From positions 1,212,387 through 1,276,386 of the forward strand of contig NZ_FNTX01000001.1 of assembly GCF_900105765.1 (NCBI RefSeq): a stretch of 64,000 bases of DNA, in the 5' to 3' direction. The stretch's first letter is position 1. Each line of letters begins with the position of its first letter. The stretch comes from Ruania alba (lineage in GTDB: Bacteria; Actinomycetota; Actinomycetes; Actinomycetales; Beutenbergiaceae). This document shows, piece by piece, positions 1 through 64,000 of the stretch. Under the pieces are notes generated by a model. It was not told the origin of the DNA, did no database searches, and saw only the letters and a program-made list of their open reading frames with translations. The position numbers and the translations under genes are program-made.

Positions 1-1145
1 GGATCATCGGCTACGGGGCACAGGGCTCGGTGTACGCCCGGATGCTCGCCGAGGGGTCGATCCCCGGCGCCACGCTCGGCGGCGTCGCCGACCACAACGA
101 GGCCCGCCGGAGCATCGCGGCCGAGACGCACGCCGAGACGCCGCTCTTCGAGAACTACCCCAGCCTGCTCCATAGCGGATCCGTGGACGCCGTGGTCACC
201 ACGGTGCCGCACTACCTGCACCCGGAGGTGGCGATGGCCGCCCTCGATGCCGGGTTGCACGTGCTGGTGGAGAAGCCCGCCGGGGTATACACGGCGCAGG
301 TGCGTGAGCTGAACGAGTTCGCGGCCACCAAGCCCGAGCTCACCTTCGCCATCATGTTCAACCAGCGCACGAACCCGCTGTACCGGAAGATCAAGGAGAT
401 CGTGGACGCGGGCGAGATCGGCGCGATCCGCCGTTCGAACTGGATCATCACCACGTGGTGGCGCCCGCAGGGCTACTACGAGCAGAGCGCCTGGCGTGCC
501 ACCTGGGGTGGCGAAGGCGGCGGCGTCCTGGTGAACCAGGCGCCGCACCAGCTGGACTTGTGGCAGTGGATTTGCGGTGTGCCGCAGTCCGTGGTGGCCA
601 AGGCCGGGTTCGGGTTCCGCCGGGACATCGCCGTCGAGGACGAGGTCACCGCCATGGTCGACTACGGCGACGGCGCCACCGGTGTGTTCATCACCGCCAC
701 CCACGACCTGATCGGCACCGACCGGTTCGAGATCCTCGGCGACAAGGGCAAGATCGTCGTGGACGGCTCCGCCACCGCCACGGTGACCCGGCTGGTCAAG
801 GACGAGCAGGAGATCAGCGCCGACGTCGGCGCCGAGGACGTAGGCAAGATGTTCAAGGGCCAGCTCAACTTCGACGACATGCACGAGTCCGAGACGATCT
901 CCTTCGACTCCGCGTGGGGCTCCCAGCACGGTGAGGTGCTGCGCAACTTCGCCGCGAACGTTCGCGGCGAGGAGCCCCTGCTCGCCCCCGGCTCGGACGG
1001 GATGAACGGGGTGCGGTTGGCCAACGCCATCCACCTGTCCGCCTGGCTCGGCCGCGAGGTCCCGATCGACTTCGACGAGGCCGAGTACCTGAGCGAGCTG
1101 AACTCCCGGATCCGCGACGAGGGGCAGTTCCCCGAGCGTTCCTGA
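1..1145 (+). CDS. Gfo/Idh/MocA family oxidoreductase (5' end outside window)
   Basis: The reading frame is open from base 3, where IIGYGAQGS gives the Rossmann GxGxxG nucleotide-binding loop, so the start lies upstream of the window. The family motif EKPAG follows about 85 residues later and a catalytic-type histidine sits in NQAPHQLDL. The second half is the typical alpha/beta substrate domain. Family members oxidise or epimerise sugars, inositols or related polyols with NAD(P). The specific substrate cannot be told. The gene ends at a TGA followed by a hairpin-rich gap, so it is probably the last gene of an operon that starts outside the window. Family assignment is secure. Confidence 0.88.
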   Translation, partial: IIGYGAQGSVYARMLAEGSIPGATLGGVADHNEARRSIAAETHAETPLFENYPSLLHSGSVDAVVTTVPHYLHPEVAMAALDAGLHVLVEKPAGVYTAQVRELNEFAATKPELTFAIMFNQRTNPLYRKIKEIVDAGEIGAIRRSNWIITTWWRPQGYYEQSAWRATWGGEGGGVLVNQAPHQLDLWQWICGVPQSVVAKAGFGFRRDIAVEDEVTAMVDYGDGATGVFITATHDLIGTDRFEILGDKGKIVVDGSATATVTRLVKDEQEISADVGAEDVGKMFKGQLNFDDMHESETISFDSAWGSQHGEVLRNFAANVRGEEPLLAPGSDGMNGVRLANAIHLSAWLGREVPIDFDEAEYLSELNSRIRDEGQFPERS

Positions 1146-1172
1146 ACGCCTCCCGACGGCGCGCCTTCGTGC

Positions 1173-1449
1173 GGTAGGTGCCACTCGCCGTCGCCTTCGG
1201 GCAAGGATGGCGACGACGGACGGCACCTACCGGCACGGGCCGCCCCTGGGTGCCATCCGCTGTTGGACTGCTGCCGCGACACGACGACGGATGGCGCCTA
1301 CCAGGGCGAGGCCGACCGCTAGGTGCCATCCGCTGTCGGTCTGCACGTCGCCAGCCGACGGCGAACGGCACCTACCGCGACCCGGCCCCGGGTTGGTGCC
1401 ATCTGTCGTCGGTTGAGATGCCGCGTTCCGACGACGGACGGCACCTACC
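1173..1449. repeat. Array of four tandem inverted-repeat (hairpin) units
   Basis: Four imperfect palindromes lie at 1173-1231, 1248-1302, 1319-1376 and 1391-1449, with a period of about 72 bases. Each opens with a version of GGTGCCATCCGYTGTCGG and closes with its complement CCGACGACGGAYGGCACCTACC (shown in parts). The loops differ between units. The arms are better conserved than the loops, as expected of structured RNA or a REP-like palindromic element. No gene was seen in this 377-base gap apart from the PadR promoter at its right end. Confidence 0.75.
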
Positions 1450-1462
1450 GGCGCGTCTTGCC

Positions 1463-1501
1463 TTGACGGTTACTCAGTAACTGCTAGGTTACTCGGTAAC
1501 C
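1463..1501 (+). promoter_or_regulatory. padR promoter overlaid by two palindromic operators
   Basis: A -35-like TTGACG (1463-1468) and a -10-like TAGGTT (1485-1490) are 16 bases apart. They are covered by two related palindromes, GTTACTCAGTAAC (1469-1481) and GGTTACTCGGTAACC (1487-1501). A tandem GTTACTNNGTAAC site over a promoter directly before a PadR gene strongly suggests autorepression. Confidence 0.7.
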
Positions 1502-1522
1502 GAGGGAAACTGGGGAGGGCTG

Positions 1523-2137
1523 ATGTCGGTCAAGCAGGGAATGCTGGCGCTGCTGAGCGTGGAACCGATGGGTGTCGCGCGGCTGCGCAAGGAGTTCGAG
1601 GCACGCACCGGGGGGACCTGGCCGTTGAACATCGGGCAGGTGTACACCACGATTCAGCGGCTCGAGCGGGACGGACTCGTTGACCGAGCTGATGACCACG
1701 GGGACCCGGCTGAGGATGACTCGGGCGCCGTCGTCGAACGGTTCGTGCTGACGGCGGCGGGTCGGGAGGCTGCCGAGGGGTGGTGGCTCACCCCGGTCCG
1801 GCGGGGCGCTCCGGAACGGGACGAACTGGTGATCAAGGTGGCGCTTGCCGTCACCACTCCCGGCGTTCAGGTGCGGGACGTGGTGCAGCGCCAACGCACC
1901 GAGACGATGCGGGCGCTGCGCGACCTCACCCGGCTCAAGGCCGGCGTCGAGGGGGACGGTACCGAGGACCTCGCATGGTCGCTGGTCCTGGACAACCATG
2001 TGTTCGCGGCGGAGGCGGAGCTGCGCTGGCTCGATCACATCGAGGCCAGAGCCGAACGTGCCTCGCGATTCCGGACGGAACCATCCCGGCGCGATGCCAA
2101 CGCGGTGCGCAATCCCTCCGAGGAGCACACCCGATGA
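1523..2137 (+). CDS. PadR family transcriptional regulator
   Basis: The 204-residue protein has the PadR N-terminal winged helix (about residues 5-85, with QVYTTIQRLERDGLV as the recognition and wing region) and a longer helical C-terminal part of the Vir_act_alpha_C type used for dimerisation. PadR proteins repress neighbouring efflux or stress genes and often themselves. Here the stop overlaps the ATG of the following ABC ATPase (ATGA), so it is translationally coupled to the transporter it probably controls. The tandem palindromes just upstream are its likely operators. The inducer is unknown. Confidence 0.88.
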   Translation: MSVKQGMLALLSVEPMGVARLRKEFEARTGGTWPLNIGQVYTTIQRLERDGLVDRADDHGDPAEDDSGAVVERFVLTAAGREAAEGWWLTPVRRGAPERDELVIKVALAVTTPGVQVRDVVQRQRTETMRALRDLTRLKAGVEGDGTEDLAWSLVLDNHVFAAEAELRWLDHIEARAERASRFRTEPSRRDANAVRNPSEEHTR

Positions 2138-2880
2138 GCGCCGGTCCGGTGATCCTGCAGCTCGTCGGGGCCACCCGCGTGCACGGTGACGGTGCTCGCG
2201 AGGTCCGCGCGCTGGACGAGGTCGACCTCTCCGTCCGAATGGGCGAATTGGTCGCCGTGATGGGACCGTCCGGATCGGGCAAGTCCACACTGCTGAACAT
2301 GGCCGGCGGCCTGGACACCCCGACCAGTGGCGAGGTGCTCCTGGCCGGTGACTCCCTCTCCGATCTGGACGCGAAGGGCCGAGCCGCGTTGCGCCGTCGA
2401 CGGATCGGCTACGTCTTCCAGGACTTCAACCTGATCCCCGCGCTCACCGCGGCCGAGAACGTCTCATTGCCGCGCGAGCTGGACGGTGTGCGGGCACGCA
2501 AGGCCCGGCGGGAGGCGCTCGCGGCGCTGGACGAGGTGGACTTGCGCCAGCTCGCGAATCGGTTCCCGGATGAGATGTCCGGCGGACAGCAGCAACGGGT
2601 GGCGATAGCGCGGGCGCTCGTGGGCCCGCGACGCCTCGTGCTTGCCGACGAACCCACCGGCGCGCTCGACTCCACCACCGGTGAGGCCGTGATGAAGGTG
2701 CTCCGCGCCCGGGTGGACGCCGGTGCCGCCGGCCTGCTCGTCACCCACGAACCGCGGTTCGCTGCGTGGGCCGATCGGACCGTGTTCCTGCGCGACGGGG
2801 TGATCGTCGACGCCACCGAGCCGGACGAACCCGAGCACCTGCTGACTACTGCCGGACCGAGGCACCGGGACGGGCGATGA
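2134..2880 (+). CDS. ABC transporter ATP-binding protein (MacB/LolD type)
   Basis: This 248-residue ATPase has Walker A GPSGSGKST (residues 44-52), a Q-loop in YVFQDFNLIPALTAAENV, signature MSGGQQQRVAIARAL and Walker B LVLADEPTGALD. The PTGALD form and the overall length are typical of the MacB/LolD/FtsE class, which energises FtsX-like permeases rather than importing solutes. The ATG overlaps the padR stop by four bases. Longer upstream reading would run through padR, so this start is preferred. It pairs with the permease that follows, also through an ATGA overlap. Confidence 0.92.
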   Translation: MSAGPVILQLVGATRVHGDGAREVRALDEVDLSVRMGELVAVMGPSGSGKSTLLNMAGGLDTPTSGEVLLAGDSLSDLDAKGRAALRRRRIGYVFQDFNLIPALTAAENVSLPRELDGVRARKARREALAALDEVDLRQLANRFPDEMSGGQQQRVAIARALVGPRRLVLADEPTGALDSTTGEAVMKVLRARVDAGAAGLLVTHEPRFAAWADRTVFLRDGVIVDATEPDEPEHLLTTAGPRHRDGR

Positions 2881-5579
2881 GCCGCTGGCTGACACGCTGG
2901 CGTGCTGCCTTGCGTATCGCACGCCGGGACGCGCTGCGGAGCAAGGGTCGCACCGTGTTGGTCGTACTGCTGATGATGCTGCCGGTCGCTGCGGGGACCT
3001 TCGCGATCGGTGTGCTGCGGATGTCCTCGCCCACGCCCGAGACCCAGATCGAATGGGCGATGGGTGAGTCGGCCCAGGCCCGCCTCTCGTTGCCGTGCGG
3101 TGAGCGGATCCCGACGGTTCAGGAGGCCGACGGCTCGCCCCTTTCATGCGATGGAGGCACCAGTCTGGGGCCGGTGACCGACGCAGAGTGGGCGTCCGTG
3201 CTGCCGGACGGAGCGGACACAGTGGACGGCGCGCAGATCGGGACGAGTATCCGTTCGGCAGATGCGCTGATCGACTACGCCGACGTGATCGAGGTGGACG
3301 CGCACCTCGTGCCCGGGTTGCTCGGGTCTGTCACCGGGGAGCCCGTGCCCACTGCCGGTGAAGCGATCCTGGTCCGCGGCGTCGCTGACCGCCTCGGCGT
3401 GGGTGTCGGGGATGAGGCGGAGATCGACCTTGCCGGGGACCTCACTGCGGTCACGGTCATCGGCCTCGGCGACAGTGCCACCGCCACGACGGGCGCCGTG
3501 CTCGGTCCGGGTACCATTCCCGACGGCGTCGCCGAGCCGATCTGGTTCGTCGTCGGGGATTCCCCGGTCAGCTGGGCCGATGTGGTCGAGATCAACACGA
3601 TCGGCCTTGTGGTGGAGAGCCGGTCGGTGATCCTCGACCCGCCGCCGGACGATGTGGTCTACGTCGGACAGTTCGTCGCCCCCGGTGCCGACACCACGAT
3701 GATCGGCTACGTCCTCGCGGTTGGTGGCCTGGGGCTGCTGGAGGTGGTCCTCCTGGTGGGTCCGGCGTTCGCGGTGGGTGCGAAGCGGAGCGCACGGTCG
3801 CTGGCTCTGGTGGCCGCCGCGGGCGGACAACCGGGCGACCTGCGCCGGATCGTGCTCGCAGGCGGCGTCGTGGCCGGACTGATCGCCGCGGTCGTAGGGG
3901 TCGTGGTCGGCGTCGTGGCCAGCTCGATCCTGTTCGCGGCATTACGCGGCTCGGCCAGCCCCATGGCGAACCTGGTCTTTCCTGTGGGGGAGTGGGTGGC
4001 TGTGGGGGCGGTTGCCTTGCTGCTCGGCCTCGCTGCCGCCTGGTTCCCGGCGCGCGCGGCGTCCCGGGCGGACGTGGTCACGGTGCTGGCCGGGCGCCGG
4101 AGTGAACCGCCGCAGCGGCGAGGAGTTCCGTGGGTGGGTCTCGGAGTGGCCGTCGCAGGTCTCGTGCTCGGCGTCGTTGCCGCGACCGTGAGGCAGCCCA
4201 TCCTGCTCGCCGTCGGTGCGATCGCGGTAGAGATCGGCATCATCGTGTCCGTTGGAGCATTGGTGGCGCTGGTCGGGCGGCTCGCGCCACGGCTCGGTGT
4301 GGCCGGGAGGTTCGCGCTTCGCGATGCGAATAGGCACCGCAGTCGGACCACCCCTGCGGTTGCGGCAGTGGTGGCCGCTGTCGCGGCGATGACGGCGGGT
4401 CTGGCATTCACGATGAGTGAGGACCGAGCCCAGGAGAACATCCGGCAGCCGGTCGCCGCCGACGGAACCGGGCTGCTCAACCTCGGCACCTGGTACAGCT
4501 CGGCAACCGAGCAACAGGCGTTGTTCGAGGACGCGACCGCGATCGTCGAGAGCGAGCTCCCGGATGCGGCGCTCGCACCGGTGCTCGAGGTCGCCGAAGT
4601 CGAGACCGGGGCGTTCCATTGGCCCGTCGCCATGACCGACCCTGCGCAGGCATGCCCCGACCCGTCCCTGTGGGCAGCGGACGCGGAGGATCCACGATGC
4701 CGGTTCGAGACGAGTATGTCGGCCGGTTTCACCTGGGGCTACCAACTCGTCGACGACGGAACGTGGGTCAGCACGCTCGGGCTGGATGGCGCCGAAGAGG
4801 CAGCTGCAGCACTCGCCAGCGGCCACGCCCTGACTAATGACCCGAACGCGATCTGGCCAGACGGCAATGTGCACATTTCCTCCGGAGACGGCGACCCAGA
4901 GAATCCGGAGGAAGCACTGGTGCTTCCGGCCCACCTGGTGCCGTGGTCCTCGATCCAGTACAACCTCGTGCTTCCCCTGGATTCGGTGGCCCTGCTGCCC
5001 GCGGATGACGACCCCGGCAGCACAGCGCTCGATCAGGGCCTCATCGAGGTTCGGATCAGCGGTGGCACCATCACCGGCGTGTCCTTGGCTCAAGCCGAGG
5101 TGGACCGTGTCAACCGGCTGCTTTCCGACATTGGGCCCAACACGCGCCTCCAGGTCGAAGGCCAGATGCACCAGCAGGACTCCGGCGTGACTACGTTCGT
5201 CCTGCTCGCCATCGCCGCCTTCGTCGCTCTCGCCGCCACCGGCTTGAGCGTGGGACTGGCTCTGGCCGACTCCCGTGCCGATCTGGCTACGCTCGCCGCG
5301 GTCGGCGCCAGCCCGCGTATCCGGCGTCGGGTCACTGCCGCCCAGGCCGGCGTGATCGCGGTGATTGGAACGGCCACCGGAATCGTCACTGGCATCGCGC
5401 TCAGTTTCGTGGTGGGCCGGTGGGCGGCCACCAGTTACGGCTACGGCGATGCCTGGCAGACGATCATCCCGTGGCAGCCGCTGCTGCTCGCGCTCGCCGG
5501 AATCCCGGTCCTCGCCATCGCCGGCGGCTGGCTGTTCACGCGATCCCGGCTCCCGGTGGTGCGCCGGATCGCCTCCTGA
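2877..5579 (+). CDS. FtsX-like ABC transporter permease
   Basis: The 900-residue membrane protein starts at the ATG that overlaps the ATPase stop. It has an N-terminal membrane helix (about residues 20-40), a first FtsX domain with several helices (about 270-400), a short central membrane block (about 420-500), a large extracytoplasmic region (about 525-765) and a second FtsX domain at the C-terminus (about 770-890). This duplicated layout is common in actinobacterial PadR-linked exporters, which are thought to act in extrusion or cell-envelope stress defence, including resistance to membrane-active peptides. The substrate is unknown. A strong hairpin follows the stop. Confidence 0.88.
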   Translation: MSRWLTRWRAALRIARRDALRSKGRTVLVVLLMMLPVAAGTFAIGVLRMSSPTPETQIEWAMGESAQARLSLPCGERIPTVQEADGSPLSCDGGTSLGPVTDAEWASVLPDGADTVDGAQIGTSIRSADALIDYADVIEVDAHLVPGLLGSVTGEPVPTAGEAILVRGVADRLGVGVGDEAEIDLAGDLTAVTVIGLGDSATATTGAVLGPGTIPDGVAEPIWFVVGDSPVSWADVVEINTIGLVVESRSVILDPPPDDVVYVGQFVAPGADTTMIGYVLAVGGLGLLEVVLLVGPAFAVGAKRSARSLALVAAAGGQPGDLRRIVLAGGVVAGLIAAVVGVVVGVVASSILFAALRGSASPMANLVFPVGEWVAVGAVALLLGLAAAWFPARAASRADVVTVLAGRRSEPPQRRGVPWVGLGVAVAGLVLGVVAATVRQPILLAVGAIAVEIGIIVSVGALVALVGRLAPRLGVAGRFALRDANRHRSRTTPAVAAVVAAVAAMTAGLAFTMSEDRAQENIRQPVAADGTGLLNLGTWYSSATEQQALFEDATAIVESELPDAALAPVLEVAEVETGAFHWPVAMTDPAQACPDPSLWAADAEDPRCRFETSMSAGFTWGYQLVDDGTWVSTLGLDGAEEAAAALASGHALTNDPNAIWPDGNVHISSGDGDPENPEEALVLPAHLVPWSSIQYNLVLPLDSVALLPADDDPGSTALDQGLIEVRISGGTITGVSLAQAEVDRVNRLLSDIGPNTRLQVEGQMHQQDSGVTTFVLLAIAAFVALAATGLSVGLALADSRADLATLAAVGASPRIRRRVTAAQAGVIAVIGTATGIVTGIALSFVVGRWAATSYGYGDAWQTIIPWQPLLLALAGIPVLAIAGGWLFTRSRLPVVRRIAS

Positions 5580-5581
5580 CT

Positions 5582-5620
5582 GCCGTGGGTGCACCGGGGG
5601 AGGGCCGGTGCACCCACGGC
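5582..5620 (+). terminator. Strong hairpin after the PadR/ABC operon
   Basis: A perfect 16-base-pair stem (GCCGTGGGTGCACCGG with its complement) closes on a seven-base GGGAGGG loop. No T-run follows, so it could act as a terminator or as a processing or insulating hairpin between the ABC operon and the convergent DUF899 gene. Confidence 0.6.
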
Positions 5621-5658
5621 GACCCCGCTACGTCACGTACGCTCCGCCGTCGCCGACA

Positions 5659-6345
5659 TCACGCTTTCGGGCCGTACGCGGCCGCGATGCTCTCCGACCC
5701 GGACCAGCCCGCGTAGGCGGGCTGCTGCGGCCACCCCTCGGGGGAGTCCTGCCACTCCTCCTGACGCCCGTACGGCAGCAGATCGATGAGCGGGAAGGTG
5801 TAGGTCAGCTGTTCGGTGCCGCGCCCGTCCGTGTGCCAGGTGCGGTACACCTCGTCACCGTCGCGGAAGAAGACGTTCACTGCGAAACCTTCCCCAGGCC
5901 CGGCGCCCATGTCCGCGCCGAACGGGCTGTCGGCCGTGGAGTACCAGGTCATCCGGTTGCCCACCTTCTCGGCATAGGCGAGCGCCTCGTCGATCGGACC
6001 CTGGGTGACGATCACGAATCGTGCGTCGTAGTTGTCCAGGAAACCGAGCCGGGTGAACTGCGAGGTGAACCCGGTGCAGCCGGGGCACTGCCACTCCGCG
6101 CCCGGCTTCCACATGTGGTGGTAGGTGATCAGCTGCGTCTTGCCGTCGAAGACGTCGGCCAGGCGCACCGGTCCGTCGGCTCCGACCAGGGTGTACTCCG
6201 GCAGCTGCACCATCGGCAGTCGTCGACGTTGGGCTGCGATCGCGTCGAGCTCCCGGGTTGCCGCCTTCTCCCGCACACGGAGCTCGTCCAGCGCGTTGCG
6301 CCACTCGTCCTCGGCCACCACCGGTGGCTGTGCTGCATTCGTCAT
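5659..6345 (-). CDS. DUF899 family thioredoxin-like protein
   Basis: The 228-residue protein matches the DUF899 family (AhpC/TSA-like fold): MVQLPEYTLVGADGPVRLADVFDG near residues 45-68, then ITYHHMWKPGAEWQCPGCTGF with a CPGC pair at residues 87 and 90, and PFGADMGAGPGEGFAVNVFFRDG in the C-terminal half. Members are predicted redox or DNA-binding-associated proteins without a settled function. It diverges from a TetR regulator across a short region with good palindromes, so it is a plausible target of that regulator. Confidence 0.85.
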   Translation of the reverse strand: MTNAAQPPVVAEDEWRNALDELRVREKAATRELDAIAAQRRRLPMVQLPEYTLVGADGPVRLADVFDGKTQLITYHHMWKPGAEWQCPGCTGFTSQFTRLGFLDNYDARFVIVTQGPIDEALAYAEKVGNRMTWYSTADSPFGADMGAGPGEGFAVNVFFRDGDEVYRTWHTDGRGTEQLTYTFPLIDLLPYGRQEEWQDSPEGWPQQPAYAGWSGSESIAAAYGPKA

Positions 6346-6380
6346 TGCCGCTCCTCCGTCGCTCTGTCTGCGATGTGTAC

Positions 6381-6416
6381 GATGTGCACATCGGCGATGT
6401 ATACACTGTAGACATC
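6381..6416. promoter_or_regulatory. Palindromic operators between DUF899 gene and tetR
   Basis: GATGTGCACATC (6381-6392) is a perfect palindrome. Bases 6396-6416 form a second, 21-base palindrome whose halves read GATGTATACA and TGTAGACATC about a central C. The half-site GATGT is shared. The position between the two divergent starts fits a TetR binding region controlling both genes. Confidence 0.65.
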
Positions 6417-6436
6417 CGACGGGAAAGGATCAAGAG

Positions 6437-7051
6437 GTGGCTCAGAGCGGTACCTACCATCACGGGAACCTGCGCGCCGCGCTGGTCGACGCCGGACTGG
6501 AGATGATCCGCACGGGAGGTCCCGAGGCGCTCTCGCTACGGGAGGTGACCCGCGCCGTCGGGGTCACCCCGAGTGCCGCCTATCGCCACTTCGCCAGCCG
6601 CCAGGCGTTGCTCGCCGCAGTCGCGGCCGCCGTGCAGGAACACATGGCCGAGGCCATGCTGCGGCACTGGCCGGACGGTAGCGACGCCGAGGCCGCCCGC
6701 GCGCGCCTGCATGCCGTGGGAACGGGTTACATCGAGTTTGCGCTCGCCGAGCCCGGATGGTTTGCCGCCTTCTTCCCGCCAGAAGGCGCCACGCCCGACG
6801 GCGGACCCTCATCTGCGCAGCCGCCGCGCCCGTTCGCTCTGCTCACCCAGGCGCTCGACTCGATGGTCGAGGCCGGTGCGCTCGGCCCAGGTGCCCGGGG
6901 CGGCGCCGAGTGGCCGTGCTGGTCCGCCGTGCACGGTTTCGCCCACCTGGCCAGCACCGGGCCGTTGCAGCATCGTCCCGATCCGGAGTTGCGTGCGCTG
7001 GCGAGTGCCACGGTGACGGCCATCATCGACGGGGTCAGTTCCCGCCCCTGA
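6437..7051 (+). CDS. TetR/AcrR family transcriptional regulator (WHG C-terminal domain)
   Basis: The 204-residue protein starts at GTG 6437, after the GGGAAAGGAT stretch, with VAQSGTYHHGNLRAAL. The N-terminal helix-turn-helix is LSLREVTRAVGVTPSAAYRHFASR (about residues 34-57, cited in part). The C-terminal half has GTGYIEFALAEPGWFAAFF, typical of the TetR WHG ligand-binding domain. It is divergent from the DUF899 gene and separated from it by palindromes, so it probably represses that gene and itself. An upstream extension of the frame crosses the palindromes and the neighbouring gene and is not credible. Confidence 0.88.
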   Translation: MAQSGTYHHGNLRAALVDAGLEMIRTGGPEALSLREVTRAVGVTPSAAYRHFASRQALLAAVAAAVQEHMAEAMLRHWPDGSDAEAARARLHAVGTGYIEFALAEPGWFAAFFPPEGATPDGGPSSAQPPRPFALLTQALDSMVEAGALGPGARGGAEWPCWSAVHGFAHLASTGPLQHRPDPELRALASATVTAIIDGVSSRP

Positions 7052-7066
7052 GTCGAGCGCCGACTC
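7050..7066 (+). terminator. Short hairpin after tetR
   Basis: GAGTCG and CGACTC flank a five-base loop right at the tetR stop. The stem is only six base pairs and has no T-run, so this is a weak terminator candidate. Confidence 0.3.
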
Positions 7067-7102
7067 GAACCCGATGCGCGCTCCTCCGGTAGCGTCCCTC
7101 CT

Positions 7103-7513
7103 ATGTGCTCCTGCCCGAACCGTCGTCAGGTGTTGCTCGCCACCGGTGGTGGTGCCGCCGCCGCGCTCACCCTCGCTGCCTGCTCTCAGCCCGCACCCGA
7201 ACCGGACGAGCTCGGCGCAGGGGTGGTGCTGATGCCCCTCGACGACGTCGGCGTGGGCGAGGCGAAGGCGGTCACCACCGAGGACGGGGTGGAGATCATG
7301 GTGGTCCGCTCGGGGGAGCAGGACGTGCATGCGTTCAGCGCGATCTGCACCCACCAGGGGTGCTCGATCCGCCCGGAGGAGGGTGAGCTGTACTGCCCGT
7401 GCCACGGGTCCCGGTTCGACCAGAGCACCGGCGAGCCGACCGACGGGCCTGCGGAGGAACCGCTGCCCGAGGTTGCCGTGGCGATCGAGGACGACAACGT
7501 CGTCACCGTCTGA
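7103..7513 (+). CDS. Small Rieske 2Fe-2S lipoprotein
   Basis: The 136-residue protein begins with a Tat-like signal (RR at residues 7-8, then a hydrophobic run) ending in the lipobox LAAC, so Cys27 would be lipidated. The Rieske cluster motifs follow: CTHQGC (Cys82, His84, plus Cys87) and CPCHGS (Cys98, His101, plus Cys100), giving two Cys and two His ligands and the stabilising cysteine pair. The Tat signal suits export of a folded metalloprotein. It is far smaller than cytochrome bc1 QcrA and lacks its membrane helices. Stand-alone exported Rieske proteins of this type are common in actinobacteria, but their electron partners are not known. Confidence 0.85.
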   Translation: MCSCPNRRQVLLATGGGAAAALTLAACSQPAPEPDELGAGVVLMPLDDVGVGEAKAVTTEDGVEIMVVRSGEQDVHAFSAICTHQGCSIRPEEGELYCPCHGSRFDQSTGEPTDGPAEEPLPEVAVAIEDDNVVTV

Positions 7514-7778
7514 CGGCGACCGAGATCGGACTTCGTCCTGGCCCGATGGCCGGTGAGAAGGTCTTCGCATCTTACAAATCGAGGACACAATGGCACGAAA
7601 GCGCAGTTCTTGTTGGGCGGGTCGCTTCTTTCTGATAAAGCGAGGTGGCGGCCCTGAGATGCTGGCGAGATGATGTGATCAATTCGTGCACCATCTCTCA
7701 GACAGGTCCCACTGACGTCACCTACGATCGGAGTGTCCATCCGAAAAATGTATTGGCATTCAGAAAATCGGTGATGTA
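7514..7778. other. Intergenic region of lower GC content
   Basis: This 265-base gap has AT-rich patches (for example around 7566-7600 and 7741-7775) unlike the surrounding DNA. I see no gene, tRNA or repeat in it. It contains the eight-base palindrome TGACGTCA near 7713 and probably carries the promoter of the downstream cupin operon. The change in composition marks a possible boundary of acquired DNA. Confidence 0.4.
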
Positions 7779-8195
7779 GTGAGTGATCCCTCCCGGGAAA
7801 CGATTGTCGACAAGCACTCGACCGTCGACGAGAAGTCGACGCATATTGCTGCTGTGCGCATTGGAGATATCCCGCTCAAACCTGGAGCATTGCCGATCCT
7901 TGATCGGGCCATGCGCCTGCGGAGAATGGACGTACACCCCGGCGGAGTCATTGGTCTGCACGACCATTCCGATCGGCCAGCAATCTTGTTCGTCCTGCAC
8001 GGGAGCATGACGGTGCACGACGATAACCTCGGGACGTCTGCCGTGGTCAACGAGGGTGAGGCCGTAGCCGAGTTCGGTGACGTCCAGCACTGGGCTCAGA
8101 ACAACTCCGACAAGCTGCCGCTGGCGCTGCTGACGTTCGACCTGCTCGACGACAGTGCCTCGCCCCTGCCCACGACGATGCCCCCGGGACACTGA
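7779..8195 (+). CDS. Cupin domain-containing protein
   Basis: The 138-residue protein carries a single cupin fold: a first motif around MDVHPGGVIGLHDHSDRPAILFVLHG, with metal-type histidines in GLHDH and a conserved glycine in VLHG, and a second motif in VNEGEAVAEFGDVQHWAQN. Single-domain cupins bind a metal and small ligands or act as isomerases or sensors; the role here is unknown. The GTG start at 7779 lacks a clear ribosome binding site. Its stop is separated by one base from the next ATG, so it is co-expressed with the DUF302/SnoaL protein and the SDR. Confidence 0.78.
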   Translation: MSDPSRETIVDKHSTVDEKSTHIAAVRIGDIPLKPGALPILDRAMRLRRMDVHPGGVIGLHDHSDRPAILFVLHGSMTVHDDNLGTSAVVNEGEAVAEFGDVQHWAQNNSDKLPLALLTFDLLDDSASPLPTTMPPGH

Positions 8196-8196
8196 T

Positions 8197-9555
8197 ATGG
8201 CTGAGCGCGAGCACCTTTCCCGATCTCGATGGAACCGCACCAGCGTGCACAGCGTCGTGACGACGTTGGATCGCTTGGAGTCAGCGATCAGCGACTACGG
8301 AGGAATCCGCCACATCGCTCGGGTCGACCAGACATCGGTCGCACGTACCGGCGGAGCACGCGTGGCACCGGCCGAGGTGCTGATCATCGAGAACCCTGCG
8401 CTCGTCGCCCAGGTGGCGTCTGTCGACCTGGAACTGCTCGTCGACCTCCCGATCCGCGTGCACGTCTGGCAGGCACCCGGCGGTCGGACGCGAGTGCGCA
8501 CCGCACAGCCCTCACAGATCGCTGCCTCGAGCGATCATCCGACCGTGCGTCAGGTCCGCCATGCCATCGAGACGATCCTTGGCGCCTGGCTGGACTTCGC
8601 CGTCAGCGACGCCGAGCAGGTGGACCTGCCCGCGCAGAGCGGTGAAACAGGGGAACTGGGTGAGGGGCGAAGAGAGATGGTGCTCCCGGACAGTTCGTCG
8701 CCGCGAGAGCTGGCCGCGCGGTTCCATCCGAACTTCAATAGTCGCCGACTCGATCGGAATGGCGAACGTACGGCCGAGGACGTCGTGGTGAACTCCAATG
8801 GTGTGCACGTGTACGGTCGCGACTCCTTCGTCCAGCGGCTCAGCCGCTACGAGACCCCGTTCCCGGGTCTGCAGCTGCGAGACCGGATCATTATTGAAGA
8901 CGACCGCTCCGCCGCAGTCTTGTACGTCCTTCAAGGAGCACACGGTGGCCCCTTTGCAGGGATCGACGCCACGGGTAACCAGGTCGAGGCATACAGCGGC
9001 GAGATCTTCGACTTCAACGAGCAGGGTCTGCTCGCTCACCTCCTCACCGTCACTCACCTCGGACACCTGAAGGAGCAGGTGCACGGCCACCGTGAGGTGT
9101 CCGACCACGAGCAGGTGACACTCCTGCCCGTGGTGCCGGTCTCCGCCGCGATGGGCGAGTCCGTGACAGCTGCTGCGCGTTCGCTCTACGACTGCGAAGG
9201 CGGAGACTCTGGCACCCCAGTCATCGATCCGGAGACCATCGTCATTCTCGACGGCACTCCTGAACGCGGTCCCAAGGCATGGAAGGCCCGGCTTGACGCG
9301 TGGCAGACGGCGCTTCCCGATCTCGTGGTCACCGTCGAGCGGGTCCTGGCGGACGGAAATCGGCGCGTGGTCTCGCTCCTTGCGCGGGGTACTCATCGTG
9401 GTCCCTACGCCATCGGGGGCGAGGAACCGCTACCTCCGACCGAGAAATTCGTGGAGTTCCGCATGATGGATTTCCTCGAGTTCTCCGAAGCCGGGCGGCT
9501 CGTCGAGGTCGTCTCCATCTACAACACCCATGACATCCGCGATCAGCTCACCTGA
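8197..9555 (+). CDS. DUF302 domain fused to two SnoaL-like domains
   Basis: The 452-residue protein appears to have three modules. Residues 10-135 resemble DUF302 (VAPAEVLIIENPALVAQVAS, then ELLVDLPIRVHVWQ). Residues 165-310 resemble a SnoaL-like polyketide-cyclase/ester-cyclase fold (AEDVVVNSNGVHVYGRDSFV, DRIIIEDDRSAAVLY, EIFDFNEQGLLAHL). Residues 345-450 resemble a second SnoaL-like copy (WQTALPDLVVTVERVLADG, FVEFRMMDFLEFSEAGRLVE). SnoaL folds bind small hydrophobic substrates; DUF302 has no settled function. No signal peptide is seen, so it should be cytoplasmic. It starts one base after the cupin stop and is followed by an SDR, suggesting one small-molecule modification pathway. Domain calls are by eye. 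Confidence 0.65.
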   Translation: MAEREHLSRSRWNRTSVHSVVTTLDRLESAISDYGGIRHIARVDQTSVARTGGARVAPAEVLIIENPALVAQVASVDLELLVDLPIRVHVWQAPGGRTRVRTAQPSQIAASSDHPTVRQVRHAIETILGAWLDFAVSDAEQVDLPAQSGETGELGEGRREMVLPDSSSPRELAARFHPNFNSRRLDRNGERTAEDVVVNSNGVHVYGRDSFVQRLSRYETPFPGLQLRDRIIIEDDRSAAVLYVLQGAHGGPFAGIDATGNQVEAYSGEIFDFNEQGLLAHLLTVTHLGHLKEQVHGHREVSDHEQVTLLPVVPVSAAMGESVTAAARSLYDCEGGDSGTPVIDPETIVILDGTPERGPKAWKARLDAWQTALPDLVVTVERVLADGNRRVVSLLARGTHRGPYAIGGEEPLPPTEKFVEFRMMDFLEFSEAGRLVEVVSIYNTHDIRDQLT

Positions 9556-9582
9556 TCCGAACACCTAGTCAGGAAGACGCTC

Positions 9583-10404
9583 GTGGAATCCAGACAATCT
9601 GAGCAGAAAATCCCTGATCTGCCGAGTCTGAGTGATCTGGGCTCGCTGCGGGGACGAGTTGCTGTCGTCACAGGTGCAGCCAAGGGGATCGGTCTAGCCT
9701 GCGCGAGGCGTCTCGCGGAGGCAGGGGCGGACGTCGCTCTGTTCGACATCGACGGCGCAGGAGTTGCCGACGCTGCAGAGCAGATCGCCCGCGATTTCGG
9801 TGTGCGAACGCTCGGCAGCATGGTCGACAGTTCTGACAGTGTTGCCGTGCGCACCGCTATCGAGACGGTGACGACTGAGCTCGCGGGCCTGCACATCTGG
9901 GTGAACAATGCGGGGATCTTCCCGGAGATCGCCACGTTGGACATCAGCGAGAGTGACTACGACAGGTTGATGACCTTGAATCAGCGGGGGATGTTCCTCG
10001 CATCGCTCGACGCGGCCCGCGCTATGCGCGACCACGGCGGCGGTGTCATCATCAACATGTCGTCGGTGTCAGGGTTGATCGCGGCAACGAACTCGGCGCA
10101 CTACGTCGCAGCGAAGCATGCAATCGTCGGCTCTACCAAAGCGTTCGCACGTGACCTCGCACCCTACGGAATCCGTGTGCTCGCGGTCGCTCCGACGCTG
10201 GTGCGGACGCCAGGTGTGCAAGCCGGCCTGGACCACGACGAGCACAGTCGTGCCGCCCTTGAGGCGTTCGTGGCCCAGATCCCGATGGGGCGTGCCGCTG
10301 AACCCGATGAAGTTGCCAGGGTGGTGTACTTCGCGGCCACGGACCTCGCAGCGTTCATGACGGGCTCTGTGCTGACGGTCGATGGTGGAGAACTCGTTCT
10401 CTGA
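9583..10404 (+). CDS. SDR family NAD(P)-dependent oxidoreductase
   Basis: This 273-residue classical short-chain dehydrogenase has the cofactor loop TGAAKGIG (residues 30-37), an acidic residue after the second strand (FDID), which favours NAD, the NNAG motif (108-111), and a Ser161, Tyr174, Lys178 catalytic set in NMSSVSG and YVAAK. The C-terminal LTVDGG is standard. The GTG start at 9583 follows the ribosome binding site AGGAAG. It is the last gene of the cupin/SnoaL/SDR cassette. The substrate is unknown. Confidence 0.88.
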   Translation: MESRQSEQKIPDLPSLSDLGSLRGRVAVVTGAAKGIGLACARRLAEAGADVALFDIDGAGVADAAEQIARDFGVRTLGSMVDSSDSVAVRTAIETVTTELAGLHIWVNNAGIFPEIATLDISESDYDRLMTLNQRGMFLASLDAARAMRDHGGGVIINMSSVSGLIAATNSAHYVAAKHAIVGSTKAFARDLAPYGIRVLAVAPTLVRTPGVQAGLDHDEHSRAALEAFVAQIPMGRAAEPDEVARVVYFAATDLAAFMTGSVLTVDGGELVL

Positions 10405-10514
10405 GGTCCGCAGCGATGGAACCTCTTGACCGGTGTTCCGCTGATGACGTGTGAAGGCCTGTTGCGTGACCTGATGTGAGTGGTGCGACCTGCAACGGAG
10501 GGCCGGCGCGTCCT

Positions 10515-12026
10515 TCACCGCTGAAGTGGGGTGTCATTCTCGAGAGATGGAGTTGTGGGGGCGTTCGCTTCCAGAAAGGCGTACACCTCGGCGTCGTCCA
10601 CGCCCGGGAAGCGCCCGGCGGGCAGTGGCGCGAGTACCTGTGCGTGCGCCGCAGCGCTGGGCCAGGAGGCATCCCGCCACCGGGCGATGAGCGCCTCCTC
10701 CGGTCGCCGGCAGCAGGATTCGTCGGGGCAGGTGGAGGCCTCCCGACGGCGGGTCTCCCGGCCGCGGAACCATTTCGCCTCCTCGAACGGCACTCCCACC
10801 GTGATGGAGAACTCGCCCGACTCGGTGCTGCCGGTCTGGGTGGAGCACCAGAAGGTGCCGTGGGGAGTGTCGGTGTACTGGTGGAACTCGGTGGTGCGCG
10901 TGCGGCGAGCGAAGGCCGCGCGCGCCGCCCAGTGCCGGCACACGTACTGCCCCTCCACGGCACCGGTCACATCACTGGGCAAGCCCACGCCGTCGTTCGC
11001 GTACCCCTTCTCCAGGGTGCCGTCCTCAGCCACCCGCAGGAAATGCACCGGGATCCCCAGGTGCGCGGTGGCGAGGTTGGTGAACCGCTGCGCCGCGGCG
11101 TCGTGCGTCACGCCGAAGGCGTCCCGGAAGTCCTCGATCGCGATCTCCTTGGCGCGCTTGCGTGGCTCCAGGTGCTCCAGTGCTGCGCTGCGGGGGATCA
11201 GGCAGGTCGCGGCGAAGTAGTTGATCTCCAGCCGTTGGCGCAGGAAATCGGCATAGCTGGTGGGGCGCGTGTGCCCGAGCACGCGGTGCGCCATCGCCTG
11301 CAGGGCGAGGGAGCGCAGCCCGTGGCCGCCCGGGATGGATGCTGGTGGCAGGTAGATCCGCCCGTTCTCCAGGTCGGTCACGGTCCGGGTGGAGTGGGGC
11401 AGGTCGGGCACGTGGATGATCTCGAACCCCATGCTTCCGGCGAGGTTGCTCACCGTGGAGTGAGTGAGCGCACCGGAGGTGTAGCCGGCCTTGCGGACCG
11501 CCTCCTCGCCGAGCTCCTCGATCTCCGGCAGGTAGTTGTCGTGCCCACGCATCCAGTCCCGCAGCTCGGTGTTCGCCCGCCGTGCCTCCTCCGGGGTGGC
11601 CACGGCTCGAGCAGCTCGCTGCTCGAGCTCGGTGTGCAGGCCGACGAGCTGTTCCAGCACCGGCAGTGGCAGGGTGCGGCTCGGACGCACGGTCGACAGG
11701 CCGAGCTGGGCGAACAAGGGGCCGCGCTGCGCGCGTTCCAGGGCGATCTCCAGCTCGGCGCGCCGGTCCGGTGGTGGTCCCGCATCGAGCAGGTCAGCGG
11801 TGGGCACGTCGAGGGCGGCCGCGATCGCGGAGAGCAGGGTGAGGCGGGGCTCTCGCCGGCCGTTCTCGATGTGGGAGAGCTGACTGGCGGTGGATCCGAC
11901 CTGGTCGGCGAGCTGGGCGAGAGTGAGTCGCTGCCGGGTGCGGGCGTGTCGGATCCGCTTGCCCAACGTCAACGCGTCCAGCGTCTCGGTGCCGTAGGTC
12001 TGGTTGGACGATGCACTATCTGCCAT
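10515..12026 (-). CDS. RamB-like XRE/ImmA-IrrE transcriptional regulator of acetate metabolism
   Basis: The 503-residue protein starts with an XRE helix-turn-helix (LGKRIRHARTRQRLTLAQLA ... SQLSHIENGRREP). A central IrrE/peptidase-like domain follows (residues about 150-280), and then the DUF2083 region with the cysteine-containing YVCRHWAARAAF and TCPDESCCRRP segments. This layout is that of RamB, which in corynebacteria controls acetate and glyoxylate genes. The divergent neighbour here is PEP carboxykinase, a key gluconeogenic enzyme, which fits that role. The start at 12026 (MADSAS) is chosen because it leaves the palindromic region upstream. An extension to 12077 is possible but less likely. 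Confidence 0.85.
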   Translation of the reverse strand: MADSASSNQTYGTETLDALTLGKRIRHARTRQRLTLAQLADQVGSTASQLSHIENGRREPRLTLLSAIAAALDVPTADLLDAGPPPDRRAELEIALERAQRGPLFAQLGLSTVRPSRTLPLPVLEQLVGLHTELEQRAARAVATPEEARRANTELRDWMRGHDNYLPEIEELGEEAVRKAGYTSGALTHSTVSNLAGSMGFEIIHVPDLPHSTRTVTDLENGRIYLPPASIPGGHGLRSLALQAMAHRVLGHTRPTSYADFLRQRLEINYFAATCLIPRSAALEHLEPRKRAKEIAIEDFRDAFGVTHDAAAQRFTNLATAHLGIPVHFLRVAEDGTLEKGYANDGVGLPSDVTGAVEGQYVCRHWAARAAFARRTRTTEFHQYTDTPHGTFWCSTQTGSTESGEFSITVGVPFEEAKWFRGRETRRREASTCPDESCCRRPEEALIARWRDASWPSAAAHAQVLAPLPAGRFPGVDDAEVYAFLEANAPTTPSLENDTPLQR

Positions 12027-12033
12027 GTCATGA

Positions 12034-12112
12034 CGATATGGCAAGAATCGCGAAACTTGCACGCGCAGGATGCGCATTGCGGCGTGTCGGAGGCGACATC
12101 GTGATCATATCG
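12034..12112. promoter_or_regulatory. Operator-like elements between ramB-like gene and pckG
   Basis: GCAAG (12041-12045) and CTTGC (12056-12060) form an inverted repeat, and the right half CGAAACTTGCA resembles the corynebacterial RamB box (AAAGTTTGCA-like). CGATATG (12034-12040) and CATATCG (12106-12112) form an outer inverted pair. Both lie between the two divergent starts. The link to RamB is inference. Confidence 0.45.
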
Positions 12113-12132
12113 CCACTTCGGAGAGGATTCTG

Positions 12133-14024
12133 ATGACCGCCACGCTGGACACTCGCACTGCCATCGACGCCCCCGCCGTCGAGAACCGGATCCCCACCCC
12201 GCACCGAGAGCCGGGGGAGAACCTCCCGCACGGGATCGCGGCGGCTCGCACCTTCGTGGCCGACGTCGCCGCACTCACCCAACCGGACGCCGTCGTGTGG
12301 TGCGACGGCTCCCAGGAGGAGAACGCCCACCTCCTGGCAGAACTGTGCGCTCGCGGCACCCTGATCCGGCTGAACCCCGAACGGCGCCCGAACAGCTACC
12401 TGGCCCGCTCGGACCCGCGCGACGTCGCCCGGGTGGAGTCGGCCACCTACATCTGCTCAGCGCGCGAAGAGGACGCCGGCCCCACCAACAACTGGCAGCA
12501 CCCGGCCCAGATGCGCACCACGCTGCGCGGCCTGTTCACCGGCTGCATGCGTGGCCGCACCCTCTACGTGGTGCCGTTCTCGATGGGCCCGGTGGGCGGC
12601 TCGCTCTCCCAGGTGGGCATCGAGCTCACCGACTCGCCGTACGTCGTGGCCAACATGCGGTTGATGACCCGGATGGGGGAGGCGGCCCTGCGCGAGATCG
12701 AGACGGGTGCCGGGTGGGTGCCCGCCGTGCACTCGGTCGGGATGCCGCTGCGCACCCCCGCCGGCGACGAACTGAACGACGTGGCCTGGCCGTGCAACGA
12801 GACGAAGTACATCACCCACTTCCCGAGGACCGGGAGATCTGGTCGTTCGGCTCCGGGTACGGCGGGAACGCGCTGCTCGGGAAGAAGTGCTACGCCCTAC
12901 GCATCGCCTCAGCAATCGCCCGTGACGAGGGCTGGCTCGCCGAGCACATGCTGCTGATCCGGCTCACCCACGCCGACGGGCGCCGCTACCACGTGGCCGC
13001 CGCCTTCCCCTCGGCGTGCGGCAAGACCAACCTGGCGATGCTGCGCTCGGTGCTGCCCGAGTGGGAGGTGACCACGCTCGGGGACGACATCGTCTGGATG
13101 CGTCCGGGCGCGGACGGCCGGCTCTGGGCCATCAACCCGGAGGCGGGCTTCTTCGGAGTGGCCCCGGGCACGGGGGAGAGCACCAACCCGACGGCGGTCC
13201 GCACCCTGACCAGGGACGTGCTGTTCACCAACGTGGCCCTCACCGACGACGGTGACGTGTGGTGGGAGGGCCTCACCGACACCCCGCCGGAGCACCTGGT
13301 CGACTGGCGTGGCGAGGACTGGACGCCGCAGCAGGCTGCTGAGACAGGCCGCACCGCGGCACACCCGAACGCCCGGTTCACGGTTTCCGCCGCCCAGTGC
13401 CCGATGATCGACGAGGACTGGGAGGCGCCCGACGGCGTCCCGGTGGACCTGATCCTCTTCGGTGGCCGGCGCGCCACGAACGTGCCGCTGGTGGCAGCCG
13501 CGCAGACCTGGCAGCAGGGCGTGTTCTACGGCGCCACGATCTCCTCCGAGCGCACTGCGGCGGCCGAGGGCACGGTGGGGGAGCTGCGGCGGGATCCGTT
13601 CGCGATGCTGCCGTTCTGCGGCTACCACATGGCCGACTACTGGGCGCACTGGCTGCGGGTGGGGGCCGGTCTGACCGGGCCGCCCGCCGTGGCGCAGGTG
13701 AACTGGTTCCGCAAGGATGCCGGCGGCACCTTCCTGTGGCCTGGGTTCGCGGACAACATCCGCGTGCTCGACTGGTTGGTGCGCCACCTGGAGGGTGCGG
13801 CACCAGGGCGAGCGACCGCCGTCGGGACGGTGCCCGAGGCGAGCGAGCTGAACCTGGACGGGCTCGACCTGCCGGCCGAAGACCTGGAGCAGGTGCTCAC
13901 CGTGGACCCAGACGGGTGGGTGTACGAGACCAGGCAGACGGGCGAGTTCTTCGCCGGCTTCGGGCCGCGGCTGCCGCAGGCGCTCGCCGAGGAACTGACG
14001 GCGTTGCGGGGCCGCCTCGGGTAG
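12133..14024 (+). CDS. pckG: Phosphoenolpyruvate carboxykinase (GTP), frameshifted as read
   Basis: Together the two frames give a complete GTP-type PEPCK of about 630 residues, which converts oxaloacetate and GTP to PEP at the entry to gluconeogenesis. The first frame ends in [10 protein letters not shown] and the second continues with [29 protein letters not shown], then the kinase loop [13 protein letters not shown]. The break is at the C-run 12822-12824: one additional C restores HFPEDREIW. Everything downstream is intact and conserved, so a sequencing error is more likely than a dead gene. The ATG at 12133 follows GGAGAGG. Divergent from the RamB-like regulator, probably its target. Confidence 0.9.
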
Positions 14025-14036
14025 GTGGGGTGGCGC

Positions 14037-14561
14037 CTATCCCAGCTCGAGATAGTGCTCGGTCAGGTCTGGCCAGTAGTCGGACCAGTCGGGCATCGGG
14101 GCGCCGGTGTGTGCGGCCACGAGGCGGTCGAGGTAGTAGTCCCAGCCGGGGCCGATGGAGCGGATCTCGTCGCCCTGACGCAGCAGATGGGCGAACACGA
14201 GCTGGGTGGTGCCGTCCACCTCATGCAGGTCCACCCGAAGGTGCCAGGTGCCCGCCTCGCTGGCGAACGCGGCCTGCAGGCGGTGCGGCGGCTGGCAGTC
14301 GATGATCGTGACCTGCTCGGGCTCGGCGCTCTCCTCGGCGTTCATGGTGAAGGTGACCGTGCGCCCCTCGAAGGCATCGCCCTGCTCGGCCGTCTTCGGC
14401 GGGCTCTGTCCCTCGTCCCATGCCCAGGTGCCGATCCAGGCAGCGGTGCCTTCCGGCGTGGTGAACGAGGCCCACACCTCGGCGACGGGAGCGGTCAAGG
14501 TTCGTTCGAAGACGAGCTCCAGGCCGGAGGGGTCCTCACGCAGATATCCGGTCGCTTCCAT
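14037..14561 (-). CDS. SRPBCC (AHSA1-like) family protein
   Basis: The 174-residue protein has the START/AHSA1 pattern: LVFERTLTAPVAEVWASFTTPEGTAAWIGTW at the N-terminus (residues about 15-45), a central stretch including EPEQVTIIDCQPPHRL, and a C-terminal helix with WDYYLDRLVAAHTG. Such proteins bind hydrophobic ligands or act as stress-response cofactors of unclear function. The start at 14561 has a GAGGA ribosome binding site just upstream on the minus strand; longer upstream reading has none. It converges with pckG, 12 bases apart. Confidence 0.82.
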   Translation of the reverse strand: MEATGYLREDPSGLELVFERTLTAPVAEVWASFTTPEGTAAWIGTWAWDEGQSPPKTAEQGDAFEGRTVTFTMNAEESAEPEQVTIIDCQPPHRLQAAFASEAGTWHLRVDLHEVDGTTQLVFAHLLRQGDEIRSIGPGWDYYLDRLVAAHTGAPMPDWSDYWPDLTEHYLELG

Positions 14562-14718
14562 GTCCCTATCCTCGCCGACGCCGGCAACTCCTGCGCGCGT
14601 TCGCGCTCGATACGCTGCGCGGCGCGAGATGGGGAGTTCTCTCCTGCCGCGGACAGGAATGGTGCGCGGACGCCGCACTAGGGTGGCCGAGACCGTTTCG
14701 AGGAAGGTGGAGCACCCG

Positions 14719-15282
14719 ATGAGCCAGTACCAGCCGCCGCAAGGCCAGCCACCGGTGCCCGGTGCGGCGCCACCGGGTGATGCCTACGGTCAGCCCGCCC
14801 AGCAGGGCGGTTACGGTCACCCGGCCCAGCCGGGTGGGGCCTACGGGCAGCAGCCGCCGCCCGGGGACTACGCACAGCAGCCGAGCGCCTACGGCCAGCC
14901 GGGGACCCACGCGGCAGGTGCACCAGCTCAGCCCGGCGCCCCGATGTCCTACCCGGCCGGTCCGCAGGGACCGGGACTGTTCGACACTACCTTCACCACC
15001 TCCACGATCGCCAAGACCGCAAAGCCGGCCTTCGTCGCAGTGATCGTGCTCTCCGGTGCGCTCGCCCTCGCGGGGCTGTTCTCAGCGATCGCTCAGTTCG
15101 CGCAACTGCGTTTCGGCGGTGCTGTCAGCGCACTCGGTGGACTCATCGACCTAGTGCTCTACGGCGGGCTCGCCTTCGCTGTGCTGGTGCTCGGCCGCCT
15201 CCTCGTGGACCACGTGGTGCAGTCGGCCAAGGAGCGTGAGGCGGTGGCCGCTGCTCGCGCCGCGGCCGAGCAGGAAAGCTAA
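14719..15282 (+). CDS. DUF4282-like membrane protein with Pro/Gln/Gly-rich N-terminus
   Basis: The 187-residue protein starts at ATG 14719 after AGGAAGGTGGAG. Residues 1-85 are a low-complexity tail of repeated YGQP, PPPG and AQPG units, probably disordered and cytoplasmic. Two membrane helices follow (about residues 102-125 and 138-160) and then a short charged alanine-rich tail (KEREAVAAARAAAEQES). The double-helix core after a FDTTFTT segment resembles DUF4282 proteins. Function is unknown; such tails often mediate protein interaction at the membrane. It is followed by a long palindrome that may terminate transcription. Confidence 0.72.
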   Translation: MSQYQPPQGQPPVPGAAPPGDAYGQPAQQGGYGHPAQPGGAYGQQPPPGDYAQQPSAYGQPGTHAAGAPAQPGAPMSYPAGPQGPGLFDTTFTTSTIAKTAKPAFVAVIVLSGALALAGLFSAIAQFAQLRFGGAVSALGGLIDLVLYGGLAFAVLVLGRLLVDHVVQSAKEREAVAAARAAAEQES

Positions 15283-15294
15283 CCACCACTCCCG

Positions 15295-15349
15295 CGAACG
15301 CAACGTTGTGCGGCTTCCAGCCTCGAGAAGCCGCACAACGTCGCGTTCG
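15295..15349. repeat. Long palindromic repeat, copy 1 (terminator-like)
   Basis: Two 23-base arms (15295-15317 and 15327-15349) are complementary at 22 positions and enclose a nine-base loop. The core reads CGCAACGTTGTGCGGCTTC. A related palindrome occurs at 36801-36854. The site lies between two convergent genes and may end both transcripts. Confidence 0.75.
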
Positions 15350-15365
15350 GCCGGGCAGGTGCGGG

Positions 15366-16205
15366 CTAGTGTCGCCCCAAGATCGCCGAGGCCAGCGCCT
15401 CGACCGGCTCGCGGGCCGCACGTGGGTTGTCCACCAGGGTCAGGTCGATGTCACCGAGCTCGGGCAGCCCGCTGGAGGCCGGCATGATCACCAGGTCCGA
15501 GGGCACCAGACTCTGCGCGAGTACCGTCACGCCCAGTCCTGCCCGTACCGCTGCCAGGACGCCGTGGATCTCCCGGGTGGTGCAGGTGACCCGCCAGGTG
15601 CGGCCGGCCCGTTCCAGCACCCCGGTCGCGGTATTCCGGGAGGGGCTCGGGTTCGGGTAGGTGATCATCGGGACGATGTCGTCCGCAGTCAGTGCCGTGC
15701 TCTCCAGGCCGACCCAGGCCAGTCGGTCCCGTCGCACCAGCCGGCCGGTGGTCTCGTCCGGGAGCTGTTTGATGAAGACCAGGTCCAGGTGCCCGGCCAG
15801 CAGGCGACGGTGCAGCACCAGGGACTGGGCCACCGTCAGCTCCATCGTGATCTTCGGGTGCAGCTGCCGGAACTCGCGCAGGATCCGGGGAAGCTGCGTG
15901 AGGGCGAGATCATCTGCGGCACCGAACCGGAGCCGGCCACTCATCGCCGACCCGGTGAAGTATGCGGTGGCCTGGTCGTGCGCAGCCAGGATCGTCCGGG
16001 CGAAACCGGCCATCGCGTGACCATTGTCCGTGAGTGAGACCTCGTGGGTGTCCCGCAGCACGAGCCGACGGTTGGCGGCCTTCTCGAGCCGGGCGACGTG
16101 CTGACTGACCGTGGGTTGGCTGATCCCGAGCCGTTCAGCCGTCCGGGTGAAGCTGAGCGTCTCGCTCAGGGTGAGGAACGTGCGTAGTTGTGCGGGTTCG
16201 AACAA
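15366..16205 (-). CDS. LysR family transcriptional regulator
   Basis: The 279-residue protein has the LysR N-terminal helix-turn-helix (FLTLSETLSFTRTAERLGIS, then QPTVSQHVARLE) in residues 1-60 and a LysR substrate-binding domain from about residue 90 (GRLRFGAADDLALTQLPRIL, HLDLVFIKQ, VRAGLGVTVLAQSLV). It diverges from an MFS exporter, with a palindrome directly upstream, so it most likely controls that transporter in response to its substrate. Length and domain order are normal. Confidence 0.9.
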   Translation of the reverse strand: MFEPAQLRTFLTLSETLSFTRTAERLGISQPTVSQHVARLEKAANRRLVLRDTHEVSLTDNGHAMAGFARTILAAHDQATAYFTGSAMSGRLRFGAADDLALTQLPRILREFRQLHPKITMELTVAQSLVLHRRLLAGHLDLVFIKQLPDETTGRLVRRDRLAWVGLESTALTADDIVPMITYPNPSPSRNTATGVLERAGRTWRVTCTTREIHGVLAAVRAGLGVTVLAQSLVPSDLVIMPASSGLPELGDIDLTLVDNPRAAREPVEALASAILGRH

Positions 16206-16223
16206 TGGGAGTATCCAGACCTT

Positions 16224-16244
16224 GTATCGATTCGGCCACGATAC
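16224..16244. promoter_or_regulatory. LysR-type operator candidate
   Basis: GTATCG and CGATAC flank nine bases (16224-16229 and 16239-16244), starting 18 bases upstream of the lysR start. A dyad of this spacing beside a LysR gene matches the usual T-N11-A style recognition site. The rest of the 179-base gap holds no gene I can support. Confidence 0.55.
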
Positions 16245-16384
16245 GCCCGGCTATTGTGGTGCGCAATGGCTCTTATAGCAGGCATGCGTTGGATTAATGA
16301 CGGTGTTCCTCCGTACGGTGGATGAGGTAGCCCCGATCGGGCACCACATCCCCTTCATCTACTTCGTTCTCGAGGGAACTTTCC

Positions 16385-17806
16385 GTGCGCTCGGCGACAC
16401 CAGCCCCGACAGCCACCCCACCCGCCCACTCACCGAGCACCGCACCGGTGCCGCCCGTCGTCCCACCGGTCGAATCGCGCGGCTCACAACGGCGGACGAA
16501 GCCCCGTCGCAGGGAGTCGAGCGTGCTCGCGGCCCTGCGAGTACGCAATTATCGCTTCTACGTCGGCTCCATGATCCTGACCAGCACCTGCGGGTGGGCA
16601 GCACGGGTGGTGCAGGACTGGCTGGTGCTCGAGCTCAGCGGGTCGGCGGCCCTCGTCGGCCTGACCGTGGCCCTGCAGTTCGCCCCGATGCTGCTGTTCG
16701 GGCTCTTCGGAGGGGTGCTGGCCGACCGGTACGACCGACGCAAGATCCTCAGCGTCACCCAATCGCTGTTCGGGTTCTTCACCCTGGTGCTCGGGGTGCT
16801 GACCCTGGTTGGTGTGGTCGAGGTCTGGCACGTGCTGCTGGCCGCGTTCGCCGGTGGCATGACGATCGTGGTGGACAATCCAGCACGGCAGGCGTTCCTT
16901 CCGGAGATCACCGGGCCCACGCACCTGCGCCGTGCGATCAGCCTGAACACGTCGGTGTTCCAGCTCGGCGCCCTGGTCGGGCCGATGTTCGCCGCGGGCC
17001 TGATCGCGCTCGTGGGCAACGGGTGGGCGTTCATCGCGAACTCGATCGCGTGCGGGGTGGCCGCCTGGTTCATCTTCACCATGCGGCGTTCTGAGATGCA
17101 TCCCGTGCCGCGATTGACGCGTGCCAAGGGACAGCTGCGCGCCGGTCTGCACTACGTGCGGCACACACCGGAGATCCTCTGGGCGTGCGTGCTCGTCGGG
17201 TTCGTGGCTCTCACCGGCGTGAACATGGCGACGGTGCTCGCCGCCTACGCCGATGAGGTGGTGCAGATCGGTGCCAGCGGATACGGCCTGCTCACTTCCA
17301 CGCTCGCACTCGGCGCCATCACCGGTGCCATGCTCGCCGGGCGCGCACGGCGGCTGCGGTTGCGCACCCTGGTGTCCGGTGCCGTGGTACTCGGCCTCCT
17401 GCAACTGGTGGCCTCCGCCGTCGGAAGCCTGTGGCTGTTCCTGGTGGTGCTCTACCTGATGGGCATGACCTGCCTGCTCTACCTCACCCGCAGCAACACC
17501 ATGGTGCAGACGAGCGTGGACCCCGCGATGCGCGGCCGCGTGCTGTCCTTGTACGTGCTCATCAACATGGGTGCTCAAGCGGTGTCCGGTCTGGTGATCG
17601 GTTGGGTGATCGAGCTCGGCGGTGTGCACGCGGGCCTGGTTGCCTGCGCGGCCGGGCCGCTGCTCGGAGCCGTCGTGGTCGGGCTGATCCTCGCTCGCCG
17701 CGGCCACCTGCGTCCGGTACTACGGCGCACCCAGGTGCACGCCGGTCGGCTGCACGCCCCGGCGTTACGCCTGGACTTCGAGCCCAGCCTCACTCGGGCT
17801 GCCTGA
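16385..17806 (+). CDS. MFS transporter (EntS/MFS_3 type)
   Basis: The 473-residue protein has a Pro/Thr-rich N-terminal tail of about 45 residues and then twelve predicted membrane helices starting at VRNYRFYVGSMILTSTCGWA. The MFS loop signature GGVLADRYDRRKIL lies near residue 110-123. The pattern FLPEITGPTHLRRAISLNTSVFQLGALVGP is typical of the MFS_3 (enterobactin exporter-like) group, which exports siderophores or drugs. The start codon is GTG with no strong ribosome binding site, so the tail length is uncertain. Its stop overlaps the end of ligD by 17 bases, tail to tail. Confidence 0.87.
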   Translation: MRSATPAPTATPPAHSPSTAPVPPVVPPVESRGSQRRTKPRRRESSVLAALRVRNYRFYVGSMILTSTCGWAARVVQDWLVLELSGSAALVGLTVALQFAPMLLFGLFGGVLADRYDRRKILSVTQSLFGFFTLVLGVLTLVGVVEVWHVLLAAFAGGMTIVVDNPARQAFLPEITGPTHLRRAISLNTSVFQLGALVGPMFAAGLIALVGNGWAFIANSIACGVAAWFIFTMRRSEMHPVPRLTRAKGQLRAGLHYVRHTPEILWACVLVGFVALTGVNMATVLAAYADEVVQIGASGYGLLTSTLALGAITGAMLAGRARRLRLRTLVSGAVVLGLLQLVASAVGSLWLFLVVLYLMGMTCLLYLTRSNTMVQTSVDPAMRGRVLSLYVLINMGAQAVSGLVIGWVIELGGVHAGLVACAAGPLLGAVVVGLILARRGHLRPVLRRTQVHAGRLHAPALRLDFEPSLTRAA

Positions 17807-20267
17807 GCAGATCGGCCACGGACTTGTCCGGGCGCCACCCGCGCCACACGGGATGGCGCAGCCGTCCGCCGTCGGACCATTCCGCGAAGGCCACCTCGGC
17901 CACCTGCTCGGGACGCACCCACCGTGCCCCGCGGGCATCGAGGGGCGGGACGTCGTCGAATGGCGGATCGGGCACCTCCACCGCGGCGAACCGATCGACC
18001 CAGCTGCGGGTCTCGGCGTCGGTGAAACCCGTACCGACCCGGCCCACGTAGCGCCAGGACCCGTCCAGGTGCGGCAGCCCGAGCAGGAGCGCACCCACGC
18101 GACCGGCTCGCCCGCCCTGCCCCGGACGCCAACCGCAGACCACCGCGTCCACCGTCTCGACGTGCTTGATCTTGACCCATGACCGGCTCCGACGCCCCGG
18201 CAGGTAGCGGGAGTCCGGCCGTTTCGCCATCACCCCTTCCAAACCCCAGGCGCGGCTGGCCGCCAGGGCGGCATCCAGATCACCGTCGAACGCCGGGGGC
18301 ACCTGCACCCGTGGTCCGGGCGTCACCAGGGCCTCCAGAATCTCCCGACGGCGGACCTGCGGTTCGTCGAGGAGGGATTCTGTCTCCCGAGCGAGGGCGT
18401 CGAAGAGCATCAGGTGCACGCCCTGGCGGCGTGCCGCCGCACGCACGTCAGCTTCCCGACTTGCCTGCATCCGTGGCTGGAGCCGGGCGAAGGAGGGGCG
18501 ACCGGCCGCGTCCAGGGCGACCACCTCACCGTCGAGGATGGCATGCGAGGCGGCCACAGCGTCGGCCACCTCGGCCAGCTCCGGGTAGGACGCAGTGATC
18601 TCCCGACCGCTGCGTGCCCAGAGGCGCACCACGCCGTCGTTGATCTCCACCACGCACCGTTGCCCGTCCCACTTCATCTCGACCGGCCAGTCCTCGCCCA
18701 CGTCGGCCGCCGTGCCGGCGACGGCGAGCATCGGCGTGGGGGCACGAAGCAGCGTGGCCCGGGGCTCAGCGGGCACCCGGGGCGTCGCCGGCCTGCGCGT
18801 GCCCTTCGCACCCGGTGGTCCGGCCATCAGGTGTAGCAGCCAGTGCCGCTTCTCCTCAGCGGACTCGGCGCGGGCACCGGTATGGATGAGTGCGAACGTG
18901 CTGGTGCGTCCCGGACCACCGGACAGTCCGCCGTCGGGGGCGCCGGTGAGCGTGACGATGATCTCGGCCCCCGCACGCCACTTGTGCACCTCGTAGGTAC
19001 CGGTGTCCCAGATGCTCATCTCCCCGGCGCCGTACTCACCATTCGGGATCGTGCCGGAGAAGGTGAGGTACTCGATCGGGTGATCCTCGGTCTGCACCGC
19101 CAGGTGCTGGCGGGCCGGCTCGGTGGGCATGCCCTTGGGGACCGCCCAGCTCACCAGCACGCCGTCGTCGGCCAGGCGCAGATCCCAGTGCAACCGGCTG
19201 GCGTGGTGCTCCTGGATCACGAACACGCGCTCGGTGCCGGGCACCGGCGCGGCCTCCGGGACCGGCTCCGGGGTGCGATCGGGGCGGCGCATGGAGCGGT
19301 AGGTGGCGAGCGGGTCGGCACGCGCCGGGTCGGCACCGGCTGCGCCCTCGGGGGCGGCGAAGGTGTCGGACCCGTGCGCGCGCCGCTCCAGCGCGGCCAT
19401 CGGGTCCTCGGTCGTCGCGATCCGCTCCAGCACCTCGGCCAGCTCCAGGTGTCGTAGACCTGGGTCGTCCAGCTCTGCCCACGTGCGGGGGACGGCGACG
19501 GTGGGCCGGTCCCGCCCCCGCAACGAGTACGGGGCGACCGTGGTCTTGTTCGGGTGGTTCTGGCTCCAGTCGATGAACACCTTCCCGCCGCGCTGAGCCT
19601 TCGCCATCTGCGCGGTGACGGCGTCCGGGTGGTCCGCCTCCAGGCTGGTGGCCAGCTCGCGGGCCAGGGCCCGGATCTGCTCGGCATCGTGGCTCCCGTC
19701 CAACGCGGCATAGAGATGGAGGCCCTTCGACCCGCTGGTCACCGGGACGCAGTCCCAGCCCATTCCGTCCAGCACGAGCCGGATCCATCGCGCCACCTCG
19801 GCCACCTGGGCGAGCTCCACCCCGGGGCCCGGGTCGAGGTCGAAGACGATGCGATCGGGGTTGCGGGGCTGTCCGGTGGAGTCGAACCGCCACTGCGGCA
19901 CGTGGATCTCCAGTGCTGCCATCTGCGCCAGCCACACCAGCGTGGCGCGATCGTTCACCATCGGATAGGTGTTCCGGTGGTCGGAGTGCTGCAGTTCCGC
20001 CCGGGGCACCCAGTCCGGCGTGCCGGAGTCCAGGTTCTTGGTGAAGAAGACCTGCCCGGGCTCGTCCGCCGTACCCACCCCGTTCACCCAGCGCTTCCGG
20101 GTGGCCGCCCGGCCGGCGCAGTGCGGCACCATCATCGGCGCCACCTGGGAGTAGTAGCTGATCACGTCCGCCTTGGTGGTGCCGGTGGCCGGGTAGAGCA
20201 CCTTGTCCAGGTTGGTCAGGCGCACTCTGCGCCCGTCCACCTGCGCGATCGTCTCCGTGCCGGCCAT
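17790..20267 (-). CDS. ligD: Multifunctional ATP-dependent DNA ligase LigD
   Basis: The 825-residue protein has the actinobacterial order Pol-PE-Lig: a polymerase/primase domain (residues about 10-295, LTNLDKVLYPATGTTKADVI, FDLDPG, VTSGSKGLHLY), a 3'-phosphoesterase domain (about 345-460, HHASRLHWDLRL, VPKGMP), and an ATP-dependent ligase domain (about 500-815) with the KWDG motif (EMKWDGQRC) near residue 530 carrying the adenylated lysine. With Ku it performs non-homologous end joining of double-strand breaks. The start at 20267 (MAGTET) is chosen because the domain begins right after it; longer upstream frames run into the ku promoter region. It is divergent from ku. Confidence 0.92.
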   Translation of the reverse strand: MAGTETIAQVDGRRVRLTNLDKVLYPATGTTKADVISYYSQVAPMMVPHCAGRAATRKRWVNGVGTADEPGQVFFTKNLDSGTPDWVPRAELQHSDHRNTYPMVNDRATLVWLAQMAALEIHVPQWRFDSTGQPRNPDRIVFDLDPGPGVELAQVAEVARWIRLVLDGMGWDCVPVTSGSKGLHLYAALDGSHDAEQIRALARELATSLEADHPDAVTAQMAKAQRGGKVFIDWSQNHPNKTTVAPYSLRGRDRPTVAVPRTWAELDDPGLRHLELAEVLERIATTEDPMAALERRAHGSDTFAAPEGAAGADPARADPLATYRSMRRPDRTPEPVPEAAPVPGTERVFVIQEHHASRLHWDLRLADDGVLVSWAVPKGMPTEPARQHLAVQTEDHPIEYLTFSGTIPNGEYGAGEMSIWDTGTYEVHKWRAGAEIIVTLTGAPDGGLSGGPGRTSTFALIHTGARAESAEEKRHWLLHLMAGPPGAKGTRRPATPRVPAEPRATLLRAPTPMLAVAGTAADVGEDWPVEMKWDGQRCVVEINDGVVRLWARSGREITASYPELAEVADAVAASHAILDGEVVALDAAGRPSFARLQPRMQASREADVRAAARRQGVHLMLFDALARETESLLDEPQVRRREILEALVTPGPRVQVPPAFDGDLDAALAASRAWGLEGVMAKRPDSRYLPGRRSRSWVKIKHVETVDAVVCGWRPGQGGRAGRVGALLLGLPHLDGSWRYVGRVGTGFTDAETRSWVDRFAAVEVPDPPFDDVPPLDARGARWVRPEQVAEVAFAEWSDGGRLRHPVWRGWRPDKSVADLLRQPE

Positions 20268-20399
20268 GTGCCCATCGTGGCGCATCCGCCGGACCTTCGG
20301 CAGGGCTCGGCGTGAGGGTCGCAGTGGAAATTGAGGCTCGAGACGTGTGTACTGGCCTGTGATGAGTGATTCGCTCATGGTGACTCGGAGGGAGCGGGG

Positions 20400-21295
20400 A
20401 TGCGCGCGATCTGGAAGGGCTCGGTCACGTTCGGCCTGGTGAACGTGCCGGTCTCCGTCTACAGCGCCACCGAGAGCCACGACGTCCGGCTGCACCAGGT
20501 GCATGACGCCGACGGCGGACGTATCCGGTACCAGCGCAAGTGCGAGCAGTGCGGGGAGATCGTTCCGTACGAGCACATCGACAAGGCCTACACCGACGAC
20601 GAGCAGAGCATCGTGCTCTCACAGGAGGACTTCAGCACCCTGCCGGCCGAGCGGAGCCGCGAGATCGATGTGCTCGAGTTCGTCCCGTCGGACCAGGTGG
20701 AGCCGGTGATGCTGGACTCCGCCTACTACCTCGCTCCGACCTCGAACTCCACGAAGTCCTACGTGCTGCTGCGGCGCACTCTGGAGGAGTCCGACCGTAC
20801 GGCGATCGTGTCCTTCACGCTCCGGCAGAAGACCCGGCTCGCCGCGTTGCGGGTGCGCGGGACGTGCTGATGCTGCAGACCCTGCTGTGGTCCGACGAGA
20901 TCCGTGCGCCCGAGTTCGAGAGCCTCGAGACCGAGGTGAAGATCAGCGCCAAGGAGCTGGAGATGTCCGCCGCTCTGGTCTCTGCCTATGAGACCGACTT
21001 CGCACCGGAGGAGCACCAGGACGACTACCAGATCCAGCTCAAGGCGCTGATCGACGCCAAGCTGGAGAAGGGCGAAGGCGTCGCGGTGGAGGAGACCGTG
21101 GAAGAGGAGTCCGGCGAGGTGCTCGACCTCATGGAGGCGTTGCGCCGTAGCGTCGAGGCGAGCCGGGGGAGTCGGGCGGCGGAGCCCAGCTCGAGCGACG
21201 ACCCGGGCGAGGATGAGAAGTCCAGCACGGCCGGCAAGAAGACCGCGAAGAAGTCCAGCAGCTCCGCCTCGAAACGAGCCACCAAGAGCGCCTGA
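20400..21295 (+). CDS. ku: DNA end-binding protein Ku, frameshifted as read
   Basis: The first frame begins MRAIWKGSVTFGLVNVPVSV, the hallmark Ku start, and runs through KCEQCGEIVPYEHI to RQKTRLAALRVRG. The second frame continues DVLMLQTLLWSDEIRAPEFESLE and ends in a Lys/Ser/Ala-rich tail (KKTAKKSSSSASKRATKSA), the usual DNA-binding extension. The two meet at the G-run 20859-20861; one additional G gives RVRGDVLMLQTLLW without a break. Ku encircles DNA ends and recruits the divergent LigD. All domains are present, so the shift is probably a sequencing error. Predicted full length is about 298 residues. Confidence 0.9.
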
Positions 21296-21494
21296 ACCCG
21301 CGACCTCGGCGATCCCTCTGCCGCTTCGAGGGAGAGCAGGAGTATTATGGACAACGCTGTCCAACGTGGGGGACCGCGCGCACCGGGCACCAGCACGACC
21401 GAGCCGGGCAGCACCGCCGGCCCGAGTGGTGTGCGAGGCTGCGCGCCGCCATCGAGACGGTCACCGCCGACGACTGAGGAGGCCCACTCCACCC
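21296..21494. other. Ku-ABC intergenic region with inverted repeat
   Basis: TGGACA-ACGC-TGTCCA (21348-21363) is a perfect 6-4-6 dyad, a possible operator for the ABC exporter genes. One frame after it reads PEWCARLRAAIETVTADD before a stop at about 21479, which could be the tail of a lost regulator gene, but it has no supported start. No complete gene is seen. Confidence 0.4.
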
Positions 21495-23438
21495 ATGCCC
21501 TCTGATCATCCCGGCCGCGGGCGACGCGGTTCCGCACCCGATCAGTCCCACTCCGACCAGTCCGAGCCACGGTCCGGCGCCCCGAGCACCCTCCCGCCGA
21601 GCGCCGCCGTCGTTGCCACCCTGGCCCGGCTGTACCCCTTCTTCCGCCCAGCGATCCCACGATTCGTCGCCGGGATGCTCTGCGCCCTCGGGGCGAGCCT
21701 GGCGGCCCTGGCCATCCCGCAGGTGATTCGTTGGGCCGTCGACAACCCGCTGCTGGACTCCGTGGGCTCGGCCGACCGCAGCGGCGTCTGGCTCGCGGTG
21801 GCGCTCGTGCTCGGCCTCGGTGTGCTCGAGGCCGCGTTCATCGCCCTGCGCCGTGCATTCATCCTGATCCCCGGCACCAGGGTGGAAGCCAGCATGCGGT
21901 TGGCACTCTTCCGCCACCTGCAGGACCTGCCGGTCGCCTTCCACGACCAGTGGCCCGGGGGACAGTTGTTGTCCCGCTCGATGAGCGACCTCGGCATGCT
22001 CCGCCGCTGGCTCTCTTTCGGGATGGTGATGCTCGTGGTGAACGCCACCACGATCGCCGTCGGGGTGGGTCTGATGATCTACCTGGGCGGCTGGCTGGGC
22101 ATCGCCTACCTGGCCAGTGCGGTGCCGGTGATGTACTTCTCCTACCGCTTCTCCTCCCGGTTCCGCCGCATCTCCAGGCTCAGCCAGGACCAGGCCGGCG
22201 ATCTCGCCACCACGGTGGAGGAGTCGGTGCATGGGATCCGCGTACTCAAGGCGTTCGGCCGCGGCCGCGAGGCCTACCAGAACTTCTCCGCGCAGGCTGA
22301 TCGGCTGCGCCACACCGAGCTGCACAAGGCGCGCACGCTGGGCGCCTTCCTGTTCGCGATCACCGCGATCTCGGAGGTGATGCTCGGACTGTGCCTGATC
22401 GCCGGTGTCTGGCTCGCGCTCGACGGCCAGATCACCGTGGGCGCCCTGGCCGCGTTCTTCACCACGGCGGTCGTGGTCAGCGGACCGGTGGAACAGCTCG
22501 GGCACCTCGTCTCGATGACGCTCTTCGCCAAGACCGCGGTGGACCGCTACTTCGACGTGCTGGACACACCGAACGTCGTGGACGATCCAGCCGAGCCGCA
22601 GCGTCCCGAGCATCCGCGGGGCGAAGTGGTCTTCGACAAGGTGCAATTCGTCTACCCCGATGAACCACCCCCGGATCATGCCTGGCGTGACCCCGACCGC
22701 CCGTGCGAGGAGCCCCGCCGGGAAGTGCTGGACGGGATCGATCTGACCGTCCGCCCGGGGGAGACGATGGCGATCGTGGGCCTGACCGGCTCCGGGAAGA
22801 CGACCCTGATCTCGCTGGTGCCGCGCCTGTTCGACGTCACCGGAGGGTCACTGCGGATCGACGGCGTGGACGTGCGCGACATGACCCGCCACGACCTGCG
22901 CGAGCTCGTCTCCATCGCATTCGAGGACGCCACGCTGTTCTCGGCCACGGTGCGCGAGAACGTGCTGCTCGGCGCACCGGAGGGACAGGACGGCGATGCC
23001 GACCTGGACCGTGCCCTCACCGTCGCCCAGGCCCAGTTCACCCGCGGACTGCCACACGGCCTGGAGACCACGATCGGCGAGGAGGGCCTCAGCCTCTCCG
23101 GGGGGCAACGGCAGCGCCTCGCACTCGCCCGTGCCGTAGCCGCCCGGCCGCGGGTGCTGGTGCTCGACGACCCGCTCTCCGCTCTGGACGTGGCGACCGA
23201 GGAGATCGTCACTGCCCACCTGCGGGAAGAGCTCACCGACACCACCACCATCGTGGTGGCGCACCGCCCCTCCACCGTGGCGCTCGCAGACCGCGTGGCG
23301 GTGCTGCAGGACGGGGTGATCTCCGCCGTCGGCACGCACACCGAGCTACTCGCCACGCACGAGCACTACCGTTTCGTGATCTCCAGCCTGGTGGACGAGG
23401 ACTCCGGCGAGAGCCGGCCGGTGGAGGTGAGTTCCTGA
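21495..23438 (+). CDS. ABC exporter half-transporter, subunit A (degenerate catalytic site)
   Basis: The 647-residue protein has six predicted membrane helices (about residues 50-350) followed by an ATPase domain: Walker [10 protein letters not shown] (about 429), signature LSGGQRQR (about 532), Walker [12 protein letters not shown] (about 554). The residue after the Walker B aspartate is Asp, not the catalytic Glu, so its own ATP site should hydrolyse poorly. This is the mark of one half of a heterodimeric exporter of the TM287/288 or BmrCD class. An unusual insert [21 protein letters not shown] sits just before the ATPase core (cited as positions about 395-415). The next gene is its partner. 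Confidence 0.88.
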
Positions 23439-25261
23439 TGCGTACGACCACGCCCGTGACGCCACGCGGAGTGCAGGACGAGGAGAACAGCAACCTCGAC
23501 CGCGCAGACTCCCGGTTCATCCGCCGGAGGTCGCTCCGGCTCTTGGGCAGCCTGCTGCGACCGCTGCGCACGTTGTTCATCCTCACCGTGGCCCTCGTGG
23601 TCGCGGCGCAGGCAGCCCGCGCTGCCGGGCCGGCCCTGATTGCGCATGCGATCGACGTCGGCCTTCCCGCCGCCCAGGACGGGACCTGGGTGCCGACCGT
23701 GGTCACCGGTGGGATCTACGTGCTCGCTGCCCTGGTCTCCGGCGCCGCGACCGCAGGGTATGTGCGCCTGGCCGCCCGGGTGGCTCAAGCGATCCTGCTC
23801 GACCTGCGCCAGCGCGTGTTCCGGCAGACGCAGCGGCTCAGCCTCGAGTTCCACGAGTCCTACACCTCGGGCCGGATCATCTCTCGGCAGACCGCCGACC
23901 TGGACGCGCTCAAGGAGCTGCTCGACTCCGGGATCACCCAGCTCGCTGCCGGGTTCCTGTACATGACCTTCGTCGGCATCTCGCTGTTCCTGATGGACTG
24001 GCAGGCCGGCCTGGTGCTGTTGGTCGCCGTGATCCCGGTGGCGCTGATCACTCGCTGGTTCCAGAAGCGGTCCCAGGTGCTCTACCGCATCTCCCGGGTG
24101 GCGTCGGCGCGACTCATCGTCAACTTCGTGGAGACGATGAACGGGATCCGCGCCGTGCACGCGTTCCGGCGCGAGGACGCGAACAACGTCACCTACTCAG
24201 GGCTGACTGAGGAGTACCGGCACAACAACGCCCGCACCATGGGCCTGAACGGTATCTACGACCCGGCGCTGCAGCTCACCGGGAATGTCACGGTCGCGGT
24301 CGCCATGGCGATCGGTGCATTCCGGGTCCTCGACGGGCAGCTCGAGGTGGGCGTGCTCGTCGCCACCCTGCTCTACACCAAGCGGTTCTTCCAACCGGTG
24401 GGGCAGATGGCGATGTTCTACAACTCGTTCCAGTCGGCGGCGGCCGCCCTGGAGAAGATCTCCGGGCTGCTCGAGGAGGTCCCCACCGTCCGCCAGGCCG
24501 AAAGGCCGGTGGCACTCCCGACGGCGTCCGGTCACCTCCGCTTCGAGGGAGTGCGGTTCGGGTACGGTTCGGACGCGGTGGTGCTGCCGAACCTCAACCT
24601 GGACGTCCCCGGTGGGCAGACCATCGCCCTGGTGGGACAGACCGGTGCGGGCAAGTCCACGGTGGCCAAGCTGGTCGCCCGGTTCTACGACGTGACCGCC
24701 GGCCGGCTCACCCTGGACGGGGTGGACCTGCGGGAGATCTCGATGAAGGACCTGCGCCGCGCCGTGGTGATGGTGACGCAGGAGGCGTACCTGTTCTCCG
24801 GGACGGTGCGGGACAACATCGCCCTCGCACGCCCGGACGCCACGGACGAGGAGATCGAGGCGGCAGCCCGCGCGGTCGGCGCGCACGAGTTCATCCTCGA
24901 CCTGCCCGAGGGCTATGACACCGACGTGAACAAGCGCGGTGGCCGGGTCAGTTCCGGGCAGCGCCAGTTGATCTCGTTCGCTCGCGCGTTCCTCGCGGAT
25001 CCGGCGGTGCTCATCCTGGACGAGGCGACCAGCTCGCTGGACATCCCGGGGGAGCGGCTCGTGCAACGGGGGCTGCAGACGCTGCTGGCCGACCGGACCG
25101 CGCTGATCATCGCGCACCGGTTGTCCACGGTTGCGGTCGCCGATCGGGTGCTGGTGATGAGCGAGGGTGAGGTGGTCGAGGACGGCTCGCCGGAGGAGCT
25201 GATCGGCGGGACAGGACGGTTCGCTGCCCTGCACAAGGCGTGGCAGGACTCCCTGGTCTGA
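23438..25261 (+). CDS. ABC exporter half-transporter, subunit B (degenerate signature)
   Basis: The 607-residue partner starts at an ATG sharing one base with the previous stop. It has six membrane helices (about residues 45-330) and an ATPase domain with Walker [10 protein letters not shown] (about 399), Walker [13 protein letters not shown] (about 524) carrying the catalytic Glu, and a signature reading VSSGQRQ instead of LSGGQ (about 503). The intact Walker B pairs with the intact signature of subunit A, and the two degenerate halves pair with each other, giving one active and one regulatory ATP site. Likely exports drugs or lipids; substrate unknown. Confidence 0.88.
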
Positions 25262-25336
25262 GCCGGCGCCGCACGTCCAGAGGAATCCGGGCCCGTCAGT
25301 GGGCAGTGTGGGCAGCATTGCTGCAAGGATGTGTTC

Positions 25337-26017
25337 ATGAGTGATGCTGCTCGCAAGCCCGCGTCCTCGGCGCCGCCTGCCTGGATCCGCACGATCACCA
25401 CCGTGCTCGGCGCTGTGATTGCCGTGGTGGTGCTGTTCGCCCTGGGGAGTGCGTTGCTGCCCGGGTGGTGGGCGTCGGTGGTGACCGGGTGGGTGGCCGG
25501 TGTCTCCAGCGCAGGCGTCCTCGCGGGCCTGCTGATCGGTGTGCTCTTCACGCTCGGGCCGGTGGCGGTCGGCTACCTGGCATTCCGGCTCCGCACGGCA
25601 TGGCGAACTCGGCTGATCATCGGCGCAGTGGCGCTGCTCCTCACCCTGCCGGTGGTGCTCACCATCGCGATCGACGCGTCCACCACACTCGCCGCCACGC
25701 AGGCACGCACCGAGATGGTGATCGGAGCGCCATCGTTCACCGGGGCGGTCTACGCGGGTGCGCTCATCTCCCTGGTGGTGGGTGTGGCGACTATTGCACT
25801 GACCTGGCGCTGGGTCGTCGCCCGCCGGGAGGTACGCAGCCTGCGTGGCAACCTCGCCAAGGGCAAGGCTCGGGAGAAGGACCGGGATGCCCGGGACGCC
25901 GCGGCCGAGGAGGCCCGCAGCGCAGCCGCCCGGGACGCCGCTGCCCGCGAGCGGGAGGCGTCGAGCACCGACCCCGCGTCCCCCGATGGCACGGACGGAT
26001 CGGCCCCTCGCACGTAG
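25337..26017 (+). CDS. Four-helix membrane protein with charged C-terminal tail
   Basis: The 226-residue protein starts at ATG 25337 with AAGGA about eight bases upstream. Four hydrophobic segments (about residues 16-38, 44-78, 92-112 and 136-160) are followed by a basic then acidic coiled-coil-like tail rich in Arg, Glu and Ala (KGKAREKDRDARDAAAEEAR). No family was recognised. The tail should lie in the cytoplasm and may self-associate or bind a partner. It stands alone between the ABC exporter and the fucose-like locus. Confidence 0.7.
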   Translation: MSDAARKPASSAPPAWIRTITTVLGAVIAVVVLFALGSALLPGWWASVVTGWVAGVSSAGVLAGLLIGVLFTLGPVAVGYLAFRLRTAWRTRLIIGAVALLLTLPVVLTIAIDASTTLAATQARTEMVIGAPSFTGAVYAGALISLVVGVATIALTWRWVVARREVRSLRGNLAKGKAREKDRDARDAAAEEARSAAARDAAAREREASSTDPASPDGTDGSAPRT

Positions 26018-26018
26018 A

Positions 26019-26042
26019 TACCGGGCGGGTCGACCGCCGGTA
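26019..26042 (+). terminator. Hairpin after the membrane protein gene
   Basis: TACCGG and CCGGTA flank an internal GC-rich stem around a GTCGAC centre just after the stop. There is no T-run. It may separate the gene from the convergent aldo/keto reductase remnant. Confidence 0.4.
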
Positions 26043-26055
26043 CCTGCCGCGATGC

Positions 26056-26364
26056 TCAGCCGATCGCTGCCAAGGCGTCCCACGCCGCGGCGAGCCGGGC
26101 AGGCCTTCGCAGCTTGTCCGCCGCTGCGGGCGCGTGGTCATATCGGGCATCGTGAGAAGGGCGTTCGGTGGCGAGGATCCCTGAGTTGAATGCCCCCGCG
26201 ATCACGACCGACCGACCACCGGCGGCCTCGAACACTGCGTCCGCCTGTGACTCCATCAGGGTGTGGCGCCCCGCGAGCATGGCCCGATCGATGTCGGCTG
26301 TGCGGAACAAGGTGGCTACAGCGTCCACGGAGGTGGAACCGATACCCACCCCCGTCACGAGCCC
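26056..26364 (-). pseudogene. Internal fragment of an aldo/keto reductase (L-fucose/D-threo-aldose dehydrogenase type)
   Basis: The minus-strand frame reads GLVTGVGIGSTSVDAVATLF, then TADIDRAMLAGRHTLM, SVVIAGAFNSGILATERP and RYDHAPAAADKLRR, which matches the middle of the AKR group containing D-threo-aldose 1-dehydrogenase and L-fucose dehydrogenase. The family has about 320 residues; only about 100 remain. There is no start, and the C-terminal strands are missing, so this is a remnant. It lies directly downstream of the first solute-binding protein and suggests the locus once held its own sugar dehydrogenase. Confidence 0.65.
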
Positions 26365-26393
26365 ACGGGTCGTGCAGGGAGCACAGTCATCGG

Positions 26394-27737
26394 TCAGCCT
26401 GCGTTCTCGCGTGTCTCGAGGAGGTGGTCCTGCTGGGTCTGGGCCACCTCTGCCGGGCTCAGCTCGCCTGCCAGCATGTCTTGCACCAGGGGGTCGATGA
26501 ACTGCTGGCCGAAGCCGCCCGGCACGGTCGCCGTCCATCCTGGCTGGCCACCGTTGTCTCTGATGTCGGCGAGGAACTGTTGGGAGATCTCGGGCAGCTG
26601 AGCGAGGGCGTCGTCCGGAAGGGAATTGACCGAGGGGAGGGATGCCCCGACGCCGACGACCGCTTCTTCCTGCATCTGGTCGCTGAGCACGAACTCGATG
26701 AACTCCATCGCCCAGGCCCGGTTCGGGGCGTTCTCGGGGACGCCGAGGGCGTCGCCGAAGTACATCGACATCTGGGTCGGTGACCCGCCGTCCATCGGGG
26801 GCAGCAACGCCCACTCCGGGGTGAACTCCGCATCGGTGAAGTTCGCGACCGATGCGGTGGCGCCGAGGACCATCCCGGCGAGGCCTTGGATGAAGGGCCC
26901 TTCCGCGATCGGACTGTCCTGGCCGAGGAAGCCGTCCTGGAACACTCCGGCCGCTCCCAGTCCGTCGATGGTCTCGATGACGTCGACGAAGGGGGCGGAG
27001 GCGTACTCTGCGGTGACCTCGACGTCGGGGTTGTAGTTGCCGAGGTAATTCGCCATTTCCTCCTCGGTCGTGACCGTGGGCAGGAAGGCGTCGATCATCC
27101 AGCTCAGCCGGTTGCCCGAGCTGCCACCGATCTGGAGCGGGCCGTAGCCGGCGGCGCGCAGTTCATCGGCGGCCTCGACGAGTTGGTCGATGGAGTCGAA
27201 GCGGTGGTTCTGCGGGGCCTCGATCCCGACCTCGGCGAACAGGTCGGGGTTGTAGTAGACGATGTTGTACCCCACGGAGGTATACGTGGCGACGTAGGGC
27301 ACGCCGTCGGTCTTGAGCGACTCGCCGGACTGACCAAAACGACTGTCCAGGTCCGCGGATTCCCACACGGGGGTGAGGTCGGCCAGCGCTTCCGCGCGGA
27401 TCAGCTGGGTGTAGACCTCGCTGTTGATCGGGATCAGCCCGACGTCGGGTGGTGAGTTGGAGGCCAGCGTGGCGAGGTTGGAGCCGGTCTTCTGCTCGAC
27501 CGAGACCGTGACGAGCTCCACCGTGACGTTCGGGTTGGCCTCCTCGAACGCGGTCGCGATATGGGCCATCATCCCTTCGCCGGCCGGCTGTTGTTGCACC
27601 GTCAGCGTGATGGGTTCGTCGGTACTGAGAGAGTCCGGGTCTGACTCGCTGGCTGCGTTCGACGAGCAACTGGCCAGGGCCAGCGCCAGTGCGCTTCCAA
27701 GCGTGAGAGCCAGTCGTCGTGTGGTGTCCCGTTGCAT
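26394..27737 (-). CDS. Sugar ABC transporter substrate-binding lipoprotein (copy 1, orphan)
   Basis: This 447-residue family-1 solute-binding protein has a signal peptide ending in the lipobox LASC (Cys24) and the usual SBP_bac_1 pattern (TAFEEANPNVTVELV near residue 65, FIQGLAGMVLGATA near 290). The start is set by AAGGAGG 5-11 bases upstream. No permease follows it; downstream is only a reductase fragment. It is nearly a duplicate of the protein at 33095-34435, with long blocks identical even in DNA, whereas the signal peptide and some putative pocket segments differ. It may share the permeases at 31299-33091. Expression is probably under the GTAAATGGAATTAC element. Confidence 0.88.
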   Translation of the reverse strand: MQRDTTRRLALTLGSALALALASCSSNAASESDPDSLSTDEPITLTVQQQPAGEGMMAHIATAFEEANPNVTVELVTVSVEQKTGSNLATLASNSPPDVGLIPINSEVYTQLIRAEALADLTPVWESADLDSRFGQSGESLKTDGVPYVATYTSVGYNIVYYNPDLFAEVGIEAPQNHRFDSIDQLVEAADELRAAGYGPLQIGGSSGNRLSWMIDAFLPTVTTEEEMANYLGNYNPDVEVTAEYASAPFVDVIETIDGLGAAGVFQDGFLGQDSPIAEGPFIQGLAGMVLGATASVANFTDAEFTPEWALLPPMDGGSPTQMSMYFGDALGVPENAPNRAWAMEFIEFVLSDQMQEEAVVGVGASLPSVNSLPDDALAQLPEISQQFLADIRDNGGQPGWTATVPGGFGQQFIDPLVQDMLAGELSPAEVAQTQQDHLLETRENAG

Positions 27738-27773
27738 GTGTCCTCCTTGACATCGGATGGCTTGCGTTGCACA

Positions 27774-27787
27774 GTAAATGGAATTAC
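27774..27787. promoter_or_regulatory. LacI-type operator candidate GTAAATGGAATTAC (copy 1)
   Basis: This imperfect palindrome lies between the divergent binding-protein gene and fucosidase gene. On the minus strand it falls between a -35-like TTGCAT and a -10-like TACTGT. The same 14 bases recur at 34473-34486 before the second binding-protein gene. Confidence 0.65.
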
Positions 27788-27835
27788 CTCCACCATGCAA
27801 GGGCTGCATGTGCGTGACGTGACGGAGATGAGCTG

Positions 27836-29178
27836 ATGAACAGCAGGGCAAGGGTGCAACGACGGATACCGCAGATGCGGCGGGAGAGCGCGTGGTTCGA
27901 CGACGCGAAACTAGGACTGATGTACACGTGGGGGTTGTATTCCGTACCAGCGTGGGCACCTACGGACCCGAGACAGCTCGAGGAGGTAGCGGGTGGCACC
28001 CCGGGATCGACTGGTCCATGGGGTCACATGTCACCACTGGCAACCACGAGCTATGCGGAGTGGTACCAGAACTCGATGAGTCTGATCGGTTCGCCCACCT
28101 GGTTCTACCACCAGGCACAGTGGGCCGGTCGTTCGTACGAGAGCTTCAGGAATGAGTTCGAGGCCGGTCTCGAGACCGTCGATCTTTCTGGCTGGACGGA
28201 GCTTGCATGCGCGGCCGGGGCGAAGTACATCGTCCCGTTGGCCAAGCATCACGATGGCTATCTGCTGTACCCCTCGCAGGTGCCGTCGCCGTACCGCGAC
28301 GGCTTCCACACTCCACGTGATGTGATCGGCGACCTGGCTGAACTCGCTCGAGCGGCAGGGCTCCGCTATGGGGTCTACTACTCGGGCGGACTCGACTGGA
28401 CTGCTGCAGGACTCCCGGTGGCGCGCGGGAGGACCTGGTCACTGATCGTGATGCTCCCCGCGACGTGAGGCGGCCGCCGCTCACCGAACAGTACTGGCCG
28501 GAGCCCTATGCCCGTCTCGCGCATGCTCACCTCCGGGAAATCATCGACCGATACCAGCCGTCCATCCTGTGGAACGACATCGGGTATCCGGACGCCGGTG
28601 ACGCGCCCGACATCATCGCGCACCTGCGTGCCACGGTCCCCGATGCGGTCATCAACGACCGCATCCAGCACCCGGACCACGACTTCGAGAGCCCGGAGTA
28701 CGACGCGACCTACCAGTCAGACCGGAAGTGGGAGCTGTGCCGAGGTCTCGGGATGTCCTTCGGGTACAACATGAACGAGAGTGAGGAGCACATCCTCTCC
28801 GGGCGAGAATCGATCGACCTGCTGATCGATGTTGTCGCCGGCGGCGGGAATCTGATCTTCGGTATCGGTCCGGACGCTCACGGCGGGTTCAGCGCCGAGC
28901 AGCAGCGGCCGCTCCGTGAGCTCGGCCAGTGGCTGGAGGTCAACGGGGCGGCGATCTACGGGACCGCACCTCTCCTCGATCCACCGAAGATCCCGGAGGT
29001 GCGCTTCACGGCGACCGAGACTCGCACCTTCGCTCTCACGTCCCGTCAGTCCTTCGAGATCGACCTGGGATTCGTCGACGTACAGGCCGTGGATCCGCGC
29101 GTTCATGCCCGGATCGAGGGAACGACGGTCGTCGTCGACAACCCGACCGGCGCCCCGACTGCGATCGCGTTGACGTGA
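27836..29178 (+). CDS. Alpha-L-fucosidase (GH29), frameshifted as read
   Basis: The first frame has the GH29 opening AKLGLMYTWGLYSVPAWAP and AKYIVPLAKHHDGYLLY. The second continues from ARG(E)DLVTDRDAPRDVRRPPL to YQPSILWNDIGYP, where the Asp of LWNDIGYP (about residue 248) aligns with the known GH29 nucleophile. The frames join at the G-run 28427-28429 with one base missing. Complete length is about 447 residues. There is no signal peptide, so it should act in the cytoplasm on imported fucosides. It is the first gene of a plus-strand operon with the dehydratase and RraA-like genes. Activity on D-arabinopyranosides or other fucose-like glycosides is possible but not shown. Confidence 0.85.
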
Positions 29179-29210
29179 CGACCGCCGTGCACGAGAGGAC
29201 AAGCGAAGCG

Positions 29211-30374
29211 ATGGCTGACCAGATCCGAATCACCGACCTCCGCCCAGTGCTTCTGAGTGCGGTGTACCCGCCCGGTGAGGAGTTGCGATGGATCGGTGGG
29301 ACGATCCGTGGGTGGGACGCCGCCCTGGTGGAGGTCACGCTTGAGGACGGCACCACCGGACTCGGCGAAGTGGGCGCCGGCATCATGGCCGCCGCGGCGG
29401 TACCTGGCCTCGTCGAGGTGTATCGGCCGTACGTCATCGGTAGGGAGTTCGCTCACCCGCTCGAGGTGGGCGATCACCTGCGGGCCTACACGGCCTTCTG
29501 GTCTCGCGGCGGAATCGCCAGCGGTACTGCCGGGGCCATCGAGATCGCTGTGCTCGATGCGGTGGCCAAGCGCAGTGGCGTCCCGGCTTACGAGCTGCTG
29601 GGCGGGTTGGCGAAGTCGCGCGTCGAGGCGTATGCCAGTGGCGGGGTGGGCAGCGAGTTCGACGAGGTCCTGCGATGGGTGTGCGACCAGCTGGAGCACG
29701 GGTTCACGACCGTGAAGTTCCGCGCCATGCAGGACGCTGAGACCACGGTCGCGCTTCTCGACCATGTGCTTCCCGCACTCCCGGAGGGAGCCTCATTCGT
29801 CCTCGACGGCGTGCAGGCGAGCGCATCCCGACCGTGGACCTGGGAGGAAGCACTGGTTGTTGCGCAGCGGCTGGAACAGGCCGGAGCGCGATGGTTCGAA
29901 GAGCCGTGCGGCGCGTCCGACGTGTCCGGCTACGCCGCGCTGCGTTCGCGCACATCGGTCCCCATCTCGGGGATCGAGTCGACGAGCCGCGTGCAGGACT
30001 TCGAGCAGCTGTTCGCGGCTGACGCGGTGGGCATCGCACAACCTGATGCGACCTTCGTCGGCGGTATGGCGGCCTTCAGGTCCGTCGCCGATGCGGCAGC
30101 CCGGGTGGACGTCGCCGTGGTGCCACACGTCTGGGGCTCGGCTGTGACATTCATGGCGAACTTGCACGCCACGCTGGCGCACGAGCACGTGCGCTTGTTC
30201 GAGTTCTGCCGCCTGCCCAACCCCCTTCGCGACGAGCTTCTCGTCGAACCTGTCGACATTGATGCTGAGGGTTTCGTCCATGCACCGATTACGATCGGAC
30301 TTGGTGTTCAGCTCACTCCGGAGCTCGAGCACCGGTTCGCCTACAGTAAGGAGTCCGGCCATGTCATCCGATAG
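29211..30374 (+). CDS. Enolase-superfamily sugar-acid dehydratase (mandelate racemase group)
   Basis: The 387-residue protein has an N-terminal capping domain and a TIM barrel with the superfamily residues KFR (Lys169, Arg171), metal ligands Asp199 (LDGVQ), Glu230 (FEEP) and Glu256 (GIES), His306 in PHVWGS, and Glu331 in LFEF. His in PHVWGS is the acid/base of the mandelate racemase group, which includes L-fuconate, D-arabinonate and other aldonate dehydratases. The neighbours (fucosidase, RraA-like, reductase fragment) favour an aldonate from fucose or a stereochemically equivalent sugar. The ATG at 29211 is chosen; GTG 29187 is possible. The end overlaps the next gene by 14 bases. Confidence 0.85.
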   Translation: MADQIRITDLRPVLLSAVYPPGEELRWIGGTIRGWDAALVEVTLEDGTTGLGEVGAGIMAAAAVPGLVEVYRPYVIGREFAHPLEVGDHLRAYTAFWSRGGIASGTAGAIEIAVLDAVAKRSGVPAYELLGGLAKSRVEAYASGGVGSEFDEVLRWVCDQLEHGFTTVKFRAMQDAETTVALLDHVLPALPEGASFVLDGVQASASRPWTWEEALVVAQRLEQAGARWFEEPCGASDVSGYAALRSRTSVPISGIESTSRVQDFEQLFAADAVGIAQPDATFVGGMAAFRSVADAAARVDVAVVPHVWGSAVTFMANLHATLAHEHVRLFEFCRLPNPLRDELLVEPVDIDAEGFVHAPITIGLGVQLTPELEHRFAYSKESGHVIR

Positions 30375-31034
30375 TGCGATCGTCCCGACGTTCGAGCCAC
30401 AACCCGGGGACGAGCGGCTCACAACGGCCATGATCTCCGACTCGCTCGATGCGATCGGACTGCGGCACCAGACCACGACCCGCTTGTCCCCGGTGGTTCC
30501 CGGCGTGGTGTGCATCGGGCGTGCCCGCACGTTGCGGTTCGTCCCCACCGGCGTGGACGCCCCCGACGGTCCGTACGACGACGCGATCGCCTACATCGAC
30601 GCGCTTCGTCCGGGACACCTCGTCGTGAGCGCGACAGGCGGCAACGATGTCACCGCGACCTGGGGGAGCTGTTCAGCGCCGCGGCCAAGGGCCGGGGAGC
30701 GGTCGCTGCTGTCACCGACGGTGCAGTGCGTGACAGGGCGAAGATCCAAGCCGTCGGCTTCCCGGTGTACTCGGCAACCTGCCGCCCCAACGACTTCCGC
30801 GGGCGGATGCGGGTGGAATCTGTCGGGGAGCGAGTGACCTTTCACGGTATCGAGATCTCCGACGGCGACCTGCTCGCGATCGACGACGATGGGATGGCGG
30901 TCGTACCCCAGGCCCACGAGCAGGAGGTCCTGTCCCTGGCACGGGAGCGGGCCACGGCTGAGTCGGACGTTCTTGCCGATCTGCTCGCCGGAGAGACTTT
31001 GAGCTCGGTGTGGGAGCGGTATCGAATCCTCTGA
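30361..31034 (+). CDS. RraA-like family protein (aldolase/decarboxylase type), frameshifted as read
   Basis: The first frame covers TTAMISDSLDAIGLRHQTTTRL and IDALRPGHLVVSATGGNDVTATWG. The second covers ELFSAAAKGRGAVAAVTDGAVRD, the conserved RraA core with the metal-binding TDGAVRD, and VRPN-like ATCRPNDFRGRM. They join at the G-run 30662-30666; one additional G restores TWGELFSAAAK. Complete length is about 224 residues. RraA-fold proteins in sugar operons act as class II pyruvate aldolases or oxaloacetate decarboxylases, so this could cleave the 2-keto-3-deoxy acid made by the preceding dehydratase. The gene is followed by a clear terminator. Confidence 0.82.
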
Positions 31035-31058
31035 CCTCAGCGCTGAACGCGCTCACGA

Positions 31059-31099
31059 CGCCATCCCCGGGCCTGTCACGGCTCGGGGATGGCGTTTTT
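31059..31099 (+). terminator. Rho-independent terminator of the fucosidase operon
   Basis: CGCCATCCCCGGG-type stem (31059-31069) pairs with CTCGGGGATGGCG (31082-31094) and is followed by GTTTTTG, a proper T-run, 25 bases after the RraA-like stop. Confidence 0.85.
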
Positions 31100-31241
31100 G
31101 TCGCTGGTGCGGCAGCCGGACCCGACGGTGCGACACAGCCACGCGATGTCCCGCGCACGGGACGGCGTCGAGCCCCACACCCACGGGGCCGGCTTGGCGT
31201 CGGCCGCTACTGTGCCGTCTTCCGGCCGGAGAGCGCACAAC

Positions 31242-31273
31242 GGTGCCCGCTCCCTTGCGGGGGAGCGGGCACC
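31242..31273 (-). terminator. Hairpin after the minus-strand permease operon
   Basis: A perfect 13-base-pair stem GGTGCCCGCTCCC / GGGAGCGGGCACC encloses a six-base loop. It lies 26 bases beyond the stop of the permease gene and probably ends the binding-protein/permease transcript. Confidence 0.7.
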
Positions 31274-31298
31274 GGGGTCTCGGCTGGGCTTGTCAGCC

Positions 31299-32144
31299 CT
31301 ATTTGCCGCCGAACCCACCGAGGGCGATGCCCTTGGTGACGTAGCGTTGGAAGATCAGATAGACGACGATGATGGGAACGGTGCCCATGGCGAGCCCCGC
31401 GAAGATGGCCGTGTAGTTCGACGTGAACTGTCCCTGGAAGGACAACAGGCCGAGCGGGATGGTCTGACTGTCCGGGGATTGCAGGAGCACCACGCCGAGC
31501 TGGGTCTCTCCCCAGACATTGATCAGCGTGAGGATACCGATCGCCACGATGATGCTGCGCGAGAGTGGGATCACGATGGTCAGGTAGGAGCGCCACGGCC
31601 CCATCCCGTCGATCGCGGCCGCTTCGAGTAGTTCGTGTGGGAAATCGGAGAACGCGGCTGAACAGATCAGGATCGTGCCAGGCAGTCCGAGCGCACCGTA
31701 GGCGACCCCGACGGCGACCGGGACGTTCACCAGCCCGACGGCGTTGAAGCCTTGATACATGGGAATCAGCAGGATGATGATCGGCAGCACGGTCGCGGCG
31801 AGGACGATCCGTAGGAATATCGCACGCAACTTCTGCGATACATGGGAGATGAAGTACGCGGCCGTGACGCCCGCGCCTAGATTGACCGTCAACGCCGTGG
31901 CGGAGACGAGCATGCTGTTCGCGAAGAACGTCGACATCCCGCCACCACCGCTTGGCCCTGTCCAGGCTGCGCGGTAGCCCTCGATCGTGAATTCGCCGTT
32001 GAGGCCCAAGCCGCTCGTGATGATGTCACCGTTGCTGCGGAAGCTGAGCAGGATGATGAGAATGAACGGGACGATCGCCAGTGCAGTCCAGGTCAGGAGT
32101 CCGAACTGAGCAAGGGAGCGTCCTAGGGTGGCACGTAGGTTCAT
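31299..32144 (-). CDS. Carbohydrate ABC transporter permease (MalG type)
   Basis: The 281-residue permease has six predicted helices and the cytoplasmic EAA loop HELLEAAAIDGMGPWRSYLTIVIPLS (key residues EAA, DG near 187-193), which docks the ATPase. The C-terminus FQRYVTKGIALGGFGGK is typical of MalG-type CUT1 permeases. Its ATG overlaps the stop of the upstream permease (ATGA). No ATPase is encoded in the locus, so a shared MsiK-like ATPase elsewhere is expected. Imports a sugar bound by the lipoprotein at 33095-34435. Confidence 0.9.
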   Translation of the reverse strand: MNLRATLGRSLAQFGLLTWTALAIVPFILIILLSFRSNGDIITSGLGLNGEFTIEGYRAAWTGPSGGGGMSTFFANSMLVSATALTVNLGAGVTAAYFISHVSQKLRAIFLRIVLAATVLPIIILLIPMYQGFNAVGLVNVPVAVGVAYGALGLPGTILICSAAFSDFPHELLEAAAIDGMGPWRSYLTIVIPLSRSIIVAIGILTLINVWGETQLGVVLLQSPDSQTIPLGLLSFQGQFTSNYTAIFAGLAMGTVPIIVVYLIFQRYVTKGIALGGFGGK

Positions 32145-33091
32145 TGTTGTCTGCTCCGTGTCAGGGCGAGGCCGATAGCGCCGAGGATCGTCAGGATCAC
32201 GGCACCGATCACCGCGAGGGCTGCGGCCGTGCCGTAGTTCGCGAACTGGAACGCCTCTTTGTAGACGGCCACCGGAATCGTGTTGGTGGCGGATCCGGGC
32301 CCACCACGCGTCATGGCCCAGACCTGGGTGAACCCGTTGAACGTCGCGATCAGCGCGAGGATCGAAGTGGTGGCGATCACGGGCTGGGCGAGAGGAAGCG
32401 AGATGCTGAAGAACTGTCGCGTCGCGCTTGCTCCGTCGATCCTGGCTGCCTCATATGTCGTGGGTGGAACATCTTCCAGCGCACCAAGGATGAGGAGGAA
32501 GGAAAAGCCGACGGAACTCCAGATCGTCACAAGGATGATCGGGATCAAGGCGGTTGCACCAGAGGCGAGTAGTGCCGACGAGCCTTCGAATCCCAAGAGT
32601 TTTGCGATCTCGTTGATTGCTCCGAAGTTGGGTTGGAACGCGGACGCCCAGAAGATGGCAGCTGCCGCGGCCGGGGCAATTCCTGGCATGAACCAGATGA
32701 TGCGGTAGCTGGTACTTCCCCACATCTTGGCGCTGACGGCTGCCGCGAGTAGCGTTGCGGTGACGATGACTCCCGCCGTGCTCGCGAAGGCGAACACGGT
32801 CGTGACGCGCAGCGCCTCCCACGTCGCGGGCTCGGCGAGTACCTCGGCATAGTTGCGTAGCCCGACGAATTCCAGGGGGCCGATGCCATGCCACTCACTG
32901 AGGCTTATGACGCCGGCTTGCACGACCGTTACCCCGACGAACGTGGCCAGCAGGACCGCTGCCGGGACGGCGCCGAGCAGGCCCCACCGTCCCGTCAGCG
33001 AGCCCACGTTGCTTCGACGTCGGCGCTGGACATGATGACCGCGGACGTCCGAGATACCCGCCGGAGTGGGCGTGTTGATCTGCGACGGCAT
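32141..33091 (-). CDS. Carbohydrate ABC transporter permease (MalF type)
   Basis: The 316-residue permease has an Arg-rich N-terminus, six predicted helices from about residue 38, and the EAA loop TTYEAARIDGASATRQFFSISLPLAQP near residues 219-245 (cited in part). It lies three bases after the binding-protein gene and overlaps the MalG-type gene, so the three form one operon: binding protein, MalF, MalG. The ligand is likely a fucose-like oligosaccharide or sugar, judging by the adjacent fucosidase operon. Confidence 0.9.
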   Translation of the reverse strand: MPSQINTPTPAGISDVRGHHVQRRRRSNVGSLTGRWGLLGAVPAAVLLATFVGVTVVQAGVISLSEWHGIGPLEFVGLRNYAEVLAEPATWEALRVTTVFAFASTAGVIVTATLLAAAVSAKMWGSTSYRIIWFMPGIAPAAAAAIFWASAFQPNFGAINEIAKLLGFEGSSALLASGATALIPIILVTIWSSVGFSFLLILGALEDVPPTTYEAARIDGASATRQFFSISLPLAQPVIATTSILALIATFNGFTQVWAMTRGGPGSATNTIPVAVYKEAFQFANYGTAAALAVIGAVILTILGAIGLALTRSRQQ

Positions 33092-33094
33092 CGG

Positions 33095-34435
33095 TCAGCT
33101 CGCGTCTTCGCGTGTCTCGAGGAGGTGGTCCTGCTGGGTCTGGGCCACCTCTGCCGGGGTCAGCTGGCCGGCGTGCATGTCCTGCAGCAGGGGGTCGATG
33201 AACTGCTGGCCGAAGCCGCCCGGCACGGTTGAGGTCCATCCTGGCTGACCGCCGTTGTCTCTGATATCGGTCAAGAACTGCTGGGAGATCTCGGGCAGCT
33301 GAGCGAGGGCGTCATCGGGCAGCGAGTTGACCGAGGGGAGGGATGCCCCGATACCGATGATTGCTTCTTCCTGCATCTGGTCGCTGACGACGAACTCGAT
33401 GAACTCCATCGCCCAGGCCCGGTTCGGGGCGTTCTCGGGGACGCCGAGGGCGTCGCCGAAGTACATCGACATCTGGGTCGGTGACCCGCCGTCCATCGGG
33501 GGCAGCAACGCCCACTCCGGGGTGAACTCCGCATCGGCGAAACTGGCGACCGATGCGGTGGCGCCGAGGACCATCCCGGCGAGGCCCTGGATGAAGGGCC
33601 CTTCCGCGATCGCCCCATCCTGGCCGAGGAAGCCGTCCTGGAACACTCCGGCTTCTCCCAGTCCGTCGATGGTCTCGAGGACGTCGACGAAGGGTGCGGA
33701 GGCGTACTCTGCGGTGACCTCGACGTCGGGGTTGTAGCTGCCGAGGTAGTTGCTCATCTCCTCCTCGGTCGCAATGGTCGGGAGGAAGCTGTCGATCATC
33801 CAACTGGCCTGGAAGCCGGAGCTTCCGCCCATCTGGAGCGGGCCGTAGCCGGCGGCGCGCAGTTCATCGGCGGCCTCGACGAGTTGGTCGATGGAGTCGA
33901 AGCGGTGGTTCTGCGGGGCCTCGATCCCGACCTCGGCGAACAGGTCGGGGTTGTAGTAGACGATGTTGTACCCCACCGACGTGTAGGTAGCCACGCGGGG
34001 CACGCCGTCGATCTTCAGCGATTCGCCGCCATCGCTGAACCGGTTGTCCAGGTCGGCGGACTCCCACACGGGGGAGAGGTCCGCCAGGGCATCTGCGCGG
34101 ACCAACTGGGTGTAGACCTCGCTGTTGACGGGGATGATCCCCACGTCGGGTGGTGAGTTGGAGGCCAGCGTGGCGAGGTTGGAGCCGGTCTTCTGCTCCT
34201 GCGAGACGGTGACGAGCTCCACCGTGACGTTCGGGTTCGCCTCTTCGAACGCTTCCGCGATGTAGCTGATCATGTCTTCGCTACCGGTCTGCTGCTGCAC
34301 CGTCAGCGTCACTGGTTCGTCCGTGCTGAGGGATTCCGGATCCGATCCGCCACTTGCGTTCGTCGAACAGCTGGACAGGGCCAGCGTGGCTGAGCTTGCG
34401 AGAACAATGGCGATTTGGGGGATGGAGCGCTTCAT
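33095..34435 (-). CDS. Sugar ABC transporter substrate-binding lipoprotein (copy 2)
   Basis: The 446-residue lipoprotein starts at ATG 34435, set by AAGGAGGACAC; lipobox LSSC with Cys23. It is the first gene of the importer operon. The mature protein is nearly the same as that at 26394-27737: for example bases 33833-33977 repeat 27134-27278 in full. Differences cluster in the signal peptide and in a few short segments (QQTGSEDMISYI versus QQPAGEGMMAHI; GFQASWMIDS versus GNRLSWMIDA), suggesting recent duplication with altered ligand preference, or partial gene conversion. Confidence 0.9.
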   Translation of the reverse strand: MKRSIPQIAIVLASSATLALSSCSTNASGGSDPESLSTDEPVTLTVQQQTGSEDMISYIAEAFEEANPNVTVELVTVSQEQKTGSNLATLASNSPPDVGIIPVNSEVYTQLVRADALADLSPVWESADLDNRFSDGGESLKIDGVPRVATYTSVGYNIVYYNPDLFAEVGIEAPQNHRFDSIDQLVEAADELRAAGYGPLQMGGSSGFQASWMIDSFLPTIATEEEMSNYLGSYNPDVEVTAEYASAPFVDVLETIDGLGEAGVFQDGFLGQDGAIAEGPFIQGLAGMVLGATASVASFADAEFTPEWALLPPMDGGSPTQMSMYFGDALGVPENAPNRAWAMEFIEFVVSDQMQEEAIIGIGASLPSVNSLPDDALAQLPEISQQFLTDIRDNGGQPGWTSTVPGGFGQQFIDPLLQDMHAGQLTPAEVAQTQQDHLLETREDAS

Positions 34436-34472
34436 GTGTGTCCTCCTTGACATCAAGTGCGTACGCTTCAGA

Positions 34473-34486
34473 GTAAATGGAATTAC
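34473..34486. promoter_or_regulatory. LacI-type operator candidate GTAAATGGAATTAC (copy 2)
   Basis: The same 14 bases as at 27774-27787, again between a -35-like TTGCAG and a -10-like TACTCT on the minus strand, before the second binding-protein gene. The rest of this 190-base gap before lacI shows no gene. Confidence 0.65.
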
Positions 34487-34625
34487 CTAAGGCTGCAAGC
34501 GCGTCGTGGACGTGAGCGCTTCCGTCGGTACAGCGGTGTGGCGTGGCGGGCGAGCCGGCGGCTCGGTGCCGCGCGATTCGCGCGCGAGGGCGACCGGGGT
34601 GGTTGCTACCGACGCGTACCCGCGC

Positions 34626-35627
34626 TCAGAGTGGCTGTACGGAGCTGCGCGGGATGAGCTGTGGTTTCGGGTCCTCGATCGTGGTCTCTCCGGTCGAGGT
34701 GTTCTGGGAGAGGTGCTCGACGGCGGCTATCCCCAGCTCGTGCAGAGGGAGCTTGACTGTCGTCAGTGGTGGCCAGACCGCGTCGGCGTACCAGACGTCG
34801 TGCAGGGTGACGATGGAGAGGTCCTCGGGCAGGCGCGCGCCAAGCAGGTGCAGTTCGGCGAGTGCGCCGATGGCAGCGTTGACATTCGCGACGACGACGG
34901 CGGTCGGCCGGTCGGAGAGGGTCCAGAGCTTCCGAATGGCTGCTCGGCCATCGGTGGCGAGGTAGCCGGCGTCGGTGGCCCACTCGGATCGCGCGCGCAA
35001 GCCGTGAGCGCGCAGGCCGTGGACGAAACCGTCGTGGCGGCGATCTGCCGAGGCGAATCCCGGAACGCCGCCGAGAAAGCCGATCCGGTGGTGTCCGTGG
35101 GCGATCAGATGGTCCACGGCCACCCGGATGCCCTGGGCGTCGTCCAGCACCACGGACGGCAGGTGGACCTGGGGGTCGGTCGAGAGGATGGTCACGACCG
35201 GAACACGCAGCTTCATGAGCTCGGCGCGCTGCTCGTCGCTGGTGGCGGGTGTGGGCTGCAGCAGGACGCCGTCGGTCCGCCCTTCGTCCACCATGCGAGT
35301 GAGCCATCCCGGTGCCTGGTTCGCGGTCTCTGCCCCGGCGACGACGACTTGGAGGTCGCGGCCGAGTGCTGCGCGCTCGATCCCGCCGATCAGCTCGGTG
35401 TACATCGCGCTCGTCGGTTCCGGGGTGACGAGCGTGATCGCTGACTGGAGGTTCATCCGCAGTGCTCGTGCGGCACGGCGTGGGACGTAGTTCAGTTCTT
35501 CGATGGCGCTGAGCACGCGTTGGCGGGTGTCGGACGAGATCCGCAGCGTCGGATCGCCGTTGTACACGCGCGAAACCACGGCAGGTGAGACCCCTGCGCG
35601 CTTGGCAACGTCGTGACTAGCAGGCAC
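34626..35627 (-). CDS. LacI family transcriptional regulator (fucose-like locus)
   Basis: The 333-residue protein has a LacI helix-turn-helix (HDVAKRAGVSPAVVSRVYNG, then RQRVLSAIEELNYVPRRAARALR) at residues 5-57 and a periplasmic-binding-protein-like sensor domain (SAITLVTPEPTSAMYTELIGGIERAA, VDHLIAHGHHRIGFLGG, VVVANVNAAIGAL). The GTG start is supported by AGGAGGG just upstream. It lies upstream of the copy 2 importer operon on the same strand and likely recognises the GTAAATGGAATTAC sites. The inducer is unknown. Confidence 0.87.
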   Translation of the reverse strand: MPASHDVAKRAGVSPAVVSRVYNGDPTLRISSDTRQRVLSAIEELNYVPRRAARALRMNLQSAITLVTPEPTSAMYTELIGGIERAALGRDLQVVVAGAETANQAPGWLTRMVDEGRTDGVLLQPTPATSDEQRAELMKLRVPVVTILSTDPQVHLPSVVLDDAQGIRVAVDHLIAHGHHRIGFLGGVPGFASADRRHDGFVHGLRAHGLRARSEWATDAGYLATDGRAAIRKLWTLSDRPTAVVVANVNAAIGALAELHLLGARLPEDLSIVTLHDVWYADAVWPPLTTVKLPLHELGIAAVEHLSQNTSTGETTIEDPKPQLIPRSSVQPL

Positions 35628-35760
35628 ACGCCCTCCTCATCGGGTAGTGCCGTGATTCTATGTGTCGTTGTTCGTTCCTCGTTGCCGATCCTCGGCCATC
35701 GATAGTGGGCGGTCCAGGTGGAAGCGACTCTGAGCTCGTGTGATGTGGGAGCATCCTCGA

Positions 35761-36777
35761 GTGAGTACCGACCGCCCGGTCCGGATCACGGACGTCGCCG
35801 AGGCCGCCGGCGTGTCCATCGCCACGGTCTCCAGGGTGCTGAACGGATCGAGCACGGTCGACCCGGTGCTGGCCGAACGCGTGCGCTCCGCCGCGCTGGC
35901 CACCCGGTACGTCCCGAACTCGAACGGCCGGGCCCTGCGACGGCAGCGTGCCGACGTCTGGGCCGTGATCGTCTCGGACGTGAAGAACCCCTTCTTCACG
36001 TCCCTGGTCACTGCGGTCGAGCATGTGGCGGTCCGGTCCGGGCACTCGGTGATGTTGTGCAATACCGACGAGCATCTCGACCGGGAGCGCGGATACCTGG
36101 ACGCGGCCATTGCCCAGCGGATGTCCGGCGTGGTGGTCTCGGTGACGTCGGAGGACCACTCGGATCTGACACCGCTGCTCGCTGCCGGGATTCCTACCGT
36201 GGTGGTGGACCGCAGGGTGCACGACTTTGCCGGGGACTCGATCCTCCTGGACAACGAGAAGGCCGGCCGGATCGCGGTGGAGCACCTGCTCGCCCTCGGG
36301 CACCGGGACATCATGTGCCTGGCCGGGCCGTCCGGGGTGAGCACCACCGAGGACCGTCTGGACGGGATGCGCCACGCGCTCGCTGATGCCGATATCCCGC
36401 TGGAGTCGGAGCGGATGGTGCGGACCGATCTGCAGATGGCAGATGCCGAGGCGGCGGTGCGCGCGGCCGTGCAGGGACCGCGCCGACCGGACGCCGTGGT
36501 GGCGATGAACGGCCCCCTCACCGCCGGTGCCTACCGCGGCATCCAACAATCCGGGCTCCGGGTGCCCGAGGAGATCTCTTTGGTGGGCGTGGACGACGAT
36601 ACGTGGACGCAGATGGTGCACCCTGCTGTCACCTTGGTCGCTCAACCGGTGGAGGAGATGGGCACCCTGGCGGCCGAGCGGCTGAATGCCCGAGCCGCGG
36701 ACGAGCACATCGCCCCGGTCCACCTGCTGCTCGAGCCCGAACTCATCGTCCGAGGCACCACCGCACCGCGCCGCTGA
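35761..36777 (+). CDS. LacI family transcriptional regulator (D-arabinan locus)
   Basis: The 338-residue protein starts at GTG 35761 (VSTDRPVRITDVAEAAGVS), preferred over in-frame GTG 35740 because it gives the normal length. The helix-turn-helix ITDVAEAAGVSIATVSRVLNG is followed by the hinge RALRRQRADVW and the sensor domain (VSDVKNPFFTSLVTAVEHVA, VEHLLALGHRDIMCLAGP, VAMNGPLTAGAYRG). It directly precedes the GH172/GH183/GH116 operon on the same strand, whose promoter carries a perfect LacI-type palindrome. It most likely represses that operon until a D-arabinan-derived sugar is present. Confidence 0.87.
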   Translation: MSTDRPVRITDVAEAAGVSIATVSRVLNGSSTVDPVLAERVRSAALATRYVPNSNGRALRRQRADVWAVIVSDVKNPFFTSLVTAVEHVAVRSGHSVMLCNTDEHLDRERGYLDAAIAQRMSGVVVSVTSEDHSDLTPLLAAGIPTVVVDRRVHDFAGDSILLDNEKAGRIAVEHLLALGHRDIMCLAGPSGVSTTEDRLDGMRHALADADIPLESERMVRTDLQMADAEAAVRAAVQGPRRPDAVVAMNGPLTAGAYRGIQQSGLRVPEEISLVGVDDDTWTQMVHPAVTLVAQPVEEMGTLAAERLNARAADEHIAPVHLLLEPELIVRGTTAPRR

Positions 36778-36800
36778 AGCAACCGGCTCGAGCCCTGGTG

Positions 36801-36854
36801 ACCGCAACCTTGTGCGGCCTCTGCTCGGGAAGAAGCCGCACAGGGTTGCGTTCG
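36801..36854. repeat. Long palindromic repeat, copy 2
   Basis: ACCGCAACCTTGTGCGGCCTC (36801-36821, cited in halves: CCGCAACC and TTGTGCGGCC) pairs imperfectly with 36832-36854 (GAAGCCGCACAGGGTTGCG then TTCG). The same arms, with a few changes, form the palindrome at 15295-15349. It follows lacI and may end that transcript. Confidence 0.65.
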
Positions 36855-36857
36855 AGT

Positions 36858-36899
36858 GCCCGGGGACGGCGGAGCGGCGCCCGGGGACGGCGGAGCGGC
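36858..36899. repeat. Two tandem copies of a 21-base GC-rich unit
   Basis: The unit, which contains CCCGGGGACGGCGGAGCGG, is repeated exactly at 36858-36878 and 36879-36899, with a partial third copy starting at 36900. It lies between the palindrome and the operon promoter. No function is evident. Confidence 0.6.
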
Positions 36900-36933
36900 G
36901 CCGGGGGAGTGTTGCACGGCGTGGGCGGCTCTA

Positions 36934-36984
36934 TTGACACGACCCGGAGACGGTGCCATTCTCGATCACAGTAAACGTTTACTG
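36934..36984 (+). promoter_or_regulatory. Promoter and LacI operator of the D-arabinan operon
   Basis: TTGACA (36934-36939) and CATTCT (36957-36962) are 17 bases apart, an optimal spacing for a housekeeping sigma promoter. The perfect palindrome CAGTAAACGTTTACTG (36969-36984), with the central CG typical of LacI operators, lies where transcription should start, so a bound repressor would block the polymerase. Confidence 0.8.
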
Positions 36985-37042
36985 AGCGGCGTGCTCCGGA
37001 CCGAAAAGCACCCGTGGCAAAGACTCGATGGAGAGGATCACG

Positions 37043-38131
37043 ATGAGCACTCACCCGGTGCGCTACGGCAGCTATGGATCGAGCCTGCGTGACCTGCCCC
37101 GGCTCCGCGACCATCGCCGGCTGCGCGTGTCCAGCTGGGACCAGACCGGCGGCAACGACGATCGCCTCACGGTCCGTTCCGGCGAGGCCCGCACACTGGC
37201 CGACATCACCGGTGCCGGGTCGATCAACCACATCTGGATCACCGTCGCGCCGGCAGCGGGAGACGGTCCGGACTCCAAGGACAAGGACTACCTGCGCAAG
37301 CTCGTCCTGCGGATCTTCTGGGACGGCGCCGAAACCCCGAGCGTGCTGGTGCCGCTCGGTGACTTCTTCGGCGTCGGCCATGCCCGTACGGTGAACTTCG
37401 CGTCCCTGCCGCTGCAGATGAGCCCGGAGAACGGGAAGGGCCTGAACTCGTTCTTCCAGATGCCCTTCGCCGACGGCGCCCGGCTGGAGATCACCAGCGA
37501 ATGTGAACAGGACGTCTACTTCTACTACTACATCGACTACGACGCCTTCGACGAGCTCGAGGACGGGCTCGGCCGCTTCCACGCGAGCTGGAACCGGGAG
37601 AACCCCACCGACGGCACCTCCGAGGAGGGTCGCAGCAACGCCGAGCACCTGTTCGGTGGCGAGAACACCACCGGCGCGGGCAACTACACGATCCTGGAGA
37701 CGACCGGCCGCGGTCACTTCGTCGGTTGCGTGCTGAACGTGACGAACCTGCGCCACACCAGCGAGTGGAACTGGTATGGCGAAGGAGACGACATGATCTT
37801 CGTCGACGGCGAGTCCTGGCCACCGAGCCTGCACGGCACCGGCACCGAGGACTACTTCAACACCGCATGGTGCCCTTCCCAGAGCTACAGCTCGCTCTAT
37901 CACGGGATCACTCTGCCTGGTGGGGAGAACTGGTCCGGGCAGATCTCGTTGTACCGCTTCCACATCGAGGATCCGGTCACTTTCCGCGAGTCGATCCGCG
38001 TCACCATCGAGCACGGGCACGACAACCGACGCAGTGACGACCTTTCCTCGACCGCCTACTGGTACCAGGCCGAGCCGGCCACCCACCTGTCGCTCCCGCC
38101 GGTGGCCGACCGGCTGCCGAGGCTGGGATGA
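37043..38131 (+). CDS. GH172 (DUF2961) glycoside hydrolase, probable exo-alpha-D-arabinofuranosidase
   Basis: The 362-residue protein matches DUF2961/GH172: WDQTGGNDDRLTVRSGEART near residue 32, GSINHIWIT near 60, VPLGDFFGVGHA near 113, QMPFADGARLEI near 147, and HGTGTEDYFNTAW near 265. Known GH172 enzymes cleave alpha-D-arabinofuranosides or fructan-like furanosides. No signal peptide is present, so it should act in the cytoplasm on imported oligosaccharides. The ATG at 37043 follows GAGAGGA. It is the first gene of the operon and overlaps the GH183 lipoprotein gene (ATGA). D-arabinan specificity is inferred from the presence of GH183 and GH116 in the same operon. Confidence 0.88.
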   Translation: MSTHPVRYGSYGSSLRDLPRLRDHRRLRVSSWDQTGGNDDRLTVRSGEARTLADITGAGSINHIWITVAPAAGDGPDSKDKDYLRKLVLRIFWDGAETPSVLVPLGDFFGVGHARTVNFASLPLQMSPENGKGLNSFFQMPFADGARLEITSECEQDVYFYYYIDYDAFDELEDGLGRFHASWNRENPTDGTSEEGRSNAEHLFGGENTTGAGNYTILETTGRGHFVGCVLNVTNLRHTSEWNWYGEGDDMIFVDGESWPPSLHGTGTEDYFNTAWCPSQSYSSLYHGITLPGGENWSGQISLYRFHIEDPVTFRESIRVTIEHGHDNRRSDDLSSTAYWYQAEPATHLSLPPVADRLPRLG

Positions 38132-39297
38132 AGGGAGCCCGCAGTGTCCGATTCGGTGCCGTCGCTCTCGCTGCGGTCGCGCTGATGGTGACCGCGTGTA
38201 CGCCGGGTCCGGGCGGGGATGCCTCCGGCACACCGGCTGTGCCGTCGGGGACCCCGGCCGATGGTGAGTTCCTGATCACGGGTATCGAGAACGTCACCCA
38301 GGTCGCCCAGCTCACCGGACCCGACTCTACGATCAACGACACCGAGGCAGTCGCGGTGGCCGGCACCGACCTCGGGTCCATGTTCAACGACGGCGAACGC
38401 ACCTACGTCGTCTTCGGCGACACCTTCGGCACCCGCGAGCCGGACGCCTTCGGTGGTGGCGGTGGCAACTGGCGCTCGAACGCGCTGGCCTGGACCCCTG
38501 ACGACGACCCCACCGATGGGATCACGTTCGAGGACTGGGCGAGGGACGACGTCGGACTGGCGCTCGAGGTGATCCCCGGCGAGCACGATGCCAACAACGG
38601 TGAGGGAGAGGTGACGAAGATCCCCACCCACGGGTTCGTCGTCGAGGATGCCCTCTACCTGCAGTACATGTCAGTGAATTTCTGGGGCGAGGCCGGGCAG
38701 TGGGACGCCAACCACGCCGGGCTCGCCAGGTCCACCGATGACGGCGCCACCTGGGAGACCCTGGACGATCCGCAGTGGCCGGGGGACTCCGGCTTCGTGC
38801 AGGTCTCCGCGGCGCACGTGGCCGAGGAGGGTGAGGACTACCTGTACCTCTGGTCCATCCCCTCCGGGAGGTTCGGCGGCGTGCAGCTGATGAAGGTGCC
38901 TGCCACCACCGATGCCGTCGAAGACCTCGGTGCCTACGAGTACTTCGCGGGTACCGACGCCGACGGAGGGCCTCTCTGGTCGCAGGAGATGGGCGAGGCG
39001 GAGACGATCGTCGATGCGCCCGTCGGCGAGATCTCCGTGATGTACCACCCCGAGCTGGACCGATGGTTGATGAGCACACTGCGCAACGAGGACGCGGTCT
39101 TGTTCGAAGGGCTCACCCCGTGGGGCCCGTGGAGCCAGCCGCACACGATCAGCACCCAGGCCGAGAACCCCGGTCTGTACAGCCCCTACCTCAATCCGCG
39201 CTACGTGAGCGACGACGGCAGCACGCTCTATTTCTCGCTGTCCCTGTGGGGGCCATACAACGTCTTCTGGTACAGCGCCGATCTGGTCACTCAATAA
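38128..39297 (+). CDS. GH183 (DUF4185) lipoprotein, probable endo-D-arabinanase
   Basis: The 389-residue protein has a signal peptide ending in lipobox VTAC (Cys24) and then a DUF4185 five-bladed-propeller-type domain: AGTDLGSMF (Asp81), YVVFGDTFGTREP (Asp98), GNWRSNALAWTPDDDPTDGI, and QWDANHAGLARSTDDGATWE. DUF4185 proteins are now GH183, endo-acting alpha-D-arabinofuranases on mycobacterial arabinogalactan and lipoarabinomannan. Asp81 and Asp98 are the best candidates for catalytic residues (inference). As a lipoprotein on the cell surface it would cut polymer outside the cell and supply the importer encoded next. It overlaps GH172 by four bases. Confidence 0.85.
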   Translation: MKGARSVRFGAVALAAVALMVTACTPGPGGDASGTPAVPSGTPADGEFLITGIENVTQVAQLTGPDSTINDTEAVAVAGTDLGSMFNDGERTYVVFGDTFGTREPDAFGGGGGNWRSNALAWTPDDDPTDGITFEDWARDDVGLALEVIPGEHDANNGEGEVTKIPTHGFVVEDALYLQYMSVNFWGEAGQWDANHAGLARSTDDGATWETLDDPQWPGDSGFVQVSAAHVAEEGEDYLYLWSIPSGRFGGVQLMKVPATTDAVEDLGAYEYFAGTDADGGPLWSQEMGEAETIVDAPVGEISVMYHPELDRWLMSTLRNEDAVLFEGLTPWGPWSQPHTISTQAENPGLYSPYLNPRYVSDDGSTLYFSLSLWGPYNVFWYSADLVTQ

Positions 39298-39340
39298 CAC
39301 CACCCGACTCATCGACGAGTCACCCATCAAGGAGGATGAG

Positions 39341-40684
39341 ATGCGAACCACCCGAAGAATGGCCGGCGGCCTGGCCGCCGTGGTCGCGGCCGGTCTCGCA
39401 CTGGCTGCATGCTCAGGAACACCTGAGGGCCCCGACAATGCCGGAGGTGGCGAGGATGTGCCCGAGGGTGCCACCGAGGTGACGTTCTGGCAGACCCAGT
39501 TCACCGACGAGGAGAACGAGTGGTATGAGTCGATCGTCGACTCCTACAACGAGTCCCAGGACGACGTGCACGTCTCGCTCACCGTGGTTCCCGGCGACGC
39601 CTGGGAGCAGCGGATGACCGCCGCGCAGGCAGCCGGAAACGCACCGGACGTGCGCACGATGAACTATGGCGACATCCGCGACGCCGCACGCACCAGCCAG
39701 ATCGTTCCGCTGACGGACCTGATCAGCGAGGACGCGTGGGGTGACGTGCAGGAGAACGTGCTGGAATCGGTCTCCTCCGACGGCGAACGCTACGCCTATC
39801 CGATGCTGGTGGAACCCTCTGCGGTGCTCTACTACCGCACCGACCTGTTCGAGGACGCGGGCCTGGACGGGCCCCCGACCTCGTGGGACGAGCTGATCGA
39901 CTACGCCAATCAGCTCACCGACGACCAGGTGTTCGGTATGCGGCTCGCGCAGACCTCGGTGGACATGTCCTGGTCCACCTGGGGTTACCAGTGGAACGTG
40001 GCCGGCCACCTGCCGATCAGCGAGGACTGGTCCGAGCCGGCGGCGAACGAGGACTTCGCCCCGCTGCTGCAGGCGTACCAGGATCTGTTCGACTCCGGTG
40101 CGCTGCCTCCGGGGGACGGGATCGGCTACGCCGACGCGACGCCCTACGGCGAGGGCGAGTTCGCGATGATGGCGAACGGTTCATGGGCGGCCAGTCAGCT
40201 GCTGGCCGACTACCCCGAGATCGCTGAGGTCACCGAGGTAGCCGCGATGCCCAGCTTCAGTGGCGAACCGGGCGAGACCACCGCCACGCTCGGCGGCTGG
40301 ACCTGGGTGGTCGACGGCAACAGTGAGGTGACCGAGGAGGCCGCCGGCTTCATCGAGTGGTCCCTCGGTGGTGACACCGCGAACGTGGTGCCGTTCTTCG
40401 AGGCCACGGTGTTCTCGAAAGTCTCCCCACGCCAGTCGGTGGCGGACGCGATCGCCGAACTGCCGGACGTGGACTCGGTGAACCCGTGGAACGCGACGAT
40501 CCAGGAGGACATCGTTCCGTTTGCTCAGCAGGAGCCTGCGTACCCGTGGAACGTCTCCCTGGCGATGGGTGAAGCGATCGAGGCGGCGATGCAGGGCACC
40601 CCGGTCGATGAGGCACTGGCCACTGCGAACGACAAGATCGCCACCGAGATCGCCAACTCCGAGCTGGCGGGCACCGGATCCTGA
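39341..40684 (+). CDS. Sugar ABC transporter substrate-binding lipoprotein (D-arabinan locus)
   Basis: The 447-residue family-1 solute-binding protein has a lipobox LAAC (Cys24), an acidic linker, and SBP_bac_1 features (VTFWQTQFTDEENEWYESIV, RYAYPMLVEPSAVLYYRTDLF, GEFAMMANGSWAASQL). AAGGAGGATGAG precedes the ATG. It is unrelated in detail to the duplicated pair at 26-34 kb. It sits between the GH183 lipoprotein and two permeases, so it probably captures D-arabino-oligosaccharides released at the surface. Confidence 0.9.
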   Translation: MRTTRRMAGGLAAVVAAGLALAACSGTPEGPDNAGGGEDVPEGATEVTFWQTQFTDEENEWYESIVDSYNESQDDVHVSLTVVPGDAWEQRMTAAQAAGNAPDVRTMNYGDIRDAARTSQIVPLTDLISEDAWGDVQENVLESVSSDGERYAYPMLVEPSAVLYYRTDLFEDAGLDGPPTSWDELIDYANQLTDDQVFGMRLAQTSVDMSWSTWGYQWNVAGHLPISEDWSEPAANEDFAPLLQAYQDLFDSGALPPGDGIGYADATPYGEGEFAMMANGSWAASQLLADYPEIAEVTEVAAMPSFSGEPGETTATLGGWTWVVDGNSEVTEEAAGFIEWSLGGDTANVVPFFEATVFSKVSPRQSVADAIAELPDVDSVNPWNATIQEDIVPFAQQEPAYPWNVSLAMGEAIEAAMQGTPVDEALATANDKIATEIANSELAGTGS

Positions 40685-40742
40685 CTCCCCGGTCGGGTGC
40701 CGTCGCGGCGGCACCCGACCACCATCGCGAGGAGGCGGTGGC

Positions 40743-41681
40743 ATGACCACGACTGAGACACCCGTCCCACGACGGGCGCCGACCCTGCCGAACGGGCGCC
40801 GGCGGCCCAAGCACAAGGACAACAAGATCGCGTTCGCGATGCTCGCCCCGGCGGTGATCCTGCTCAGCATCTTCGTGATCTGGCCGTTGGTCTACGCCTG
40901 GGTGGTCAGCTTCTACCAGTGGAGCTTCTACGAGGACTCGATCTTCGTGGGGCTGCGCAACTTCCGCATCGTGCTGGAGGATCCGGTGTTCTGGGACTCC
41001 ATCGGCCGCGGGCTGATGTTCTCAGGGATCACCGTGCCGGCGATCATGCTCATCGCCTTCGTGTTCGCCAACCTGGTGAAGACGATGAGCGCCCGGATGG
41101 CCACGGTGCTCAAGGTGAGCATCTATATCCCGGCGGTCATCTCCTTCGTGATCGCCTCCATCGTGTTCGTCCTGATCTTCGAGTACCGCCAAGGCCTGCT
41201 GAACTACCTGGTTAGCTCCTTCGGTGGGTCCGACATCGCGTGGATCGGCAGCGCCGATACGGCCCTGCTCGCCATCTCCGTCCCGGCGATCTGGATCGGC
41301 CTGGGACTGGCGTCGCTGATCATGCTCGCGGGCCTGCTGGATATCCCGGAGAGCTACTACGAGGCGGCCGAGATGGAAGGCGCCAACTGGTTCCAGCGCA
41401 CGTTCTTCATCACGATCCCGTTGATGAAGAACATCCTGCTCTATGTCCTGGTCACCACCTTCGTGGTCACCATCCAGCAGTACGAGCTGCCCCTGGTGAT
41501 GACCCAGGGCGGACCCACCCAGTCCACCTTGCTGCCGAACCTGCTGATCTTCCAACGGTTCACCAACGACACCTACCTGGGATACCCGATCGCGGCCGCA
41601 CTGCTGCTCTTCCTGGTACTCGGCGGAATCAGTCTCGTGATCTTCAAGCTCATCAACTCCGAGAAGGCGGTGGACGGCTGA
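40743..41681 (+). CDS. Carbohydrate ABC transporter permease (MalF type, D-arabinan locus)
   Basis: The 312-residue permease has a basic N-terminus (RRRPKHKDNK), six predicted helices and the EAA loop SYYEAAEMEGANWFQRTFFITIPL near residues 206-229 (cited in part). The ATG at 40743 follows GCGAGGAGGCGG. Its stop overlaps the next ATG (TGATG). No ATPase is encoded in the operon. Confidence 0.9.
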   Translation: MTTTETPVPRRAPTLPNGRRRPKHKDNKIAFAMLAPAVILLSIFVIWPLVYAWVVSFYQWSFYEDSIFVGLRNFRIVLEDPVFWDSIGRGLMFSGITVPAIMLIAFVFANLVKTMSARMATVLKVSIYIPAVISFVIASIVFVLIFEYRQGLLNYLVSSFGGSDIAWIGSADTALLAISVPAIWIGLGLASLIMLAGLLDIPESYYEAAEMEGANWFQRTFFITIPLMKNILLYVLVTTFVVTIQQYELPLVMTQGGPTQSTLLPNLLIFQRFTNDTYLGYPIAAALLLFLVLGGISLVIFKLINSEKAVDG

Positions 41682-42604
41682 TGGCCGCGCTCCCCACCCA
41701 GACAGCACCAGCTCCCGACGGCGGCCCGTCCGCAGGTGCACCCCTCGCCCGACGCAGCTGGTACCGCCCCTCGTCCCGTTCCGGAGGGCCCGCCTCCTTC
41801 GTGCTGCGGTACCTGCTCTCGGCCGCCATCATCCTGGCGGCGCTGTTCCCGCTCGCCTGGATGGCGATCTCCGGGTTCAAGGCCCGCAACGAGGTGGTCA
41901 CCTCACCGTTTCAGTTCTTCCCGGACGTATGGATGCCGGAGAACTACGCGCAGATCCTCGCCGATCCCGGGTTCACCCGAGCGCTCGCAGTCTCCTTCGC
42001 CGGGGCTGTCGCCTTCTCCACCCTCACCCTCGCGGTGAACTCGATGGCTGCGTACGTCTTCGCACGCCTGGACTTCGCATTCAAGAACGTGCTCTGGCCA
42101 GCCGTGCTGATGACCATGTTCATCCCCCAGATGGCGATCCTGATCACCTCCTACATCGTGGTCACCAGGATGGGGATGCTGAACACGTTCTGGGTGCTGC
42201 TCGTGCCGGGAGCGGCCTCGGCGGTGCACGTATTCTTCATCCGGCAGTTCTACCTCGGCATTCCCACCTCGTTGGAGGAGGCAGCGCTGATCGACGGCGC
42301 CGGACGGTGGAAGATCTTCACCCACATCTTCCTGCCGATGTCCAAGCCGGTGTTCGTCGTGGTGGGCATCACCTCGTTCCTGGTGTTCTGGAACGCCTAC
42401 GTGTGGCCGATCCTCACGATCACCGAACCGGACTCCCCGCTGACCCAGATCCAGCAGTACCTGGCCACGTTCCGGTCCGAACGGCGGGTCGAGTACGGGT
42501 TGCTGCTAGCGGGATCCACCTTGGCCGCCACCCCGGTGATCGTGCTGTTCCTGATCTTCCAGCGCTACATCATCTCCGGGATCCGGATCTCGGGGATCAA
42601 GTAG
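41681..42604 (+). CDS. Carbohydrate ABC transporter permease (MalG type, D-arabinan locus)
   Basis: The 307-residue permease has a Pro/Ser-rich tail of about 40 residues, six predicted helices, and the EAA loop SLEEAALIDGAGRWKIFTHIFLPMSKP. The C-terminus FQRYIISGIRISGIK is typical of CUT1 MalG-type subunits. It starts on the last base of the MalF stop, and the GH116 ATG follows its stop without a gap, so all are tightly coupled. Confidence 0.9.
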   Translation: MAALPTQTAPAPDGGPSAGAPLARRSWYRPSSRSGGPASFVLRYLLSAAIILAALFPLAWMAISGFKARNEVVTSPFQFFPDVWMPENYAQILADPGFTRALAVSFAGAVAFSTLTLAVNSMAAYVFARLDFAFKNVLWPAVLMTMFIPQMAILITSYIVVTRMGMLNTFWVLLVPGAASAVHVFFIRQFYLGIPTSLEEAALIDGAGRWKIFTHIFLPMSKPVFVVVGITSFLVFWNAYVWPILTITEPDSPLTQIQQYLATFRSERRVEYGLLLAGSTLAATPVIVLFLIFQRYIISGIRISGIK

Positions 42605-45196
42605 ATGGGTGTGGACATCCCCCTCGTCCCCGAGTCCGCCCGGGCGATCGCCCACACTGACGCCCGGCACGTGGCGCTCCCGCTCGGCGGGATCGGCACG
42701 GGAAACCTGGCGCTGGGCGCCGATGGGGCGCTGAAGCAGTGGCAGCTGCACCATCTCGGCAACCACCGGGGCGAGCTGCCCGGTGCGATGTTCGCGCTCC
42801 GAGTGGCCCAGTGGGAGCCCCCGTCGAACGAGATCCGGGCGCTGCAGGCACCTCCGGCACCGCCGGAGCAGACCCGTACTCCGATGGTCAACGACGATCA
42901 CGTGCCTCCCTGGCAGCGCGAGCTGCTCACCCGGCACCGCGGCGTGCAGGGCACCACCTTCCGTGGCATCTATCCGGCGGGCAGGATCGACTACCACGAC
43001 GACACCCTCCCGGTGACGGTGAGCCTGGAGGCGATGACCCCGCTGGTGCCGTTGGACACGGCCCGCAGCTCCTTGCCGACGGCGCTGTTCACCGTGCGGA
43101 TCACGAACCGTTCCGAGGTGCCCACCCATGGGTGGATCGGCGCCGCTATGCAGAATCCGCTGGGCGCCGATGGCGCCCTCCCTCCCGACGGCGTCCGCTC
43201 ACCCGGGTACGGCGGCAACACCAACCGCACCGATCGCCGTCGGGACTGGACGGCCCTGGTGATGGAGAACCACGCCCTCGCCCCCGACCATCACGGGGCC
43301 GGGCAGGTGGTGCTCGCCGCCGACGCACCAGGCACCACGGCGCTGCCGGCGTTCACCAGCGGTGACCAGTTCCTCGCCTTCCTCGGCAGCCGGCAACCGT
43401 TCGGGCCCCGCGATTGGGCGCACATGCCGGTCTCGATGGCGGACCCGCAACCCACGGGCACCTGGTCGGCGGCTGGCCCGAGCCCGGAGGGCAGCACCTG
43501 GAACGGGGGACTGGCCGTGCCCTTCCATCTGGAGCCCGGGCAGAGCACACAGCTGCGGGTCGCCCTGACCTGGCACCTGCCCAACCGGTATGCGAACTTC
43601 ACCCAGTTCGGCGGCATCCGGCCGGAGTGGGGCGCCAGCCGGTACCTGCTCGGCAACCACTACACGAACCAGTTCGACGACGCCCTCGACGTCCTCGACA
43701 CGGTCACCGAGCAATGGGAACCGCTGCACCGGGACACGGCCACCTGGATCCGCACGCTCACCGAGAGCTCGCTCGGCGAGCAGGCGGTCGAGCATCTCGC
43801 CGCGCTGCCGGCGGTGATCCGCAGCCCGAGCTTCTTCCGCACCGCCGACGGCCGGTTCTACGGTTTCGAGGGCGTGCAGGGCGAGTCGACCACCATGTGG
43901 TCCGGGGACGTGGGCGGTTCGTGCCCGCTGAACTGCACCCACGTGTTCACCTACGAACAGGTGCTGGCGAAACTGTTCCCGGACCTGGAGCGGAACATGC
44001 GGGAGAGCGACTTCGACGTGCTGCAGGCACCGGACGGGTCGATCCCGCACCGGCTGATCCTGCCGACCGCACTCGGTCAGCTCTGGGACCGACCGATCGG
44101 CGGCCCGGACGAGCCCGCCCTGGACGGGATGCTCGGCACCGTGCTGAAGACCTACCGAGAAGTCCGCACCGGAGCGGGCACGGCCTGGTTGGCCCGGTAC
44201 CGCCCGAAGGTGGAGCAGTTGATGCGCTACGTGGCCGGGCGGTGGGACCCCGAGGGAACCGGCGTGCTGCACGGGATTCAGCCCTCCACCCATGACATCG
44301 ATCTCGCCGGAATCAACTCGTACATGGGCACGCTCTGGCTCGCGGCGTTGCGCGCTGCGGAGGAACTGGCGCTGCTGGAGCGTGACTCGGAGGCGGCCGC
44401 GCACTGGCGGAGCACTTTCGAGCAATCCTCGACCGCCTACGACCAGGCGCTGTTCACCGGCGAGTACTACCGCCAGGTGCTCGAGGATGGTGACCCACGC
44501 GACTTCCAGTGGGGTGCCGGGTGCCTCGCCGATCAGCTCCTCGGCCAGTGGTGGGCGCACACGCTCGAGCTGGGCTACCTGCTGCCGGCGGAGCACGTGC
44601 GCACAGCGCTGCAGGCCGTGGTGCGCCACAACCTGCGCACCGACTTCACCGGATTCACTCACCCGTATCGAGTGTTCGCCGACGGCGACGAAACCGGTCT
44701 GGTGGTGTGCACCTGGCCGCACGGCGGGCGCCCGGAGGTCCCCACCCGGTACGCGGACGAGGTGTGGACCGGGGTGGAGCAGCAGGTCGCGGCGCACTGC
44801 CTGATGGAAGGGCTCGATGCCGAGGCCCAGCAGATCCTGACCGCTCTCTGGTCGCGCTATGACGGACGCCGCCGCAATCCGTACAACCAGGTGGAGTGCG
44901 GCGACCACTACGTGCGTGCCCTGTCCGGCTGGAGCGTGCTCGAAGCCCGTACCGGGCAGCGGTGGAACGCTGCCACCGGTGTGCTGCGGATCAGCCTCCC
45001 ACCGCCTGGAGGTGCCTGGCCGGTGCTGCTCGACACCGGATGGGGGAGCCTGCGGAACACCGACGACGGCGCTCACCTGGAGTGCCGTCACGGCTCCGTG
45101 GAGGTGGCCCGGCTCGAGCTGATCACGCCTGGCGGCGTGACGACATGCGGACCGGTGCGGCTGACGGCCGGCGAGGGACGTCGTCTGGGGCCGTGA
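42605..45196 (+). CDS. GH116 family glycosidase, probable exo-beta-D-arabinofuranosidase
   Basis: The 863-residue protein has the N-terminal GH116 beta domain (LPLGGIGTGNLALGADGALKQW near residue 25, through TWHLPNRYANF near 325) and the C-terminal (alpha/alpha)6 DUF608 catalytic domain (WSGDVGGSCPLNCTHVFTYEQ near 435, STHDIDLAGINSYMGTLWLAAL near 560, YADEVWTGVEQQVAAHCLMEGL near 720). GH116 includes glucosylceramidases and beta-glucosidases; one bacterial branch is an exo-beta-D-arabinofuranosidase that removes the beta-linked termini of mycobacterial arabinan. The operon context favours that activity. No signal peptide, so cytoplasmic. Confidence 0.87.
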   Translation: MGVDIPLVPESARAIAHTDARHVALPLGGIGTGNLALGADGALKQWQLHHLGNHRGELPGAMFALRVAQWEPPSNEIRALQAPPAPPEQTRTPMVNDDHVPPWQRELLTRHRGVQGTTFRGIYPAGRIDYHDDTLPVTVSLEAMTPLVPLDTARSSLPTALFTVRITNRSEVPTHGWIGAAMQNPLGADGALPPDGVRSPGYGGNTNRTDRRRDWTALVMENHALAPDHHGAGQVVLAADAPGTTALPAFTSGDQFLAFLGSRQPFGPRDWAHMPVSMADPQPTGTWSAAGPSPEGSTWNGGLAVPFHLEPGQSTQLRVALTWHLPNRYANFTQFGGIRPEWGASRYLLGNHYTNQFDDALDVLDTVTEQWEPLHRDTATWIRTLTESSLGEQAVEHLAALPAVIRSPSFFRTADGRFYGFEGVQGESTTMWSGDVGGSCPLNCTHVFTYEQVLAKLFPDLERNMRESDFDVLQAPDGSIPHRLILPTALGQLWDRPIGGPDEPALDGMLGTVLKTYREVRTGAGTAWLARYRPKVEQLMRYVAGRWDPEGTGVLHGIQPSTHDIDLAGINSYMGTLWLAALRAAEELALLERDSEAAAHWRSTFEQSSTAYDQALFTGEYYRQVLEDGDPRDFQWGAGCLADQLLGQWWAHTLELGYLLPAEHVRTALQAVVRHNLRTDFTGFTHPYRVFADGDETGLVVCTWPHGGRPEVPTRYADEVWTGVEQQVAAHCLMEGLDAEAQQILTALWSRYDGRRRNPYNQVECGDHYVRALSGWSVLEARTGQRWNAATGVLRISLPPPGGAWPVLLDTGWGSLRNTDDGAHLECRHGSVEVARLELITPGGVTTCGPVRLTAGEGRRLGP

Positions 45197-45241
45197 CACC
45201 TGCATGACCACGGCGGACTGCACCGCCGAGAAGGAGAGCAC

Positions 45242-46705
45242 ATGCGCATCATCTACCTGGACATCGACTCGCTCCGACCGGACCACCTGGGCGCCTACGG
45301 GTACCCGCGTCCGACCAGCCCGAACCTGGACGCTCTCGCCGCCCGCAGCGTGGTGATGGGCCAGGCCTTCGGCTCCAGCTCACCGTGCGTGCCCTCTCGC
45401 GCATGCACGCTCACCGGGCAGTTCGCCATCCGGCACGGGGCGCTCACGCACTGGGGCCCCGGCGGAACGCTCCGGTTCCCCGGGCATGCACACGACTACG
45501 ACCCGCACCGGCCGATGCTCACCCGCCTGTTGCGCGAGCACGGGTACGAGACCGTCTCCTTCTCCTCGTTCCTGGACCGGCACCAGGCATTCTGGTTCGG
45601 CGCCGGGTGGTCGCAGATGCACACGCACACCCTCAAGCAGGGTGACGAGAACGCCGATGAGGTGAACGGCGCCGTCATCGACTGGCTCCGCGCGAACATC
45701 CAGGACACGCCCGATCTGTTCCTGCACCTGCAGTACTGGGACCCGCACCGCAACTACACGATGCCGACGGCGTGGCTGGAGCGCACCGGCCCGCCCCACC
45801 TGCCGTCGTGGCTCACCGAGGACGAGGTCGATCGGCACCGGGGGATGTGGGGGCCGTTCACCCCGCGCCACCTGTTCCCGTTCCGCACCGATGCAGCCAG
45901 TCCGGTGCCCGCCATGCCCGGGCAGATCACCTCGTTGGACGACGCGGCCCAGTTCATCAACGGGTATGACGCCGCCGTGGCCTTCCTGGACGATCAGCTC
46001 GGGCAGCTCTTCGCCGTGCTCGACGAGCTCGGCGTGCTGGAGGAGACAGCCGTCGTGGTGACCGCCGACCACGGGGAGGCGCTCGGTGAGGAGGGTGTCT
46101 ACGGCGACCACACCTCGGCTGCCGAGGTGGTGCACCACGTGCCGATGATCGTTCACTGGCCCGGCGTCGAACCAGGGCGCAGTGACGCGCTGGTGTATCA
46201 GCTCGACATGGCGGCCACGGTCTGCGAGATGCTCGGGATCGCGGTGCCAGGCGGATGGGACTCGCGTTCGTTCGCCTCGGCGTTGCGGCAGCCGGGAGGC
46301 GCTGCTGGACGTGACCGTCTCGTCTGGGACCACGGCCTGTACTCCGCCCAGCGCGTGGTGCGCACACGCGAATGGTTGTACCGCCGGAGCTACCACCCGG
46401 GCCTGTATGCCGCCGAGGACGTGGGGCTGTTCGCCGTCGATGACCGGGCTCAGCTGCGGAACATGGCGAATGAGCAGCCCGACGTGGTCGCTGAGCTCGC
46501 CGCGCACCTGGAGGACTGGCGGACCGCGCATCTCGCCCGGTCAGGTGCGCCGGACCCGATGGACGAGATTCTCGGCACCGGTGGGCCGTTCCGGTACATC
46601 CAGCCGGGTCCGTGGGCGCGCTATCTGCGGGAGACGGGCAGTAGCCAGGAGGCGGACCGCATGGAACGCGTGATTGCCGAGACCGGGCTCGACCGGGTGG
46701 GCTGA
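45242..46705 (+). CDS. Type I sulfatase (formylglycine-dependent)
   Basis: The 487-residue enzyme has Asp7 and Asp9 in YLDIDSLRPDHLG as metal ligands, the sulfatase motif CVPSR (Cys49 to Arg53), where the cysteine is converted to formylglycine, and VVTADHGEALGEEGVYGDHT carrying further metal residues. The ATG follows GAGAAGGAGAGC. There is no signal peptide, so it would act on imported molecules; the maturation enzyme must be elsewhere. It is the last gene of the D-arabinan operon, 45 bases after GH116. Why a sulfatase should be needed for D-arabinan is unclear; phosphonate or phosphodiester cleavage is an alternative for this superfamily. Confidence 0.88.
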   Translation: MRIIYLDIDSLRPDHLGAYGYPRPTSPNLDALAARSVVMGQAFGSSSPCVPSRACTLTGQFAIRHGALTHWGPGGTLRFPGHAHDYDPHRPMLTRLLREHGYETVSFSSFLDRHQAFWFGAGWSQMHTHTLKQGDENADEVNGAVIDWLRANIQDTPDLFLHLQYWDPHRNYTMPTAWLERTGPPHLPSWLTEDEVDRHRGMWGPFTPRHLFPFRTDAASPVPAMPGQITSLDDAAQFINGYDAAVAFLDDQLGQLFAVLDELGVLEETAVVVTADHGEALGEEGVYGDHTSAAEVVHHVPMIVHWPGVEPGRSDALVYQLDMAATVCEMLGIAVPGGWDSRSFASALRQPGGAAGRDRLVWDHGLYSAQRVVRTREWLYRRSYHPGLYAAEDVGLFAVDDRAQLRNMANEQPDVVAELAAHLEDWRTAHLARSGAPDPMDEILGTGGPFRYIQPGPWARYLRETGSSQEADRMERVIAETGLDRVG

Positions 46706-46805
46706 CGCTGCGCCGCGCAGCAGGGAGCAGCGCTGGGGGACCACGTAGACTGGGAGTCGTTCGTGCCGACATGGGCGGAACTCGACCCACCCGGGGGGAG
46801 ACCTG

Positions 46806-48428
46806 TTGCGCAGACTTGCCGCCCTGATCGTGTGCGTGGTGCTCGCGACCGTGTCGGGATGCACCGGTTCGATGGAGATCGACTCCGGCCCGAGTTCGCC
46901 CCCGCCGGAGCCTCGCCCGGCAGCGGAAGCACGGCTGCCGGAGCAGGCGAGCACCCTGGTGCCGTCCGAGGATCCGACGTCACTGGCGCTCGCCGCCAGC
47001 GACGCCCTGTTCGAGGTGGCCCGCGTGGTGGTCCTCGCTCCGGTCGGCGACGAGGCTGCCATGGCCCGAGCGGCGTCACTCGCGATGGCGCTCGGGGTGC
47101 CGGTCCTGCCGACCGGGGCTGACGACCCGGCCGTGGGGCAGGAGCTGCTCCGGCTCTCGACCACCACACTGCTCCCGGTCGGTGATGTCGACCTCACGTC
47201 CTTCGACCTCACCTCGATGAATGTACAGCCGGCGCCCGCGGACGACGGCGGGGTGACCGACCTTCTCGGCGTCGAGACTGCGGGAGCCGGTGCTGATGCA
47301 TCTGCTGACGTGGCCACGCTGGCCTCGCTGGAGCAGGGACAGCTGATGGCGGGCCCAGGCGGGACGCCCGCAGCCGAGGGGCACATGCCGCAGATACTCC
47401 CGGGCGAACCGGTGGACGGGCTACGCGTGCTGGCCGATGGAGACCAGGCCCAGCTGGCCGCCGTCGGGACGGCCCGCGCAGCGGGGGCCACGGTGACCGT
47501 GGTGGACGGGGACCCGCGCGCCTCGGTGGACCAGTTCGACGGGGCAGCACAGCCCGACGCCATCCTGGGGCTTGGTGTGAGCTTCGGTGACCCGGAGACG
47601 TTCGCCTGGCAATCCGAGACGGCCCTGACCGGTGTGCAGCTTCCGGGCGGCGGTCAGTTCGCTTTCGACGGCACGCGTTATGTGGGCCTGTACGGGACCC
47701 CGCACACGGAGGTGCTGGGCGCACTCGGCGAGCAGGATCTGGGGGCCACTGTGGATCGTGCGGAAGAGCTGGCCACGTCCTACCAGCAACATACTGACGA
47801 CGTTGTCGTGCCGACTCTGGAAGTGATCGTCACCGTGGCGGCCAGCGCGGCCGGAGCGGATGGGAACTATTCCAACGAACTGGCACCCGAGCGGTTCGTC
47901 CCACTGGTCGAGGCTGCGGCGGAGGCGGGGCAGTACGTGGTGCTGGACTTCCAACCCGGGCGATCGACGTTCCTGGAGCAGGTGGAACAGTACGCCGACC
48001 TGCTCGCCTATCCGCACGTGGGAATCGCGCTCGACCCCGAGTGGCGTCTCGAGCAGGACCAGGTTCACCTGGAGCAGATCGGATCGGTCGGCATCGATGA
48101 GGTGAACGCTGTGATCGAGTACATCGCTGATTTCGTCCAGGAGCGCCGGTTGCCGCAGAAGATCGTGGTGTTGCACCAGTTCCGGACCAGCATGATCACC
48201 GACCGATCGGAGCTGCAGACCGAGCGGCCTGAGGTGGAGGTGGTGATTCACGTGGACGGCTACGGCACACCGGAAGCGAAGGAATCGACCTGGCGCACCG
48301 TGCGCGCGGATGCTCCGGATGGCGTGTACTGGGGGTGGAAAGTGTTTCTCGACGAGGACGATCCGCGCCTTCGGGCAGCCGAGGTGATGCAGGTCGATCC
48401 CGTCCCGGACTTCGTGAGCTACCAGTGA
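46806..48428 (+). CDS. Lipoprotein with cell-wall-binding-like and C-terminal barrel-like regions
   Basis: The 540-residue protein starts at TTG 46806 behind GGGGGGAG; the signal peptide ends in lipobox VSGC (Cys19). Residues about 70-300 contain repeats reminiscent of cell wall-binding repeat 2 (VVVLAPVGDEAAMARAASLAMALGVPVLP). From about residue 320 on, strand-helix units with YVVLDFQPGRSTF, HVGIALDPEWRL and PQKIVVLHQFRTSMI look like a TIM-barrel hydrolase-like fold, but I cannot name a family or catalytic residues. The stop overlaps the metallophosphoesterase gene (GTGA), so the two probably work together at the cell surface. A -10-like TAGACT lies at 46746-46751. Confidence 0.65.
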   Translation: MRRLAALIVCVVLATVSGCTGSMEIDSGPSSPPPEPRPAAEARLPEQASTLVPSEDPTSLALAASDALFEVARVVVLAPVGDEAAMARAASLAMALGVPVLPTGADDPAVGQELLRLSTTTLLPVGDVDLTSFDLTSMNVQPAPADDGGVTDLLGVETAGAGADASADVATLASLEQGQLMAGPGGTPAAEGHMPQILPGEPVDGLRVLADGDQAQLAAVGTARAAGATVTVVDGDPRASVDQFDGAAQPDAILGLGVSFGDPETFAWQSETALTGVQLPGGGQFAFDGTRYVGLYGTPHTEVLGALGEQDLGATVDRAEELATSYQQHTDDVVVPTLEVIVTVAASAAGADGNYSNELAPERFVPLVEAAAEAGQYVVLDFQPGRSTFLEQVEQYADLLAYPHVGIALDPEWRLEQDQVHLEQIGSVGIDEVNAVIEYIADFVQERRLPQKIVVLHQFRTSMITDRSELQTERPEVEVVIHVDGYGTPEAKESTWRTVRADAPDGVYWGWKVFLDEDDPRLRAAEVMQVDPVPDFVSYQ

Positions 48429-50308
48429 CCAATACAACAACGCCTCCGGCAGAGCCGGAATCGCACGACGAGAATGACGGGGCACCCGCCGAGCGCCGTG
48501 GGTGGTGGCACCGGCTGCGTCCGATGACCCGCCGCACGGTGCGAGCCGGGTTTGCCTTCGTGGCGGCCGGACTGATCGCCGGGGTGCTCGGGATGCTGAC
48601 GGCGAGCTACACCGGGTCCCTCGGACCCCATGCCGCTGACTACTCGGTACGTCTCAACGGTGAGGTTCGGGTGGACATGGGCCCGCTCGGGGCACTGATC
48701 GTGGACTCGCCGCTGCCGGCCCAGCTTGGGGTGGAGGTGCTGGTCAAGGAGATCCCGGTCGAGCTGAGCGATCCGGAGGCGAACCCGGTGGCCGGCCTGA
48801 CCGCGGACCTGTCCAGCTACACGCAGTTCCTCGCCAACCCGCAGGCTGCGATCGACGATGCCGCCCAAGGGCTGATCACGGATGCTCTGGGCCGGTGGGT
48901 GCTGATCTGGACGACGTTGCTGGTGCTGGTGGCACTGGGGAGGCTCGCCGCGCACGGTGTGCTCCGTGACGCGTTCCGTAGCGCCTGGGCACGGACCGGC
49001 GTCCCTGCACTGAGCATCGCGCTCGCCGTGGTGGTGGCTGGGGTGCCACTGATCGAGCTCACGCGCCCATCAGGGGGGAGCGGGCGGACGTCGGCGATCC
49101 TGGCCGGAACGCCGCTCGAGGACGCGCGCATCACGGGGCGCCTGGCCACGCTGGTGGACCACTACGGCGGCTTCGTGGTGGAGGCTGTGGACGAGAACAC
49201 TGCGTTCTACGAGGCTGCTCGGCAGAACCTGGTCTCGGCTTTCGAAGCTGATCCAGAGCCGACCGGACCCACAGCACCACCGGAGCCCGCCGACATCGAC
49301 GGTGCCGACGTGGATAGCGGTGCGGACACCGACGGCGGTGCGGACGGCGTTGGTGTCGACGGAGCCGGCGACGACGGGGCGGGCGGACAGGAAGCCTCAG
49401 CGCCACCGACGGACGATGCCCAGGACGAGGCGGAAGCCGCGAGCGAGGGCCCTGCCGAGGATGAGCCGACGGCGACCGGGGAACCCGCTGAGAACGAGGA
49501 GGCCGCCGAGACGCCGGACGAGGATGGCATCACCACCAGCCTGGTCGTGAGCGATCTGCACTGCAATGTGGGAATGGCTGACGTGATCGGTGCCGCGGTG
49601 GCGGGCTCCGACGCTGAGGTGGTGCTGAACGCGGGGGACACCGTGATGGGTGGTACGTCCGTGGAGTCCTACTGCGTGAACGCCTTCGCCGCCGGGATCC
49701 CCGATGACGTCCCGATGGTGGTGGCCGACGGGAATCACGATTCGCGCACCACCACCGAGCAGGAGCGATCCAACGGGTGGATCGTCCTGGAGGGGGAGCC
49801 GGTGGAGGTGGCCGGTCTGCGCATCCTGGGCGACACCGACCCGACCCTCACCTCGCTCGGGGCGCCGACGCGTCCGCAGCGGGACGAGACAGTGAATGCC
49901 ATGGGCAACCGGCTCGCCCAGCAGGCATGCGAGCTGGAGGAAGCAGGTGACGGCGTGAACCTGCTGCTGGTGCACAGCCCGTATGCAGGACGACAGGTGG
50001 TGGAAGCAGGGTGCGCCCCGCTGAGTATTTCGGGCCACCTGCACCGGCAGATCGGCCCCCGTCAACTGGGATGGGGTGTGCAATGGGTGGTGCCCAGCAC
50101 GGCAGGCGCGGGGAGTGGGACACCGACGATTGGGCCGCTCAACAACGAGGCAGTGATGATGGTGCTCCGTTGGGACACCGAGACCGGACTGCCGTTGGAG
50201 TATCGGATGATCACGATCGGCACCGACACCAGTGCACTGCTCTCGGAGTGGTTCCCCTTCCCGGAGCAGCCCACCGAGTACACCGAGGTGTCGGTCGACC
50301 AAGAGTAG
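48425..50308 (+). CDS. Membrane-anchored metallophosphoesterase
   Basis: The 627-residue protein starts at GTG 48425, overlapping the previous stop. A membrane helix (about residues 41-65), an outside loop, two more helices (about 158-180 and 195-220), and an acidic Asp/Gly/Glu-rich linker (about 280-365) precede the phosphoesterase domain with the metal motifs DLHCN, NAGDTV, DGNHD, LVHSP and SGHLHR. The dimetal site appears complete. The domain should face outside, like the lipoprotein encoded before it. The substrate may be a phosphodiester of the envelope; unknown. Confidence 0.82.
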   Translation: MTNTTTPPAEPESHDENDGAPAERRGWWHRLRPMTRRTVRAGFAFVAAGLIAGVLGMLTASYTGSLGPHAADYSVRLNGEVRVDMGPLGALIVDSPLPAQLGVEVLVKEIPVELSDPEANPVAGLTADLSSYTQFLANPQAAIDDAAQGLITDALGRWVLIWTTLLVLVALGRLAAHGVLRDAFRSAWARTGVPALSIALAVVVAGVPLIELTRPSGGSGRTSAILAGTPLEDARITGRLATLVDHYGGFVVEAVDENTAFYEAARQNLVSAFEADPEPTGPTAPPEPADIDGADVDSGADTDGGADGVGVDGAGDDGAGGQEASAPPTDDAQDEAEAASEGPAEDEPTATGEPAENEEAAETPDEDGITTSLVVSDLHCNVGMADVIGAAVAGSDAEVVLNAGDTVMGGTSVESYCVNAFAAGIPDDVPMVVADGNHDSRTTTEQERSNGWIVLEGEPVEVAGLRILGDTDPTLTSLGAPTRPQRDETVNAMGNRLAQQACELEEAGDGVNLLLVHSPYAGRQVVEAGCAPLSISGHLHRQIGPRQLGWGVQWVVPSTAGAGSGTPTIGPLNNEAVMMVLRWDTETGLPLEYRMITIGTDTSALLSEWFPFPEQPTEYTEVSVDQE

Positions 50309-50371
50309 GCGGCGTCTTCCGGATAGGGCCTGGGTAGGTCCAATGTCATACCTGGCTGGAAGAATGTGGGG

Positions 50372-50584
50372 ATGACGTCGACATCCGCTGGGTCCATGTT
50401 CTCGGAATGGGTCGAGAACGAGCTGGCTGCCGTGTGGATGAGCATTCCTGAGCCGCTGACTGAGGGATTCTGTGTCAATGTTCCAGGACGGGGTATCACC
50501 ATCTCTCGTCTGAGCGGAACTTATCCACAGGTGTCGATGCTGTCCGGCGCATTGTCGGTGGTTCCTGGGAGAATAAAGTCATGA
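50372..50584 (+). pseudogene. Partial copy of the start of the DUF222/HNH gene
   Basis: The frame begins ATGACGTCGACA with protein MTSTSAGSMFSEWVENELAAVW, which parallels MTSTATGSAFSASAGNAVLAAV at the start of the next gene. The similarity then stops, and the frame ends at a TGA overlapping the next ATG. It may be the relic of a tandem copy or a small upstream reading frame. No separate function can be argued. Confidence 0.45.
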
Positions 50585-52287
50585 CGTCGACAGCTACTGG
50601 TTCCGCGTTTTCGGCTTCGGCCGGGAATGCGGTGTTGGCTGCTGTGCGGGAGAACGTCACCGCGGCTCGGGCGGTTGATGTTGAGCGTGCTGAGCTGGTG
50701 GTGGAGTGGGTGGGTGAGCGGGCGATCGACCCGGCCACCATGGGCACCGGGTCGGGTGGGCCGGTGTTCGACCCGGATGAACACGCGGGCATGCCGGTTC
50801 CGGACGAGCACGCTGGACTACTGGAGACGCTGGAGCGGGCCGGGTTGCCGGGCGAGCATGCGGGGTTGCCCGGGACGGAGCAGCCGATGCGGTTGGCTGG
50901 GGATGGTGCCCCGTTGGTCTCGGATCTGGAGTTCACTCGGTTGGCGACGGCGTTGGGGCAGTCGAACGAGGCCGCCCTGGCCTATGTGGGCGCCATCGTG
51001 GAGCTCGCCTACCGGTTGCCCCAACTCTGGGAACGGGTGCGGGCCGGGCAGGTGAGTGTCCACCGGGCCCGGGCAGTGACTCGGATGAGCAAGAGGCTCC
51101 CGTTCGCGGGTGCGGCGTGGGTGGATGCGCAGGTGGCGTGGACGATCGGGTCCTGCACGGTCGCGCAGATTGAGCGGACCGTGAGTGCGGCGATGGTGTC
51201 GTTTGATCCCGACCAAGCCGCGAAGGATGAGGAAGCGGCGTTGGAGGGGCGCCATTTCGATATCCGTCTCGATGAGGCAGGCACCACCGCGGGACCGGGA
51301 CTGGGATTGGGTGTGGGGTCGGTGGTGCGGGTCGAGGGCGGCCTCGACCAGGCTGACGCGTTGGATCTTGAGGCTGCGGTGTCCGACCAGGCCCGTGCGC
51401 TGGCAGGGTTCCTTCCCGGCACCAGTGAGGACGTGCGTCGTTCCATCGCCGTGGGTGATCTCGCTCGCGGGCAGAGCAGTTTGCCCATCCCCGACGCGAC
51501 CACCGGCGCCACCGTTCCGACGGGGGCACCCGGTGCAACTGGTGGGATGGGTCGGACTGTGATGCTCTACCTGCACCTGCCTGCTGACGCCCTCAACGAC
51601 CACACCGGAACCGCCACGGGTGAGAGCTCCGGTACCGGTGAGGGTGCGGGTAACTCTGGTGAAACGGGCCCTGTGTTCGGTTCCGGGGTCGTGGGCCGGT
51701 GCGAAAACACCCGCTCCCCGGTGTCGAAGGAACAGATTCGTCAATGGTGTTCCACCGCTGGACGAATCCTGGTGCGTCCGGTGATCGATCTGGCCGGGCA
51801 TACCGATGCCACCACGTATGAGTCCAGTCCGACACTGCGCGAGCAGATCATTCTTCGTGATGGACGGTGCCGGTTTCCCTATTGCAATCGCTCCGCTCGT
51901 TCTGCCGATCAGGATCATAGTGTTCCCTTCGATCAGGGCGGCCGAACCAGTTCGGTGAATATGGCCGCCTTGTGCCGACGTCACCATCGGGCGAAAACCC
52001 ATGCCGGGTGGTCGTATTCGATGATCACCCCGGGCGTGTATTACTGGGCCGCGCCCGATAGTGTGCAGTACCTGGTCACGCCCTCCGGCACGTATCCCAT
52101 CCCGAGCGCTGGGTCAGCCCGACCACCAGGGAGCAGTCCGCCCGGTGGTCACAGGCATCCCCCACATGGTGCGGCTGAACCTCCCGGTGATCCCGGTGAT
52201 CCCGGTGATCCCGGAGATGCCGGCCGCCACGCCGGCAACTCCACACACTCGGATCCACCCGGCCACACCGACCCACCACCGGTCTGA
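50581..52287 (+). CDS. DUF222 and HNH endonuclease domain protein (13E12 repeat family)
   Basis: The 568-residue protein has the DUF222 helical region (residues about 15-330, LVWEWVGERAI-like, LPQLWERVRAGQVSVHRARAV) and a C-terminal HNH nuclease motif: RDGRCRFPYCNRSARSADQDHSVPFDQGG then NMAALCRRHHRAKTHAGW, with the paired CxxC-type and His residues. Such genes occur in many copies in actinobacterial genomes; their role is not settled and they are suspected of being selfish or recombination-linked. The tail is Pro/Gly/Asp/His-rich with a GDPGDPGD repeat. Codon use is similar to its neighbours. Confidence 0.88.
   Translation: MTSTATGSAFSASAGNAVLAAVRENVTAARAVDVERAELVVEWVGERAIDPATMGTGSGGPVFDPDEHAGMPVPDEHAGLLETLERAGLPGEHAGLPGTEQPMRLAGDGAPLVSDLEFTRLATALGQSNEAALAYVGAIVELAYRLPQLWERVRAGQVSVHRARAVTRMSKRLPFAGAAWVDAQVAWTIGSCTVAQIERTVSAAMVSFDPDQAAKDEEAALEGRHFDIRLDEAGTTAGPGLGLGVGSVVRVEGGLDQADALDLEAAVSDQARALAGFLPGTSEDVRRSIAVGDLARGQSSLPIPDATTGATVPTGAPGATGGMGRTVMLYLHLPADALNDHTGTATGESSGTGEGAGNSGETGPVFGSGVVGRCENTRSPVSKEQIRQWCSTAGRILVRPVIDLAGHTDATTYESSPTLREQIILRDGRCRFPYCNRSARSADQDHSVPFDQGGRTSSVNMAALCRRHHRAKTHAGWSYSMITPGVYYWAAPDSVQYLVTPSGTYPIPSAGSARPPGSSPPGGHRHPPHGAAEPPGDPGDPGDPGDAGRHAGNSTHSDPPGHTDPPPV
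52183..52218. repeat. Four tandem 9-base units in the HNH gene
   Basis: CCCGGTGAT occurs three times in a row, followed by CCCGGAGAT, in frame, encoding repeated Pro-Gly-Asp. It lies within the low-complexity tail and is likely to vary in copy number by slippage. Confidence 0.7.
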
Positions 52288-52395
52288 CCACCCCGCCCCG
52301 AACCCCGCCGACACCACCCGTCGACGGGGCCACCGGCATGCTCAGGACTACCTGGAGTGAACACCAGCGCGCACCTGGTCCACTGACCGCGGGCT

Positions 52396-53217
52396 GTGAC
52401 GATGACGCATACTGTGGGGGTGAGACGCTCGCACGCAGGCACTCAGGGAAACTCGTCGGCTTCTGAAGATGGGCGCAGTCCCGCACACGACGAGACGAGC
52501 GATCGTGTGCCCGACGAGCCCGTCGAAGCCGTGGGCACCGAAGGTGACGCTGACGATACCGACGACGAGTACGCAGACGAGTTCCCGGTCGCCACGAGCT
52601 CACTCGGTCGCGGCCAGCCGAGCGAGCACGAGCAGGCTGGTGGGACGCGCAGGGAGTACGCGATCCTGACGATCGTGGCCGGGGTGCTCGGTGTGCTGGC
52701 AGCGATCGAGCTGATGCTCGACTACCTCCGAGTGCTTGCTGACCCGAACTACGTTCCCGCATGTGACATCAATCCACTGGTCGGCTGCGGCATGTTCCTC
52801 GGCAGCTGGCAGTCGAGTGTTCTTGGGATCCCGAACACGGTGATCGGGATGGTGGCCTTCCCGGTGCTCATCACGACGGGCATCCTGCTCCTCGTTCGAC
52901 TCCGACTGCCCCGGTGGTACTGGCGCGGACTTCTCGTCGGTGCCACGTTCGGGATCGGATTCGTCACCTGGTTGCAGTACCAAGCGATCACCCAGATCCG
53001 AGCTCTGTGCCCGTACTGCCTCGTGGTGTGGCTGGTGATGATCCCGTTCTTCGTGCACACGGTGGCACGTGCGATGCAGAACGGCTCGCTACCTGTCCCG
53101 GACGGTGTCAGAGCATTCGTCGTTCCGAACCGGTGGCTCATCACCGTGATCTGGTATCTCCTCGTGGTGGCAGCAGCGGCCTTCGGCCTCGGCGCGGACT
53201 GGCTCACCGTCTTCTGA
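52396..53217 (+). CDS. Vitamin K epoxide reductase (VKOR) family protein
   Basis: The 273-residue protein has an acidic N-terminal tail of about 85 residues and then four or five membrane helices. VKOR residues are present: the loop cysteines in ACDINPLVGCGMF, the serine/glycine turn SSVLGIPNTVIGM, and the active-site CPYC in RALCPYCLVVW. In actinobacteria VKOR reoxidises a DsbA-like thiol oxidase for disulfide formation outside the membrane, passing electrons to menaquinone. The exact start is uncertain (GTG 52396, ATG 52402 or a later GTG). No DsbA gene is adjacent. Confidence 0.87.
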   Translation: MTMTHTVGVRRSHAGTQGNSSASEDGRSPAHDETSDRVPDEPVEAVGTEGDADDTDDEYADEFPVATSSLGRGQPSEHEQAGGTRREYAILTIVAGVLGVLAAIELMLDYLRVLADPNYVPACDINPLVGCGMFLGSWQSSVLGIPNTVIGMVAFPVLITTGILLLVRLRLPRWYWRGLLVGATFGIGFVTWLQYQAITQIRALCPYCLVVWLVMIPFFVHTVARAMQNGSLPVPDGVRAFVVPNRWLITVIWYLLVVAAAAFGLGADWLTVF

Positions 53218-53272
53218 GCGTCGGCCGAAGCCCAGCACCGTGCCCTGCGAATGAGCTCGGGAACAGGAGGGC

Positions 53273-54319
53273 TCAGGCGCGGCGCGGACGGCGGGAGTCA
53301 TCCCGGATCACGCCGACCAGTTCCTCCAGCACGTCTTCCAGGGCCACCACACCCAGAGTGATGTCACCAGTGTCACGAACCTCGGCCAGGTGCGCACCAC
53401 CGGACTGCATGGTGGCGAGCGCTGTGCGTAGCGAGTCTGTCGCCTGCACGACCGGCATGGTGCGCACCACCTCAGGTGCGACTGGCTGGTCCCGCTGCGC
53501 AGGATCGGTCTCCAGAAGGTCCTTGATGTGCACATACCCGGCAAGGGAGCCGTCACTGCGCTTGACCGGAAACCGGGAGAACCCCTCGGCGGAGACCGCC
53601 TCCGCTGCTGCCGGGGTGATCCCTTCCGGCATCGTGCGCACCGTCTGCACCGGGAGCAGCACGGCGGAGATCTGACGGTCGGCGAACTGCAGCGCCCCCA
53701 TCAGCAACCGTTCGTCATTGAGCTCCAGCAGCCCGCCGTTCCGGGACTCGGCGACCAGTCCGGCCACCTCATCGCGGGTATAGGTGCTCGCCACCTCGTC
53801 CTTCGGCTCGATGCGCAGCAGGCGCAGGGCCATGTTCGCGATCTGGTTCAGCACCCACAGCATGGGATAGAGCACCCGCACCAGACCCGCCAGCGGCGGC
53901 CCGAGCACCATGGCGCTGCGTTCCGGTCCCGCGAGAGCAATGTTCTTGGGCACCATCTCGCCGAGCACCACGTGCAGGAAGGTGATCAGCGCGAACGCAA
54001 TGACGAACGCGATCGGGTGCACCAGAGACTCACCGACGCCGGCCGCGAGCAGCGGGTCCTCGATGGCATGCGCGATCACCGGCTCGCTCACCTGGAGCAA
54101 CAGCAGCGAGCACACCGTGATGCCCAGCTGCGCACCGGCCATCATGAGAGAGACACGCTCCATCGCCCACAGTGTGATGCGAGCGACGCGCTTGCCTGCC
54201 TTTGCAGCAGGTTCGATCTTGGTACGGCGTGCGGAGACCAACGCGAACTCCGCACCCACGAAGAACGCGTTCATGGCGAGAAGAGCCACCGTCAGCAGAA
54301 TGGTCCAGCCGTCGCTCAT
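53273..54319 (-). CDS. CNNM/CorC-type hemolysin family protein (DUF21 and CBS pair)
   Basis: The 348-residue protein has the DUF21 membrane domain (residues 1-180; FFVGAEFALVSARRTKIE, then VVLGEMVPKNIAL) followed by a CBS pair (about 200-335; LLPVQTVRTMPEGIT, FSRFPVKRSDGSLAGYVHIKDLL, VVALEDVLEELVG). It lacks the C-terminal CorC_HlyC domain present in its partner. CNNM proteins are Mg/Na-linked transporters or regulators gated by nucleotide binding to CBS. Its ATG overlaps the stop of the upstream gene (4 bases), so the pair may form a heterodimer. Confidence 0.88.
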   Translation of the reverse strand: MSDGWTILLTVALLAMNAFFVGAEFALVSARRTKIEPAAKAGKRVARITLWAMERVSLMMAGAQLGITVCSLLLLQVSEPVIAHAIEDPLLAAGVGESLVHPIAFVIAFALITFLHVVLGEMVPKNIALAGPERSAMVLGPPLAGLVRVLYPMLWVLNQIANMALRLLRIEPKDEVASTYTRDEVAGLVAESRNGGLLELNDERLLMGALQFADRQISAVLLPVQTVRTMPEGITPAAAEAVSAEGFSRFPVKRSDGSLAGYVHIKDLLETDPAQRDQPVAPEVVRTMPVVQATDSLRTALATMQSGGAHLAEVRDTGDITLGVVALEDVLEELVGVIRDDSRRPRRA

Positions 54320-55818
54320 CGGTCGGCCTCCGTTCGCTGATCGTGGTCGGTGGGAGCGTCCGCGTCCCCGGTTCCTGTCTCGTCCTCGGGCGCGTCCTCC
54401 GGTGATTCCCCAGTCGACCCACGCTTCGTGGCCGTGTCTTGGATCTCGTCCTGGTCGTCGTCCTCGTCCGGGGTGATCGGAGTGAGTTCGAGGCGCACCG
54501 TGTCCACGCGGTGCCCATCCAGGCTGACCACCTCGAAACGCACCAGCAACTGGCCCTCGGACTCCTGTCGGTCCACGGTGAGCTCGATGTGGTCACCGGG
54601 CTCGGGGAGCCGTTCCAGCTCGTCGGCCAGCAGACCGCCGATCGTGTCGTAAGCCTCGTCCTCGGGCAGCTCCGCGTCGATGAGTTCGCTCACCTCGTCC
54701 ACGCGCATCAAGCCCGGGATCGCCCACGTCCCGTCGTCAGCGGCCACCGGTTCCGGCTCGTTCTCGTCGTGCTCGTCCTTCACCTCGCCGACGATCTCTT
54801 CGACCAGGTCCTCGAGCGTGACCAGCCCCGCGGGGGAGCCGAACTCGTCGATCAGGACGGCCATCTGCAGTCCGCCGTCGCGCAGGTCGTCCATCAGCGT
54901 GTCCAGCTCGAGCGAGTCCGGAACGAGCGTCGCATCGGTGACCACCTGCGAGACGGGGGTGATGTCCCGCCGGTCGAACGGCACCGAGAGCGCGCCGCGC
55001 ACGTGCACCAGGCCGAGCACGTGCGACTCGGTGTGACCACTGTCCTGGGTCATCTCGATCACCGGGAAACGCGAGTGTCCGGAGCTCTTCGCCGCCCGGA
55101 TCAGGTCGGTGAGCGAGTCCTCCGGCCGCATGCTGATCACCTGCGAGAGCGGGGTCATCGCGTCCCGCGCACGCCGGTCACCGAACGCGAGCGAGCGTTC
55201 CACCAGTTCCGCGGTGTCCTCGGCAAGCGTGCCTTCGCGAGCAGAGTGGCGCACCAGTGCGGAGAGTTCCTCAGCGGAGCGGGCCGAGGCCAGCTCCTCC
55301 TGCGGTTCGATCCCCATCAGGCGCAGGATGCGGTTGGCAGTGCCGTTGAAGAACCGGATCGGCCAGGTGTTGACCCACGTGAAGCCACGCTGGAACCTGA
55401 CCACCGCCTTGGCGGTGCGCATCGGTGCAGCGATGGCGAGGTTCTTCGGGATCAGTTCGCCGACGATCATCGTCACTGCGGTGGCCAGCAGCATCGCGAC
55501 GGTCAGGGAGACCGAGCGCGCTGCCGTCTCGCTGAGGCCGGACCTGTCCAGTGGCCCCTGCAGCAGTCGGGCGATCGACGGCTCGGACAGGTACCCGATC
55601 GCGAGGTTGGTGACCGTGATCCCTAGCTGGGCGCCGGAGAGCTGGGTGGACAAGGTGCGGAGTGCACCAAGAACGCGCGTCGCGCCACGATCACCGGCGG
55701 CGGCGTCGGCCTCCACCTGCGCACGGTTGACCGTGACGAAGGCGAACTCGGCGGCCACAAAGGCGCCGCATCCGACCACGAGTGCCATGGCAAGGATGAG
55801 GAAGAGAATCTCGATCAT
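54316..55818 (-). CDS. CNNM/CorC-type hemolysin family protein (DUF21, CBS pair and CorC_HlyC)
   Basis: The 500-residue protein has the DUF21 domain (residues 1-195; FVAAEFAFVTVNRAQVE, IVGELIPKNLAIAAPMR), a CBS pair (about 215-345; DAMTPLSQVISMRP, GLVTLEDLVEEIVGEVKDE) and the small CorC_HlyC domain (about 355-440; WAIPGLMRVDEVSELID, TIGGLLADELERLPEPGD), then an acidic disordered tail. It is the complete form of the neighbouring truncated paralogue. Probably metal-ion transport or homeostasis. The ATG overlaps a small upstream reading frame. Confidence 0.9.
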   Translation of the reverse strand: MIEILFLILAMALVVGCGAFVAAEFAFVTVNRAQVEADAAAGDRGATRVLGALRTLSTQLSGAQLGITVTNLAIGYLSEPSIARLLQGPLDRSGLSETAARSVSLTVAMLLATAVTMIVGELIPKNLAIAAPMRTAKAVVRFQRGFTWVNTWPIRFFNGTANRILRLMGIEPQEELASARSAEELSALVRHSAREGTLAEDTAELVERSLAFGDRRARDAMTPLSQVISMRPEDSLTDLIRAAKSSGHSRFPVIEMTQDSGHTESHVLGLVHVRGALSVPFDRRDITPVSQVVTDATLVPDSLELDTLMDDLRDGGLQMAVLIDEFGSPAGLVTLEDLVEEIVGEVKDEHDENEPEPVAADDGTWAIPGLMRVDEVSELIDAELPEDEAYDTIGGLLADELERLPEPGDHIELTVDRQESEGQLLVRFEVVSLDGHRVDTVRLELTPITPDEDDDQDEIQDTATKRGSTGESPEDAPEDETGTGDADAPTDHDQRTEADR

Positions 55819-55985
55819 CGACGTGCCTGCTCAGGCTCGCCGGAAGGTGAGAGTACGGGGGGCCCGGGCGAGACGCCGTCGGGCCAGGGTCTGTGACCCT
55901 CCAAAGAGTCGGATTCCTCGGCGGAATCCGCATGCTGTGGTGCGCCGGTACTGTCATAGTCGCCGGTGGCGGCCATGGTCTCCAT
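55815..55985 (-). CDS. Possible 56-residue acidic small protein coupled to the CNNM gene
   Basis: A frame of 56 codons starts at ATG 55985 and ends at a TGA overlapping the CNNM ATG (ATGA), the usual sign of translational coupling in this genome. CAGGAG lies about 10 bases before the ATG. The product (METMAATGDYDSTGAPQHA then a Pro/Glu/Ser-rich tail) is acidic and likely disordered; no family was recognised. It could be a real small protein, a leader peptide or chance. The remainder of the gap to larB shows nothing else. Confidence 0.4.
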   Translation of the reverse strand: METMAATGDYDSTGAPQHADSAEESDSLEGHRPWPDGVSPGPPVLSPSGEPEQARR

Positions 55986-56080
55986 CCTGTCTCACTCCTG
56001 CACGGTGCAGGGATGCCGGTGATTCTAGCGGGTCTCGGTCCTGATGTGGACCGTCGGGCTCGCGGCTCTGTATCCAGGTG

Positions 56081-56778
56081 TTATGAGGCGGTCCGAGAGG
56101 TGTGAGCGATCTGGGCTGCGAGGTGGCCCGCTCCGTAGCCGTTGTCGATGTTCACCACGGCGACGCCCGGAGCGCACGCGTTCAGCATGGTCAGGAGCGG
56201 CGCGATCCCCCGAACGCGGCACCGTACCCCACCGAGGTGGGCAGTGCGACCACCGGAACTTCCACGAGTCCGGCCACCACGCTGGGGAGCGCACCGTCCA
56301 TCCCCGCCGCCACCACGATCGCGTCGGCTGCCCGGAGCGCGTCGAGCTCACCGACGATCCGGTGCAACCCCGCCACCCCGACATCGGAGATCAGGGAAGC
56401 GTTCCGGCCCAGGTAGGTCGCCGTCAGCTGTGCTTCCCGGGCGACCGGGAGGTCGGAGGTACCTGCGGTGAGCACCAGCACTGCGCCCCCGACCGCCGGC
56501 GGTGGCTCGGACGGCCAGGCGAGCATTCCGGCGTCGGCGTGGTCGGCCGCGTCGGGGAGGGCCTCCAGGACCGCTTGTGCGTGCTCGCGGGTGGCGCGGG
56601 TGAACAGCACCGGTGCAGGAGAATCTGAGTCGCACGAGGCACCGATCTGTGTAGCGATCGCCCGCACCTGCTCCGGGGTTTTTCCGGAGCAGAACACGGC
56701 CTCGGGATATCCGCGCCGGGCGAATCGGTCGGTGTCGAGCCGGGCGAACTCCGCGGGCGGGTGCCAGGGCTCAGTCAT
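56081..56778 (-). CDS. larB: Nickel-pincer cofactor biosynthesis protein LarB, frameshifted as read
   Basis: The main frame has LarB features: RRGYPEAVFCSGKTPEQV (residues about 22-39), VLVLTAGTSDLPVAREA (about 101-117), YLGRNASLISDVGVAGLHRI and PVVALPTSVGYGAAFGG. It stops early, but with one additional base in the C-run 56207-56211 (G-run on the coding strand) it continues IAPLLTMLNACAPGVAVVNIDNGYGAGH and ends at 56081. LarB carboxylates and hydrolyses NAAD to start synthesis of the nickel-pincer nucleotide used by LarA-type racemases. Overlaps larE by eight bases. Confidence 0.88.
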
Positions 56779-57679
56779 GGGCGCCCAGCAGCGTCAGGGA
56801 GAACGCCCCGGACTGGATGCCGCGCAGGTCCACCGCAGCGAACCGGAACCCGGCTGAGGTCACCAGCGCGTGCAGCTCGGAACGCACCTCGGGCTGCACC
56901 GACCGTGCCAGCTCCTCCTCAAGGAGCTCGATCCGGGCGACGTCGCCGTGGTGACGCACCCGGGAGTCGGTGAAACCGAAGCGCCGCAGACCCGCCTCTA
57001 CCTGCTCCACCTGCCGCAGCTTCTCGGGCGTGACGCTCTGGTGATGCGGGATCCGCGAGGCCAGGCACGGGGCGGCGGGCTTGTCCGCGCACGGCAGGGC
57101 AAACGCGCGTGCGATGGCGCGCACCTGCTCCTTCGTCGCCCCGGCTTCGGCCAATGGGCGCAGCACCTGGTGGTTCGTCGCGGCCTGGGCGCCTGGCCGG
57201 TCCGGGCGAGCGGCGTCGTCGGCGTTCTCCCCGTAGGCGACCGCGCGCAACCCGTGCGCGGCCACCACCTCGTCGGAGATCCGGGTGAACAGCTCGTCCT
57301 TGCAGTGGAAGCACCGGTCCAGGGCGTTGCGCTGGTACGCGGGGTTCTCGGCTTCGCGAGTGTGCACCTCCACCACCCGTGCACCGATCACCGCGGCCAC
57401 GTCGTGGGCTGCGATCCGTTCGTCGGTGGCCAGGCTGGGGGAGACCCCGAGCACCGCGACCACCTGGTCGGCACCGAGCTCGAGCACAGCGAGTGCCAGC
57501 AGCGCGGCGGAGTCCACTCCACCGGAGTAGGCCACCCCGAGCGGACCGGAGCCACGCAGCACCGCCCGCGCCCGGTCGGCCACCTCGAGCACCTCAGGGT
57601 CGAGGTGACCACCCGCGACGGCGGCGGCGACGGCCTCAGCCGCGCCGGCCGCCGTCGGAGTGGTTCCTGATTCGCTCAT
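56771..57679 (-). CDS. larE: ATP-dependent sacrificial sulfur transferase LarE
   Basis: The 302-residue protein has the PP-loop motif YSGGVDSAALL (residues 51-61), RCFHCKDELF (122-131), YGENADDA (149-156) and APCLASRIPH (203-212). Cys205 of APCLAS matches the cysteine that some LarE enzymes sacrifice as sulfur donor. LarE makes the thio-acids of the nickel-pincer cofactor. The start at 57679 is the ATG 14 bases after the gnd stop. No larC or larA is seen in the window. Confidence 0.9.
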   Translation of the reverse strand: MSESGTTPTAAGAAEAVAAAVAGGHLDPEVLEVADRARAVLRGSGPLGVAYSGGVDSAALLALAVLELGADQVVAVLGVSPSLATDERIAAHDVAAVIGARVVEVHTREAENPAYQRNALDRCFHCKDELFTRISDEVVAAHGLRAVAYGENADDAARPDRPGAQAATNHQVLRPLAEAGATKEQVRAIARAFALPCADKPAAPCLASRIPHHQSVTPEKLRQVEQVEAGLRRFGFTDSRVRHHGDVARIELLEEELARSVQPEVRSELHALVTSAGFRFAAVDLRGIQSGAFSLTLLGAHD

Positions 57680-57693
57680 CCGTGCAGTGGACC

Positions 57694-59133
57694 TCAGTCG
57701 AGCCGGGTCTCGGACCGGTCGGCGGACCACTCGGTGTGGAAGGTGCCCTCGGTGTCCACCCGCTGATAGGTGTGCGCACCGAAGAAGTCCCGCTGCCCCT
57801 GGATCAGGGCCGCCGGCAGCCGCTCGGCACGGACCGCGTCGTAGTAGGACACCGCAGCCGCGAACCCAGGCACCGGCACCCCGGCCTCGAACGCCCGCGC
57901 GAGCACCCGGCGGGTGCCGTCGGAGGCGTCGGCCAGCCCGGCAGCGATGCTCGGGGCGGCGAGCAGGGTGGGGAGCTGGCCGGCGGCGTACTCGGAACGG
58001 ATCCGCTCCAGCAGGCGGGCGCGGATGATGCAGCCGGCCCGCCAGATCGTCGCCACGCCAGCAACATCGATGTCCCAGCCGTACTGCTCGCTCGCGGAGC
58101 GAATCAGGTGTAGACCCTGCGCGTAGGCCACGACCTTCGCGCTCCACAACGCCTGGCGCACGTCCTCGATCAGCGCGGCCTTGTCCTCCGGGGTGAACGA
58201 GTGGGCCGGGCCGCTCAAGTGCTCCCGGCCGGCGGCACGCAGGTCCAGGTGACCGGAGACCGAGCGGGCGAAGACCGACTCGGCGATCGTGTTCACCGGC
58301 ACGCCCAGATCGAGGGCGATCTGCACCGTCCACCGGCCGGTGCCCTTCTGCCCGGCGGAGTCGGCGATCACGTCCACCAGCGCCTTGCCGGTGGTGGCGT
58401 CGGTCTGGTCGAGCACCTCGGAGGTGATCTCGATCAGGTACGAGTCCAGGTCCCCGGTGTTCCACTCGCGGAACGCTGCCGAGATCTCCGGCACGGTCAG
58501 GCCGGCCGAGCGCAGCACATCGTAGGCCTCCGCGATGAACTCCATGTCGGCGTACTCGATGCCGTTGTGCACCATCTTCACGAAATGACCGGCACCGTCC
58601 GGGCCGATGTAGGTGCAGCACGGAGTGCCGTCGTAGGAGGCGGCGACGGTCTCCAGCAGCGGGCCGATCGCCTCGTAGCCCTCCTTGGAGCCGCCGGGCA
58701 TGATCGAGGGGCCGTTCAGGGCGCCTTCCTCACCACCGGAGATGCCGACGCCGAAGAAGTGCAGGCCCTTGGCACGCAGTGCTTCCTCGCGCGTGCGGGT
58801 GTCCTCGTAGTGGGCGTTCCCGCCGTCCACCACGATGTCGCCTTCCTCGAGGTGCGGCAGCAGTGACTCGATGGTGGCGTCCGTGCCGGCACCGGCCTGC
58901 ACCATGATCACGATCCGGCGGGGCCGCTCCAGGCTGGCCACGAACTCCTCGATGGTGGTGGACGGGACAAACGAGCCGTCGTCACCGTGGGCGGCCATCA
59001 GGTCGTCGGTGCGGGCGGTGGTGCGGTTGTACAGCGCCACCGTGTAGCCGTTGTTGGCGAAGTTGCGGGCGAGGTTACGCCCCATCACCGCCAGTCCGAC
59101 CACTCCGACGTGAGCATTGGCAGAGGAGGTCAT
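57694..59133 (-). CDS. gnd: NADP-dependent phosphogluconate dehydrogenase, decarboxylating
   Basis: The 479-residue protein has the Rossmann loop GVVGLAVMGRNLARN near residue 9, the NRTT pattern after the second strand that favours NADP, the substrate motif GVGISGGEEGALNGPSIMPGG near 127-147, KMVHNGIEY near 185 with the catalytic Lys and Asn, and the C-terminal IQGQRDFFGAHTYQRVD. It oxidises 6-phosphogluconate to ribulose 5-phosphate and CO2 in the pentose phosphate pathway. Length is normal for the long form. It is followed closely by larE-larB, which share no obvious pathway with it. Confidence 0.95.
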   Translation of the reverse strand: MTSSANAHVGVVGLAVMGRNLARNFANNGYTVALYNRTTARTDDLMAAHGDDGSFVPSTTIEEFVASLERPRRIVIMVQAGAGTDATIESLLPHLEEGDIVVDGGNAHYEDTRTREEALRAKGLHFFGVGISGGEEGALNGPSIMPGGSKEGYEAIGPLLETVAASYDGTPCCTYIGPDGAGHFVKMVHNGIEYADMEFIAEAYDVLRSAGLTVPEISAAFREWNTGDLDSYLIEITSEVLDQTDATTGKALVDVIADSAGQKGTGRWTVQIALDLGVPVNTIAESVFARSVSGHLDLRAAGREHLSGPAHSFTPEDKAALIEDVRQALWSAKVVAYAQGLHLIRSASEQYGWDIDVAGVATIWRAGCIIRARLLERIRSEYAAGQLPTLLAAPSIAAGLADASDGTRRVLARAFEAGVPVPGFAAAVSYYDAVRAERLPAALIQGQRDFFGAHTYQRVDTEGTFHTEWSADRSETRLD

Positions 59134-59227
59134 CTAGGGTCCTTCCGAAGGATTGCGGGCTCGGGCCGGTCGTGAGACCAGCACTGCACTGATCGTGCCA
59201 GGAAGAGCGTGCCGGTGCGACGGTGTC

Positions 59228-60298
59228 TCACGACCTCGCGTCCGCGGGGTGTCGCAGAGCAGGCGAGGCGTCATACACCTGATGGATCGCCTGCACCGTC
59301 GCCAGACCGTCCCGCGGGCTGATCCAGAACGGTGCCTCCTCACCCAGTCGGGCGTAGAAGTCCTCGATCAGGATCCGGTGCGAATCGCCCCAGTACGCCC
59401 GGCCCACGCTGCCGGGCGCCTGGGCGGCCACGGTCTCGCTGCGGCCGTCGTTCCAGGCGACCACGAGATCACCGGCCACGGTCGCCGTGGCCAACTCGGC
59501 GTGCACCTGCACGCTCACCGGAGCGTTCACGGGATAGGCATTGGTGGCGTACATGGTCGAGGAGGCTCCGCCGTCGTGGGTGATCAGCAGCTCGGCGGTG
59601 TCCTCCACCTCGATCGCCTCGGCGAGAGCATGCGTGGCGGCCTGCCCGCGCACAGCAGTGGCCGGGCCGAGCATCCAGAGCAGCAGGTCCAAGGTGTGGA
59701 TCGCCTGGTTCATCAGCACACCGCCTCCCGCACCGGTCCAGGTGCCGCGCCAGGGTCTCGCCGCGTAGTACTCGGCGGTGCGGTGCCAGGTGACGGCGGC
59801 CCTCGCCCCGTGCACGCGACCGAGGGCACCGGAGGTGATCAGCTCGTGCAGACGCTGGTTCGGCGGGTTGTACCGGTTCTGATAAACCACACCGGAGCGA
59901 ACGCCCTGGTGTGCCGCCGCGTCGGCGGCGTCACAGAGCACACGCGCCTGAGCGGGGGAGTCGGCGACCGGCTTCTCCAGCAGCAGGTGTGCCCCGGCAG
60001 CGAGGACGTCGATGGCCACCGGCACGTGCTCGGCGTGCGGGGTGCACACGTGCACCACGCTCGGTGTGGTCGCAGCGAGCAGCTCACGATGGTCGGTGAA
60101 GGCCGGCACGTCGAGGCGCTGGGCAACGGTACGGGCGCGCTCCGGGTCGACGTCGCACACGCCCACCACATCGATCTGGAGATCCTGGAGCGCCTCCAGG
60201 TGGACCGCGGAGATGTCTCCGCAGCCGACGATCGCTGCCGTCGGAGGTTCAGGGCTGGATGTGGGTTCCGGAGTCGGCACCCTCGGCATGCTACTCAT
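59228..60298 (-). CDS. Gfo/Idh/MocA family oxidoreductase
   Basis: The 356-residue protein has an N-terminal Rossmann fold (AAIVGCGDISAVHLEAL near residue 21), the family motif LLLEKPVAD near 104, and MNQAIHTLDLLLW near 196 carrying the catalytic-type His. It is only distantly like the partial enzyme at the left edge of the window. It lies six bases downstream of a TIM-barrel isomerase/epimerase gene on the same strand and faces a LacI/uxaC unit, which suggests oxidation of an inositol, uronate or related sugar. Confidence 0.88.
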   Translation of the reverse strand: MSSMPRVPTPEPTSSPEPPTAAIVGCGDISAVHLEALQDLQIDVVGVCDVDPERARTVAQRLDVPAFTDHRELLAATTPSVVHVCTPHAEHVPVAIDVLAAGAHLLLEKPVADSPAQARVLCDAADAAAHQGVRSGVVYQNRYNPPNQRLHELITSGALGRVHGARAAVTWHRTAEYYAARPWRGTWTGAGGGVLMNQAIHTLDLLLWMLGPATAVRGQAATHALAEAIEVEDTAELLITHDGGASSTMYATNAYPVNAPVSVQVHAELATATVAGDLVVAWNDGRSETVAAQAPGSVGRAYWGDSHRILIEDFYARLGEEAPFWISPRDGLATVQAIHQVYDASPALRHPADARS

Positions 60299-60303
60299 GG
60301 CGC

Positions 60304-61128
60304 TCAGGCGTACTGAATCCCCTCGGCGTCCAGGAGCTGGGTGAAGGCGCGGTGCGCCTCGGTGAACAGGTCCGGCCCGGAGAACCCGCCGAAGGTGCCG
60401 ACGGCACTCAGGTGCGGCTCGAGGGAGAAGAACCCGTCGAAACCGTCTGCCGCGAGCGCCCGCATCGTCTCGGCGACCTCCCCGTCGCCCTGACCGGCCG
60501 GGACCACGTGCCCGTCTGCGAGCAGGGCGTCCTTGATCTGGATGTACACGGTGTGCGGGCGGAGCAGCTCGTATCCGTCAGTGAACGGCCGCACTCCGCA
60601 CTGCACGAAGTTCGCCGCGTCCCAGGCCAGCCGCAGGTGGTCGTTGTCCACGCTGGTGACGATGTCGTGGCACCGCTGCGGCACGTCGCCGTAGATCTCC
60701 TTCTCGTTCTCGTGCAGCAGCACCAGACCTTCGGCGGCACCGACGGTGGCCAGCGCGTCCATCCGGCGCAACACCTCGTCTCGCACGGACTCCGGCTCGG
60801 CACCGTTGAGGAAGAATGAGAACAGCCGGATGTAGGGGGCCTTGAGCCGGTGCGCCACCTCGGCGGCGTGCTTCATCCGATTCAGGTGCGGGGCGAAGTC
60901 GTCTCCGATGCCGATCTTGCCGATCGGCGACCCGATCGCCGAGACCTTCAGGCCGGTGTCGGCCAGCGTGTCCGAGACCCGCCCCAGCTGCTCGTTCGTC
61001 AGGTCCAGCACGTTCGTGCCCCATGCGCTGCGGAACTCGATGTGCGTGAGTCCCAGCCCGGTCGCCACTTCCACCTGGCGGTCGAAGTCGGTATCGATCT
61101 CGTCCACGAATCCAGAGAGCGTCCACAT
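60304..61128 (-). CDS. Sugar phosphate isomerase/epimerase family protein (TIM barrel)
   Basis: The 274-residue protein starts with MWTLSGFVDEIDTDFDRQV. The AP_endonuc_2 barrel shows the metal-type residues in LLHENEKEIYG (Glu), LAWDAANFV (Asp), VYIQIKDAL and FFSLEPHL (Glu). Members isomerise or epimerise keto-sugars, inosose or uronate derivatives. The start at 61128 is preferred because an upstream extension would cross the GGCAAG operator. Forms an operon with the Gfo/Idh/MocA gene. Confidence 0.87.
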   Translation of the reverse strand: MWTLSGFVDEIDTDFDRQVEVATGLGLTHIEFRSAWGTNVLDLTNEQLGRVSDTLADTGLKVSAIGSPIGKIGIGDDFAPHLNRMKHAAEVAHRLKAPYIRLFSFFLNGAEPESVRDEVLRRMDALATVGAAEGLVLLHENEKEIYGDVPQRCHDIVTSVDNDHLRLAWDAANFVQCGVRPFTDGYELLRPHTVYIQIKDALLADGHVVPAGQGDGEVAETMRALAADGFDGFFSLEPHLSAVGTFGGFSGPDLFTEAHRAFTQLLDAEGIQYA

Positions 61129-61160
61129 GGTTGCCAGCCAACGGCCCAGGTGCGCGGAGC

Positions 61161-61174
61161 GGCAAGCGGTTGCC
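61161..61174. promoter_or_regulatory. LacI-type operator GGCAAGCGGTTGCC
   Basis: Inverted arms GGCAA and TTGCC flank four bases in the divergent region between the isomerase gene and lacI. A site differing at only two bases lies at 62742-62755 before uxaC. Probable binding sites of the LacI regulator encoded here. Confidence 0.65.
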
Positions 61175-61205
61175 ACTTGTTGCAAGCCCCGCCTACCGTG
61201 GAGCC

Positions 61206-62216
61206 GTGTCGAGTAGAGCGGGCGGGAAGCAGACGACGACCATCTATGACGTCGCCGAGAAGGCCGGCGTGGCGCCGTCCACGGTTTCTCGGGCCTTCTC
61301 CCGGCCGGGGCGCGTGAACGCCGAGACGGCCGAACGGATCCGCACGATCGCGGCCGAGCTCGGCTACCGCGCGAACCCTCAGGCCCGGGCGTTGAGTACC
61401 ACCCGCACCGGCATGCTCGCCGTGGTGCTGGCCGACGTGACGAACCCGGTCTTCGCCGAGGTGGTGCGCGGCGCGGGCCGGGCGTGCGACCACGCCGGGT
61501 ACACGATGCTGCTGGCCGAGACCGAGGAGTCGGCCGAGAAGGAACGCGCCATGGTCGACCGGGCGCTCGGCTCCGTGGACGCGATCGTGCTCTCCAGCTC
61601 TCGGATGTCCGACGCCGCCATCCGCCAGGTGGCGAAGGTGGAGCCGTTGGTTGTCCTGAACCGGGAGGTCGCCGGCGTGCCGTGCGTGCTGGTCGATTTC
61701 GAGCCGGCGATGCGCCGGATCACCGAGCACCTGCTCGAGCTCGGGCACCGGCAGGTCACCTATGTGGCCGGGCCGGAGGCGTCCTGGGCGGACGGGATGC
61801 GGTGGCGCGGTCTGCGCGCTGCGACCGAGGAGCTCGGCCTGCGGTTACGACGAGTGGGGCCGGTAGCCCCGACTGTGGCGGGTGGTCAGACGGCGGTCGT
61901 GGACTGGGACGCACATCGCACCAGCGCCGTGGTCGCCTACAACGACATGGTGGCGATCGGGGTGATCCGCCGGCTGACGACACTGGGGGTGCGGGTGCCG
62001 CAGGACGTGAGCGTGGTCGGGTTCGACAACACCCCGGTGGGGGAGCTGGTGACCCCGGCGCTGACCACCGTCGCCGCCCCGTTGCGCGCCCTCGGTGAGA
62101 CAGGGGCGAGCAACGCGCTCGCCCTGGCACGCGGGGCGCGCTCGCGCGCCACCGAGCCGGTACGTCTGCCGACCCGGCTGATCGCGCGCGGCTCGACGGC
62201 GGAGGCTCGCTCGTGA
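61206..62216 (+). CDS. LacI family transcriptional regulator (uronate-type locus)
   Basis: The 336-residue protein starts at GTG 61206 (VSSRAGGKQTTTIYDVAEKAGV). The helix-turn-helix IYDVAEKAGVAPSTVSRAFS, hinge ARALSTTRTG and sensor domain (VVLADVTNPVFAEVVRGAGRA, TEHLLELGHRQVTYVAGP, VVAYNDMVAIGVIRRL) are complete. It lies between a divergent oxidoreductase/isomerase operon and uxaC, with matching palindromes before both, so it probably controls both. Overlaps the GNAT gene by four bases. Confidence 0.9.
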   Translation: MSSRAGGKQTTTIYDVAEKAGVAPSTVSRAFSRPGRVNAETAERIRTIAAELGYRANPQARALSTTRTGMLAVVLADVTNPVFAEVVRGAGRACDHAGYTMLLAETEESAEKERAMVDRALGSVDAIVLSSSRMSDAAIRQVAKVEPLVVLNREVAGVPCVLVDFEPAMRRITEHLLELGHRQVTYVAGPEASWADGMRWRGLRAATEELGLRLRRVGPVAPTVAGGQTAVVDWDAHRTSAVVAYNDMVAIGVIRRLTTLGVRVPQDVSVVGFDNTPVGELVTPALTTVAAPLRALGETGASNALALARGARSRATEPVRLPTRLIARGSTAEARS

Positions 62217-62725
62217 GGGTCCGTGCCGCCGTGCGTGGGGACGCCCGGGCGATCAGCGAGCTGCGGATCGCCGGCTGGCATGCCGCCTATCGCGGACTGG
62301 TGCCGGAGGAGATGCTCGATTCTTTGGATGCGGACCGGGAGGCGGAGCGGCGCACCGCGACCTGGGACACCCGGGCCAAAGATGCCGAGCTGGTGGCCGT
62401 CGACGACGACGGGGCAGTGATCGGATGGGCGGTGGCCGGCCCGGCCCGCGACCCCGAGTGGTCCGGCGCCGGGGAGCTCTACGGGCTCTACGCCGACCCC
62501 GACCACTGGTCCACCGGGGTGGGCCACGCGCTGATGGTCGCCATCGAGGACGCCCTGCGTGAGGTGGGCTATGCCCGCGCGTACCTGCTGGTGCTGGTCG
62601 GGAACGATCGCGCCGCCGGCTTCTACGAGCGGCACGGGTGGGTCGAGGACGGTGCCGAGGTGCGCGACGAACGCCCCGGCGGGGCGCTGATCGAGCGGCG
62701 TCGAGTGCGGGACCTGACAGAGTGA
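62213..62725 (+). CDS. GNAT family N-acetyltransferase
   Basis: The 170-residue protein has the GNAT fold: RVRAAVRGDARAISELRIAGWHAAYRGLVP at the N-terminus (residues about 2-31), VDDDGAVIGWAV, LYGLYADPDHWSTGVGHALM (the acetyl-CoA-binding Q/RxxGxG/A equivalent is STGVGHAL), and RAAGFYERHGWVEDG. The GTG start overlaps the lacI stop (GTGA), so it is coupled to the regulator. The acceptor is unknown. Confidence 0.87.
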   Translation: MRVRAAVRGDARAISELRIAGWHAAYRGLVPEEMLDSLDADREAERRTATWDTRAKDAELVAVDDDGAVIGWAVAGPARDPEWSGAGELYGLYADPDHWSTGVGHALMVAIEDALREVGYARAYLLVLVGNDRAAGFYERHGWVEDGAEVRDERPGGALIERRRVRDLTE

Positions 62726-62741
62726 ACGGCGGGCAACTCGT

Positions 62742-62755
62742 GGCAACGGGTTGCC
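62742..62755. promoter_or_regulatory. LacI-type operator GGCAACGGGTTGCC before uxaC
   Basis: GGCAAC and GTTGCC flank two bases 31 bases before the uxaC start. It differs from the site at 61161-61174 at two positions. An extra GGCAAC half-site lies at 62732-62737. Confidence 0.65.
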
Positions 62756-62786
62756 TTGCGATGGTGGCCGGGCCAGCGTGGGGCTC

Positions 62787-64000
62787 GTGCCTACGACGAC
62801 GCCTTCTCTCGAGCTGCACCCGGACCGGCTACTCCCGGCAGACCGTGAGCGGCGGCCTATCGCGCGCCGCCTCTACGAGTCCGTCAAGGATCTGCCGATC
62901 ATCTCCCCGCACGGGCACGTCCCGCCGAGCTGGATCAGCGAGGACACCCCGTTCCGGGACCCCACCTCGTTGCTGATCACACCGGACCACTACATCACCC
63001 GGATGCTGCACGCCCACGGGGTGCCGCTCAGCGACCTCGGCGTAGGCCGTGGTCCGCTTGACGACAGTGCGGCCCGTGCCGCGTTCACCGCCCTGTGCAC
63101 CCACTGGTCCGCCTACCGTGGCACCCCGGTGCGGTACTGGCTCGAGGAGGAGCTGGCCGGCATCTTCGGGGTGACCGTCCGGCCCAGCGCCGAGACCGCG
63201 GACGCGATCTACGACCAGATCGCAGCCAAGCTCGCAGAGCCCGGCTTCCGGCCCCGGGCCCTCATGGATGCCTTCGGCATCGACGTGCTTGCCACCACCG
63301 ACGACCCGTGCGACTCGCTCGACGAGCACGCCACCCTCGCCGCCGACTCGACCTTCGCCCCTCGCGTGGTGCCCACCTTCCGGCCGGACAAGTACCTCGA
63401 TCCGGCCCTGGCCACCTGGGCCGCGGACGTGGACCGTCTGGGCCAGGTCTCCGGCATCGACACCGGCGACTACGCTGGATACGTCGCGGCCCTCGAGGAG
63501 CGGCGGCGCTACTTCGTCTCCCGTGGTGCGGTCTCCGCCGACCACGGCGTGATCGACGCCGTCACTGTGATCCTCGACGAGGCCGAGGCGAGCCGGATCT
63601 TCACTGCTGCGCGCGCCGGCACCGCCACCGAGGAGGAGGCGACCGCCCTGCGGCGGCACATGCTCAGCGAGATGGCCCGGATGTCCTGCGAGGACGGCCT
63701 CGTGATGACCATCCACCCGGGGGTGCGGCGTAATCACCACACGGCCACCTTCGACACCTACGGCCCCGACGTCGGCTGCGACATCCCGATCTCGGTGGAG
63801 TACACCGACTCGCTGCGGCCGCTCCTGGACGCCTACGGCACGCACCCGAATCTCAACCTGGTGCTCTTCACCATCGACGAGACGGTCTATTCCCGCGAGC
63901 TCGCCCCGCTGGCGGGCTTCTACCCGTCGGTCTACGTGGGTGTGCCGTGGTGGTTCATCGACGCCCCCGAGGCGATCCGCCGGTTCCGCTCCGCGGTGAC
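62787..64000 (+). CDS. uxaC: Glucuronate isomerase (3' end outside window)
   Basis: The frame from GTG 62787 is open to the window edge (404 codons). It has the amidohydrolase metal motif SPHGHVPPSWISEDTPFRDP near residue 40, RMLHAHGVPLSDLG, GTPVRYWLEEELAGIFGV, FGIDVLATTDDPCDSLDEH, VMTIHPGVRRNHHTATFDTYGPDVGCDIP and YVGVPWWFIDAPEA, all typical of UxaC, which converts glucuronate to fructuronate and galacturonate to tagaturonate. About 65 residues are missing at the C-terminus. In-frame GTG 62778 is an alternative start. The preceding palindrome suggests LacI control. Confidence 0.9.
   Translation, partial: MPTTTPSLELHPDRLLPADRERRPIARRLYESVKDLPIISPHGHVPPSWISEDTPFRDPTSLLITPDHYITRMLHAHGVPLSDLGVGRGPLDDSAARAAFTALCTHWSAYRGTPVRYWLEEELAGIFGVTVRPSAETADAIYDQIAAKLAEPGFRPRALMDAFGIDVLATTDDPCDSLDEHATLAADSTFAPRVVPTFRPDKYLDPALATWAADVDRLGQVSGIDTGDYAGYVAALEERRRYFVSRGAVSADHGVIDAVTVILDEAEASRIFTAARAGTATEEEATALRRHMLSEMARMSCEDGLVMTIHPGVRRNHHTATFDTYGPDVGCDIPISVEYTDSLRPLLDAYGTHPNLNLVLFTIDETVYSRELAPLAGFYPSVYVGVPWWFIDAPEAIRRFRSAV

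Follow-up and report, generated by a model that had tools for sequence, protein, structure and literature searches.

A gene cluster in a 64,000-nucleotide stretch of Ruania alba DNA, which we call the window, very probably forms a LacI-controlled operon for the utilisation of D-arabinan, a wall polysaccharide of mycobacteria and their relatives, judging by its sequence. Closely spaced on the forward strand are genes for a LacI-family repressor, a GH172 enzyme, a GH183 lipoprotein, a sugar-binding lipoprotein (SBP), two permeases, a GH116 enzyme and a sulfatase; the combination that marks a D-arabinan locus, in which GH183, GH172 and GH116 are clustered with genes for sugar import and regulation, is thus present. 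An operon of this kind was proposed in an earlier note, and the proposal is supported in that the three enzymes pass tests of their catalytic residues and of their gene context. The underlying pathway of cutting outside the cell, importing and trimming inside was described in 2023 by Shimokawa et al. (PMC10509167). This logic is therefore already known, and here it relies on sister forms of the enzymes tested so far. The features are as follows.

35740 to 36777, forward strand: LacI-family repressor (Pfam LacI and Peripla_BP_3); the start may be 35761
36934 to 36962, forward strand: putative promoter, read from the sequence; TTGACA (36934-36939), 17 bp, CATTCT (36957-36962)
36969 to 36984, forward strand: putative LacI operator, the perfect palindrome CAGTAAACGTTTACTG, directly after the -10 box
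37043 to 38131, forward strand: GH172 (DUF2961) of the Cys class, no signal peptide, predicted exo-alpha-D-arabinofuranosidase (Pfam, residues, tree)
38128 to 39297, forward strand: GH183 (DUF4185) lipoprotein, predicted endo-D-arabinanase, orthologue of MIAR_33320 (Pfam, residues)
39341 to 40684, forward strand: SBP of an ABC importer (Pfam SBP_bac_1; 41% to MIAR_33310)
40743 to 41681, forward strand: ABC permease A, PermA (Pfam BPD_transp_1)
41681 to 42604, forward strand: ABC permease B, PermB (Pfam BPD_transp_1)
42605 to 45196, forward strand: GH116, no signal peptide, predicted exo-beta-D-arabinofuranosidase (Pfam Glyco_hydr_116N and DUF608)
45242 to 46705, forward strand: sulfatase-family hydrolase with a CVPSR motif, no signal peptide (Pfam Sulfatase)

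The one-strand gene set from LacI to the sulfatase agrees with the earlier note, each family being found by Pfam. The region that it gave, 36934-46705, opens on the first base of the TTGACA box, and the LacI gene ends before it. The coupling of stops and starts that it described holds for three of the six junctions. The GH172 and GH183 frames overlap by 4 bp (ATGA), PermA and PermB have one base of TGATG in common, which places the PermB start at 41681, and PermB and GH116 abut. The other three are merely close (GH183/SBP 43 bp, SBP/PermA 58 bp, GH116/sulfatase 45 bp). The longest GH172 frame begins at 37028, but the start is most likely 37043, since a putative ribosome-binding site, conserved in the genomes G004 and G002, extends over the first ATG.

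The proposed division of labour would begin on the cell surface, where the lipid-anchored GH183 would cut alpha-D-arabinofuranose chains. The oligosaccharides would then enter through the ABC importer with its binding lipoprotein; the cluster contains no ATPase gene, and the ATPase would be encoded at another place in the genome. In the cytoplasm, GH172 would remove alpha-linked and GH116 beta-linked terminal D-arabinofuranose. The earlier claim that only the GH183 and the binding protein are exported fits a crude pattern script, which finds lipoboxes in these two alone (VTAC and LAAC, respectively) among the GH172, GH183, SBP, GH116 and sulfatase proteins.

The closest described system is the locus of Microbacterium arabinogalactanolyticum JCM9171 (PMC10509167), which likewise has GH183, GH172, GH116, SBP, two permeases and LacI, exports its endo-enzyme and has exo-enzymes that lack a signal sequence. 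The GH183-SBP-permease block has the same order there and is syntenic with that of the window. In contrast, the Microbacterium locus has four GH183 genes where the Ruania cluster has one, while the Ruania cluster has a GH172 of the Cys class (33% identical to ExoMA1), a GH116 from a sister clade with an insert, an extra sulfatase, and no isomerase or kinase. Dysgonomonas gadei PUL42 (Al-Jourani et al. 2023, PMC10115798) also pairs GH183 and GH172 enzymes for D-arabinan, although it is a Bacteroidetes PUL, and its GH183s have been placed in the EndoMA2 clade (PMC10509167). The main text of PMC10509167 names neither Ruania nor Occultella. The present findings extend the 2023 pathway to the family of these two genera, with all three enzyme slots taken by sister clades. 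In family trees, suggested earlier as a check, each enzyme belongs to a clade that is sister to that of its characterised counterparts; we found no tested member in the literature for the exact tree clades of the window GH172, GH183 or GH116.

The GH183 matches DUF4185 at 277 bits (curated cut-off 39.5). It keeps the nucleophile, acid/base and third carboxylate of EndoMA1 (D33, D51 and E243, here D81, D98 and E301), and R198, W138, L292 and Y293 are likewise kept as R248, W186, L350 and Y351. The equivalent of EndoMA1 P141 is Ala, as in 10 of the 91 alignment rows (Pro in 80), and the protein is too short to carry the C-terminal CBM-like domain of EndoMA1. In a tree without mycobacterial or Dysgonomonas GH183s it groups with MIAR_33320, while EndoMA1 and EndoMA2 lie in other parts of the tree. 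MIAR_33320, its Microbacterium orthologue, was not expressed in soluble form (PMC10509167).

The enzymes also travel together. Across 396 genomes of the order, every genome with GH183 has GH116 as well (25/25), and GH183 is present in 16 of the 17 genomes with the window-type GH116 and 14 of the 15 with the window-type GH172. These counts use a threshold of E 1e-20 with the window's proteins, which misses distant GH183s such as EndoMA2, and the Fisher values for them ignore shared ancestry. At 36 of 40 GH183 loci there are matches to all three transporter proteins. The GH183-GH116 co-occurrence bears on what the natural food may be. D-arabinofuranose is also reported in Pseudomonas pilins and a Stenotrophomonas O-antigen (PMC8605356), and four of the five GH172s in the study of Al-Jourani et al. 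cleaved pilin oligosaccharides (PMC10115798). A D-arabinofuranose system that feeds on such Gram-negative glycans, and not on walls of the mycobacterial type, is nevertheless rather unlikely, given this co-occurrence and the ExoMA2-type residues of the GH116, which suggest beta-D-arabinofuranose ends. In mycobacterial arabinan beta-D-arabinofuranose lies on the non-reducing side (PMC10509167). Walls of mycobacteria and their relatives may be the food, and the three enzymes are immediate candidate tools for the analysis of arabinogalactan and lipoarabinomannan from mycobacteria.

The sulfatase may take part in the pathway. Formylglycine sulfatases carry a C-x-P-x-R motif, and the frame at 45242-46705 contains CVPSR; a member of the formylglycine-generating enzyme family is found in the genome at 259 bits. 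These features, the lack of a signal peptide and a position on the same strand, 45 bp behind GH116 with a purine-rich GAAGGAG before the start, would suit a working member that removes sulfate (or a phosphodiester) from imported oligosaccharides before the exo-enzymes act. We regard this role as doubtful. No homologue occurs at the loci of the relatives examined, including G004, whose GH172, GH183 and GH116 are 92-95% identical to those of the window. Among 296 genomes of the phylum there is one homologue at 42%, in an unrelated gene neighbourhood, and the other matches listed, from other genomes, reach at most about 84 bits. A search for literature joining sulfatase, arabinan and lipoarabinomannan gave nothing on point, judged by titles and the openings of abstracts. 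A wider version is that decorated D-arabinan is imported, that the sulfatase removes the ester (sulfate or phosphodiester), and that the GH172 of the Cys class, together with the GH116 that carries the insert, makes up another tool set, with linkage preferences unlike those of ExoMA1 and ExoMA2. This is distinctly improbable; if true, it would imply an undescribed form of D-arabinan in nature.

Returning to the D-arabinan operon, the window GH116 finds its best PDB sequence match in ExoMA2 (361 bits; TxGH116 chains 87-90 bits). ExoMA2 E431, H446, R483 and D557 correspond to E422, H446, R483 and D564 in the alignment, and these four subsite -1 residues are identical in 51 of 51 GH116 rows, some of them duplicates. 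R483 and H446 are the positions that differ in the beta-glucosidase TxGH116 (PMC10509167). The predicted fold is also nearest to ExoMA2 (TM 0.81/0.82, vs 0.67/0.74 for the best TxGH116). A beta-glucosidase, which the earlier note had named as a possible contrary outcome, is rejected on residues, scores and predicted fold alike. However, the protein belongs to a sister clade of ExoMA2, is only 35-39% identical to it over the aligned parts, and has a 9-residue insert after the nucleophile, modelled at pLDDT <50 (residues 424-438). The GH116s of this clade could have a different exo-activity, as beta-glucosidases, beta-xylosidases or enzymes for some other cap, which would leave only GH183 and GH172 to act on D-arabinan. 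We consider this unlikely in view of the invariant subsite -1 residues, and because one GH116 type takes the place of the other from genome to genome while the types of GH183 and GH172 next to it stay the same. A phmmer pairwise alignment had put Ser at the nucleophile position; a loss of the nucleophile is rejected, since in multiple alignments the Glu is retained and the insert follows it.

The GH172 matches DUF2961 at 290 bits, and its catalytic glutamates E252 and E274 are both kept in the alignment. At the position of alphaFFase1 Gly299 it has C282, the gating Cys that is also found in DgGH172c of PUL42, an active alpha-D-arabinofuranosidase (PMC10115798). The blocking of the fructose 1-hydroxymethyl by the side chain at this position has been stated for Asn (PMC10509167); the Cys may act likewise. 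Among GH172 rows with a residue there, Gly is found in 5/5 GH32-linked and 0/57 GH183-linked ones (4/4 and 0/52 with near-copies merged), the latter always having Cys or Asn. By this contrast GH172 genes for fructan can be told from those for D-arabinan, which could be useful in re-annotating the family. The GH32-linked branch of the tree is represented by a second gene in G002 and G004, with a gating Gly in the G002 protein, and the window GH172 lies in a separate clade. The Cys type is not confined to D-arabinan clusters, since it also occurs in G354, a genome without a GH183 match. Kashima et al. 2021 (PMC8605356) describe a Bifidobacterium dentium alphaFFase1 operon that resembles the window in its LacI, DUF2961/GH172 and ABC importer genes and in enzymes without a secretion signal, but differs in a GH32 partner, a gating Gly and alpha-fructofuranosidic substrates. 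It is extremely improbable that the window GH172 is an alphaFFase1-like alpha-D-fructofuranosidase in a cluster for fructan or caramel-sugar use, a contrary outcome raised earlier, because despite a higher score to alphaFFase1 (279 bits) than to ExoMA1 (125 bits) it has Cys in place of Gly, no GH32 partner at its locus and a clade apart from the GH32-linked branch.

Control of the D-arabinan operon would be exerted by LacI, occupying the palindrome just past the promoter until released by sugar. A LacI orthologue (305 aa, 86% identical) has the same place in G004. The putative operator is the sole site in the whole genome within one mismatch of AGTAAACGTTTACT, and CAGTAAACGTTTACT is kept in G004 and G002. 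TTGACA is invariant across three species despite differing flanks, and the CATTCT candidate matches at just three of six positions. A promoter scanner returned 0 promoters (0.8 expected) and a terminator scan 4 terminator-like sites (2.6 expected), none at the operon ends.

The D-arabinose isomerase and kinase genes of the Microbacterium-type locus are both outside the cluster, making the window locus a variant of that type. An L-fucose-isomerase-like orthologue, 73% to the Microbacterium locus isomerase, lies elsewhere in the genome (G000:C1:116565) and would isomerise the D-arabinose. The Microbacterium kinase has no close relative here (best match 34%), and phosphorylation after isomerisation may fall to one of several FGGY kinases. 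Among the papers listed in literature searches, none dealt with a kinase-first D-arabinose route, judged by titles and the beginnings of abstracts. In eight relatives the operon has an arabinose-5-phosphate-isomerase-like SIS protein and a ribokinase-like kinase replacing the isomerase; in Occultella the SIS gene lies at 13252-13875 and the PfkB kinase gene at 12329-13255 of locus L140. This swap predicts phosphorylation-first entry into D-arabinose metabolism.

The gene cluster of the Ruania alba window, which the earlier note read as an operon for D-arabinan use, was read correctly in its main line, and the system belongs to a type described in 2023, of which it is a new form. All eight genes, from LacI through the sulfatase, could be assigned to a Pfam family. 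The genome, 4.83 Mb in size, belongs to the family group that also includes Occultella (placed in Ruaniaceae by NCBI).

Genes of the cluster, named from Pfam matches (window positions)
35740-36777, + strand, LacI
37043-38131, + strand, GH172
38128-39297, + strand, GH183
39341-40684, + strand, sugar-binding lipoprotein
40743-41681, + strand, permease A
41681-42604, + strand, permease B
42605-45196, + strand, GH116
45242-46705, + strand, sulfatase-family protein

Of the six junctions from GH172 onward, three are overlapping or abutting and the others leave 43-58 bp between the genes, so the coupled stops and starts proposed earlier hold at three of the six, the rest being closely spaced. The proposal that export is limited to GH183 and the binding protein fits a crude pattern search of five proteins, in which these two carry lipoboxes and GH172, GH116 and the sulfatase do not.

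The published locus for comparison is that of Microbacterium arabinogalactanolyticum JCM9171, represented by stretches L052 and L149. These encode, in order, an L-fucose-isomerase-like enzyme, GH116, an FGGY kinase, LacI, GH172, an SDR-like protein, DUF4185, EndoMA1, ..., EndoMA2, ..., permeases, a binding protein and GH183, which agrees with the MIAR_33170-33320 numbering in PMC10509167; MIAR numbers were allotted here by gene order. The window cluster is of the same kind with fewer parts. Unlike the Microbacterium locus it has a single GH183 and lacks the second DUF4185 protein (genome G004 has one beside LacI), the isomerase and the kinase. An ExoMA1-type GH172 is also missing from the cluster; one is encoded elsewhere in the genome (G000:C2:481519), beside GH78 and a BNR_4 protein.

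For the window's GH183, the search for solved relatives found two entries of the endo-acting EndoMA1 (186 and 184 bits) and no others. Of the EndoMA1 residues, the three catalytic acids are all present and so are four of five additional ligand residues; the fifth, P141, is replaced by Ala. Identity over the aligned parts is 57% with MIAR_33320, 38% with EndoMA1 and 24% with EndoMA2. MIAR_33320 is described as induced by D-arabinose and wall extract and insoluble in E. coli (PMC10509167). GH116 scores 361 bits against ExoMA2 vs 87-90 bits against chains of the beta-glucosidase TxGH116. Among the first 18 PDB matches of its AlphaFold model, two ExoMA2 entries (TM scores 0.81/0.82 and 0.81/0.81) precede 16 TxGH116 structures (0.65-0.67/0.73-0.75). 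Equivalents of E431, H446, R483 and D557 occur in all 51 aligned rows (some are duplicates), and in the tree the window's enzyme falls in a 33-row clade beside 17 rows with ExoMA2 (duplicates included). Nine extra residues follow its nucleophile, in a loop modelled at low confidence.

The window's GH172 scores 299 bits against BACUNI_00161, 279 against the Bifidobacterium alphaFFase1, 274 against the Dysgonomonas DgGH172c and 125 against ExoMA1. PMC10509167 attributes the choice between fructose and arabinose to Gly299 of alphaFFase1 vs Asn253 of ExoMA1. This gating column, missing in 8 of 92 rows, is Gly in all five rows with GH32 in the same stretch. Where GH183 is the partner (57 rows) it is Asn (40) or Cys (17) and in no case Gly; the 22 rows with neither have Ala 7, Ser 7, Asn 4, Asp 3 and Cys 1. 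Stricter merging left 76 sequences with the column, from 182 reading frames (11 frames lack it), giving Gly in 4/4 beside GH32 (six genomes) and Asn in 36/52 and Cys in 16/52 beside GH183. The 20 without a partner have Ala 7, Ser 5, Asn 4, Asp 3 and Cys 1. In both counts the lack of a partner is a weak criterion, because the stretches range from about 4 to 64 kb. Cys is the residue in the window's GH172, BACUNI_00161 and DgGH172c, and the last is reported to act on pNP-alpha-D-Araf, arabinogalactan and LAM (PMC10115798). A tree built by a quick method, with a tool warning of long branches, places the window's enzyme in a 16-row clade (support 94; 15 rows GH183-linked, one not); the GH32/alphaFFase1 clade (support 99) is separate. 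The genome's second GH172, of the Asn class, lies in L147 (9457-19342, G000:C2). Its neighbours in that run of genes are a GH78 rhamnosidase, a BNR_4 protein and a permease, perhaps pointing to D-Araf units in a rhamnose-bearing glycan.

The enzymes also travel together. Searching 396 genomes of the order with the window's proteins, at E <= 1e-20, gave GH183 in 25 and GH116 in 27, including all 25 with GH183; in the two others, G008 and G524, the assembly is incomplete (89% and 73%). Window-type GH116 (at least 876 bits; next match 409) occurs in 17 genomes and window-type GH172 (at least 599 bits; next 260) in 15, of which 14 have GH183. Counted without regard to type, GH172 is common, in 66 genomes, of which 23 have GH183. 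Fisher values range from 1e-37 to 7e-18, ancestry being ignored. The exception among the 15, G354 (97% complete), has no GH183 match; its Cys-class GH172 (L278, 9916-10992) matches the window's at 72%. A scan of named genomes found relatives of the window's GH183 at 40 loci, mostly in Microbacterium and also in Occultella, Agromyces, Phytoactinopolyspora, Dactylosporangium, Paenibacillus and Chloroflexota bins, and all three transporter proteins are matched at 36 of these.

The isomerase, presumed to act on D-arabinose, is encoded elsewhere in the window's genome. It shares 73% identity with its counterpart in the Microbacterium locus and 83-84% with one from a GH183-bearing Phytoactinopolyspora locus. 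We surveyed 18 genomes, 16 with the GH183 system. Eight of the 16 have the isomerase, with 72% or more identity to that of the window's genome (G000, G002, G003, G004, G005, G007, G016, G039). The other eight (G010, G013, G014, G017, G018, G020, G021, G023) have no orthologue, two of them showing weak Fucose_iso_C matches that do not match the window genome's isomerase (L080, L081); all eight encode a SIS protein at least 65% alike with an adjoining ribokinase-like kinase. The SIS protein scores best against the arabinose-5-phosphate isomerases GutQ/KdsD and against KpsF/GutQ, and the kinase against ribokinase, all under curated cut-offs. The arrangement suggests a kinase-first D-arabinose route in such relatives. 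Because the split runs along genera, it may go back to one or two events. Beside its isomerase, G016 encodes a SIS protein of 39%; G006 has the isomerase but no GH183 system, and G001 lacks both. SIS and ribokinase-like genes lie directly upstream of GH172 in L140 (12329-13875), L144, L276, L141, L142, L145 and L146, all from relatives lacking the isomerase. L280 (15391-17137, G675) may show a third arrangement, in which a similar SIS gene (61-62%) has a Dak1-domain kinase and GH116 as neighbours.

Upstream of GH172, TTGACA-17-CATTCT is followed by a perfect palindrome, CAGTAAACGTTTACTG, at 36969-36984, a putative LacI operator; a simple scan for promoters detected none. In an alignment with two congeneric species (mean column identity 70%), TTGACA, CAGTAAACGTTTACT and the GGAGAGGATC stretch ahead of the start codon are invariant. 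The 14-base core has no further copy in the genome, one mismatch allowed. When 37 loci and the window were scanned (38 stretches), seven had a similar site with up to three mismatches. It lies ahead of GH172 in the window, G004 and G002; in G010, G018 and G021 it has 2-3 mismatches and stands 37-62 bp ahead of the SIS gene that heads the corresponding run; the seventh is in L034.

The sulfatase has the CVPSR motif and no signal peptide was found in it; a maturation enzyme is encoded in the genome, which has six sulfatase matches including this one. G004, whose GH172, GH183 and GH116 are 95%, 93% and 92% identical to the window's, has about 285 bp at its position. Base composition gives the gene no foreign mark (GC3 0.887, equal to GH116).

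A second sugar cluster adjoins the operon at 26394-35627. Its two binding-protein genes (26394-27959 and 33095-34456, both - strand), which are 85-88% identical, flank an alpha-L-fucosidase gene broken into two overlapping frames (27836-28468 and 28465-29178, + strand) and an enolase-superfamily dehydratase (28929- or 29211-30374, + strand); two permeases and a LacI (- strand) complete it. The DUF4185 protein of G004 lies on the corresponding side. Downstream of the operon, 46806-50308 encodes a lipoprotein without a Pfam match and a metallophosphatase-domain protein. Both adjoin GH116 also in G002, G004 and G008, Occultella keeping the lipoprotein alone there, and they are probably old neighbours.
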